Below, piece after piece: positions 1 through 43,321 of a stretch of DNA of 43,321 bases (positions are counted from its first letter, which is position 1; each line of letters begins with the position of its first letter). Origin of the DNA: Microcoleus sp. FACHB-DQ6 (GTDB lineage: Bacteria > Cyanobacteriota > Cyanobacteriia > Cyanobacteriales > Microcoleaceae); NCBI GenBank assembly GCA_014695175.1, contig JACJNV010000349.1, positions 1 through 43,321 of the forward strand. The letters are read 5' to 3'. A program made the translations under genes and the position numbers. The notes below the pieces were generated by a model. The model saw only the letters and a list, made by a program, of their open reading frames with translations, was not told the DNA's origin and made no database searches.

Positions 1-1
1 A

Positions 2-2080
2 ACAACAAACTCAGTAGTAGCCGTCATGGAAGGCGGCAAACCGGTTGTGATTGCCAATGCAGAAGGGATGCGGACAACTCCCTCGGTAGTCGCTTTCACA
101 AAGGAAGGAGAACGCCTGGTGGGACAGATGGCCAGACGCCAGACTGTTCTCAACCCGCAAAACACCTTTTACGCCGTCAAGCGGTACATCGGGCGCAAAT
201 ATACCGAACTGACTCCAGAATCAAAGCGCGTCCCTTACACAACTCGCCGCGACGAAAACGGGAACATTAAAATCAAGTGTCCCCGCCTGAAAAAAGATTT
301 TGCCCCAGAGGAAATTTCGGCGATGGTTTTGCGGAAACTGGCCGATGAAGCCAGCCGCTATCTGGGACAAGAGGTGACGGGGGCTGTAATTACTGTTCCC
401 GCTTATTTCAACGACTCGCAGCGACAGGCGACGCGCGATGCGGGACGAATTGCCGGACTTGATGTCAAGCGGATTTTAAATGAGCCGACGGCGGCTTCTT
501 TGGCTTACGGTTTGGAGAGGCGAGAAAGTCAAACTATTTTAGTGTTTGATTTGGGCGGCGGTACTTTTGATGTGTCGATTTTAGACGTGGGAGACGGAGT
601 ATTTGAAGTTAAAGCAACTAGCGGCGACACTCAATTAGGCGGCAATGATTTTGACTCCAAAATTGTGGATTGGTTGGCAGAACAATTCTTAGAAAAAGAA
701 GGAATTGATTTGCGACGCAACCGCCAAGCTTTGCAGCGCTTGATCGAAGCGGCAGAAAAAGCCAAGATTGAGCTGTCGGGAGTCGGTGTCACCGAGATTA
801 ATTTGCCGTTTATCGATGCGAACGAAGACGGGCCTTTGCATCTGGAAACGCGGCTGACTCGCGGTCAATTTGAGGGGCTGTGCACTGATTTGGTGCAGCG
901 GTTGCGGCGGCCGGTCAAACAAGCTTTGGCTGATGCAAGTTTGAGTCCTTCTCGCATTGATGAAGTTGTGCTAGTCGGCGGTTCGACTCGCATTCCTTTG
1001 GTGCAGGAAGTGGTTCGCAGTTTGATCGATCGAGAACCCAATCAAAATGTGAATCCCGATGAAGTTGTGGCGGTGGGTGCGGCAATTCAAGCGGGTATTT
1101 TGGGTGGGGATGTCCGCGATGTGCTGCTGTTGGATGTGACGCCGCTGTCGCTGGGCTTGGAAACTATCGGCGGGGTGATGAAAAAACTGATTCCTCGCAA
1201 TACTACTATTCCCGTCAGGCGATCGGATATTTTTTCGACTGCTGAAAACAACCAAACTGTGGTAGAAATTCACGTGATCCAAGGGGAACGCGAATTAGGC
1301 AGAGATAATAAGTCTTTGGGACGGTTTAAACTAACTGGAATTCCGCCGGCACCGCGAGGGATTCCGCAGGTGCAAGTAGCTTTTGATATTGATGCTAACG
1401 GGATGCTGTTGGTGACTGCTTTGGACAAAACTACCGGCAGGGAACAAAGCATTACTGTGCAAGGTGCTTCGACGCTGACTCAGCAGGAAGTGAATCAAAT
1501 GATTCGCGATGCGGAACAGTTTGCTCAAGCTGATAAGTTGCAGCGGGAAAAGGTAGAAAAACGCAATCGCGCTGAAGCTTTAGCTTATCAAGCTGAGCGG
1601 CAGTTGCGGGAAGTTGCGCTCGATCGCGGAATGCAGTTTGCTCAAAGAAGCCGCCAGCGAATTGAAACTTTAATTCGGGAATTGCGAGACAGTTTGGAAC
1701 GCAATGATGAGCGGGGAGTTGACCAAGTTGGTTCGGATTTGCAAGATGCTCTTTACGATTTGAGCCGGGAAGTTTCCGCTTTTGCTGATGATGACGATGA
1801 TGATGATTTCTTTGAGTCTGTGAAGCGGACTTTTACGGGCGACGGTACCAAGCGGCGCAGCGATGACAGCAGCTATTATACCAATGCTAAGCCGTACAGG
1901 CGATCGACTGTCGATCCAATTCCCGATCGCCCATACGATCGTTCATACGATCGAATGGGCGATCGCATGGACGATCGAATGGGCGATCGAATGGGCGATC
2001 GCAGAAGCAGTGCTAATCGCCCCACTCGCCCTTATCAAAATCAAAGCGACGATTGGGATGATGACGACGATTGGCTCTAA
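2..2080 (+). CDS. dnaK: Hsp70 chaperone DnaK (5' truncated by window edge)
   Basis: ATP-dependent Hsp70 chaperone, working with a J-protein and GrpE. The reading frame is open from base 2 and starts in TTNSVVAV, the end of the Hsp70 phosphate-1 motif, so about a dozen N-terminal residues lie outside the window; the ATG at 26 is internal. Visible Hsp70 signatures include [13 protein letters not shown], the [10 protein letters not shown] segment and the substrate-binding domain ([12 protein letters not shown]). The C-terminus is an extension: an acidic run ([11 protein letters not shown]), a DRxx repeat encoded by 12-bp GATCG units (about 1925-2002), then an acidic tail ending in DDDDDWL. It lacks a canonical EEVD end. 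The long tail and adjacent J-protein gene resemble the cyanobacterial DnaK3 arrangement; that paralogue assignment is inferred. The family call is secure. Confidence 0.96.
1925..2002 (+). repeat. 12-bp GATCG tandem repeat inside dnaK
   Basis: About seven in-frame 12-bp units beginning GATCG encode [27 protein letters not shown]. Several units contain the HIP1 core GCGATCGC or GGCGATCG. The array lies in the non-conserved tail after the substrate-binding lid, so copy number can vary without hurting the fold. Confidence 0.85.
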
Positions 2081-2084
2081 TTAG

Positions 2085-2204
2085 TGGTTAGTCATTAGTC
2101 CCTAGTCATTAGTCCCTAGTTTGAAGCAGGGAAGCAGCATGACTAATGACTAATGACTAATAATTAATGACTAATGACTAATGACTAATAACTAATGACT
2201 AACT
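2085..2204. repeat. Heptamer STRR (GACTAAT family) between dnaK and dnaJ
   Basis: The whole dnaK-dnaJ gap is a heptamer repeat. The left half (2085-2120) carries TAGTCAT/TAGTCCC units. The right half (2140-2202) carries the complementary GACTAAT units, so the two halves can pair into a long hairpin. It runs up to the dnaJ ATG and leaves no visible Shine-Dalgarno sequence. Confidence 0.9.
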
Positions 2205-3392
2205 ATGCAGAATTTTCGCAATTACTATCTAATTTTGGGAGTGCCCAAAGATGCTACGGCTGATGAGATAAAAAAAGCCTATCGGCGGCTGGCGAGACAG
2301 TTGCACCCTGACGTAAATCCGGGGGATAAATCGGCTGAAGATAGGTTTAAGGATATTAATGAAGCTTACGATATTCTTTCCGATATTGACAAGCGAGCTC
2401 AATACGATCAGTTTAGTAAATTCTGGAAACAAAAGGGATTTCAAGGCAAGCAAGGGGTGCGACTTCCCAATTTCAAAACTTGGGGAAACGGTAAAGCTAC
2501 CCGCAAAAAACCGGCCGAAGATGTCGATTTTAGCGATTACTCCGATTTTAATAAATTTCTGGATCAAGTGCTCGGAAGGCGCCGGGAAGTGAGGATGGCG
2601 ACCGCCAATGATGCACCGCGAGCAGCCTCCTATGAACCGTGGAGTACGGCTTCTAAGAGAACGAGTTATGTAGCTAATTCTAGGGAAGATAGAAGGGATG
2701 TGGACGATCGCGAAATGCGACGAGAAACAGTCGATCGCGAAATGCGACGGGATATAGTCGATCGCGAAATGCGACGGGATATAGTCGATCGCGACACCAG
2801 AAGGGATGTGGATGATCGCGAAATTCGACGGGAAGCAGTCGATCGCGAAATCAGAAGGGATATAGTCGATCGCGAACCCAGAAGAGACATTGAGGCTAGG
2901 CTAACTCTGCCTTTGGAAAGGGCTTATTCGGGCGGTACCGAGCGAATTCGTTTGGAAGATGGACGAGCGATCGAGGTAAATCTGCCTTCTGCTATGGTAT
3001 CAGGCCAGCGGATTCGCTTGCGAAATCAAGGTATTGGCGGCGGAGATTTATATTTGAAAATCACGGTTTCTCCCCATCCATTTTTTCGATTGGAAATGTC
3101 GGATATTTGCTGCGAATTGCCACTGACTCCCAGCGAAGCGGTGTTGGGTGGAGATGTGGAAGTACCGACGCTGGATGGTAGGGTGAAAATGAAATTGCCA
3201 CCGGGAGTAACGTCTGGAAAGCGGTTGCGGCTGGCTAACAAGGGCTATCCGACGGGAAATGGCGATCGGGGCGATCAATTGGTAGAAATTCAGGTGTTAA
3301 TTCCCAAAGAAATTAGTGAGGAGGAACGGGAATTATACGAAAAGTTGCGGCAGGTTGAGTCTTTTAAACCGCGTCAGGATTTATCGGTTTAA
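2205..3392 (+). CDS. dnaJ: DnaJ/CbpA-type J-domain co-chaperone (no zinc finger)
   Basis: J-protein that stimulates the ATPase of DnaK, presumably that of the upstream gene. The J domain occupies about residues 6-73, with the HPD motif at 34-36. The CxxCxGxG zinc fingers of type I DnaJ are absent, so this is type II (CbpA-like). The linker holds seven 9-residue repeats (DREMRRDIV type, residues 168-230), replacing the usual G/F linker. From about residue 231 come the two C-terminal beta domains (LTLPLERAYSGG, then LPLTPSEAVLGGDVEVPTLDG), with the end near FKPRQDLSV. The start is chosen because MQNFRNYYLILGV aligns with J-domain beginnings. Co-transcription with dnaK is likely: same strand, 124 bp apart. 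Confidence 0.93.
   Translation: MQNFRNYYLILGVPKDATADEIKKAYRRLARQLHPDVNPGDKSAEDRFKDINEAYDILSDIDKRAQYDQFSKFWKQKGFQGKQGVRLPNFKTWGNGKATRKKPAEDVDFSDYSDFNKFLDQVLGRRREVRMATANDAPRAASYEPWSTASKRTSYVANSREDRRDVDDREMRRETVDREMRRDIVDREMRRDIVDRDTRRDVDDREIRREAVDREIRRDIVDREPRRDIEARLTLPLERAYSGGTERIRLEDGRAIEVNLPSAMVSGQRIRLRNQGIGGGDLYLKITVSPHPFFRLEMSDICCELPLTPSEAVLGGDVEVPTLDGRVKMKLPPGVTSGKRLRLANKGYPTGNGDRGDQLVEIQVLIPKEISEEERELYEKLRQVESFKPRQDLSV
2706..2894 (+). repeat. 27-bp HIP1-like tandem repeat inside dnaJ
   Basis: Seven in-frame 27-bp units, each starting GATCGCGA, encode DRE(M/I)RR(D/E)xx nonapeptides. Two central copies are nearly identical at the DNA level, pointing to recent expansion by slippage or unequal recombination. 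Confidence 0.9.
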
Positions 3393-3423
3393 TGTAGAGT
3401 ACGCAATGCGCCCGTTTAATTTT

Positions 3424-3450
3424 GTAGGGGCGCAATAATGCCCGCCCTAC
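3424..3450 (+). terminator. Possible hairpin terminator/repeat after dnaJ
   Basis: GTAGGGGCG pairs with CGCCCTAC across a short loop, 31 bases after the dnaJ stop. There is no T-run behind it, so it may be a dispersed GTAGGG-type cyanobacterial repeat acting only incidentally as a transcript end. Confidence 0.4.
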
Positions 3451-3537
3451 TACTAATTGTGTACGAAAAATTAGGAGATGCTTGGCTAAATTTTACTGAC
3501 ATATCAGATTTAGCCACTTGGCTGTAAATAGAGGATC

Positions 3538-3638
3538 TCAAATCCGTGGGTATAGCAATTATTCATCTCTCTCTTCTCTTTCTGTGCGCCCTCTGCGGCC
3601 TCTGCGGTTTAATAATTCCGAAACAACCGTAAACGATA
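3538..3638. repeat. 101-bp dispersed repeat, copy 1
   Basis: It matches 17666-17766 over the same 101-base length without gaps, at about 80% identity by eye. Shared blocks include TCAAATCCGT, TTCATCTCTCT, CCTCTGCGGTTTAAT and AAACAACC. No reading frame is seen in it. Confidence 0.8.
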
Positions 3639-3776
3639 GGATTTGTCGCCAGAATAGCCGATCGCACTTTCAGCAATCCTGGATCGCATAAGTAAAATTA
3701 CTGTTGTGATTATTCCTGAACTAGCAGAGAATTAATAATAAGGTAATTTTCCCACAATCAGGAGCAGTCTGCAGCG

Positions 3777-6212
3777 ATGACTCAAATGCCCCCTCAATGC
3801 AACAATCTGCAAGAGCAAGTTGACTCTTTACTGCAACTGCTGCGTCAGGAATCGTCTTTGCGACAACAAGATATCACGGCGGTACAAGCTTCTCTGAAAA
3901 AGGCAATTTCTCCTGAGTTTGAAATTGTGTTTGCTGGCGCTTTCAGTGCGGGAAAATCTATGTTAATTAATGCTTTGCTGGAGCGGGAATTGCTCTACAG
4001 TGCTGAAGGACACGCGACAGGTACGGAATGTTATATAGCCTTTGCGGAGCCGGAAAAAGAGCGCGTTGTTCTCACTTTTTTGAGCGAGTTTGAGATTAGC
4101 CAGCAAGCTTCTGTGCTTTGCCATCAGCTAGGTTTAGCTACTGAAATTAATATTAATCAAACAGATGTAGTGTCGCTGTTGTCTCAGGGATGTAACATAA
4201 TTATTGAAAGGGAAGGCGGCGAAAATAAATCCGAGGTAGCCAAAAAAGCTAAGGCTTTGATGCTGCTGTTAGAAGGTTTTGAGGCCAATCGCGATCGCAT
4301 CCAAACTCTCGAAAACGCCACCTACTCGATGGAACAGTTTAACTTTTCCAATCTCAAGGAAGCTGCTAGTTATGCCCGTCGCGGTAGTAACAGTGCTGTA
4401 CTCAAGCGAGTTGAATATTACTGTTATCATCCCTTGCTGCAAGATGGCAATATTATTATCGATACGCCGGGAATTGATGCGCCGGTGCAGCGGGATGCAG
4501 AATTGACTTATGATAAGATTGAAAGCCCCGATACTTCGGCAGTTGTCTGCGTTTTGAAAGCGGCTTCGTCTGGGGAAATGACGACGGAAGAAACCGAGTT
4601 GATGGAAAAAACACGGGGAAATCCGGGAATTCGCGATCGGCTTTTTTACATTTTCAACCGCATTGACGAAACTTGGTACAACACGCAACTGCGACAGCGC
4701 TTAGAAAATCTGATTAATTCCGACTTTCGCGATACTGCGAGAGTTTACAAAACTAGCGGATTGTTGGGATTTTACGGGAGTTTGATTCGAGGGACAACAG
4801 GACGCGATCGCTTTGGTTTAAATACAATCTTTGCCAGCAGTCAAGGGGGAGTTTCTGGAAATGATAAATTAGATTCTGAATTGCTCGGTAATAGTGAAGA
4901 AACTCCGCAATTCGTTAGTGAATTTAATCGCTACTGTGCGAATTCCGGCAAGCTATCTCCGAGCAAATTTCGCATTTCAGTTAACAGCTACGAAACACCT
5001 AATGAAAACTACGTGCGAATTCTGGCAGAGCAAGGACAACCATTAATTGCTCAATTAATTCAAGATAGCGGGATAGAAGATTTTCGCACAGCCATCACCC
5101 GTTACCTCACAGAAGAAAAACGCCCGCAACTATTCAAAAATTTAGCTGACGACTTAGAAGACTTGTGCATTCAACTGCGGAAACATTACCAAACAATTCA
5201 GCGGAATTTGGACAGCCAGCCCCGCGAAATTGAAGCGATGAAAGCACAGGAACTTTTGCGACTCAATCAAGAATTGCAGCAAGTGGGACAGGATTTTCGG
5301 GAACATATCGCCGAAGAAGTCAATGAAATGATTATGAACAGATGCGATATTTTCGATATAGACTTTCGGCAACTGCAATCTCGGATGATCCGGCGCTTGG
5401 ATGAATTGTTAGACGGATTTTCTGTTGAGGCGGCTTACGGACGCACTTTGCGGAATCATCCCCGCAATGCGACAGCACCTTTAATTGCTGTTTTAGTTGA
5501 AGCACTTTATTATTTAGCGAATCAGTTGGAAGATATTTTAGTAGAGGCTACTAAATCACTGGTGGATAATTATTTCCAGTATTTGAAAGATAGCGTTCGC
5601 AAGTCTGAATACTATCGATTACTTTATCGGTTGTTGGGGAACGACGGGGGAATTGAACAGCAGTTAGAGGAGTTATCAAAGCGGGTTTCTGATGCTTTGG
5701 TAAATGCGGCGGGCGTTGAGTGCGATCGCTACGTGCGAGAAAGTCCCCGTTTTTACGACGAAGGCACATTTTCCATTTATCAGTTCCGGGAAACATTGCA
5801 GCAAACTTCTCAAGGTTTCGACTGCGAAAATATGGTGGACGCCCAACCTGCAATTCGGCAATTATTGCGGCTAGATTTTGAGCCAAAAGTATCTAGAACT
5901 ATTCGGCAAACTTTTCGCCAAACTGTCAACCAAACCCTGAAAGAGCATTTGTTGCCGCTAGCCCAAAAGCAAGCTGATGATATTTTGCAGAAATACAGTC
6001 AAGCCCGCGATTATTTGGAGCAAACTTTGGCACAGGAGGCGGAGGAAAAGATTGCTGGGAATCGGCGGCGGCAAGCTGAGAATGAGCAAAAGATTCAAGA
6101 GTACGATCGGGCGGTTTCTGGGATTAATAGTTGTTTGCAGGCGATGAAGTTGCACGAGCATTTGTTGCCTGTAATTGCACAAAATGATAGTGTTTCGGTG
6201 GATGGTGAATGA
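3777..6212 (+). CDS. Bacterial dynamin-like GTPase (811 aa)
   Basis: Large GTPase of the dynamin superfamily, expected to bind and remodel membranes by GTP-dependent assembly. The G domain contains the P-loop GAFSAGKS (residues 54-61), a G2 threonine around 81-83 (HATGTEC), the G3 motif DTPG (about 229-232) and G4 NRID (about 293-296). After about residue 440 the protein is long and helical, with a hydrophobic stretch near PLIAVLVEALYYLANQL that could be the membrane-contacting paddle. It ends in a coiled-coil rich in Glu/Gln/Arg. The ATG at 3777 is preceded by AGGAG, and the next Met (MPPQ, three residues on) is the alternative. It is a single gene, whereas some bacterial dynamins come as adjacent pairs. 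Substrate membrane and physiological role cannot be told from sequence. Confidence 0.88.
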   Translation: MTQMPPQCNNLQEQVDSLLQLLRQESSLRQQDITAVQASLKKAISPEFEIVFAGAFSAGKSMLINALLERELLYSAEGHATGTECYIAFAEPEKERVVLTFLSEFEISQQASVLCHQLGLATEININQTDVVSLLSQGCNIIIEREGGENKSEVAKKAKALMLLLEGFEANRDRIQTLENATYSMEQFNFSNLKEAASYARRGSNSAVLKRVEYYCYHPLLQDGNIIIDTPGIDAPVQRDAELTYDKIESPDTSAVVCVLKAASSGEMTTEETELMEKTRGNPGIRDRLFYIFNRIDETWYNTQLRQRLENLINSDFRDTARVYKTSGLLGFYGSLIRGTTGRDRFGLNTIFASSQGGVSGNDKLDSELLGNSEETPQFVSEFNRYCANSGKLSPSKFRISVNSYETPNENYVRILAEQGQPLIAQLIQDSGIEDFRTAITRYLTEEKRPQLFKNLADDLEDLCIQLRKHYQTIQRNLDSQPREIEAMKAQELLRLNQELQQVGQDFREHIAEEVNEMIMNRCDIFDIDFRQLQSRMIRRLDELLDGFSVEAAYGRTLRNHPRNATAPLIAVLVEALYYLANQLEDILVEATKSLVDNYFQYLKDSVRKSEYYRLLYRLLGNDGGIEQQLEELSKRVSDALVNAAGVECDRYVRESPRFYDEGTFSIYQFRETLQQTSQGFDCENMVDAQPAIRQLLRLDFEPKVSRTIRQTFRQTVNQTLKEHLLPLAQKQADDILQKYSQARDYLEQTLAQEAEEKIAGNRRRQAENEQKIQEYDRAVSGINSCLQAMKLHEHLLPVIAQNDSVSVDGE

Positions 6213-6222
6213 TTGAAATCCG

Positions 6223-6239
6223 GGTGAATTATATTCACC
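6223..6239. promoter_or_regulatory. Inverted repeat upstream of the toxin-antitoxin promoter
   Basis: GGTGAAT and ATTCACC form a 7-bp perfect inverted repeat with a 3-base loop, between the dynamin stop and the antitoxin promoter. It could be an operator for toxin-antitoxin autoregulation or part of the dynamin transcript end; the position suits the first. Confidence 0.4.
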
Positions 6240-6262
6240 TGGTTTCTTTATGGTGTTTATTG

Positions 6263-6271
6263 TGCTATAAT
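6263..6271 (+). promoter_or_regulatory. Extended -10 promoter of the toxin-antitoxin genes
   Basis: TGCTATAAT is a perfect extended -10 (TGnTATAAT), 26 bases before the antitoxin ATG. The -35 region (around 6243-6248) is weak, as is usual for extended -10 promoters. Transcription would start near 6278. Confidence 0.55.
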
Positions 6272-6297
6272 AGCCAACAAAGAGCGACTTTAATCCT

Positions 6298-6501
6298 ATG
6301 AACATTCGCCAAAAACTTCTAACAATAATCGAGCAACTTCCAGAGGATAAGTTAGCAACACTTCTGAACCTAGCCCTCTTCTTAAAAAGTGGAAAAGAAC
6401 CTATTCAGCCGATGCTTGTATCCCAAGCTTATCAAGATTGGCTGAGTGGGGAAAATGACATTTATGACGAAATATTTGCCGATGAACTTACGACGCGGTG
6501 A
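6298..6501 (+). CDS. Putative antitoxin (67 aa) of a type II toxin-antitoxin pair
   Basis: Small acidic protein beginning MNIRQKLLTIIEQLPEDKL, an amphipathic helix pattern seen in DUF2281/VapB-like antitoxins, followed by LSGENDIYDEIFADELTTR, a typical acidic, probably disordered toxin-binding tail. It overlaps the next gene, which encodes a recognisable MazF/PemK-like protein; that arrangement is the main reason for the call. No clear DNA-binding fold can be assigned, so the antitoxin role rests mostly on context. Confidence 0.7.
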   Translation: MNIRQKLLTIIEQLPEDKLATLLNLALFLKSGKEPIQPMLVSQAYQDWLSGENDIYDEIFADELTTR

Positions 6502-6850
6502 TGTAGTGTTGGCTCAAGTGCCAATGCCTTCTACTCAGCTAACACAGTTTAAACTGCGTCCGGCTGTGATAATTTCGGCAGATAATGTCAACCAAATTCT
6601 TGACGATGTGATGGTTGTACCTTGTACTTCTAAGACAACTCGCCCTTTGACTACCACTCAATATTTGATAACAGGAGATGAAATTGCATTAGCTGGTATT
6701 AGAGTTGAGTCGGTAGTTAGGTGCGAGTCCATTTTTACCCTCAACAAGTCAATGATTACCCGGAAACTGGGTTCCCTGTCAAATGAGGCTATAAGCCACG
6801 TTAATCGGTGTTTGATGGTAGCTTTGGAATTAGAAATAGTAGTAGATTAA
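6482..6850 (+). CDS. PemK/MazF-family toxin (endoribonuclease-like)
   Basis: MazF/PemK-type toxins are sequence-specific ribonucleases that cut mRNA. The family N-terminus is clear: MNLRRGDVVLAQVPMPSTQ, then LRPAVIIS and the core MVVPCTSKTTRP. The open frame extends upstream to a GTG at 6446 with ATGs at 6464 and 6482. The start at 6482 is preferred because it begins right before the conserved RRGDVVLA segment and gives a 20-base overlap with the antitoxin gene, which fits translational coupling. No strong ribosome binding site decides between 6464 and 6482. The length (122 aa) is normal for the family. Confidence 0.85.
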   Translation: MNLRRGDVVLAQVPMPSTQLTQFKLRPAVIISADNVNQILDDVMVVPCTSKTTRPLTTTQYLITGDEIALAGIRVESVVRCESIFTLNKSMITRKLGSLSNEAISHVNRCLMVALELEIVVD

Positions 6851-6878
6851 ATAGGACTAACGCGAGGCGGGCAAGAAT

Positions 6879-7313
6879 ATGGAAGATAAATTTGATTTGC
6901 ACAACTGCGGTAATGAGGATGCTTTATCTTTTGGTAACGCAATGCTTAAAGTAGAAAAACTCAAGGAAACAGTAAATGAAGTTATGCCAGAATATGGATT
7001 AGGACAGACACTCAATAAGTCGTTAAGCCAACAGAAACTAGATATTGATGTAGGTTTAGATACTGACGAAAAACCTAATGCTTATGAAAACTGGTTTGGT
7101 AAAGGTATAGATTGTGAAATTCTCAGAGTGGGTGCTCAGGGCTGGAAGAAAGGAAAGATGAAGCTCAAACTCAATGTCACTATAGAGTTTTGCCCCGACG
7201 AACCAGAAATCGAAGAAACACCAGAAAACAACGAATCAGAAACTAGCAAACCAGAATCCCCCCTCGATGATTTGCGTCGCCAACTTCTCCCTCAAGAAAA
7301 CTCACCCAGCTAA
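6879..7313 (+). CDS. KGK-domain family protein (144 aa)
   Basis: Protein of the KGK family, found mainly in cyanobacteria and of unknown function. The defining segment is WFGKGIDCEILRVGAQGW followed by KKGKMKLKLNVTIEF; the C-terminus is a low-complexity acidic tail (PDEPEIEETPENNESET) ending in PLDDLRRQL. The gene sits 28 bases after the toxin and could be read on the same transcript, but nothing ties it functionally to the toxin-antitoxin pair. Confidence 0.8.
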   Translation: MEDKFDLHNCGNEDALSFGNAMLKVEKLKETVNEVMPEYGLGQTLNKSLSQQKLDIDVGLDTDEKPNAYENWFGKGIDCEILRVGAQGWKKGKMKLKLNVTIEFCPDEPEIEETPENNESETSKPESPLDDLRRQLLPQENSPS

Positions 7314-7320
7314 TCCATCA

Positions 7321-7358
7321 AACATCCGCGTTAATTCGCGTTGATCTGCGGTTAAAAA
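7321..7358. repeat. Direct repeat flanking the HNH gene, left copy
   Basis: ACATCCGCGTTAAT...GCGGTTAAAAA. The same elements recur at 7619-7650, so the small HNH gene is bracketed by two copies. The family is related to the longer GCAGAT-type hairpin at 30149-30236. Confidence 0.7.
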
Positions 7359-7363
7359 TCATC

Positions 7364-7609
7364 ATGTCTAAAACCCCTAGAATCCCGATTCCCCCAGAAG
7401 TCAGAAAATATGTATTCGATCGCAATAAATACCAGTGCCAAAGCTGTGGCCAAACCAAGCTAGAAACCCAACTGACGATCGATCATATCATCCCCCTAGC
7501 GCGCGGTGGCAGCAACGACATCAGCAACTTGCAAACCCTCTGCAGCACCTGCAACCAAAAGAAAACCGACAAACTAGACCCCCGCTTCCGTCGTCACTTT
7601 GACCTGTAA
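7364..7609 (+). CDS. Small HNH endonuclease (81 aa)
   Basis: HNH nuclease domain making up nearly the whole protein. The zinc-binding CxxC pairs are C25/C28 and C60/C63, the catalytic motif is D40-H41, and N55 fits the asparagine of HNH. The sequence VRKYVFDRNKYQCQSCG...DHIIPLARGG is typical of free-standing cyanobacterial HNH proteins. It could be a homing-type, repair or restriction-related nuclease; no methylase or intron is nearby. Its bracketing by direct repeats hints at mobility. Confidence 0.9.
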   Translation: MSKTPRIPIPPEVRKYVFDRNKYQCQSCGQTKLETQLTIDHIIPLARGGSNDISNLQTLCSTCNQKKTDKLDPRFRRHFDL

Positions 7610-7618
7610 TATCCTCCA

Positions 7619-7650
7619 TAACATCCGCGTTAATCGGCGGTTAAAAAATC
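7619..7650. repeat. Direct repeat flanking the HNH gene, right copy
   Basis: ACATCCGCGTTAATC...GGCGGTTAAAAAATC, a slightly shorter copy of the repeat at 7321-7358. It fills the gap between two convergent genes. Confidence 0.7.
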
Positions 7651-10600
7651 CTACCATCGATAATACCGATAAGGATCATCCCCATTCTCAAAATCCGTCT
7701 TGTAATCCCAGTGATAAAACTCCCGACTCGAACCGTTAAACACAGATCCATCGGCCTTAAAACTAGCCCCTAAATTAGCCAAAATCTGAGCATTTGCCCT
7801 GGTTTGCCGCCAGCGAGTAAAACGCAAATAAGTCTTAGTATCAGCATTCAAACTATCCGGTTCAATCTGAGAAAAAATCGCCACACCCTTGCCAACTTTT
7901 ACCCGACTTAACAAACCGTCAGCACCCCTTTCTCCCCCAGACTTAATCAACCAAGTATCATAAAAAGAGCGCGATCGCAAATCTGAGGCACTAACCCCCT
8001 TCACCTCATCCCAACTCGGAACCGCCAGCGAACCCCCAAAATCCTGCGCTTGCTGCAAACCCATGCCCAAACCCGCAACAGGCACTTGACGCGGCAAGAA
8101 AAACGCCTTCCCACCAGCATTCAAATAACCGCGCAAATCTGCATCTTTCAGATTCGCTTCTCTCCCCACAATGACCAAGCCAACATCATTAGAAAGCGAA
8201 CTAGCGCGCTGATAAATTACCCCCAAACTGTCCAACTTTTGGGCATCTTCATCTCCCCCTATTAAAACCACTTTATCCGGCTTTCCAAGTACCGGAGAAT
8301 TCATCCCGTAACTCACAATTTGTTGCACTAACTGCGCCGCCCCAGCATCTACAGAATAATGGTCTTCCAAATCCAACTCGTTTAAAATCAGCCGCCCTTT
8401 TCCGTAATCCAATTCCATCAGCGGCGAATAAGCTAAATCAAACTCAGATTCCAAAATTGGGCGCCAACCGCTGCGGTGCGGTTTTTCAATAGAAGCGCTA
8501 CTGACACCGCCGCGATTTCCCCAGCGCCAGCCGTACCAAGGTTTATTTGCCGGACTCAAATTAGGGCCAGTTTTGATCGTATCTGGATAAGCTTCAAGCA
8601 GCGTGCTTTCCCCAACCCAATCCCGCAAATCTTCACTGTCTAAACCGCTAATTGCGGGATGGTTGCTGTCAACTGGATAAGCGCGGCGGCTGACGTGGAC
8701 AGCAACCCGGAAACCCGTATTTTTCAGCCAATCCCTGCGCTGAGGAAACACAATTGCTTTGCCACCGTTTCGGACAAAATTTTCTACACTTCCCGGCAAT
8801 TGTTGCCCGCTCGAAAACGCTTCCCTACCGATAATTAATAGCGATGAAACTTGCGAACCATTCCACGGTACAAGCGGATGACCTAACTGTTTTAACATTG
8901 CCGATGTTTTGCCCGCTGGGTCGAAGATTGTCAGCGTATCCTTGCTTTTGGCTTGATTGGCAAAAACCCGGAAAGCAAATGTATCAGAATGCGATCGCTC
9001 GCCCACCCGTGCCGTCAAGCGTATTTCGCCGTCAGCCTTGCTAGAAATGGTATTTGGCAAATTTACGTCAATTGGGAAAAACAGCGTCTTTGCTGACTCA
9101 ATCGTCCCTTTTTGCTCGCCTTTTTTAACTTCTTTCCCCTCCACCAAAACCCGCCACTTAAACGAAAATTCTTGCGGCGCCCGCGTATCGTTAATTAACA
9201 CTACTTGCTTTGCCAGTTTTCCGCCCACCAACAAATTGTGATCTTTCGCAGTAAAAACCGGGCTAGCACCAGCAATCCAAGCCAAAGTCGAGCTATTATT
9301 ATTCATAATTGCCTCGCCCCCAGGATGAACAGTGTAAGCTTCGGGCTGCAAATAATTCAAAAGATTATTCGAGACTTGCTTCAAATAAACTCCCCGGCGA
9401 CCAGGTTGAAATGCTCCAATATCCACCTTATTTTTGCCAGCCTCGGAAACTTCCCAACCGTGTCCGTCATTCCAAGGAATCATCCCCCCAGACATTCCAA
9501 AAGTCCGCCAACTCCGCCAAGTATTTGTACTGAATAACTGCTGCAACTTTTGAAAAGCGGGTGCAAAATCCAACTCTTTTTTAAAATGCCAGCTTTGATA
9601 CTCCTGACCCTTGACAAATTGCTCGCGAATTGTATTTTTATAAGCGGCCGTTTCCAAATCGTAAGCCTGCTTGCCAAAATAAATTGCCGCAAACTCAGTC
9701 ATCCAAGGTTCGCTGAGAATCGCCTGACCGAAACCTTTGCGGGCCCGCATCATCGTTGCGTGCAAAGGAGTCCCAAACTCGACTGCCATGTAGGGCCTTT
9801 CGCCGGTTTTACTCCACTCAGAAATCCACTCTTCCCGTTCTTGCAAGGGAATCATATTTAAATAAGAATTCAGCGCATAAACATCGCCGAAGTTTGCGCC
9901 TTGGTGTACCATCACAGGTCTGGTTGGGTCGGCCGATTTAATCGCAGCTATAGCGTCATTTCCTAGGGGAGTGTTCACCCGCAAACGCTCGTTTTCGGAG
10001 GAACTGATAGTTCCTTCTACTTTTCTTTTGCCGATGCGGCGCGGATTTTGGTCGTCAGCGTGGCCGAAAAAATTAGGACTTGTCGCCCACATTAATACTG
10101 ATGGATGATTGCGGTAGCGACGCATTTCAGTCACCATTCGAGCTTTCCAGCGGTCGTTCCACTGGCGGTTTTTCCACTTGCCGTTCCAAGCGATAGGACT
10201 AATGTCTAAAGCGGGAGCCATAATTGGAAAACCTTTGATGTCTGCTCTTTCGGAAAATAACTCTCGGAAGTGCCACCTACCGCGTTCGTCGTGATCCCAA
10301 GGCCACATTTCTGTTATGTTAAAACCGGCTTTTACGTAGCCATCAATTAGGCTGTCAGAAACTTCTACTGTCCCGCCTTGCCAACTATCGGAGTGCAAGT
10401 TTGGTCGCAGCCGAAATTCAGTTCCATTTAAGAAAAATTTGCGCCCTTCTATCCAAAATTCGCGGAAGCCAAAAGGTTGGTCGTATTGCGTGTCTATGCC
10501 GCTGCCTTTTACTTCTAATTGCAGGGTGTAAAGGTTTGGTTGCCCGGCATCCCAAAGACGGGGATTTGGCCAATTCCACTGAACTTGTACAGTTTGAATG

Positions 10601-11463
10601 GGTTTAGCTTGAACCTTGGCATTTGCTGTAAATTTTTGTTCGACTTTGCCTTTTTCGTCGAGCATTTGCGCGATTAATTCAACTTGACCGTTTTGGGCAA
10701 CGTCTTTGAGTTCTACATCTAATTTAACTTGCTTTTTTCTGGTGGAAGTTTGGACGAATACGTCGCTAATCAGCGGGCCTGGGGGAAGGCTCAGAAGCCT
10801 TACCTCGCCGATAATTCCCCGCGATTGCAACTTGGATTTTTCTGTGTAAATTTCTGTGGGGCCCATGATGACGGCTTTTTCCTTTTCATCGGATACTGCC
10901 ACCACTAAAATAGATATGGTGTTTTGACCTGGTTTGGCTACTTTGGTAATTTCAATAGTGCCGTAGGGCCAGGGGATTTCACCGCAGTTAATGCCGTTGA
11001 CAAAGATGACTGCATCGGTGCTGACTCTGGCTAAGTCGAGAAAAATTCGGCGGTTTGTCCAGTCGCCGGGAATGTCTATATTTTTCTGATACCAAGCTTT
11101 TGATAGTTGTTTACTGTTGAAGTTTTCCCAATCTTTGCCGCTGCCGCGAGTGATGATTCCGGGTACGGATTCGTTGTTTTCTTTTTGCCAGTCTCCAGGC
11201 ACCGAGATGGAACCCCAATTTGGAGAGACGGGGGGGTTTTGGGGGTTGCCAACGGCAGGGACAAATTGCCAAGTTCCGTTGAGATAGATTTGGGATCGTT
11301 TGTTGTCGATCGCCCCGACGGCCCCGATGGTAAGATTGGGGAAGCCGATCGATATCGCTGAGCTGCTGGCGAAGTTGGGATTTTGCAGCGCGTAACCGAC
11401 GAATCCAAAGAGGGTGGCGGCTGCGAAAAATAACCCGATAATTTTTGCCAGCTTGTGATTCAC
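7651..11463 (-). CDS. Secreted glycoside hydrolase family 2-like protein (1270 aa)
   Basis: An N-terminal hydrophobic segment (IIGLFFAAATLFGFVGYAL) indicates export or membrane anchoring. It is followed by a GH2-type sugar-binding domain (YLNGTWQFVPAVG, WYQKNIDIPGDW, VIFVNGINCGEIPWPYG), a beta-sandwich (about 225-320) and a TIM-barrel-like domain (about 330-680; GFREFWIEGRKFFLNGTEFRL, RYRNHPSVLMW). At the usual acid/base site (W..GNE in GH2) the sequence is WATSPN, so the glutamate appears replaced; a candidate nucleophile survives in VEFG (about residue 562). The last 500 residues are not GH2: two Rossmann-like stretches (SSLLIIGREAF, DVGLVIVGREAN) resemble glutamine-amidotransferase-like folds seen in some glycosidases. 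GH2 enzymes cleave beta-galactosides, glucuronides or mannosides; substrate and activity here are unknown. Transcribed divergently from the kinase at 11693. Confidence 0.75.
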   Translation of the reverse strand: MNHKLAKIIGLFFAAATLFGFVGYALQNPNFASSSAISIGFPNLTIGAVGAIDNKRSQIYLNGTWQFVPAVGNPQNPPVSPNWGSISVPGDWQKENNESVPGIITRGSGKDWENFNSKQLSKAWYQKNIDIPGDWTNRRIFLDLARVSTDAVIFVNGINCGEIPWPYGTIEITKVAKPGQNTISILVVAVSDEKEKAVIMGPTEIYTEKSKLQSRGIIGEVRLLSLPPGPLISDVFVQTSTRKKQVKLDVELKDVAQNGQVELIAQMLDEKGKVEQKFTANAKVQAKPIQTVQVQWNWPNPRLWDAGQPNLYTLQLEVKGSGIDTQYDQPFGFREFWIEGRKFFLNGTEFRLRPNLHSDSWQGGTVEVSDSLIDGYVKAGFNITEMWPWDHDERGRWHFRELFSERADIKGFPIMAPALDISPIAWNGKWKNRQWNDRWKARMVTEMRRYRNHPSVLMWATSPNFFGHADDQNPRRIGKRKVEGTISSSENERLRVNTPLGNDAIAAIKSADPTRPVMVHQGANFGDVYALNSYLNMIPLQEREEWISEWSKTGERPYMAVEFGTPLHATMMRARKGFGQAILSEPWMTEFAAIYFGKQAYDLETAAYKNTIREQFVKGQEYQSWHFKKELDFAPAFQKLQQLFSTNTWRSWRTFGMSGGMIPWNDGHGWEVSEAGKNKVDIGAFQPGRRGVYLKQVSNNLLNYLQPEAYTVHPGGEAIMNNNSSTLAWIAGASPVFTAKDHNLLVGGKLAKQVVLINDTRAPQEFSFKWRVLVEGKEVKKGEQKGTIESAKTLFFPIDVNLPNTISSKADGEIRLTARVGERSHSDTFAFRVFANQAKSKDTLTIFDPAGKTSAMLKQLGHPLVPWNGSQVSSLLIIGREAFSSGQQLPGSVENFVRNGGKAIVFPQRRDWLKNTGFRVAVHVSRRAYPVDSNHPAISGLDSEDLRDWVGESTLLEAYPDTIKTGPNLSPANKPWYGWRWGNRGGVSSASIEKPHRSGWRPILESEFDLAYSPLMELDYGKGRLILNELDLEDHYSVDAGAAQLVQQIVSYGMNSPVLGKPDKVVLIGGDEDAQKLDSLGVIYQRASSLSNDVGLVIVGREANLKDADLRGYLNAGGKAFFLPRQVPVAGLGMGLQQAQDFGGSLAVPSWDEVKGVSASDLRSRSFYDTWLIKSGGERGADGLLSRVKVGKGVAIFSQIEPDSLNADTKTYLRFTRWRQTRANAQILANLGASFKADGSVFNGSSREFYHWDYKTDFENGDDPYRYYRW

Positions 11464-11605
11464 TTGCTTATTGCTCCCAGAAATTAGATAATCTAATTTG
11501 TCCCTGGATCTATGATAGCAGTTGATTCAGCACCAATCCCGCTGCCAATCTGTCTCTGGGAAGATGGCACGCGACCCACAAATGTGGTTTCGTATAGAAA
11601 AAATA

Positions 11606-11629
11606 AAAACTTAGTTAAAACTAAGTTTT
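11606..11629. promoter_or_regulatory. 11-bp palindrome in the leader of the multi-PAS kinase
   Basis: AAAACTTAGTT and AACTAAGTTTT are perfectly complementary arms with a 2-base spacer, 63 bases before the ATG at 11693 and inside the divergent spacer with the GH2-like gene. It is AT-rich and symmetrical, so it could be a repressor operator or an RNA hairpin. Confidence 0.45.
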
Positions 11630-11692
11630 AACGAGGTTGTTTCATCGACATAAGCAATAGTGCGATCGCGCCATCGCTACAGGTCAACAAAA

Positions 11693-14600
11693 ATGAGTTG
11701 GTTTCAGGTCTTGGCCTCACCCATTACATCTTACAAAATTGCTCTATTTAGTGCCAGCACCGCTTTACTGCTGACAACTCTGTTACTGTTTTCCTTCCAG
11801 GCAGCTCCTGCAATCTTACTTTTGGCCGCTGCAATTGTTATCGCTTGGTATGCTGGCTTAAGTTCCGCAGAACAAAAAGTAGAAATAGAACGTAATATTT
11901 TTTCAAAAATAGTTGACACAACGGCTTGCTTGATTGTAGTTCTCGACAGCAAAGGACGGATTGTCCGGTTTAACCAAGCTTGCGAAAAAACTACAGGCTA
12001 CTCGGCAGCAGAAGTGGTCAATAAATATGTTTGGGATTTATTCTTAATTCCCGAAGAAATAGAGCCTGTTAAAACAGTTTTTACCAAGCTAAAAGTAGAA
12101 AATTATAACAGCGAATATCAAAACTATTGGCGCACTAAAAGCGGCGATAAGCGCTTAATTTCTTGGTCGAATACTGTGACAATAGATGGCGAAGGCTTGG
12201 TGGAATATGTGATAGCAACTGGCATTGATATTACTGAGCGCAAAGAAGCAGAAATAGCCCTGGCTTTATCCTACACTAACCTAGAAAGCCGCGTCAAACA
12301 GCGGACAGCAGAACTGACAGTAGCTAAAGAAGCGCTGCAAGCTCAAGAAGAACGATTTCGCTGTTTAAGTTCCTGTTCGCCTGTCGGCATTTTTATGGCA
12401 GATTTTGAGGGGCGCTACACCTATGCAAACCCACGCTGTCAGGCTATTTGTGGCTTAAGTTGGACAGAACTTTTAGGAGACGGTTGGGAGAAGTGCATTC
12501 ACCCGGAAGACAGCGATCGCGTATTGGCTCGATGGCTAGATTATACTCGGGAAGGTGGGGAATATGCGATCGAGTATCGCCTGCAAACACCAGAGGGGAT
12601 TGTGCGCTGGATTAACGTTTGTTCCTCGCCGATGTTCTCCGACTCCGGCGAACTCATAGGATACGTGGGCACGGTGAGAGATGTCACCGAAAGACAACAA
12701 GCGCAAGCGGCTTTGGCAAACAGCGAACAGCAACTGAGAACGCTGCTAGAACATACGCCAGATATCATTATCCGCGCTGACAAAGAGCTGCGTTATATTT
12801 ATGTCAATCAAGCAGTAGAAAGAAGCCAAGGAAAACCGCTTTCATTCTTCCTGGGTAAAACCAGTCAAGAAATAGGAATGCCGCCGGAACAGTGCAAGAT
12901 GTGGGATGAAACCCTGCACAAAGTGTTAGAAACAGGTCAAAAAGAAATTATCGAATTTGAGGCTTTCTCAATCAACGGTATCCGAAGTTATCAATCCCAC
13001 GTAGTTCCCGAATTGGATAAAAATGGCGTACCAGAATCAGCCTTAATTGTCGCCCGCGATCTCACAGAAATAAAAGTTGCGGAAACTCAAAGATTGCAGT
13101 TAACAATCGAGCAAACAGCAAGGGAAAAAGCGGAAATAGAACAGCAGCGCTCGGCATTTTTAGCAGAAGTCAGCAAAATGCTGGCTGATGCGTTTGACGG
13201 GGAAACCGTGCTGCAAAAGGTAGCAGAATTAGCAATAAATTCGATCGCAGACGGGTGCTGCATTCATTTGACCGAAACCGACTCAAAAGTGCGTCTAGTC
13301 GCTGTGGCTCACGCAGAACCCTCCACGGTTGATACTATTAATAACTTGAGAATTCGCAGTTCGATCGCGGACAATGCTGTTAACGGCTATCCGCTGGTAA
13401 TCCGCACCGGAACATCCGAACTAATTGCCGACGTGGATGAGGAAATTTTAGCAGCAGGAGCCGAAAATGCAGCAGAATTGGAAATATTGCGATCGCTCAA
13501 TATCGGCTCTCACGCTTGCGTACCGCTGAAGGCCCGCGGGCGGGTAATGGGTTCCATCACTTGCTTTACCTCGAAGTTGGGCCGCCGCTACAGTGCAGAA
13601 GACATGGCAATGCTAGAAGATTTAGCATACCGCGTGGCGATCGCCCTAGACAACGCCAGACTTTACGCAGAAGCGCAGCAAGCACTATCTCAAACATCCG
13701 AATCCTTCGCCTTAATTGACTCGCTATTAGAAGCATCTCCCCTAGCGATTTGTTTTCTCGATCGCGAAATGCGTTTCATCCGTATCAATCAAGTTTTAGC
13801 CGAACTCCACGGTTTGCCCGCCGAACAGCATATTGGTAAAGACTTCCGCCAATTGTTGCCAGAAGGTGCCACCAAATTTGCGCCAATAATTCAGCAAGTT
13901 TTAGAAACCGGCCAGCCTGTTTTAAACCTAGAAATTAGCGGCGAACCTCCAGGAAAACCAGGCTATTTCGGCTACTGGCTCGCCAACTACTACCCGGTGA
14001 AAAATGAAAGAGAAGAAATAATCGGAGTAGGCCTAATTATCACAGATATTACCGCAGCAAAACAAACAGAATTAGCTTTGCGGGAAAGCGAAATGCGCTT
14101 CCGCAGCGTGGTAGAATCTAACATGATCGGCATCGGTTTCTGGGATGCCAGCGGCGAAGTTACCGACGCTAACGACGCTTTTCTGGAAATGATCGGATAT
14201 ACGAGGGAAGACTTAGTTTCGGGACAGATCCGCTGGCTCGAACTCACGGCGCCGGAAGATCGAGAACTCGATCGCATCGCCTTCGCGCAAGTCGAAGCAG
14301 AAGGAAGCTGCGCGCCTTTTGAAAAAGAATATCTCCGCAAAGACGGCACGCGCTTCCCAGTTTTAGTCGGCGGCGGAAAGTTCCAAGGATGCACAGACAA
14401 AGGAGCATTCTTCGTACTCGATATCACCGATCGCAAACAAGCGCAAAACCAACTTCGAGAAAACGAAATACGCATTCGCCGCCAACTAGCAGAACTCGAT
14501 TTAGTTTACAAGACTACACCAGTCGGGCTGTGCTTTGTCGATACCAATTTGCGCTACATCCGCATCAACGAATGCCTCGCTGCGATCGACGGCAAATCGA

Positions 14601-17200
14601 TCGCAGATTACATCGGGCATACCGTGAGAGAAGTAATTCCCGAAATGGCCGATATGCTAGAGCCGATTTATCGCCAAGTCCTGGCGACGCAAACCCCCGT
14701 GATCGACTTGGAAGTTAAGGCCCAAACCAAGCAACAGCCGGGAGTTTTGCGCGATTGGCAAATCAGCTTTTACCCAGTGAGCGATGAATCAGGAACACTG
14801 CTGGGAGTTAGCACGGTGGTTGCCGAAATCACCGATCGCAAAGAAGCAAAACGGGTAATACAGCAAAGCGAAGGCATATTCCGGCGGCTGTTCGAGTCAA
14901 ATATTTTCGGAGTCGCGATCGGCGATTTTAGCGGCCGCATCGCCTACGCCAACCAATCCCTGCTCAGCATGGTCGGCTACACCCGCTCAGACTTGCTCTC
15001 GGGTCAAATGCGGTGGGACAGAATGACCCCCCCCGAATACCTGCACCTAGACGCCCTGGCGGCCGGGGAACTGCGGGCTAAGGGAGTCGCAACTCCTTTC
15101 AAGAAAGAGTACATCCGCAAAGATGGCAGCCGCGTGCCGCTTCTGATGGGGGGAACCACTCTGTGCCCGGACAACGGCGAACCAGAGACGATCGTCGCAT
15201 TCTTCATAGACTTGACCGAGATCTCGCGGGTGGAAGCAGAACTCAAAAACAATCAAGAACGGCTGCAAATCGCTCAGCAAGCAGGCAAAATCGGAACTTT
15301 TGAATGGAACATCCAAACCGGGGAGATCGCGTGTACGCCGGAGTTAGAGGCTTTGTACGGGCTGTCGGCCGGTGGTATCGACAGCTATCAAAGTTGGGTG
15401 GAAATGGTGCATCCAGACGATCGCGCTTTGACTCAACAGCAGGTAAAAGCTGTGGCGGTGTCCGGGGAGGAATTAAACATTGAGTTCCGCATCTGCCGCC
15501 CGGACAAAAGCGTGGGCTGGATTGCTTGCAGGGCGAAGGTGTTTCAGGACGATCAAGGTTTGCCTTTGCGGATGATCGGGGTGAACGTCGATATCAGCGA
15601 TCGCAAACAAGCAGAAGCAGCGCGATCGCACATCCATCAAACTTTAGAAGCCTTGATTCAGGCTTGTCCCCTAGCAATTACCCTTTTGGACTGCGACGAC
15701 GGCACTGTGAAAATGTGGAACCCAGCCGCAGAGAGGATTTTTGGCTGGCATGAATCAGAAGCGGTAGGTCAATTTGTGCCCTGCGTTCCCGCAGACAAGC
15801 GGGAGGAATTCATGGCGAATTTGAAAGGAATTCGCGAAGGAAACGCGATCGCCGGCATGGAAACCCACCGCCAAAGGAAAGACGGCAGCTCGATCGACAT
15901 CAGTTTGTGGGCAACTCCAGTCCGCGACAGCAACGGCAACATCAACTGTATGTCGATCATCGCCGACATCAGCGATCGCAAGCAAATCGAGGCGCAACGC
16001 GGTCAGTTGCTCGATCGCGAACAGGCCGCGCGGGCCGAAGCAGAAGCTATCAGCCGCCGGAAAGACGAGTTTCTAGACTCTCTTTCCCACGAATTGCGAA
16101 CGCCTATAAATGTGATTCAGGGGTGGGCACAGATCCTGCGCGCCCACCCCTACAACCAAGATAAATTAGCTTCGGGTTTGGAAGCCATCGAGCGTCAGTC
16201 GAAGGTGCAGATCCAGCTAGTGGAAGATTTGCTCGACGTTTCCCGGATTATTCAAGGCAAGCTGACTTTGAAACCCGGCTGGTTCTACATGGTAAGGACG
16301 ATCGAGGCGGCTCATAATTCAGTTCGTTTGGCAGCCGAGGCCAAGTCTGTCACCGTTTCGTTAGAACTTGACCCTGCAGTCGGGTTGATGTGGGGGGACG
16401 CCCAGAGGTTGCAGCAGGTAGTGTGGAATTTGCTGACTAACGCCGTGAAGTTTACGCCTTCGGGGGGAAATGTCGAACTGCGCTTGTCTGCGGTGGCTGT
16501 TAGCGATTCCTCATCACCCAATTACGTGCAAATTACTGTCAGCGATACCGGAAAGGGCATTCCTGCTGAGTTTCTGCCCTACGTGTTCGATCGCTTCCGA
16601 CAAGCAGACGCCTCGAAAACTAAGGCTGAGGGCGGTTTGGGACTGGGATTGGCGATCGTCGAGCACTTGGTGCAACTCCACGGGGGTACTGTGACTGCGG
16701 AAAGTCCCGGCCAAGACCAGGGTGCGACATTTACGGTGACACTGCCACTCAAACAGCCTCGGAGTAAGCAGCCGCAGTTGAGAGGAGAAACGAAATCCAA
16801 TCCAAGGCCTCCGGGTATGTTGGCTGGTTTAAAGGTGTTGGTAGTTGACGACGAACCCGACAACCGCGAGTTTTTGATGGTTGCCCTCGAACAGTGCGGG
16901 GCGACTGCGACTGCGGCTGCAACGGCTGCGGAGGCGATCGACATTTTACAGCAGTCGCCGCCGGATATTTTAGTTAGTGATATCGGTATGCCCGTTGAGG
17001 ACGGCTACTGGCTGATCAGCAAAGTGCGATCGTCCGAATCCGACAAAATCAAGCGTTTGCCGGCGGTGGCGCTGACAGCTTATGCTAGCGAAGAAGACCG
17101 CGATCAGGCGATCGCCACTGGTTACAACGAACATTTAACAAAGCCGATCGAACCCGCTCACTTCGCCACCGTTTTAGCCAAGTTAACAAATTTGCATTAG
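11693..17200 (+). CDS. Membrane hybrid histidine kinase: 2 TM, 9 PAS, 1 GAF, HisKA, ATPase, REC (1835 aa)
   Basis: The ATG at 11693 (MSWFQVLAS) is preferred over an upstream GTG at 11660, whose extra residues are Arg-rich and HIP1-derived. Two hydrophobic helices (about 15-52) are followed by three PAS domains with a helical linker after the first. Next come a GAF domain (SKMLADAFDGETVLQKVAELA...), then six more PAS domains, most closing with DI(T/S)xRK. The kinase core has phosphoacceptor H1466 in LSHELRTPIN, the N-box NLLTNAVKF, and G boxes DTGKGI and GLGLGLAI. The C-terminal receiver has D1763 in VSDIGMP. The GAF lacks the cyanobacteriochrome cysteine motif, so ligand and chromophore are unknown. 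PAS pairs 4-5 and 6-7 repeat the same two-domain pattern. No separate response regulator is adjacent; output may pass through the receiver or a distant phosphotransfer protein. Confidence 0.92.
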   Translation: MSWFQVLASPITSYKIALFSASTALLLTTLLLFSFQAAPAILLLAAAIVIAWYAGLSSAEQKVEIERNIFSKIVDTTACLIVVLDSKGRIVRFNQACEKTTGYSAAEVVNKYVWDLFLIPEEIEPVKTVFTKLKVENYNSEYQNYWRTKSGDKRLISWSNTVTIDGEGLVEYVIATGIDITERKEAEIALALSYTNLESRVKQRTAELTVAKEALQAQEERFRCLSSCSPVGIFMADFEGRYTYANPRCQAICGLSWTELLGDGWEKCIHPEDSDRVLARWLDYTREGGEYAIEYRLQTPEGIVRWINVCSSPMFSDSGELIGYVGTVRDVTERQQAQAALANSEQQLRTLLEHTPDIIIRADKELRYIYVNQAVERSQGKPLSFFLGKTSQEIGMPPEQCKMWDETLHKVLETGQKEIIEFEAFSINGIRSYQSHVVPELDKNGVPESALIVARDLTEIKVAETQRLQLTIEQTAREKAEIEQQRSAFLAEVSKMLADAFDGETVLQKVAELAINSIADGCCIHLTETDSKVRLVAVAHAEPSTVDTINNLRIRSSIADNAVNGYPLVIRTGTSELIADVDEEILAAGAENAAELEILRSLNIGSHACVPLKARGRVMGSITCFTSKLGRRYSAEDMAMLEDLAYRVAIALDNARLYAEAQQALSQTSESFALIDSLLEASPLAICFLDREMRFIRINQVLAELHGLPAEQHIGKDFRQLLPEGATKFAPIIQQVLETGQPVLNLEISGEPPGKPGYFGYWLANYYPVKNEREEIIGVGLIITDITAAKQTELALRESEMRFRSVVESNMIGIGFWDASGEVTDANDAFLEMIGYTREDLVSGQIRWLELTAPEDRELDRIAFAQVEAEGSCAPFEKEYLRKDGTRFPVLVGGGKFQGCTDKGAFFVLDITDRKQAQNQLRENEIRIRRQLAELDLVYKTTPVGLCFVDTNLRYIRINECLAAIDGKSIADYIGHTVREVIPEMADMLEPIYRQVLATQTPVIDLEVKAQTKQQPGVLRDWQISFYPVSDESGTLLGVSTVVAEITDRKEAKRVIQQSEGIFRRLFESNIFGVAIGDFSGRIAYANQSLLSMVGYTRSDLLSGQMRWDRMTPPEYLHLDALAAGELRAKGVATPFKKEYIRKDGSRVPLLMGGTTLCPDNGEPETIVAFFIDLTEISRVEAELKNNQERLQIAQQAGKIGTFEWNIQTGEIACTPELEALYGLSAGGIDSYQSWVEMVHPDDRALTQQQVKAVAVSGEELNIEFRICRPDKSVGWIACRAKVFQDDQGLPLRMIGVNVDISDRKQAEAARSHIHQTLEALIQACPLAITLLDCDDGTVKMWNPAAERIFGWHESEAVGQFVPCVPADKREEFMANLKGIREGNAIAGMETHRQRKDGSSIDISLWATPVRDSNGNINCMSIIADISDRKQIEAQRGQLLDREQAARAEAEAISRRKDEFLDSLSHELRTPINVIQGWAQILRAHPYNQDKLASGLEAIERQSKVQIQLVEDLLDVSRIIQGKLTLKPGWFYMVRTIEAAHNSVRLAAEAKSVTVSLELDPAVGLMWGDAQRLQQVVWNLLTNAVKFTPSGGNVELRLSAVAVSDSSSPNYVQITVSDTGKGIPAEFLPYVFDRFRQADASKTKAEGGLGLGLAIVEHLVQLHGGTVTAESPGQDQGATFTVTLPLKQPRSKQPQLRGETKSNPRPPGMLAGLKVLVVDDEPDNREFLMVALEQCGATATAAATAAEAIDILQQSPPDILVSDIGMPVEDGYWLISKVRSSESDKIKRLPAVALTAYASEEDRDQAIATGYNEHLTKPIEPAHFATVLAKLTNLH

Positions 17201-17266
17201 GGCGATCGGGCATGACTTTAAACTTTGATATCCTATCCGGTCAATTACCCTAATAAAAAATGTTTG

Positions 17267-17371
17267 TAAGCTGTTGTGGTATTTAAATTGTCTGTCAAAA
17301 AACAATCCAACAAGGAGTGGGGTGGGCGTCCCGCCCGCCCTGAATATGCAATTTAAATGCGCGACAGCTTA
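17267..17371. mobile_element. MITE-like element with terminal inverted repeats
   Basis: The ends at 17267-17290 and 17349-17371 are inverted copies (outer TAAGCTGT/ACAGCTTA, inner ATTTAAATTG/CAATTTAAAT, with a variable centre). They enclose about 58 bases including GGGTGGGCGTCCCGCCCGCCC. The 105-bp size and lack of coding capacity fit a miniature inverted-repeat element. Confidence 0.6.
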
Positions 17372-17377
17372 GTTAGT

Positions 17378-17416
17378 AATGAGTGTTGGGTTGAGGAACA
17401 AAACCCAACACTCATT
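17378..17416. terminator. 15-bp perfect hairpin downstream of the multi-PAS kinase
   Basis: AATGAGTGTTGGGTT (17378-17392) pairs perfectly with 17402-17416 around a 9-base loop. It is stable and lies about 180 bases after the kinase stop. No T-run follows, so termination is possible but not assured; it may simply be another repeat. Confidence 0.45.
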
Positions 17417-17480
17417 AATTGGATATTTGGTTTCCTTCGAGGGCATTGGTGTCAACTTAACGTTGTAAAACTCTAGTTCG

Positions 17481-17530
17481 GCAGGGGTTTTAACCCCTGC
17501 CTCAAAGCTAAAGTCCTCCTAGCGAAGACT
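17481..17530. repeat. CAGGGGTT-type structured repeat, copy 1 (short)
   Basis: GCAGGGGTT...AACCCCTGC hairpin followed by CTCAAAGCTAAAGTCCTC. The same order of blocks occurs in the fuller copy at 23918-24030. Confidence 0.7.
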
Positions 17531-17560
17531 GATATCATTTCCGGTTACACTCATACATGA

Positions 17561-17625
17561 TGTTGACTGTTGACTGTTGACTGTTGACGCCGTGAACAGT
17601 GAACAGTGAACCGTCAACAGTGAAC
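17561..17625. repeat. Heptamer STRR (TTGACTG family) with inverted half
   Basis: Four TGTTGAC units (17561-17588) face GTGAACA/GTCAACA units (17592-17625), allowing a hairpin. Related heptamers occur at 27118-27179 and 28377-28431. Confidence 0.85.
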
Positions 17626-17665
17626 TCGAATTTACTATTCCGATGCTAACGGATTGGATATGATA

Positions 17666-17766
17666 TCAAATCCGTTGGTATCATAATTCTTCATCTCTCT
17701 GTTCTCTTCCTCCGTGTTCTCTGCGTCCTCTGCGGTTTAATCCTTCCCAAACAACCATAAATGATA
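17666..17766. repeat. 101-bp dispersed repeat, copy 2
   Basis: Second copy of the repeat at 3538-3638, same length and orientation, at about 80% identity by eye. Its left end overlaps an inverted repeat AACGGATT/AATCCGTT (17648-17655 and 17669-17676). Confidence 0.8.
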
Positions 17767-18191
17767 TGAAAATAAATTTTTAAACTCATTTAAAACTCAT
17801 TAGTTATCGATATGAAGACTTTAGCTAAAATCCCTGTGTAATTCATGCCCTTGCGGACGGGCTGACTGGTAGATTATCAGCTTAAATCGAAACCAATGGG
17901 CAATCAAGTTTCCCTACAATTAATCCGGCAATTGTTACATCTTTCATCGAGAAAAATTGATAATTATGGGGTAGGGAAACGGCCTTGGCGTGTCCGACCT
18001 TGCCTATCATAAGTAGTGCAACCGGAATTTATATCATAGAAGCAAAATTTCGCATCCGCGTCCAATCTTCGCTAGTAGTTGGCTATATTGAAGTAGGCGA
18101 AAAATTTCACAGTTTTTAGGGCGCGCCAATTGCCGGGAAAATCACGCTACAGCAGTTAAAATACGATTATCAGCGCAATTGGTTTACACCC

Positions 18192-21100
18192 ATGCCCATT
18201 TATCGCTTCAACCGCCTAACCGCCAAATTTTTTAGCAAGCTGCCGCTGCGAACGGTTCTGATTGTGCCGTTTGTTTTGCAAACGGTAAGTGTAGTTGGGC
18301 TAGTGGGCTATCTTTCTTTCAAAAGTGGTCAGGAATCAGTCGAGGATGTAGCGCATCAGTTAATCGAACAAGTAGGAGAGCGGATTAGCGATCGCCTCAC
18401 CGATAATAATGGACTGTCGGCAATCAATACCTTTCTGGCTGGGCTGCAATTCTCGGCTTCAGGACAAACTTTTATTATGGATCGATCGGGCAATCTGATT
18501 GCCGCATCCACAGTAGAAACACCGTTGGTGACGCCAGCAAAAAAGCAACCGACGCCATTGCTAGCCACCAACAGCAATGATGCCCGAACGCGAGATATTG
18601 CTCGACAACTCGCCAACCGATTTGGCAACCTCCGCACGCTGCAAACAACCGAGAAATTGACCCTGGCGAGCAAGGGCGATAGGCAGTTTGTCCGCGTCAC
18701 TCCCTATCGAGATGTCCGTGGTTTGGATTGGTTAATTGTGGTGGTGGTGCCAGAGTCTGATTTGATGGCTCCGATTCAAGCAAATACGCGCAATACATTG
18801 TGGTTATTGGCCGGTACACTGCCGCTGGCGATCGCGATCGGATTGTTGACTTCCCGTTGGGTGACAAAGCCAATTATGCGCTTGAATACCGCTGCCAAAA
18901 ATGTTGCCAAAGGAGAATGGGATCGACCTTTAGAAATTAAACGCTTGGATGAAGTCGGAGAACTCGCCAATTCCTTCAATCTTATGGCAGCGCAACTGCA
19001 ACAGGCTTTTGCAGACCAAAAATCTTTAAATGAAGCTTTAGCGCACAGCGAGAGCCAACTCCAGCAATTTATCGAAGCCATACCCGCAGGAGTATCTATC
19101 CACGATGCCTCGGGTAAAGTCGTGTACTTTAACGAAACTGCCAAGCATTGGCTCGGTGTAGAAACTATCCCCGATGCGACCTTAGAAGAAGCAGTAGAAG
19201 TTTATCAAATGTACCGCCAAAACCAGCCGTATCCAATTGAAGAACTGCCTGCATTCCGAGCACTGCGCGGCGAAACGGTATTCCTTGAAGATATAGAACT
19301 TTATCGAGATGGGAAATTTATTCCTTTTGAGGTGCGCGCCACACCCATTTTCGACGAAGACGGAAACATTATTTATGCCATCATTGCTTTTTCTAACATC
19401 GCACAGCGCAAACAATATGAAAAAATATTAACTGACTACAATCGCACTTTAGAAGCCGAAGTTGCCGAACGTACCTGCGCCTTAGCTCGTGCTAGCGAAC
19501 TATTACAATATGAAATAGCCGATCGCAAATTGCTCGAACAAAAACTTTACACTTCTGCCGAGCAAGTTGTAAAAATATTTGCGTCGATAACCGATGTTGT
19601 CTTGATTTTTAACCAAACCGAAAAAAGCATTCAAATTATACCTACAAAGGGTATTTCTCAATACAACTATGAGACGAATCAGATCGACTCCATCATCGAA
19701 CAATTATTTCACGAGGAAAGGGAGGAGATTTATTTCGCTCAAGTTCAACAGGCATTGGAAACCCAACAAACTATTAGTTTCGATTACAGTCTGCGGATTA
19801 ATAACAAAGAAGTTTGGTTTGCTGCTAAAATTTCGCCGCTGTCCGATAGCTCCGCTGTTTGGGTAGCCCGCGACATTAGCGATCGCCAGTTTGCCGAATC
19901 TCGACTGCTGGAAGCCCAAAAAATTGCCCGTATTGGCAGTTGGGAACACGATATCGCCACAGCAACAACCACTTGGAGTGAAGAACTCTATCGCATTTAC
20001 GAGCTCGATCCTACTCAAAAACCGCTGCCAACCGAACAATTAATCGAGCGTTTTCATCCAGAAGATCGATCGCGCTATCTGACAATGGTGCGCGAGCAAG
20101 CTATGTCGGGACAAAGCTTTGAAATTGATTTGCGGCTGATGCGAAGAGATGGCTCGCTCAGTTACATTGAAGTCAGAGGGAAACCGGTTTATGATAAAAA
20201 AGGGCAGTTGATCCGTTTGTTCGGCACTGTTTTGGATATTAGCGATCGCAAACAAGCCGAGTCAGCTTTGCGAGAAAGCGCGCAGGGAGAACAAGCCATC
20301 GCCCGATCGATCGAGCGCATCCGTCAATCCTTAGATATTGACACAATATTCAAAACCACAACCTCTGAACTGCGACAAACCCTAAAATGCGATCGTGTCG
20401 GTATCTATCGCTTTAATCCTGATTGGAGCGGGGAATTTGTTGCCGAATCAATGGCTCCCGGCTGGATATCTCTGATCCAAGAAACCGACGATTGTAATGT
20501 GCCAAACACTCTCGTCGAACACTCTCGCTGTACCGTGAAAACTATGCAAGCCGGCGGTACACCAGTGCTGGATACCTATCTACAAAAAAATCAAGGCGGT
20601 ATGTACGCTAGAGGCGTTCCTTACCGCATAATTGAAGACATATACAGCGCTGAGTTGAGTCCTTGTTACCTAGAACTGTTAAAACAATTTCAAGCTAGAG
20701 CCTACGTTATTTTTCCCATATTTTGCGGCAGTCAACTTTGGGGTTTGCTCGCCAGCTATCAAAATTCTGGATCCCGCACTTGGCGCGAAGCTGAAATCAA
20801 TATTGGGCTGCAAATTAGCACTCAACTGGGAGTTGCCTTACAACAAGCTCAATTGCTCGAAGCGACTCAACAGCAAGCAGTACAGCTTCAACAAGCCGCG
20901 TGGGCCGCAGAAGCCGCCAACCTTGCCAAAAGCACTTTCCTGGCAAATATGAGCCACGAACTTCGCACCCCGCTAAACGCAATTCTGGGATTCTCGCAAT
21001 TGATGCAGCGTTCGACCAACCTCAATCGCGAACAACAGGAAAATATCCGCATTATCAACCGCAGCGGAGAACACTTGCTCGCTCTAATCAATCAAATATT

Positions 21101-22322
21101 AGATTTAGCGAAAATAGAGGCGGGACGCATGACAATCAACCCAACAGACTTTCAATTAAGGAGCCTGTTGAACGATTTGGAAGAGATGTTTCAACTCCAG
21201 GCAATGGAGCAACAATTGCAGTTAATATTTGACTGCTCTAGCGAAGTCCCCGAATACGTGCAAACCGATCAACTTAAGTTGCGCCAAGTCTTAATCAATC
21301 TCCTCTCTAACGCCATTAAGTTTACGAAAGAAGGAGAAATTAGGGTAAGAGTAAGTGCGGTTAGGGAGGGGGAAGCTCAGCAATTACCAATCAGTAATTA
21401 CCAATTACATTTTGAAATAGAAGACACTGGCTCCGGCATAGCTGCTGATGAGTTAGATAAACTTTTTCAAACCTTTGTGCAAACCAAAACAGGAACAAAA
21501 TCTCAGCAAGGAACAGGCTTGGGACTGGCTATCAGCCAACAGTTTGTCAACCTGATGGGCGGCCTGATTACTGTACGCAGTGAAGTAGGACGCGGCACCA
21601 CCTTCGCGTTTGATATTCCCGTCAGCGCCGTTGATGCCCCGGCGACTCAACCCGTAGAGCCACCGCGTCGGGTGATAGCGCTGGAAGGCAACCAGCCGCG
21701 CTATCGTATTTTGATTGTGGACGATCGATCGGACAACCGCCAACTGCTGATCAAACTCCTCGCTGCCTTTAACTTTGAACTCCAAGAAGCCACCAACGGC
21801 ATAGAAGCTATTGAAATGTGCTCGAGTTTTGAGCCACACTTAATTTTTATGGATATGTGGATGCCCCTGATGGATGGAGATGAAGCGACCAAACGCATTA
21901 AAGCCACCGTTAAAGGTCAAGCTACGGCAATTATTGCCGTGAGTGCCGGTAACGCCGAGGAAGCGCAAACCGTTACTGTATCAGATGATTGCGATGACTT
22001 TATCCACAAACCCTTTCGAGATACAGAAATTTTTGCCACCCTGCACAAACATCTGGGAGTGCGTTACATTTACGGTGAACCGGAGAGTGTGCCCGAGTCA
22101 ACTCAAATCGAGGCTCCAACTCCAGAGAGTCTGGCAGCTTTACCCGCAGATTGGCTGGCAGCTTTAGAGAAAGCCACAATTGAGTGCGATTTAGAGTTAA
22201 TTCTGATCCAAATTGAGCAAATTCGCGATCGCAATGACGCTTTAGCAAGCGCTCTAGCCGCATTGGCTAACGAGTTTCAGTTCAATCAAATACTAGCTCT
22301 CATCCATCCCGAACCAAAATAA
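18192..22322 (+). CDS. Hybrid histidine kinase: Cache-HAMP-3 PAS-CBCR-like GAF-HisKA-ATPase-REC (1376 aa)
   Basis: Two membrane helices (about 18-42 and 198-220) flank an extracytoplasmic Cache-like sensor containing SGQTFIMDRSGNLIAAS. A HAMP domain follows (about 217-275), then three PAS domains to about residue 690. A GAF domain (about 700-885) has the segment IEDIYSAELSPCYLELL: C825 sits where phytochrome-superfamily GAF domains attach bilin, but the following His is Tyr. The kinase core has H922 in MSHELRTPLN, N-box NLLSNAIKF and [10 protein letters not shown]. The receiver has D1221 in FMDMWMP. A helical tail (LPADWLAALEKATIECDLE...) of a type common after receivers in cyanobacterial hybrid kinases ends the protein. 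Residues near PISNYQL in the ATPase domain derive from a repeat. It probably works with the REC-kinase encoded 105 bases downstream. Confidence 0.92.
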   Translation: MPIYRFNRLTAKFFSKLPLRTVLIVPFVLQTVSVVGLVGYLSFKSGQESVEDVAHQLIEQVGERISDRLTDNNGLSAINTFLAGLQFSASGQTFIMDRSGNLIAASTVETPLVTPAKKQPTPLLATNSNDARTRDIARQLANRFGNLRTLQTTEKLTLASKGDRQFVRVTPYRDVRGLDWLIVVVVPESDLMAPIQANTRNTLWLLAGTLPLAIAIGLLTSRWVTKPIMRLNTAAKNVAKGEWDRPLEIKRLDEVGELANSFNLMAAQLQQAFADQKSLNEALAHSESQLQQFIEAIPAGVSIHDASGKVVYFNETAKHWLGVETIPDATLEEAVEVYQMYRQNQPYPIEELPAFRALRGETVFLEDIELYRDGKFIPFEVRATPIFDEDGNIIYAIIAFSNIAQRKQYEKILTDYNRTLEAEVAERTCALARASELLQYEIADRKLLEQKLYTSAEQVVKIFASITDVVLIFNQTEKSIQIIPTKGISQYNYETNQIDSIIEQLFHEEREEIYFAQVQQALETQQTISFDYSLRINNKEVWFAAKISPLSDSSAVWVARDISDRQFAESRLLEAQKIARIGSWEHDIATATTTWSEELYRIYELDPTQKPLPTEQLIERFHPEDRSRYLTMVREQAMSGQSFEIDLRLMRRDGSLSYIEVRGKPVYDKKGQLIRLFGTVLDISDRKQAESALRESAQGEQAIARSIERIRQSLDIDTIFKTTTSELRQTLKCDRVGIYRFNPDWSGEFVAESMAPGWISLIQETDDCNVPNTLVEHSRCTVKTMQAGGTPVLDTYLQKNQGGMYARGVPYRIIEDIYSAELSPCYLELLKQFQARAYVIFPIFCGSQLWGLLASYQNSGSRTWREAEINIGLQISTQLGVALQQAQLLEATQQQAVQLQQAAWAAEAANLAKSTFLANMSHELRTPLNAILGFSQLMQRSTNLNREQQENIRIINRSGEHLLALINQILDLAKIEAGRMTINPTDFQLRSLLNDLEEMFQLQAMEQQLQLIFDCSSEVPEYVQTDQLKLRQVLINLLSNAIKFTKEGEIRVRVSAVREGEAQQLPISNYQLHFEIEDTGSGIAADELDKLFQTFVQTKTGTKSQQGTGLGLAISQQFVNLMGGLITVRSEVGRGTTFAFDIPVSAVDAPATQPVEPPRRVIALEGNQPRYRILIVDDRSDNRQLLIKLLAAFNFELQEATNGIEAIEMCSSFEPHLIFMDMWMPLMDGDEATKRIKATVKGQATAIIAVSAGNAEEAQTVTVSDDCDDFIHKPFRDTEIFATLHKHLGVRYIYGEPESVPESTQIEAPTPESLAALPADWLAALEKATIECDLELILIQIEQIRDRNDALASALAALANEFQFNQILALIHPEPK

Positions 22323-22334
22323 TAAGGATATGAG

Positions 22335-22403
22335 ATAGGTTTGTAGTGAGTACGATCGCCCGAGGGGGTTTTATGAGGGCGATGGTACTCACTACAAACC
22401 TAT
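22335..22403. repeat. Long perfect hairpin between two kinase genes
   Basis: Arms 22335-22353 and 22385-22403 are 19-base perfect inverted copies (ATAGGTTTGTAGTGAGTAC), continued inward by GATCGCCC/GGGCGAT. It lies 12 bases after the hybrid-kinase stop and 25 bases before the next start. It would form a very stable RNA stem that could protect, attenuate or end the upstream transcript; there is no T-run. Confidence 0.8.
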
Positions 22404-22427
22404 AAAGGTTATTTTACGGAACTAAAT

Positions 22428-23750
22428 ATGAATTCCGAACCAACTCCCGCCTTAAAAGGGAATATTTTAATTGTTGATGATATTCCGGCTAATTTGCAAC
22501 TTTTAGCTCAAATACTCTCGCAGCAAGGGTACAAAACACGCACCGCACCCGACGGCAAACTAGCGCTGCGGTCGATCGAGTTAACTCCTCCTGACTTGAT
22601 TTTGCTCGACATCATGATGCCCGGTATGGACGGCTACAAAGTCTGCCAAGCATTGAAAGCTTCTCCCACAACCAAAGATATTCCAGTTATTTTTATCAGT
22701 GCTTTAAATGAAGTGTTTGATAAAGTCAAAGCCTTTGAAGTTGGTGGTATAGATTATATCACAAAACCGTTTCACGAACAAGAAGTTTTGGCCCGCGTCT
22801 CAAATCAACTCGTGCAGCGCCAGTTGTTCCAACAAACACAATCCTACGCCCAGCAACTCGAACAAACCGTAACTGAACTAAAGAAAACTCAAGCTCAGTT
22901 AATACAGAAGGAAAAAATGGCTTCTTTAGGTCAGCTAGCGGCAGGAATTGCTCACGAAATCAACAATCCCGTCAGCTTTATCTACGGTAATATTGCTCTA
23001 GCGGCGGAGTATGCGCGAGATTTGCTTCGCCTCGTTGAATTGTACCGACATTACTACCCCCACCCCGTTGCAGAAATTATCGGCGAATTGGATGAGATTC
23101 AACCCGAATTCATCGCAGAGGATTATCCAAAACTGCTGAATTCGATGACAGAGGGTGCTTCTCGGATTAGCGAGATTGTAATGTCTTTGCGGAAATTCAC
23201 CCGCCTTGGCGAACAAAAGTACAAGCCAGTGGATATTCATGAAGGCATTGACAATACTTTAGTTATTTTGCAGCACCGGTTGAAGGGAGCAAACAAAGCT
23301 GGCGAGATAGAGGTTATTAAACACTACAGCCAACTGCCAAGAGTCACCTGTTACGCCAGTGAGTTAAATCAGGTGTTCATGAACCTGCTAACTAATGCTA
23401 TTGATGCCCTGGAAACTCAACCGTCTCCCCGAAAAATTACCATCAGCACTTCAGTAAGTTCTGAGTCAGAATCGGCCCTGCACAATCAAGACTCCAAATT
23501 AGCCGCTCAAAACTATAAATCCGTTGTTATTCACATTGCCGATAACGGTTGTGGGATGAGTGAGGAAGTGCGCCACCAGATATTTGACCCATTTTTTACT
23601 ACGAAGCCTGTAGGTCGCGGTACTGGATTAGGGTTGGCAATCAGTCACGATATTGTAGTGGAAAAACATCGAGGTAAAATCAGTTGTATTTCTGATCCGG
23701 GCCGAGGAACAGAGTTAATTTTGCAGATTCCGATATGTGTTAAATCTTAA
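22428..23750 (+). CDS. REC-histidine kinase (440 aa)
   Basis: N-terminal receiver (about 12-130, phosphoacceptor D61 in [11 protein letters not shown], conserved Lys in ITKPF), a coiled-coil linker (about 137-163), then a HisKA-like domain with H176 in [18 protein letters not shown] and an ATPase domain ([27 protein letters not shown]). There is no DNA-binding output and no membrane segment, so it is a soluble relay kinase. Cyanobacteria often encode such REC-kinases directly after a hybrid kinase, and its receiver may accept phosphate from the upstream kinase (inferred from position). Confidence 0.92.
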
Positions 23751-24051
23751 TAAATTTTAACCTTTTAAAATTTAATCAGACCCAGAGAATATATCACATA
23801 GATTGTACGCGAGCATCTGTAGGGAAACGGCATTAAGCTGTCGCGGCACGGAAATTATGGACACGGCAATGGCTATTGGTGTTCCCTTAAGGTAAAACCG
23901 ATATTCCGTCAGTCCGTCAGGGGTTGAAACCCCTGCCTCAAAGCGAAAGTCCTCGCTTCCGAGGACTAATAAATTATTCAGTCCTCTTTTAGAGGACTTT
24001 CGCTATTAGACAGGGAATTCATTCCCTGGCAGAGTGCCGGGTGAGCGGTAT
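23751..24051. repeat. Structured repeat region between convergent genes (copy 2 of the CAGGGGTT repeat)
   Basis: The 301-bp gap holds a GTAGGGAAACGGC element (near 23820) and a nested hairpin cluster at 23918-24030: CAGGGGTTGAAACCCCTG, AGTCCTCG/CGAGGACT (23949-23968), AGTCCTC/GAGGACT (23980-23998), GCGAAAGTCCTC pairing at longer range with GAGGACTTTCGC, and CAGGGAATTCATTCCCTG. The first part matches 17481-17530. Convergent genes end on both sides, so it may serve as a two-way terminator. Confidence 0.75.
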
Positions 24052-24591
24052 TTACTTTAAATCCAGCAATCCGCTAGTTTTTAGCTTGGGATTAAACCGG
24101 ATTTCTTCAGTTACGCCGCGAGCTTTCAACAGCGAGAAAATTTCATTTTCCACGCGCCGCGCTACATTTTTCAACAATTTATCTTTGGCAATTTCATCGG
24201 CAAAGATACCTTCATAATTTGCTACTTCTTCGGTAGTCATCACAGTTTTGGTGTCGATGGGATCGTTCCACTTGGCAGCATCGGCACCGTTACCCTGGGG
24301 TTGGGAACCGTTTTCGGCAATCCAACTTTCTCTAATGCTTTCTAGGATAGTGCGGCTGGGCTTGTCAATAGTTTGGAGTTTCAGCCAGTAGCAATATTGG
24401 GTTTGGCGTACCAAATGCTGTTTGAGGCTGAGGTAAATGTCGCGAGAATAGCCGACAAATTGCAGGACTTTCTCGCTGTCAAAAATCGCGTAAACGCCGA
24501 TTTTTCCCTGAACAAAATCGGGCAATTTCCCCTCGGAGTCTATGTATGGAATGAATTCTAAGCTGGCGAGAGATTGAATGTCTTCTGTCAT
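24052..24591 (-). CDS. GIY-YIG nuclease-superfamily protein (179 aa)
   Basis: The GIY-YIG fold is visible at GKIGVYAIFDSEKVLQFVGYSRDIYLSLKQHL (about 29-60): GVYAIF for GIY, FVGYSRD for YIG with the conserved Arg. It is followed by an ESIRESWIAENGSQPQGNG motif whose Glu/Asn-Gly pattern is typical of this cyanobacterial and plastid subfamily. The C-terminal part is basic and helical (KNVARRVENEIFSLLK). The nuclease role comes from the family; substrate unknown. The start is the ATG just downstream, in transcript direction, of a heptamer array. Confidence 0.78.
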   Translation of the reverse strand: MTEDIQSLASLEFIPYIDSEGKLPDFVQGKIGVYAIFDSEKVLQFVGYSRDIYLSLKQHLVRQTQYCYWLKLQTIDKPSRTILESIRESWIAENGSQPQGNGADAAKWNDPIDTKTVMTTEEVANYEGIFADEIAKDKLLKNVARRVENEIFSLLKARGVTEEIRFNPKLKTSGLLDLK

Positions 24592-24593
24592 CC

Positions 24594-24627
24594 GATTTTA
24601 GATTTTAGATTTTAGATTTTAGATTTA
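24594..24627. repeat. Heptamer STRR (GATTTTA)n
   Basis: Nearly five tandem GATTTTA units between two minus-strand genes, three bases upstream of the GIY-YIG gene start. Confidence 0.95.
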
Positions 24628-24650
24628 ACCACAGATTAACCAGCCTTTAC

Positions 24651-24977
24651 CTAACTCTTAAAAACTCGATAAACGGCACAGAGGCGGCTGGGTTTAAATA
24701 TTTTGGCTTGGAACATGAAATTAGGCGGGACGTTGACAATCGCAAAATCGCTCGATTGATGATACTTTTCAAATTCCGCAGGCATTCCCTTCGGCGTCTC
24801 GCTGCTGTAAGGGACTGGCTGAAAAAGTAACTCGGTAAACTCAAGGCGCGAGCATTGCAATTGTAGCGCTACTTGTTGGAGAAAGCTTTCATTGGTTAAT
24901 AAACCGAACAGTGCAGTTTTAGCATCGGGTTCGAGGACAAAACTGCTATCGTAGCTTTCAATAATCTTAAGACCCAT
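24651..24977 (-). CDS. Conserved-looking hypothetical protein (108 aa)
   Basis: Not recognised. It begins MGLKIIESYDSSFVLEPDAK, has a helical middle (LLTNESFLQQVALQLQCSRLEF) and a C-terminal beta-rich part (FAIVNVPPNFMFQAKIFKPS). No membrane segment, signal peptide or catalytic motif is evident. Being on the same strand as, and 59 bases upstream of, the GIY-YIG gene, it may share its transcript. It has ordinary codon use and is longer than its antisense shadows, so it is taken as real. Confidence 0.6.
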   Translation of the reverse strand: MGLKIIESYDSSFVLEPDAKTALFGLLTNESFLQQVALQLQCSRLEFTELLFQPVPYSSETPKGMPAEFEKYHQSSDFAIVNVPPNFMFQAKIFKPSRLCAVYRVFKS

Positions 24978-25348
24978 TTTCTGTAGACTCCTGACAGACG
25001 GCGGTGAATGGTTATTGGTTAAAGGTTGAGCGATCGACTTAATCCTGAATTTTACCTGAGATTGACCGTTTTGAAGGCCGAAGGTATTCGGCAGGAGGTC
25101 AATCGATTTTAGATTTTAGATTTTAGATTGAAGAATTGAAGCATTGACCCCACGGATAAATTCGGGGGCGTGTTTATCGGATACAGGTTTTTTATTTCTT
25201 CACGGATGAATCCGGGGGCTTGTATCCTGGATGCTTTCGGTCAATAAAAATACCACAATCAGGAAAATTTGACAAATAGGCCTGATTTATTTGCCGATCG
25301 CTTTTATCATGTCGGTATCGCCATCTATCCGACTACGACTAAAAGGCT
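24978..25348. other. Divergent intergenic region with several repeats
   Basis: No gene is seen. The 371 bases contain a nested inverted repeat (GATTGACC 25060-25067 with 25097-25104; GCCGAA/TTCGGC inside), a (GATTTTA)n array (25105-25130), and two 23-base direct repeats starting CACGGAT (25151-25173 and 25201-25223), 50 bases apart. Promoters for both divergent genes should lie here, but none is clear. Confidence 0.65.
25105..25130. repeat. Heptamer STRR (GATTTTA)n
   Basis: Three and a half GATTTTA units immediately after a nested inverted repeat; same family as 24594-24627, 28253-28278 and 30923-30966. Confidence 0.92.
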
Positions 25349-26149
25349 ATGCAGAAGATTGAAAAAGCATCATTCCCAGCTTTGAGAAGTGCCCCGAACC
25401 AGCCGGACTGGCTAGAATGGGTAGAATACGCCTCTGTTGCTGGTTCAGCTATTGGCACGATTGCTGCAGGATTGTCGGGCCAAATTGTCTACGCTGCCGC
25501 CCCCTTAACCGCAGCACTCTCGCTAAATCTCGCCAATCGCCAGCGTTTCGAGCAACAAATGCAACAAAAGGCAAATTCTGCGATTACGGACGTACAGGCC
25601 GCAGTAGAACGTCGATCGCAGCAAGTTCAGATACTACCTGGAGAACCTGCGGAACTCTACACCGCCGTCTCCGACTTGCAGCAGAAACTCCTCGGCTTGG
25701 AATCCGGCGTCATCGCCGAAGTACAAGCTGCCGTAGCCTCCCTCGAACGCCAAGCCCAGGCGCTGCCTGCAGATTCTCAGGATTTCACCACGCAACTGTC
25801 GGATTTGCAGCAGAAAGTCCGCCTTTTGGAAAATAGCGCCCTCAGAGAGCATGATTGGGAAAATGTCAACGTCCGATTTTTATTGATGGGCGAAAAGTTA
25901 ACTGAAGTTAAAACTATTACGGCTCAGTTGCAGGAGCGATCGAACGAAGTAGACTTCGATACAATCCAAGGTTCTCTCAAGCAATTACAGGATTTGCTCG
26001 ATCGACCCACAATAGACACAGGGATGCTACAAACCGAAATTCAGCATTTGCAGCAGCAAGTGTCCGAGTTGCAGAGGCAAAATCAAGAAATTGTCAAGCC
26101 TTATTTGCAGCGTCTGACTCGCGCCGTGAAGAAACTATCACCAAATTAG
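25349..26149 (+). CDS. Membrane-anchored coiled-coil protein with internal duplication (266 aa)
   Basis: No enzymatic family recognised. Residues about 20-60 (YASVAGSAIGTIAAGLSG, then IVYAAAPLTAALSLNLANR) form a Gly/Ala-rich hydrophobic hairpin. The rest is predicted coiled coil, Gln/Glu-rich with heptad leucines (QTEIQHLQQQVSELQRQNQE). Two segments of about 44 residues repeat: one with TDVQAAVERRSQQ...TAVSDLQQKL, the other with AEVQAAVASLERQ...TQLSDLQQKV. This points to a structural or tethering role at the membrane, which is inference only. Monocistronic, with a probable hairpin terminator after it. Confidence 0.75.
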   Translation: MQKIEKASFPALRSAPNQPDWLEWVEYASVAGSAIGTIAAGLSGQIVYAAAPLTAALSLNLANRQRFEQQMQQKANSAITDVQAAVERRSQQVQILPGEPAELYTAVSDLQQKLLGLESGVIAEVQAAVASLERQAQALPADSQDFTTQLSDLQQKVRLLENSALREHDWENVNVRFLLMGEKLTEVKTITAQLQERSNEVDFDTIQGSLKQLQDLLDRPTIDTGMLQTEIQHLQQQVSELQRQNQEIVKPYLQRLTRAVKKLSPN

Positions 26150-26208
26150 TCTTACTTATTCGTTTTTCGTAGGGTGCTGCGCGGGCACCTTTCGGGATTT
26201 TTTCGTAG

Positions 26209-26228
26209 GGTGCGCCGGGCCGCGCACC
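26209..26228. terminator. GC-rich hairpin between convergent genes
   Basis: GGTGCGC and GCGCACC pair around a CGGGCC loop, in the 93-bp gap between two converging genes. A related GTAGGGTGC element stands just before it (26169-26188). Plausibly ends both transcripts. Confidence 0.5.
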
Positions 26229-26242
26229 TTACCAATTACCCA

Positions 26243-27106
26243 TTACCCGTTACTAAATTTTTGCCAAGCTTGCCAGAAAACATAAATCGATAACACTGCC
26301 AAGAGCGATCGAAAAGCTAAACTAACAATGCGATCGGGCAATCTCGGCAAAAACCGCGTGCTCACCTGCGCGCCCAACAAACCGCCGCCGCCAAGAATTA
26401 ACCCCACAACCCACAAAACATTCCCGCGCGCCGCGTGTCCCGCCGTCGCCGAAATTGCCGTGATGACTATGACTCCCAAGCTGGTTTGAATTGCGGTTTT
26501 AATGCTTTCTCCTAACAGCAAAATTTGCAGGGGAACCATAATTACGCCGCCCCCTACGCCGAACAAACCCGCTAATAAACCCGCCGCACTGCCCGTAGCA
26601 ATTTTAGCAAAAGTTGGATGGAATAAAATATTTGAATTATTGGGTAATTCGTGATTGGTAATTGGTAATTGAGCCTTGTCTCCTTGTCCCGCTTCTCCTC
26701 TTAGTTCCTCTTGTTCTGCTTCCGCTTTCTTCTTAGCTGTCAGGTGCTTGCGAACTTCAATCAAATAAATATTGAGCCACAGCAACAACCCAAAAGTAAG
26801 TAACAGCAAGTAAGGCGGAAATATCCCCGCCAAATAAGCACCGATTTGTGCGGTAATGACGGCTGGAAATCCGATGCCTGCGACTTGGCTCAAGCTGAGG
26901 TAGCCCATGCGCCAATTCTGGATACTGCCAGAAATAGCTGTAATGACGATCGACAAACCGCTAGTAGCAACCGCTTGTACCGGGGCGTACTTGAGAGCAA
27001 CCAACAAAGGTACGAGCACCGTACCGCCACCGATACCCAAAAATCCAGCTAGAATTCCGGCAAAAATTCCTGCAGCACCGAGAATCAATAATTCAGTGAT
27101 AGTCAT
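26243..27106 (-). CDS. TauE/SafE-family membrane permease (287 aa)
   Basis: Integral membrane transporter of the TauE/SafE (sulfite exporter/anion permease) family. Both family half-repeats are visible: GIFAGILAGFLGIGGGTVLVPLL near the N-terminus and AAGLLAGLFGVGGGVIMVPLQ after residue 170, each starting a bundle of hydrophobic helices (about eight in all). The hydrophilic loop between the halves (about residues 125-165) is longer than usual and contains QLPITNHELPN, encoded by AATTACC-type repeat DNA also found outside genes. Substrate not deducible; sulfur-containing or other small organic anions are typical. It probably follows the pentapeptide gene on one transcript. Confidence 0.88.
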   Translation of the reverse strand: MTITELLILGAAGIFAGILAGFLGIGGGTVLVPLLVALKYAPVQAVATSGLSIVITAISGSIQNWRMGYLSLSQVAGIGFPAVITAQIGAYLAGIFPPYLLLLTFGLLLWLNIYLIEVRKHLTAKKKAEAEQEELRGEAGQGDKAQLPITNHELPNNSNILFHPTFAKIATGSAAGLLAGLFGVGGGVIMVPLQILLLGESIKTAIQTSLGVIVITAISATAGHAARGNVLWVVGLILGGGGLLGAQVSTRFLPRLPDRIVSLAFRSLLAVLSIYVFWQAWQKFSNG

Positions 27107-27117
27107 TAGTTATTAAT

Positions 27118-27179
27118 CAACAGTTAACAGTTAACAGTCAACAGTCAACAGTCAACAGTCAACAGTTAACAGTTAACAA
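27118..27179. repeat. Heptamer STRR (CAACAGT/TAACAGT)n
   Basis: About nine tandem heptamers filling nearly the whole 80-bp gap between the pentapeptide gene and the TauE gene, ending 12 bases from the TauE start codon. Confidence 0.95.
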
Positions 27180-27186
27180 TCAAATT

Positions 27187-28029
27187 TTAAGAATCATTAG
27201 TCGTGCCGTCCGGCATAATTGCCCGCCTCAAATCTGCATCGCGGAAGTTAGTTCGATTGAGATTAGCGTCAATCAAAACCGCTTCCAACAAAACAGCCCC
27301 GCTAAAATTAGACCAGCACAGCTTGGCACGGTACAAATTAGCACCGCTCAAATTAGCTTTTGCTAGCGTTGACCAACTCACATTAGCCACTCTCAAATTA
27401 GCATTGCTCAGATTAGCTTCGCTCAGATTAGCTCCAATCATCGTTACTTGGCGCAAGTCTGCACCAGTCAGGTTAGCCCCGCTGAGCATCGCCCCGCTAA
27501 GAATTGCCTGATTCAGATTAGCTCTTTCTAAAAGCGACTGGCTAAGAATGGCATTTGTCAGGTTTACCGCTTTGAGAGTTGACCAACTCAAATTTGCCTT
27601 CATCAAATTAATGCGAATCATGCTAGCGTCGGTTAAGTTGGCCGCAAACAAATTCGCTTCGGTAAAGTTGGCTTCGGTCAAATTAGCTTCGGTCAAATTA
27701 GCCTTGGTCATGTTGACTTCTCTGGCCATTGAGCCGCGCAGGTTGGCTCCCATCAGGTTAGCCCCGCTGAGATTGGCGCGGCTCAAATCGGTACCGATGA
27801 GATTTGCTTCGCTGAGGTTGGCTTCTGTCAAGTCCACCCCTGCCAATTTCACCTCGCGCAAGTTCGTTCCCGTCAGGTTAGCGCCTTTGAGGTTTGCGTC
27901 TTGGAAATTCGCTCTGGTAAAGTTAGCCTCGCTGAGGTTTACCCCTTTTAAGTCGGCCCCGACGAGGTTAATCTCTCGAAAATTTCTTTCTCCGGCCGCA
28001 TATTGCCTCAGAATTCGATCGGCCTCCAT
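27187..28029 (-). CDS. Pentapeptide-repeat protein (280 aa)
   Basis: After a 20-residue N-terminal cap (MEADRILRQYAAGERNFREI) almost the entire protein is A(N/D)LxX pentapeptides, about fifty copies (ANLSE, ANFTR, ANLKG, ADLRQ...). These fold into a right-handed quadrilateral beta helix. The central L/F and preceding A are well kept throughout. Such proteins are very numerous in filamentous cyanobacteria; most have no known function, though a few mimic DNA or bind gyrase. No signal peptide or membrane helix is seen. The low-complexity composition creates long antisense open frames that are not genes. Confidence 0.92.
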   Translation of the reverse strand: MEADRILRQYAAGERNFREINLVGADLKGVNLSEANFTRANFQDANLKGANLTGTNLREVKLAGVDLTEANLSEANLIGTDLSRANLSGANLMGANLRGSMAREVNMTKANLTEANLTEANFTEANLFAANLTDASMIRINLMKANLSWSTLKAVNLTNAILSQSLLERANLNQAILSGAMLSGANLTGADLRQVTMIGANLSEANLSNANLRVANVSWSTLAKANLSGANLYRAKLCWSNFSGAVLLEAVLIDANLNRTNFRDADLRRAIMPDGTTNDS

Positions 28030-28252
28030 GTCATTCGCCTCGCAATTTTTTTAAACGTTAGAGTGATGGGTGTTACCACATCATCCCAGATAACCACGGT
28101 ATTCACTCTGCACGCTGTAGTATCTGTAGAATCTTTGCATTGCTTTCCGGACACTCCTGTGCCACTGCCTCCTAAAAGGTCTGACAAATATCAAAGCTTC
28201 TGAGAAAATCAACAATAGGGTAAAACTCTCGGCGCTCGGCACTGAGTCAGTC

Positions 28253-28278
28253 GATTTTAGATTTTAGATTTTAGATTT
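28253..28278. repeat. Heptamer STRR (GATTTTA)n
   Basis: Three and a half units, same family as the arrays at 24594, 25105 and 30923. Confidence 0.92.
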
Positions 28279-28376
28279 GCTCCACAGATTCATCTGGGAG
28301 CCGGAACTTTGGTCTAAAATTATGGGCTCACCACGACGATTATCGGAAACTTGTATTCGTTTTTGGGCGAGCTGGC

Positions 28377-28431
28377 AGTTGACAACGGACAACGGTCAAC
28401 TGTCAACAGTCAACGGTCAACTGTCAACAGA
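28377..28431. repeat. Heptamer STRR (GTCAACN family) before ilvD
   Basis: Tandem and partly inverted heptamers of the GTCAACT/GTCAACA/GACAACG type, able to fold on themselves. Read in frame they give [13 protein letters not shown], which falsely lengthens the ilvD frame. Confidence 0.9.
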
Positions 28432-28447
28432 CAAAGGAAATTTTAAA

Positions 28448-30133
28448 ATGCCTGAAAATTTGAGAAGCCAAGCTGTGACTGGGGGCGTGCAGCGCGCGCC
28501 CAACCGAGCAATGCTGCGGGCAGTCGGTTTTGGTGACGGCGATTTCACTAAGCCGATTGTGGGGATTGCCAACGGGTACAGCACGATTACGCCCTGCAAT
28601 ATGGGATTGAACGAGCTCGCTTTGCGGGCCACTGCGGGTGCAAGGGAAGCTGGGGCGATGCCGCAGATGTTCGGTACGATTACTATCAGCGACGGGATCT
28701 CGATGGGAACTCAAGGGATGAAATATTCTCTGGTGTCGAGAGATGTAATTGCTGATTCCATCGAAACTGTTTGCAACGGCCAAAGTATGGACGGGGTGCT
28801 GGCTGTCGGCGGTTGCGATAAAAATATGCCGGGGGCGATGATTGCGATCGCCCGCATGAACATTCCTGCTATTTTTGTTTACGGCGGCACGATCAAACCG
28901 GGACACCACAACGGACAGGATTTAACCGTTGTCAGCGCTTTTGAAGCAGTCGGTCAATTCAGCGCGGGCAAAATTGACCAAACAGAACTCAATGCAGTGG
29001 AACAGAATGCTTGTCCGGGTGCGGGTTCTTGTGGCGGAATGTTCACAGCAAATACCATGTCGAGTGCTTTTGAAGCAATGGGCATGAGTTTGCCTTATTC
29101 TTCGACAATGGCTGCTGAGGATGCCGAAAAAGCTGACAGCGCTGCCGAATCTGCAAAAGTGGTGGTGGAAGCGATCCGCAAACAGTTGTTACCGAGCCAA
29201 ATTTTGACTCGCAAGGCCTTTGAAAATGCGATCGCGGTAATCATGGCAATCGGCGGTTCAACCAATGCTGTGCTGCATTTATTAGCCATTTCCAACGCGA
29301 TCGGCGTTGAGTTGTCCCTCGACGATTTTGAAACTATTCGAGCGAAAGTGCCCGTGCTGTGCGACCTCAAACCCAGCGGCAAATACGTAGCAACCGATTT
29401 GCACAATGCCGGCGGCATTCCCCAAGTAATGAAAATCCTGCTAGAACAGGGTTTGCTGCACGGAGACGCGCTGACTATTACCGGTCAAACTCTTGCGGAA
29501 GTGTTAGCAGATATTCCAGCCGAACCCCGCACCGACCAAGATGTCATCCGCCCTTGGAACAACCCGATTTACGCCCAAGGACATTTAGCAATTCTCAGGG
29601 GAAATCTGGCAACAGAAGGAGCCGTTGCTAAAATTACTGGCGTTAAAAAAGCGCAAATTACTGGCCCAGCGCGGGTATTTGAATCTGAAGAAAATTGTTT
29701 GGAGGCAATTTTAGCGGGCAAAATTCAAGCCGGAGATGTGATTGTCGTCCGCTACGAAGGGCCCAAAGGCGGGCCGGGAATGCGCGAAATGTTAGCACCA
29801 ACTTCGGCAATTATTGGCGCCGGTTTGGGGGATTCTGTAGGGTTAATTACTGACGGCCGCTTCTCTGGCGGAACTTACGGCATGGTTGTCGGGCACGTGG
29901 CACCCGAAGCGCAAGTTGGCGGGACAATTGCTTTGGTACAAGAGGGCGATTCAATTACGATTGATGCCCAAAATCGCTTGTTGCAGCTCAATGTTTCTGA
30001 TGCAGAATTGGAGCAGCGGCGGGCTCTTTGGCAGCCTCCTAAACCTCGCTATACTAAGGGCGTTTTAGCTAAGTACGCTAAGTTGGTTTCTTCTAGCAGT
30101 GTTGGTGCTGTGACTGATTTGGGTTTGGGTTAA
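28448..30133 (+). CDS. ilvD: Dihydroxy-acid dehydratase IlvD (561 aa)
   Basis: Catalyses dehydration of 2,3-dihydroxy-isovalerate and -methylvalerate in valine/isoleucine (and leucine/pantothenate) synthesis; an iron-sulfur enzyme. Signatures: [11 protein letters not shown] and [18 protein letters not shown] for the cluster-binding cysteines, and [15 protein letters not shown] plus [17 protein letters not shown] near the C-terminus. The start at 28448 ([22 protein letters not shown]) fits the known N-terminus and a normal length; the 57 extra in-frame codons upstream are repeat DNA. Complete and without visible lesions. Confidence 0.97.
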
Positions 30134-30148
30134 AGTAGGAGTTTTTTT

Positions 30149-30236
30149 AACCGCAGATGAAGGCAGATAAACGTAGATGAACGCAGATAAAATCCTATCT
30201 GCGTTCATCTGTGTCCATCCGCTGATATCTGCGGTT
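30149..30236. terminator. Long GCAGAT-type hairpin between ilvD and the DUF937 gene
   Basis: A 14-bp perfect stem (30176-30189 with 30196-30209; loop AAATCC) is enclosed by AACCGCAGAT (30149-30158) pairing with ATCTGCGGTT (30227-30236). It lies between converging genes and should end both transcripts, or act as a dispersed palindromic repeat; repeat relatives flank the HNH gene at 7321 and 7619. Confidence 0.65.
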
Positions 30237-30250
30237 ACAAAAATCCCAAA

Positions 30251-30781
30251 TTAACGGCGCTGATTCAAAAAGCGGCCTGCCATCGACATGGCGTCAGTAA
30301 TATCTACGTCGCCGTCTCCATCTGAATCTAAAAACGTATTCAAAACGGGATTGCTGCCTTGGGCTGGGTTTTGGGCGTTGCTGCCGGTTTGTAGCAAATT
30401 CAGCACCAGTGGCACCAAAACAGGTATCATCGCCTGCACTGTGGCGTTATTCAAACCGGTTCTGTGGGCGATATCGTTCACTATCTGCGTCAGTTGGCCG
30501 ACTCCGAACAAACTCTGTACCGCTTGCGGATTGGGATTTGTACCGCTAAATTGGTTGACAAGTTGTTGAGCTTGTGCGTCTCCTGACTGCGATCGCACGT
30601 TTTGCAATGCCGATCGCACGTATCCGCCCAAAACCGACATTGCTAGCTGAGTCGTACCCGTATTGACGCCCTGGTTGCTGCTCAACTGCTCTACCGCACC
30701 GAGAATGTTGCCCAACTGATTGGGGTTTGCTTGTTGGTTGGGATTGTCGATCGCGCTCAAAATTTGGTCAAATAGTCCCAT
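30251..30781 (-). CDS. DUF937-family protein with C-terminal calcium-loop motif (176 aa)
   Basis: The N-terminal two thirds match DUF937 in style (MGLFDQILSAIDNPNQQANP, LGNILGAVEQLSSNQG, MIPVLVPLVLNLLQTG). The C-terminus carries DSDGDGDVDITDAM, a canonical DxDxDG calcium-binding loop of the EF-hand/dockerin type, then a short helix (MSMAGRFLNQRR). Only one loop is present, so a full dockerin (two loops) is not formed. Function unknown. There is no signal peptide. Gln/Asn-rich linkers are conspicuous. Confidence 0.8.
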   Translation of the reverse strand: MGLFDQILSAIDNPNQQANPNQLGNILGAVEQLSSNQGVNTGTTQLAMSVLGGYVRSALQNVRSQSGDAQAQQLVNQFSGTNPNPQAVQSLFGVGQLTQIVNDIAHRTGLNNATVQAMIPVLVPLVLNLLQTGSNAQNPAQGSNPVLNTFLDSDGDGDVDITDAMSMAGRFLNQRR

Positions 30782-30922
30782 AATTTTCGCTCCGTACAGT
30801 GATTGCTCAACTTAAAATTATAGCAACTCGTGTTTTTCAAGATTACTTAAAATAGTTTTGAGTGGGGTATTATCACTCATTGAGTGGGGGAGCGACAGCC
30901 AGTCAGTAAGCAATCTCATACC

Positions 30923-30966
30923 ATTTTAGATTTTAGATTTTAGATTTTAGATTTTAGATTTTAGAT
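30923..30966. repeat. Heptamer STRR (TTTTAGA)n
   Basis: The longest such array here, about six units, in the 267-bp gap between two minus-strand genes. Confidence 0.95.
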
Positions 30967-31048
30967 GTGGAATGAATTATGACATCCGATTGCGGAGCTT
31001 GCTTGCAGTTGCATTCTTTTTTGAAACAGGGATAAAAACTGATGATTT

Positions 31049-32980
31049 TTAAGTTTTTACAGTTCCTCTTTTTTCGGGCTTGGTTGGCACGTTCTCGTTG
31101 CCTAGGGAATTATATTCACGAGCAACTCGAGGTGGTAAGAGCGCATTTGGCATTGAATCCTCATACTTAATCGGCAGGGCGATCGAAAATTCCGTCCCCG
31201 TTCCCACCTCCGACCAAAAGTTAATCGTCCCCCCGTGTTTCTTAACGATAATTTCGCGACCAATTGCCAATCCCAAACCAGTACCTACACCTCTCGGTTT
31301 AGTAGTAAAGAATGTTTCAAACATTTTTTCTTGACTCTCGGGCGCTATTCCCATACCGTTATCAGAAATTCGCACTACCACGGAGTCGTCGTCCAAGTAT
31401 TCTGTAGCAATCACAATTCTCGGCGAAAAACTCGGTGCTTCTTGTTTGCTTGAGTCCGAAGCCGATTGTTTTTTCGCCTCCTCAGAGCTGGTTTTCTCAA
31501 TTTTTGCTTTCTCTTCCACAGCATCTAGTGCATTGTTCAGAAGATTCACAAATACCTGGTAAAGCAAACCCATATAGCCTTCGACACTCGGAATATTCCC
31601 GTAATTGCATACCACTTCAATGCCTTGTTTGATTCGGCTGTTGAGAATCAGCAAACTGCTATCTATGCAGGCGTGCAAATCGACGGGATGAGGGGCTGCC
31701 TCATCGAGGCGAGAAAAATCTTTCAAACTTAAGATAATAGCTTTGGCTCTTTCAGCGCCTACTTGCATCGAGTCAAATATTTTGATCAAATCTTCTTTGA
31801 GAAAATCGATGTCTATCTCTTCGCCTTTCGCCAGCACTGCGGCAGGGGGGTTGGCAATTTGTGTTTCGTAAGTTTTGAGCAAATCTAAAATATCTTCAAC
31901 ATAATTTCTGGCTGGGTCGATATTGGCATAAATAAAATTGATTGGGTTGTTAACTTCGTGAGCAACACCAGCTAACATCCGCCCCAAAGTTGCCATTTTT
32001 TCATTTTGAAGTATCTGGGTTTGTTGTTCAGATTTCAATTCTTGTAGCAACTGATTTACTTTCTGAATTAGTTGATTCAGCGAAGCTGCTAATACTCCCA
32101 CTTCATCGGTGCTGGTAACTGGTACTTGCAACTGAAAATTAGATTCTTCAGTGACTCGCTGAGCAATTTTAGTTACAGCGGCGAGGGGTTTGGCGATCGC
32201 CCGACTGGTGAAGCCCGCCAGCACTGCTGCAACGACGATCGACAGTGCCATGCTACCCAAAATTATTTGCACCCGCAGCGCCTGGGCTCGCAGCAGATCC
32301 TCCCGCCCTGCATCTTCTTGCTCTTGGGCGCGATCGATAATTGCTGCTATATCATTGACAGCCGTATCTAGTTGCAACCCTGTTTTATTTCGAGCGACAT
32401 TCGACAGCAACTTACGTTTTACGCTTTGTTGAGCGGGGTTATTGGGCAACTGACTAATTTTTTTATTAACTATTTCTAGTTGATAAATATAATTAGACAG
32501 TAGCGAATCGCAAGTATTTCTAAATTTACTTATCCCTTTTATTTGTTTCAGGTATTTAGGTTTTTTAACTTCAGATAGTAACTCTTTTAAGCTGTAAATA
32601 TTCTTTTGTAGCTGTTGGTATTTGCTGTCAAATATTTGGGGCTTGTCGATGCCGTAAATCAGCCACTCTTGGCTGTTTTGCGTCCGCACTAAAGCCACCT
32701 GCAACTTATGTAAAAGCTGACTTTCTCGATCGAGGTGTACTTGATTGTTAATTCTGCGATAGTAATGAGTGCCCACCAACATCCCGACAGTCGTTCCCCC
32801 AATCGCAACACAAAGAGCCAGTGCGTACCCACGCCAGATTTTGTCATGAATACTGAGGTTGCCCAAGGAACGGGCTATGTGAGCGAAATAATTGGGCTTT
32901 GGTGGCTGGGTCTCTTTGATGTTATGCTCGCAAGAGGTAGAGAGTTCTTGTGAAGGCTGATTCAGATGTTTGAGCTGCAT
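31049..32980 (-). CDS. Membrane HAMP histidine kinase (643 aa)
   Basis: Membrane helix about 52-75, an extracytoplasmic all-helical sensor of CHASE3/four-helix type (about 78-230), second helix about 234-257, then HAMP (SRAIAKPLAAVTKIAQRV...DEVGVLAASLNQL). A coiled-coil leads to HisKA with H341 in LAGVAHEVNNPINFIYANI and an ATPase domain ([29 protein letters not shown]). The ATPase domain has a Ser/Lys-rich insertion between its N and G1 boxes (KTSSEEAKKQSASDSSKQ). It has no receiver. This subfamily (AHE.NNP) matches the REC-kinase at 22428 and often acts with receivers encoded elsewhere; no partner is adjacent. Confidence 0.92.
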   Translation of the reverse strand: MQLKHLNQPSQELSTSCEHNIKETQPPKPNYFAHIARSLGNLSIHDKIWRGYALALCVAIGGTTVGMLVGTHYYRRINNQVHLDRESQLLHKLQVALVRTQNSQEWLIYGIDKPQIFDSKYQQLQKNIYSLKELLSEVKKPKYLKQIKGISKFRNTCDSLLSNYIYQLEIVNKKISQLPNNPAQQSVKRKLLSNVARNKTGLQLDTAVNDIAAIIDRAQEQEDAGREDLLRAQALRVQIILGSMALSIVVAAVLAGFTSRAIAKPLAAVTKIAQRVTEESNFQLQVPVTSTDEVGVLAASLNQLIQKVNQLLQELKSEQQTQILQNEKMATLGRMLAGVAHEVNNPINFIYANIDPARNYVEDILDLLKTYETQIANPPAAVLAKGEEIDIDFLKEDLIKIFDSMQVGAERAKAIILSLKDFSRLDEAAPHPVDLHACIDSSLLILNSRIKQGIEVVCNYGNIPSVEGYMGLLYQVFVNLLNNALDAVEEKAKIEKTSSEEAKKQSASDSSKQEAPSFSPRIVIATEYLDDDSVVVRISDNGMGIAPESQEKMFETFFTTKPRGVGTGLGLAIGREIIVKKHGGTINFWSEVGTGTEFSIALPIKYEDSMPNALLPPRVAREYNSLGNENVPTKPEKRGTVKT

Positions 32981-33108
32981 AGATGCTAACCTGTGAATAA
33001 TTCACGCACTGACAATTCAGTCTAACTTAACTCGCGGCTGAGTTGAGAGTACCGCATCGATAGTTAATTTGATAATTTTTGTAAATTAGGACGCTCTTAC
33101 CTGGCGTA

Positions 33109-33177
33109 AGAAACCCGGTTTCTCGTTTCTACTTTCGGAGCTTCCAGCAGGCACTGGTGTTAAAAAACCGGGTTTCT
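33109..33177. repeat. AGAAACCCGGTTTCT palindromic repeats
   Basis: Two near-palindromes in opposite orientation, 54 bases apart, that can pair with each other or within themselves. Confidence 0.75.
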
Positions 33178-33714
33178 GTTAATATAGCGCCCATATATTG
33201 AGTTGCCTCAGTAGAAACATTCTCTGTATTCACTTGTTTTTTTAACAGAGTTTGTTTTTTTCACCCCGACTTACTTAAACTCTATTTGATTGGTGACATC
33301 GTTTCAGATAATCGGTTGTCTTCCCTTTATTTTAATTTCCTAGTTTATCAACAATAATTATAAAAAATTATTATGCGGGTAGTTGTTGTATAATAAGGTT
33401 TAATCTAGCTCTCTCAAGCCTTCTAATTTTCAAGTAATTCGCTTAGAAAATCCCAAATTTTTTGTTGATTTCTTAATCCCACTACACGAGATATTGCTGG
33501 TAGTGTTTTACGCTTCATATCAGAAAAATCCCACATGAAAGCAATTAAACGCCTCACAAGTTCTCACTTCGGGGAATAGTGTTCTGTATGCTCTGTATAA
33601 TTCACCGTAATCGTCAATCGTCAACAAATTTTATCTTTACGCCGAGTTCTCCGAGCTTCAACATAGTCGTAAAGGGTTTACGGCACTTTCTTTTTTTATT
33701 ATTTTAGGAAAGTA

Positions 33715-33800
33715 ATGAAAGAGCGTTACTTTGGGTTTTTATTATCTCATGAAATAGATGAAAGAGCGTTACTTTCGATTTTTATTATCTCATGAAATTG
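33715..33800. repeat. Tandem 43-bp direct repeat
   Basis: Two head-to-tail copies beginning ATGAAAGAGCGTTACTTT and both containing TTTTTATTATCTCATGAAAT; only a few differences between copies. Lies about 200-290 bases before the giant kinase start. Confidence 0.88.
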
Positions 33801-34005
33801 ATAAGAGATAGTTATTCTAGAGTCGCCGAATTTCCCTAACTCATTTCATGCAAAAGCGAACTGTAAGTAAATATAATATTTAGAGAATGTCGTGCAGCTA
33901 AGTAACTATTCTCGTTACTATGGCTGACCCCAGGCTACGCTATCAGCTCATGTTTTTAAGGCGAAGAGCTTAAAAAAATAATCAGCAATAAAACCCTATA
34001 AACTC

Positions 34006-37000
34006 ATGTTCATGCGTACTACGGCTCTCACTCCAATAGAACTCAGGACTGCGATCGTCCGGGAACCCTTGGTGGTTTCGCCCGATAGGACGGTGATGGA
34101 TGCGATCGCCCAAATGAGCGGCGTGCGATCGCTCTGCAACACCCCTAGAACGGCGGATGGTCAACTCGACGACCTCCACCTAGAGGCGCGATCGAGCTGC
34201 GTGTTGGTAGTGGAAAACGAGCAATTGGTCGGCGTACTGACCGAGCGAGACGTGGTGCGGCTGAGTGCCCAACAGCGTTCCTTGGAGAATGTGGCGCTCC
34301 GGGAGGTGATGGCACACCCCGTCGTCACCCTCCGCGAGTCCGCCTTCACCGATTTATTTTTTGCGATTAACCTGCTCCAGCAGCACCACATTCGCCATTT
34401 GCCAATCCTGGACGATCTCGATCGCCTAGTGGGCCTAGTGACTCACGAAAGTCTGCGCCAAACCTCTCGACCGATCGACCTGCTGCGGTTGCGTATGGTA
34501 GCAGAAGTGATGACCCGCGAAGTGATTTGTGCTGCGCCAGATTCTTCCCTACTGGCGATCGCCCAACTTATGGCAGAGCATCGCGTCAGTTCCGTGGTGA
34601 TTGTGCACCCAGGCGGAATCTCTACTGAATCGCTACAAATTCCAGTGGGGATTCTCACGGAGCGGGATATTGTGCAATTTCAGACATTGGGCTTGAACCT
34701 GGAAACCTGTCTAGCTCAGGCGGTAATGAGTACGCCGATTTTTGCCGTTAGATCCGACGATTCGCTCTGGACTGTACAGCAGATCATGAAGCAGCGATCG
34801 ATCCGTCGGTTGGCGGTGACAGGGGAGCTAGGGGAACTATTAGGCATCGTCACCCAGACCAGTTTGCTGCAAGCCCTCAACCCGCTGGAGCTATACAAGC
34901 TGGTCCAGAAGTGGGAAGAGAAGGTGGTGCGCCTAGAGGCGGAAAAGGTGGCGCTGCTGGCAAATCGCAACCTTGAGCTCGAACAGCAGGTGGAAGCTCG
35001 GACAGCCGCCCTCAAAGCAAAGGCCGATCGAGAGCAACTTCTCAATACCATTGCCGAGCAGATCCGCTCGTCCCTGAATTTGTCAGATATTCTGCATACT
35101 ACGGTGCACGAAATTCACTCGCTTCTGGGGTGCGATCGCGTCATCATTTACCAGTTTCGACCTGACTTTAGCGGCACTGTGATTGCGGAAGCGATTACCG
35201 ACACTGCGCGATCGGTGATCCATAGAGAAGCCCGCGATCCTTGCATGAGTCCAGAATGGCTTGAACCCTATCGCCAGGGCAGAATTCGCATCATCAACGA
35301 CATCTACGGCGAAGAAATGACCCAGTGCCATCAGGAAATGTTAGTGGGGTTTGATATTCGCGCCAAGCTGATGGTGCCGATCGTGATTGAGCAACAACTG
35401 CGCGGATTAATGATCGCCAGTTATCGAGCCACTGCACACTCTTGGACGACTGACGAGATCGAACTCCTGCGACAAGTTTGTCTACAGGTGGCGATCGCCC
35501 TTGGGCAATCCACGATCCAGCAAAAATTGCAGAATGAACTGGTAAAGCGACAGCGGATCGAAGCCACCCTGATCGAGAGCGAAGAACGCTACGCGGCCCT
35601 TGCCGCAGCCGCTCCGGTGGGGATTTTTCGCACCGATGCGGAGGGGCTATGCACCTATGTCAACGATCGCTACTTTCAGCTCAGCGGACTCAGACCAGGA
35701 GCCACTATCGCGCAGGGATGGCAACAAGGAGTGCACCCCGACGATCGCGATTGGGTCATTGCCCAATGGGAGCAATTCATCCAAGGTAACGACTCTTTTG
35801 AACTCGAATATCGCTTTCAACGTCCCGACGGTACGGTAACGTGGGTTTATGGGCAGGGCGTCGCGGAACTCGATGGCAACGGACATCTGAGCGGCTATAT
35901 AGGCACCATTACCGACATTAGCGATCGCAAACGAACAGAAGCCTTCCTGCAAGAAAGCGAAGAACGCTACGTCAGCCTAGTGGAAGCCGTACCAGTGGGG
36001 ATTTTCCGCGCTGATGCTGCGGGCAAGTGCATCTATGTTAACGATTGGTGGTGTCTGATCGGCGGACTCACCCCAACAACCGCCCTCGGGGAAGGATGGC
36101 AACAAGGGCTACACCCCGACGATCGCGATTGGGTCATCGCCGAATGGGAGCAATCTCTCCAAGAAAGTGGCTCTTTCCAACTCGAATATCGCTTTCAACA
36201 TCCCGACGGTGCTGTGGTTTGGGTATATGGGCAGTCCGTTCCCGAACTGGATGCAGACGGGCAAGTTGTCGGCTATGTAGGAACTACTACAGACATTAGC
36301 GATCGCAAACAAGCCGAACAAAAACTCCAGCACCTCAACCAACAGCTAGAAACCAAAGTCGCAGAACGCACCCAAGAGCTTTGGCAAGTCAACAGCCTGC
36401 AACGCGCTATCCTGGATGGTGCTGATTACTCCATCATCTCCACAGACCGAACTGGCATCATCCAGACGTTGAATGCCGCAGGCGAAAGGATGCTGGGTTA
36501 CAGTGCTCAAGAAATCATCGGCAAAGCCACCCCCGCACTCATTCACGATGCAAATGAGGTAATTGACCGGGCAGCATCACTATCTGCCGAACTAGGGCAA
36601 AATATTCCCCCCGGCTTTGAGGTTTTTGTTGCCAAAGCACGCCAAGGCTTGGTCAGCGAAGAAGAGTGGAGCTATATCCGCAAAGATGGTTCTCGATTTC
36701 CTGTGTCGCTATCCATCACCGCCCTCAAGGATGTCAATCAGCAAATTATCGGCTTTTTAGGCATCGCCAAAGATATTAGCGAGTGCAAACGTACACAAGT
36801 GCAACTACAGAAAGTATCAGATCGCCTCGCTTTGTCTCTCAAATCAGGGGCGATCGGCTGTTGGGACTTCGATATTGTACAGAACACCGTCATTTGGGAC
36901 GAGCGGATGTACGAACTGTACGGTGTCACAAAACAATCTGATTCCCATCTGCCTTACCACATTTGGGCAAACCGCCTACATCCCGAAGACCGCACTGCCA

Positions 37001-40000
37001 CCGAAACATTGCTTCAGCAAGCCGTCTTAGGACAGGCAGAATACGATACCGAGTTTCGAGTGTTGCATCCCGATGGCAGCCTCCACTTTATTAATGCCTA
37101 TGGTGTCGTCGTGCGAGATGCCCAAGGCAATCCCCAGAGCATGATTGGGGTCAATTTTGATATTAGCAGACGCAAACAGGCTGAACTCCAACGACAGCAG
37201 TTAATTCAAGAATTATCAGCCTTTAAACAAGCCTTGGATCAGTCTGCCATTGTGGTCATCACCGATCGCGAAGGGCTGATATCCTACGTCAACGATCGCT
37301 TCTGTTTAATCTCTGGCTACTCCCGCGATCGACTGATCGGACAAACCCATCGCATTGTCAACTCTGGCTATCATCCCCCTGCTTTTTTCCAAGACTTGTG
37401 GCGCACCATTAGCAGCAGTCAGATTTGGCGCGGTGAAATTTGCAATCGGGCAAAAAACGGTAGCCTGTACTGGGTTGCCACCACCATCGTCCCCTTTTTG
37501 GACGAACAAGGGCGACCTTTTCAGTATCTAGCCATTGGCTTCGACATTACCGATCGCAAGTTGGCCGAAACAACGCTTCAGCAGGAAAATACTTTCCGTC
37601 AAGAAATTGTAGAAAACATGGCAGAAGGGCTGTGCGTTTTCCATAAAGTTGAGGAGTTTCCCTTTGTCCGCTTCACAGTCTGGAATCAGCAAATGCAAGC
37701 GATTACGGGTTACACCTTAGAAGAAATTAACCGTCTGGGGTGGTATCAAAGCTTGTACCCGAATCAAGAAGATCGAGAACAGGCGATCGTCAACTGTAGA
37801 CAGATGCAGCCGATCGCCGTGGAAAGGGAAATCCAGCGTCAAGACGGACAGCGGCGCACTATCTCCATTTCCACCTCTGTCCTATCAGGTGATGATGGAC
37901 ATCTCTATTCGCTCGCCCTGATCCAAGACATTACCAATCGCCAACAGACAGAGCGAGAAAATCGCCTGTTGAAAGAACGCCTCGAATTTCTTCTGGCATC
38001 CAGTCCCGCGATGATCTATAGCTCTAAGCCCTATCCCGACTATGACTCAACCTTCATCAGCAAAAATATCGAAGCCATTTTGGGCTACAAGCCAAAAGAA
38101 GTTGTATCGACCCCCAGCTTCTGGACTCACCATCTTCACCCAGAAGATGCCCCTAGAGTTTTGGCAGATCTATCGGCTCTCTTTGAGTACGACACTCATC
38201 AGCATGAATATCGATTTTTGCATCGCGATGGTTACTACGTTTGGATACGGGATGCAATGCGCCTGGTGCGAGATGAACAAGGTCGCCCAACCGAGATTGT
38301 TGGCTATTTTGCCGATATTAGCGATGTCAAACAAACCGAAGAAACCCTAAAAATACAACTGGCGGCAATTGAGGCGGCGATCGACGGCATTGCGATTATC
38401 GAAGGAGATACCTACCTCTATTTGAATCAAGCCCATCTAGAATTGTTTGGCTACGAACACGCTGAAGAAATGTTCGGCAAATCTTGGAAACTTTTGTATT
38501 CCCAACAGGAGTTAGAGCGGTTTGAGCGGGAAGTCTTTCCGGTGCTGGGGCGCGCTCGCGCTTGGGAGGGAGAGGCGATCGGCACCCGCAAAGATGGCTC
38601 TACCTTTGCCGAAGGGCTGTCCCTCACCCTCACAGACGATGGATTATTGATTTGTGTATGTCGCGATATGAGCGATCGCAAACAGATCGAAGCCGAATTA
38701 GCAGAGAGTGAAGCTAAATTCCGGCGGCTGGTAGAAGGCGCTAATGATTTGATCTGGTCATGTGAACCCGATGGCATACTCACTTATGTGTCACCGCAAT
38801 TCAAGACCATGTTTGGCTGGGATGAGAGTGCATGGATTGGTAAGTCGTTTATATATCTGGTGCATCCAGACGATCGCTCTTTGGTGGTTACTGATTATCG
38901 GGAGAATATGAAACTTGGTAAAAAGTCAAGTGATTATGAGTTCCGACACCGCCACCGAGATGGCAATTATGTCTGGGTGAGAAGCAGCGCCACACCCGTT
39001 ATAAATGCTGAAGGGGAATTGATTAGCGTCCAGGGAATTTTATCGGATATCAGCGATCGCAAACAAGCTGAACTCGCCAGGGAAAGCAGTGAAATCCGAT
39101 TCCGCCGGGTGTTTGAGTCGAGTGTGAGCGGCCTGATGTTTGCCGATTTTCAGGGGAACATTATCGATGCCAACGATCGCTTCTTACAGATGGTTGGCTA
39201 CAGTAGGGAGGAACTAGAGGCGGGGCTAATTCATTGGGATGCCATGACCCCCCCCGAATATGCCCACGCTGATGTTGTAGTGATGGAGCGCCTGATGCAG
39301 GATGGCGCGGCCGATGAGACCTGGGAAAAGGAATACTACCGTAAGGATGGCAGCCGCATTGCTGTCCTGATCGGAGTCGCACTCCTCCCAGGCTCAGAGG
39401 ATCAAACTATTTGTGTATTAGTAGACATCACCGATCGCAAACAGGCCCAGAAGGCTTTGCAGGAATCTCAGCAGTTTCTGCAAACGGTACTCGATACCAT
39501 CCCGCTCGCCGTGTTTTGGAAGAATAGAGAGTCTGTTTTTTTAGGATGCAATCAGAAGTTTGCCAAAACTCTAAGCTTGCCATCTACGACCGAAATTATA
39601 GGTAAAACAGATTTAGATATTTGCCCGAAAAAAGTCGAGGCGAGCAGCTATTGTGCGATGGATCGGTGGTTAGTAGAAACGGGTGAATCTATATTAGGGC
39701 TCGAAGAAAGGCTAACCCTACCCAATGGTAAAGCACTATTTATCGAAACCCACAAGGCTCCCCTGCGAGACTGCTCAGATAATGTTATTGGTCTGGTAGG
39801 CACGTTTCAGGATATCACCGATCGCAAAGAAGCCGAAGTGAAAGTGCGACAACAAACAGACCAGGAACGTTTGCTGGGAGCGATTACTAAACGGATGCGA
39901 TCGTCTCTGCATCTCGACGAGATTCTCAATAGCACTGTTGAGGAAATCCATCAGGTCTTGCAACCAGACCGAACGCTGGTTTATCGAGTTTTTCCTGAAG

Positions 40001-42258
40001 GGACGGGGGCTGCCATTGCTGAATCTGTTTCGCCAAATAGGCTTAAGCTCCTAGATATCCTCTTCCCTGAAGAGGTTTTCCCCCAAGAGAACTACGAGCG
40101 CTATATCCAAGGAAGAGTTTATGCGCTCAACGATACCGAAGATGAAAACGAGTCAATCGTACCCTGCTTGGTTGAATTCCTCGCAGACATCGAGGTCAGA
40201 GCCAAACTCGTAGTTCCAATTATTCAGAATCAAACCCTCTGGGGGTTGCTGATTGTTCATCAATGCGATAGCCCGCGCCAGTGGGAAGACTGGGAAATCA
40301 ATTTACTTAAACAAATTGCTAACCAATTAGCGATCGCAATTCAGCAATCTTACCTCTACGAACAGGTACAATCAGAACTGGCTATCCGCAAGCAAACAGA
40401 AAACGCGATCGCTTTACAACTCCAACGGCAGCGAACTTTGGGAGCAATCGCCCAGGAAATTCGCGAATCGTTGGATATTAACCAAATTTTGGCGACTGTG
40501 ATACCACAAGTCAAAGAAATCTTGCAAGGCGATCGCATCATCGTGTTCCGGCTATTTGGGGATGGCAGAAGTCAAATTGTTGAAGAAGCTGTGTCTAGCG
40601 AGTTCCCCGCGCTCAAAGACCATCACTGGGAGGACGAACAGTGGTCGCAAGAAATCCTCAATCGGTACTGGCAGGGCAAGCCCCGCATCGTCCCCGATGT
40701 AATGACGGATATCTGGACTGATTGCTTGGTGGAATACGCAACCGTTGGTCAAGTCCAGTCCAAAATCGTTGCACCTATCTTGCAAGAAGTCCGAAGCAGC
40801 GAAAGCCATAGATGGGTTGCCCCTGGGCAAACCAAGAAGCTCTGGGGGGTTTTAGTCGTCCATGCCTGTCGAGAACAACGAGTATGGCAAGAGTCTGAAG
40901 CGCAACTCCTGCAACAAATTGCCAACCAGTTGGCGATCGCAATTCAACAAGCGAGCCTATTTAAGCAGTTGCAGCAAGAACTCACCGAACGACAACAAGC
41001 CCAGCAGCAACTCACCGAGCGCAACCAACAACTGGGAGCCTCTAACGAAGAACTGGCCCGTGCTACCCGTCTCAAAGACGAATTCCTTGCCAACATGAGC
41101 CACGAACTCCGCACTCCCCTTAACGCTATTCTGGGCATGAGCGAGGGGCTACAAGAGCAAGTCTTTGGCATTGTCAACGAACAACAAATCAAAGCTTTAC
41201 AAACCATCGAGCGCAGTGGCTCTCACTTGCTAGAGTTAATCAACGACATTTTGGATGTCGCCAAAATTGAATCGGGTCAAATGGAGCTGGATTGCACCCC
41301 AGTTTCTGTCAATCATCTCTGTCAATCCAGTCTGGCATTTATCAAACAGCAAGCCCTGCAAAAACGCATCCAGCTAGAGATTAAAGTGCCACTCAATCTG
41401 CCCGACTTATTGATTGATGAACGGCGGATGCGCCAAGTCTTGATCAACCTGCTCAATAACGCTGTCAAATTTACTCCTAATGGAGGACGCATCACGCTAG
41501 AAGTCAGCCGTCAACAGCGCCGGGCCGACCCAGATTCTGCCGATTCCCCACCCCATTTTTTGGTCAAAGAGACCCTGCGAATTGCCGTCATCGATACAGG
41601 TATTGGTATTGCCCCCAAACATATCAACAAACTGTTTCAGCCCTTTATCCAAATCGATGGCGCCCTGAATCGTCAATATACAGGCACTGGCTTGGGGCTT
41701 GCCCTGGTCAAACGCATCGTCGAACTCCACGGCGGGCAGGTGTTGCTAACTAGCGAGGTGGGTGTAGGAAGTTGCTTCGCGATCGACCTTCCCTGCACTG
41801 CTGGTGCGCCCTCCTCTCGTGACCTAGAATCCCAGACCGAACCCCGCATCGAACCCAGCCAGCCCGAACAGGAAGGCTCTCCCTTAATCTTGCTGGCAGA
41901 AGACAACGAAGCCAATATCAGTACGGTTTCGAGCTACCTGAGAGCTAAAGGCTATCGCATTCTCTTGGCTAAGAATGGAGAAGAGGCGATCGCCCTGGCC
42001 AAGTCTGAGAACCCCAATCTAATTCTGATGGACATTCAAATGCCTGGTATGGATGGTCTAGAAGCTATGCAGCAGATTCGCCTCGATCCTAGCTTAGTTG
42101 ATGTGCCGATCATTGCCCTAACTGCCTTAGCCATGACAGGCGATCGCGATCGTTGCCTTGCCGCCGGAGCCAATGATTACCTTACTAAACCCGTTAAGTT
42201 GAAGCAGTTAGCAGCCACCATTCAACAGCTTTTAGCTTCCCAGGAAGATAACTCATGA
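34006..42258 (+). CDS. Giant hybrid kinase: 4 CBS, CBCR-like GAF, 11 PAS, 2 GAF, HisKA, ATPase, REC (2750 aa)
   Basis: No membrane segment. Four CBS motifs (two Bateman pairs) fill residues about 12-300 and usually bind adenosine nucleotides. After a coiled coil comes GAF1 (about 345-510), with C413 in DPCM and C441-H442 in CHQEML, the layout of dual-cysteine cyanobacteriochromes. Eleven PAS domains follow (about 525-1945), most closing in DI(S/T)xRK; PAS1 and PAS2 are close duplicates. GAF2 and GAF3 (about 1950-2320) keep a cysteine at the chromophore site (C2054, C2240) but with Leu for His. The kinase core has H2366 in MSHELRTPLN, NLLNNAVKF and GTGLGLALV; the receiver has D2676 in LMDIQMPGMDG. 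The stop overlaps the next start (ATGA), so the two proteins are translationally coupled. The ATG at 34006 could be replaced by that at 34012; there is no clear ribosome binding site. It probably integrates light, energy state and small ligands; the signals are inferred. Confidence 0.93.
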   Translation: MFMRTTALTPIELRTAIVREPLVVSPDRTVMDAIAQMSGVRSLCNTPRTADGQLDDLHLEARSSCVLVVENEQLVGVLTERDVVRLSAQQRSLENVALREVMAHPVVTLRESAFTDLFFAINLLQQHHIRHLPILDDLDRLVGLVTHESLRQTSRPIDLLRLRMVAEVMTREVICAAPDSSLLAIAQLMAEHRVSSVVIVHPGGISTESLQIPVGILTERDIVQFQTLGLNLETCLAQAVMSTPIFAVRSDDSLWTVQQIMKQRSIRRLAVTGELGELLGIVTQTSLLQALNPLELYKLVQKWEEKVVRLEAEKVALLANRNLELEQQVEARTAALKAKADREQLLNTIAEQIRSSLNLSDILHTTVHEIHSLLGCDRVIIYQFRPDFSGTVIAEAITDTARSVIHREARDPCMSPEWLEPYRQGRIRIINDIYGEEMTQCHQEMLVGFDIRAKLMVPIVIEQQLRGLMIASYRATAHSWTTDEIELLRQVCLQVAIALGQSTIQQKLQNELVKRQRIEATLIESEERYAALAAAAPVGIFRTDAEGLCTYVNDRYFQLSGLRPGATIAQGWQQGVHPDDRDWVIAQWEQFIQGNDSFELEYRFQRPDGTVTWVYGQGVAELDGNGHLSGYIGTITDISDRKRTEAFLQESEERYVSLVEAVPVGIFRADAAGKCIYVNDWWCLIGGLTPTTALGEGWQQGLHPDDRDWVIAEWEQSLQESGSFQLEYRFQHPDGAVVWVYGQSVPELDADGQVVGYVGTTTDISDRKQAEQKLQHLNQQLETKVAERTQELWQVNSLQRAILDGADYSIISTDRTGIIQTLNAAGERMLGYSAQEIIGKATPALIHDANEVIDRAASLSAELGQNIPPGFEVFVAKARQGLVSEEEWSYIRKDGSRFPVSLSITALKDVNQQIIGFLGIAKDISECKRTQVQLQKVSDRLALSLKSGAIGCWDFDIVQNTVIWDERMYELYGVTKQSDSHLPYHIWANRLHPEDRTATETLLQQAVLGQAEYDTEFRVLHPDGSLHFINAYGVVVRDAQGNPQSMIGVNFDISRRKQAELQRQQLIQELSAFKQALDQSAIVVITDREGLISYVNDRFCLISGYSRDRLIGQTHRIVNSGYHPPAFFQDLWRTISSSQIWRGEICNRAKNGSLYWVATTIVPFLDEQGRPFQYLAIGFDITDRKLAETTLQQENTFRQEIVENMAEGLCVFHKVEEFPFVRFTVWNQQMQAITGYTLEEINRLGWYQSLYPNQEDREQAIVNCRQMQPIAVEREIQRQDGQRRTISISTSVLSGDDGHLYSLALIQDITNRQQTERENRLLKERLEFLLASSPAMIYSSKPYPDYDSTFISKNIEAILGYKPKEVVSTPSFWTHHLHPEDAPRVLADLSALFEYDTHQHEYRFLHRDGYYVWIRDAMRLVRDEQGRPTEIVGYFADISDVKQTEETLKIQLAAIEAAIDGIAIIEGDTYLYLNQAHLELFGYEHAEEMFGKSWKLLYSQQELERFEREVFPVLGRARAWEGEAIGTRKDGSTFAEGLSLTLTDDGLLICVCRDMSDRKQIEAELAESEAKFRRLVEGANDLIWSCEPDGILTYVSPQFKTMFGWDESAWIGKSFIYLVHPDDRSLVVTDYRENMKLGKKSSDYEFRHRHRDGNYVWVRSSATPVINAEGELISVQGILSDISDRKQAELARESSEIRFRRVFESSVSGLMFADFQGNIIDANDRFLQMVGYSREELEAGLIHWDAMTPPEYAHADVVVMERLMQDGAADETWEKEYYRKDGSRIAVLIGVALLPGSEDQTICVLVDITDRKQAQKALQESQQFLQTVLDTIPLAVFWKNRESVFLGCNQKFAKTLSLPSTTEIIGKTDLDICPKKVEASSYCAMDRWLVETGESILGLEERLTLPNGKALFIETHKAPLRDCSDNVIGLVGTFQDITDRKEAEVKVRQQTDQERLLGAITKRMRSSLHLDEILNSTVEEIHQVLQPDRTLVYRVFPEGTGAAIAESVSPNRLKLLDILFPEEVFPQENYERYIQGRVYALNDTEDENESIVPCLVEFLADIEVRAKLVVPIIQNQTLWGLLIVHQCDSPRQWEDWEINLLKQIANQLAIAIQQSYLYEQVQSELAIRKQTENAIALQLQRQRTLGAIAQEIRESLDINQILATVIPQVKEILQGDRIIVFRLFGDGRSQIVEEAVSSEFPALKDHHWEDEQWSQEILNRYWQGKPRIVPDVMTDIWTDCLVEYATVGQVQSKIVAPILQEVRSSESHRWVAPGQTKKLWGVLVVHACREQRVWQESEAQLLQQIANQLAIAIQQASLFKQLQQELTERQQAQQQLTERNQQLGASNEELARATRLKDEFLANMSHELRTPLNAILGMSEGLQEQVFGIVNEQQIKALQTIERSGSHLLELINDILDVAKIESGQMELDCTPVSVNHLCQSSLAFIKQQALQKRIQLEIKVPLNLPDLLIDERRMRQVLINLLNNAVKFTPNGGRITLEVSRQQRRADPDSADSPPHFLVKETLRIAVIDTGIGIAPKHINKLFQPFIQIDGALNRQYTGTGLGLALVKRIVELHGGQVLLTSEVGVGSCFAIDLPCTAGAPSSRDLESQTEPRIEPSQPEQEGSPLILLAEDNEANISTVSSYLRAKGYRILLAKNGEEAIALAKSENPNLILMDIQMPGMDGLEAMQQIRLDPSLVDVPIIALTALAMTGDRDRCLAAGANDYLTKPVKLKQLAATIQQLLASQEDNS

Positions 42259-43321
42259 ATGTACCATCTGTTTTGGTCATTGACGACGAACCTGATAATT
42301 TTGATGTGATTGAAACCCTCTTGAGTGAGCAAGACTATCAATTGCATTACGCTGCCAGCGGGCAAGAAGCGATCGATTGCTTAAACCTCTTTGAGCCAGA
42401 TGTGATTTTGCTGGATGTGATGATGCCAGGGATGGATGGCATTGAAGTTTGTCAACGCATTAAAGCTATGCCCAAATGGGAAGCTGTGCCGATCGTTATG
42501 GTGACCGCCCTGACAACCAAAACGGATCTCGCAAGATGTTTGACGGCTGGGGCGGATGACTTTATCAGCAAGCCCGTGAATCGCTTGGAATTAACCGCAA
42601 GGGTGCGATCGATGTTACACATCCACCGACAATATCAGCAATTAGTAACCTTCAATTCCCGATTAGAAGCAACGGTGCAACAGCGAACCGCCCAGTTGCA
42701 AACCATGATTTTTCAGGATGCGCTCACAACGCTACCCAGTCGGACTTTCTTACTTCAGAAGTTGGCTGAGGTTTTACAAGCTGGGGAATCCTCCTTTGCG
42801 GTGGTTTATCTAGACTGCGATCGGTTTAAACTGGTGAATGGTTCCTTTGGCTACGCTATTGGCAATCAATTGCTGATCGCCATCACAGAACGGTTACAGC
42901 ATCATCTGCGCCCCGGCGACGTGTTAGCGCGTATGGGTGAGGATGAGTTTTGCTTTTTGCTGCACCAAGTTGATGATGCGATCGCCCTTGAACCATTTAT
43001 CCAAGCTATTCTACGGGGCTTTGACAGATCGTTTGTGGTTGCCGATTGTGAACTCTTTATGACTGCTTGTATCGGCATTGCTCTAGGCAGTAGTGTTTAT
43101 CAACAACCGGAAGAAGCCTTGCAAGATGCTGATACGGCAATGTACAAAGCTAAACTTCGAGGTAAAGGCTGCTATCAAATCTTCGATCGCCAGATGTCTT
43201 GGGCAATGCTGAACCGCCTGACGCTGGAAAATGATTTGCAGCGAGCGCTGGAACATCAAGAGTTTGTCACCTACTACCAGCCGATTGTGAATCTTCAAAC
43301 CCAAAAGGTCGTTGGATTTGA
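42255..43321 (+). CDS. REC-GGDEF-(EAL) cyclic-di-GMP regulator, 3' truncated by window edge
   Basis: The frame begins at the ATG overlapping the giant kinase stop and stays open to the window end (355 codons). An N-terminal receiver has D54 in LLDVMMPGMDG and the Lys in ISKPV, then a coiled-coil linker. A GGDEF domain follows (DALTTLPSRTFLLQKL; signature GEDEF at 228-232, so the second Gly of GGDEF is Glu). An inhibitory-site RxxD motif (RPGD) sits five residues upstream of it. The visible end, YYQPIVNLQTQKVVGF, is the start of an EAL phosphodiesterase domain; the EAL residues lie just outside. Likely the output partner of the coupled kinase, changing c-di-GMP level after phosphorylation. Confidence 0.93.
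   Translation, partial: MNVPSVLVIDDEPDNFDVIETLLSEQDYQLHYAASGQEAIDCLNLFEPDVILLDVMMPGMDGIEVCQRIKAMPKWEAVPIVMVTALTTKTDLARCLTAGADDFISKPVNRLELTARVRSMLHIHRQYQQLVTFNSRLEATVQQRTAQLQTMIFQDALTTLPSRTFLLQKLAEVLQAGESSFAVVYLDCDRFKLVNGSFGYAIGNQLLIAITERLQHHLRPGDVLARMGEDEFCFLLHQVDDAIALEPFIQAILRGFDRSFVVADCELFMTACIGIALGSSVYQQPEEALQDADTAMYKAKLRGKGCYQIFDRQMSWAMLNRLTLENDLQRALEHQEFVTYYQPIVNLQTQKVVGF

Follow-up and report, generated by a model that had tools for sequence, protein, structure and literature searches.

A predicted light-responsive hybrid kinase in Microcoleus overlaps the gene for a probable c-di-GMP phosphodiesterase, a neighbour that differs in its closest relatives

The coupling of a large sensor kinase to a c-di-GMP regulator has been described in Anabaena sp. 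PCC 7120, where the multi-PAS/GAF hybrid kinase CdgK and the REC-GGDEF regulator CdgS are cotranscribed and linked by phosphorelay evidence; in the accessible part of that account, phosphorylation alters c-di-GMP and one PAS domain of CdgK binds FMN (PMC9927289). The cyanobacteriochrome proteins SesA, SesB and SesC of Thermosynechococcus exert light-colour-dependent c-di-GMP control of phototaxis and aggregation, according to excerpts of PMC9090330 and PMC5871770. Similarly excerpted sources describe 6UV8 as the far-red cyanobacteriochrome Anacy_2551g3, with Pfr at 728 nm (PMC11480761), and Caulobacter CC3396 as a cyclase-inactive GEDEF protein in which GTP activates the phosphodiesterase, the only activity present (PMC4823724, PMC8835794). 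Here we analyse a window of 43,321 nucleotides, one whole contig (C278 of the 402 in the assembly), that ends in a gene pair made of such components. The kinds of component are already known; what we propose is their wiring, in which phosphotransfer would connect the two proteins. The partner gene varies between close relatives.

The kinase frame (34006-42258) and the regulator frame (42255-43319) have the ATGA at 42255-42258 in common (Table 1), which bears out the first-pass annotation in its claim of a 2750-residue hybrid kinase whose TGA overlaps the ATG of a receiver-GGDEF gene by four bases. A ribosome-binding-like AGGAAG stands 7 nt 5' of the regulator ATG; four-nucleotide overlaps are frequent among the collected kinase-regulator pairs (14/78), and the overlap suggests that the two genes are co-expressed. 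Pfam finds 4 CBS, 3 GAF, HisKA, HATPase_c and REC domains in the kinase, and the TIGR00229 profile 11 PAS S-boxes. No membrane helix is expected because the best 19-residue hydropathy window reaches only 1.48, and the claim that four CBS, three GAF and eleven PAS domains are combined in one chain, predicted to be soluble, was upheld. The HisKA His, the HATPase and the receiver Asp of a hybrid histidine kinase are present, all three domains being complete, and Pfam detected no Hpt domain in kinase or regulator. The genome holds at least 143 HisKA matches (150 of 203 candidates scored), at least 24 of those listed being in frames no shorter than 1500 aa; the window kinase is the longest frame among the matches listed.

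Table 1. Coordinates of the kinase-regulator pair and its domains in the window.
Feature	Position	Strand	Evidence
Hybrid sensor histidine kinase, 2750 aa	34006..42258	+	ORF, Pfam, TIGR00229; membrane helix not expected
Four CBS domains	34006..34905	+	Pfam PF00571, 4 stretches
GAF1, DXCF-like cyanobacteriochrome candidate	34996..35535	+	D411-P-C413-M, C441-H442
Eleven PAS S-boxes, region (limits set by hand)	35578..39855	+	TIGR00229, 11 stretches
PAS, MmoS/Aer/NifL type	37207..37605	+	matches 3ewk, 8dik, 2gj3
GAF2, predicted RcaE-like green/red cyanobacteriochrome	39856..40347	+	E2023, C2054, L2055, K2067
GAF3, predicted far-red cyanobacteriochrome type	40411..40935	+	C2240-L2241; match to 6uv8
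HisKA, phospho-acceptor H2366	41074..41277	+	Pfam
HATPase_c	41416..41796	+	Pfam
Kinase receiver domain, D2676	41887..42222	+	Pfam
AGGAAG motif and ATGA stop/start overlap	42242..42258	+	sequence
REC-GGDEF-EAL response regulator, truncated at the contig end after 355 residues	42255..43319	+	ORF open at 3' end, Pfam
Receiver domain, D54	42270..42608	+	Pfam
GGDEF domain, GEDEF motif aa 228-232, RPGD aa 219-222	42714..43166	+	Pfam, motif position
EAL domain, first 30 residues	43230..43319	+	Pfam

Light sensing by the kinase now appears better supported than in the first-pass annotation, which had assigned it to the GAF domains at large: by sequence, two of the three (GAF2 and GAF3) are specific homologues of experimentally known sensors, whereas in GAF1 neither the conserved His nor the DXCF Phe is present. 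GAF3 aligns with 6uv8 gap-free across 174 residues (E 2.7e-77, 261 bits), its bilin-site Cys-Leu is the same in the aligned chain, and the Cys, the Leu and a downstream His are all retained in 18/18 related rows. This domain is predicted to bind bilin and to be of the far-red type, as a close homologue of Anacy_2551g3. GAF2 matches 8k9o (E 1.4e-49) and RcaE 7ckv (E 4.2e-47); its E2023, L2055 and K2067 fall on columns of RcaE in an ungapped stretch, with the Cys aligned too, and we take the corresponding RcaE residues to form the protochromic Glu-Leu-Lys triad. A Leu likewise adjoins the bilin-site Cys (C2054-L2055) as in RcaE and CcaS (PMC9415938, in part), and GAF2 is predicted to be of this green/red type. 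Two DXCF-type cysteines are carried by GAF1, C413 in D-P-C-M, where the Phe is replaced, and the canonical one in C441-H442. It has a Ser where solved cyanobacteriochromes often have His, presumably the conserved-His position near ring D; His occupies this column in 10/54 related rows.

The remaining inputs are of other kinds. One PAS domain resembles those of MmoS (3ewk, E 6.6e-52), Aer (8dik, E 5.7e-21) and NifL (2gj3, E 1.7e-16), structures that we assume to hold FAD; a LOV-type blue-light identity for the same domain was rejected, phototropin and other blue-light entries being only weaker matches. The CBS domains named in the annotation are real by Pfam, and if the motif has the meaning we presume, two copies are intact (GVLTERD at aa 76, GILTERD at aa 215) and two degenerate (GLVTHES at aa 143, GIVTQTS at aa 280).

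In the second gene, earlier called a REC-GGDEF-EAL protein, Pfam recovers REC and GGDEF, but only the beginning of EAL lies in the window. It had been credited with making or degrading c-di-GMP; degradation probably stands, whereas synthesis is put in question by the GEDEF motif, which does not meet the definition of an active cyclase motif, [G/A/S]G[D/E]E[F/Y] (excerpt of PMC8835794). Because this motif is GEDEF, as in CC3396, the regulator is probably a phosphodiesterase and not a cyclase; its GGDEF domain keeps an I-site-like RxxD (RPGD). Among 40 homologues, 22 have GEDEF and 16 canonical GGDEF, and 35 have all seven EAL motifs searched, the other five each being without one or two. The homologue P0003, 95-97% identical to the regulator over the parts in common, has all seven, the regulator's own EAL lying mostly outside the window. 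A search of the rest of the assembly with the tail of a close homologue (24/24 candidates scored) did not recover the remaining EAL, the best match being a different protein, 53% identical.

Adjacency of the two genes, which the annotation proposed to survey in relatives, recurs there but is not fixed. Regulator homologues were collected with phmmer; removal of duplicates and of proteins <480 aa left 50, and removal of ten without EAL motifs left the 40. The <480 aa removals were REC-histidine-kinase genes and contig-cut or broken REC-GGDEF genes (for example L076, L077, L078, L081 and L146), and since the search was seeded with the window gene and 74 loci were kept, the 40 lean towards close relatives. 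Directly upstream of 38/40 lies a gene that encodes a kinase domain as well as a receiver domain; at least eight of these 38 are REC-histidine kinases of short length (377-413 aa) rather than sensor kinases. A CBS kinase is the immediate neighbour in 17/40 and is found within 6 kb in 26/40, across genera. From the kinase side, at least seven of 40 regions have a downstream REC-GGDEF gene, two of them after other kinases, several regions being cut at contig or region ends. Next to the four kinases closest in sequence, however, whose CBS region is 90-97% identical, a REC-histidine-kinase gene occupies the regulator slot. No REC-GGDEF-EAL orthologue was found in the genomes of these four, where the matches were confined to GGDEF-EAL parts at no more than 48% identity (150 of the 183-224 candidates in each genome scored). 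In L143 and L144, a CBS-GAF-PAS sensor of the same N-terminal type is fused directly to GGDEF (CBS region 59% and 57% identical).

Around 42200-42600, DNA likeness to the Microcoleus-type locus L113 ends and likeness to the Phorm 6-type regulator of L117 is present. The L113 DNA can be aligned as far as 42581, within the receiver, which hinted at an output-domain swap inside one regulator gene; this was rejected on a poorly resolved tree of receivers (116 rows, 126 columns), where the window receiver sits in a 32-row group, all labelled GGDEF (SH-aLRT 80). Because the tree groups it with GGDEF-labelled proteins only, gene replacement or differential loss at the regulator slot would be the preferred reading.

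We propose that a soluble multi-input hybrid kinase is paired with a c-di-GMP phosphodiesterase, an explanation that, taken whole, we place just on the probable side. GAF3 would carry phycocyanobilin and sense far-red light, GAF2 would sense green/red light and GAF1 possibly shorter wavelengths, with one PAS domain responding to redox via FAD and the CBS pairs to adenine nucleotides. These inputs would set autophosphorylation of H2366, from which the phosphoryl group could pass to D2676 in cis and also reach D54, in the receiver encoded by the overlapping gene, either in one step or through a relay. Once phosphorylated, this receiver would switch the hydrolysis of c-di-GMP by EAL; the GEDEF domain is probably a GTP-binding regulator and not a cyclase, and the physiological outcome may be gliding or aggregation under light-colour control in a filamentous cyanobacterium. 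Besides the domain matches and the recurring adjacency, the L143 and L144 fusions speak for the proposal, and CdgK-CdgS offers a precedent that pairing of this kind can work. Counted against the proposal were the other partner of the nearest kinase relatives, the partner switches, the kinase-side count of downstream REC-GGDEF genes, the lack of Hpt, the GAF1 without His and Phe, the homologues with canonical GGDEF and an EAL domain mostly unseen.

It is conceivable, if short of probable, that the kinase is a true light sensor and the REC-GGDEF-EAL gene a lineage-specific neighbour, not a dedicated partner, which may serve other kinases, while the kinase would send its main output to different regulators, REC-histidine kinases for example. 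The REC-histidine-kinase genes adjoining the nearest kinase orthologues are consistent with this, as are at least 16 switches of partner type on the kinase tree (79 rows) and the genes that intervene between giant kinase and REC-GGDEF-EAL gene: a second hybrid kinase in Phorm 6 and Tychonema, and a REC-histidine-kinase gene in L042, L045 and L062, where both genes are kept. However, the adjacency seen across genera argues for a dedicated pair, as does the co-expression suggested by the ATGA overlap. We consider it unlikely that the regulator is bifunctional or cyclase-dominant, with signalling that raises c-di-GMP: although canonical GGDEF occurs among the homologues, the RxxD is kept and CdgS is a cyclase that is more active when phosphorylated (PMC9927289, in part), GEDEF lies outside the active motif, CC3396 with the same motif is solely a phosphodiesterase in what is accessible of PMC4823724 and PMC8835794, and P0003 has the full set of EAL motifs.

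Very unlikely, in our judgement, is a kinase that responds to redox and nucleotides alone, its GAF domains being remnants without photochemistry. All residues checked are kept in GAF2 and GAF3 of the window, both near spectroscopically known sensors, even though GAF1 has lost one conserved His and GAF cysteines are lost in some related kinases (the canonical Cys of GAF1 is retained in 43/54 rows, that of GAF2 in 37/43). An assembly chimera joining the kinase of one strain to the regulator of another is most improbable: the contig does stop ~1.06 kb beyond the junction, and the likeness changes there from L113 to the L117 regulator, but estimated contamination is 0.13%, both frames are intact across the junction with the ribosome-binding-like motif in place, and kinase and REC-GGDEF-EAL gene share one locus in the same-genus L117, L119, L122 and L123. 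Moreover, the displaced REC-histidine-kinase gene was not found elsewhere in the assembly at E 1e-80 (150 of 346 candidates scored).

Returning to the proposed kinase-phosphodiesterase pairing, its most specific form is tentative, and we would sooner doubt it than affirm it: one soluble kinase that joins FAD-redox and adenylate sensors to cyanobacteriochromes of three colour classes (far-red, green/red protochromic and short-wave DXCF) would drive c-di-GMP hydrolysis by phosphotransfer, the same sensor being re-wired within the genus by neighbour exchange, to a phosphodiesterase here and to a relay histidine kinase in sister species. If true, a single kinase acting ahead of c-di-GMP turnover would combine far-red, green/red and redox sensing, which could plausibly underlie colour-dependent movement in microbial mats; far-red cyanobacteriochromes would gain an identified output, and cyanobacteria would re-wire a conserved sensor through change of the adjacent regulator.

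The literature searched yielded no system of exactly this architecture, in line with the annotation, which knew of none, but CdgK-CdgS is a close precedent that qualifies the claim. There too a large multi-PAS/GAF hybrid kinase lies directly upstream of a REC-GGDEF regulator; CdgK, however, has a membrane/CHASE part, two REC domains and an Hpt, whereas the window kinase is predicted to be soluble, with CBS domains, three cyanobacteriochrome-type GAFs, one REC and no Hpt, and CdgS is a cyclase with GGDEF in place of a GEDEF-EAL output. Neither CBS nor bilin is mentioned for CdgK-CdgS in the accessible part of PMC9927289, unlike the domains predicted here. In SesA/SesB/SesC, no kinase-to-regulator step is needed because photosensory and c-di-GMP domains reside in the same photoreceptor proteins, as excerpted; in the window, kinase and regulator are separate. 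CC3396 (PdeA) shares the GEDEF-EAL arrangement and cyclase-inactive motif, but no phospho-receiver is mentioned for it in the excerpts of PMC4823724 and PMC8835794, whereas the window regulator has a REC domain. The likeness of GAF3 to Anacy_2551g3 is close, gap-free and with Cys-Leu kept, yet 6UV8 is an isolated GAF for which the accessible part of PMC11480761 describes no output. GAF2 is homologous to RcaE (PDB 7CKV), with the Cys, Leu, Glu and Lys positions retained, and whereas RcaE acts through RcaF/RcaC in chromatic acclimation (PMC9415938, in part), GAF2 is one module among many.

The first-pass annotation described a soluble kinase that combines four CBS, three GAF and eleven PAS domains and overlaps the gene of a REC-GGDEF regulator by four bases, and this is borne out by the open reading frames and by Pfam and NCBIfam: the kinase carries 4 CBS domains, 3 GAFs, 11 PAS S-boxes, HisKA, HATPase_c and REC, the two frames share ATGA, and no stretch of the kinase resembles a membrane helix. 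The phosphorelay residues are all present (H2366 as HisKA acceptor, D2676 in the kinase REC and D54 in the regulator REC). Of the four CBS domains, two have an intact T-x-x-D type motif. The window is the entire contig. A search of the assembly did not recover the remaining EAL of the regulator; the top hit to the absent part is 53% identical.

Features of the window and of two related loci
Feature	Location	Strand	Remarks
Kinase ORF	34006-42258	+	2750 aa
Regulator ORF	42255 to window end	+	REC, GGDEF, first 30 residues of EAL (Pfam, NCBIfam)
PAS of MmoS/Aer/NifL type	37207-37605	+	similar to the solved PAS domains of these proteins
Two similar short palindrome-like stretches	33100-33180		GAAACCCGGTTTCT and AAACCGGGTTTCT, by eye, in the 1-kb gap 5' of the kinase
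Tandem dnaK-type/dnaJ-type chaperone genes, then dynamin-like GTPase	26-6212		GTPase at 3777-6212
Glycoside hydrolase family 2 protein	7651-11463		1270 aa; score far under the cut-offs of named beta-galactosidases
Another giant hybrid kinase	11660-17200		1846 aa; nine PAS S-boxes
Hybrid kinase, then REC-histidine-kinase gene	18192-23750		1376 aa (HAMP, PAS, GAF) and 440 aa; arrangement of sister species at the kinase-regulator slot
Alr5209-type pentapeptide-repeat protein adjoining ilvD-type dihydroxy-acid dehydratase gene	27187-30133	- and +, respectively
Second, shorter hybrid kinase, Phorm 6 (L117)	3047-5287 of L117	-	between giant kinase and REC-GGDEF-EAL gene
Second, shorter hybrid kinase, Tychonema (L119)	4917-7448 of L119	-	between giant kinase and REC-GGDEF-EAL gene

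At least 143 HisKA matches occur in the genome (150 of 203 candidates scored), and among the matches listed 24 lie in frames of at least 1500 aa, the longest of which holds the window kinase. The four-base overlap recurs in 14 of 78 kinase-regulator neighbours collected from other loci; kinase size and gene overlap, taken alone, are therefore ordinary for the group. For the regulator, 153 matches were obtained in this genome, and the receiver accounts for most of those listed.

Among 40 homologues reached from the regulator, the gene directly upstream encodes kinase as well as receiver domains in 38 (at least eight being short REC-histidine kinases), and a CBS kinase is found directly upstream in 17 and within 6 kb in 26, in records that include Tychonema, Lyngbya, Phormidesmis, Nodosilinea, Pseudanabaena and Cyanobium. 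The adjacency that the first-pass annotation proposed to survey is recovered in part, but a 358-aa REC-histidine-kinase gene (REC-HK) comes next after each of the four kinases closest to the window kinase, whose CBS regions are 90-97% identical to its own; the L114 copy of this REC-HK has HisKA and HATPase domains. No REC-GGDEF-EAL orthologue was found at E 1e-100 in the genomes of these four kinases, where matches span the GGDEF-EAL parts only (150 of 183-224 candidates scored per genome), nor was the sister-species REC-HK found in the window genome at E 1e-80 (150 of 346 candidates scored). Of 40 regions fetched by way of the kinase, some of them cut, 7 show a REC-GGDEF gene downstream, and across a 79-kinase tree there are at least 16 switches of partner type. 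The REC-HK beside the nearest kinases, the seven regions and the repeated changes of partner mean that the kinase is not tied to a single regulator type. Phosphotransfer from the window kinase to D54 is fairly likely, and the chances that the pair affects motility or aggregation are evenly balanced.

In two genomes of the same family (L143, L144), a CBS-GAF-PAS sensor of the kinase's N-terminal type is fused to GGDEF; these single chains, CBS-GAF(DXCF)-PAS-GAF-GGDEF, are candidate light-regulated diguanylate cyclases. The orthologous giant kinase of L115 (same locus as L083) is broken into a 917-aa frame and an overlapping 1864-aa frame, possibly through a frameshift or assembly error. In Arthrospira sp. 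PCC 9108 (L081) the locus for the kinase and the REC-GGDEF-EAL protein is present as a series of short frames that suggests decay.

DNA identity, computed per 100-base step, changes near the gene junction. Against the relative's locus L113, the window is 88-99% identical over 40900-42200 and 78-89% over 42200-42500, falling to 62% and then to about 37-47% past 42600, whereas against the L117 regulator it is 94-100% identical from 42300 onward. The exact breakpoint is uncertain because the L117 second kinase is likewise 84-97% identical over 41000-42300; its C-terminal part and the regulator together share 93.9% DNA identity with the window. The window receiver clusters, with weak support, with REC-GGDEF-EAL proteins and not with the sister-species REC-HK, and three relatives' loci (L042, L045, L062) still hold both genes. 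Differential loss of one or the other gene from an ancestral cluster containing both could account for such a mosaic, as could recombination at the junction; an assembly chimera is a possible but unlikely source.

The first-pass annotation left it open whether the regulator makes or degrades c-di-GMP. Its GGDEF-domain motif is GEDEF, and the available text of PMC4823724 and PMC8835794 ascribes only phosphodiesterase activity to the GEDEF-EAL protein CC3396 (PdeA of Caulobacter), one of the two adding that GTP activates the neighbouring EAL. All seven EAL motifs searched are present in 35 of the 40 regulator homologues, and the L117 homologue, 95-97% identical to the window regulator over shared parts, is an intact 573-aa REC-GGDEF-EAL protein. 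Degradation is thus favoured, and we predict that the regulator is probably mainly a phosphodiesterase; the main caution to this preferred reading comes from relatives with canonical GGDEF (GEDEF 22, GGDEF 16, GIDEF 1 and DGDDF 1 among the 40).

GAF2 is closest to 8k9o (E 1.4e-49) and to the green/red cyanobacteriochrome RcaE (7ckv, E 4.2e-47), and its C2054-L2055, E2023 and K2067 align with Cys-Leu, Glu and Lys of RcaE, in which Glu, Leu and Lys make up the protochromic triad. Cys is followed by Leu in both RcaE and CcaS, according to the available text of PMC9415938. GAF2-like rows of related CBS kinases keep Cys in 37/43, Glu in 21/43, Leu in 25/43 and Lys in 24/43, the last three counts being low partly because the rows include GAFs with DXCF and Cys-His motifs. 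A green/red type is highly likely for GAF2 on sequence grounds. The far-red type is predicted with still greater confidence for GAF3, which aligns without gaps over 174 residues with 6uv8 (261 bits, E 2.7e-77), that is Anacy_2551g3, whose far-red state lies at 728 nm in the available text of PMC11480761; Cys, Leu and the downstream His are kept in 18/18 GAF3 rows of related CBS kinases. GAF1, with D-P-C-M and C-H motifs, is a candidate DXCF-like cyanobacteriochrome (related rows keep the canonical Cys in 43/54 and the second Cys in 40/54). Light sensing by the GAFs, as first proposed, thus fits GAF2 and GAF3, which match known light sensors, but GAF1 has Ser at a column occupied by His in four of five aligned solved chains (three of the four being one protein; 6oap has Asn), and whether it is photoactive is an even call. 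Retention of GAF motifs is uneven among related CBS kinases, and the predicted colour class therefore varies between relatives. The PAS at 37207-37605 is close to those solved for MmoS, Aer and NifL, which bind FAD.

No paper on a CBS/GAF kinase paired with a REC-GGDEF-EAL protein was found in the literature searched, which excluded most subscription journals, a weak negative that agrees with the unfamiliarity of this architecture noted at first pass. SesA/B/C place c-di-GMP under cyanobacteriochrome control, with sensor and enzyme within each protein (available text of PMC9090330 and PMC5871770). The nearest described system found is CdgK-CdgS of Anabaena sp. PCC 7120, in which, according to the available text of PMC9927289, a large hybrid kinase and a REC-GGDEF regulator share an operon and are linked by an H-D-H-D relay; unlike it, the window pair is without Hpt and has CBS domains, predicted light-sensing GAFs and a GEDEF-EAL end.
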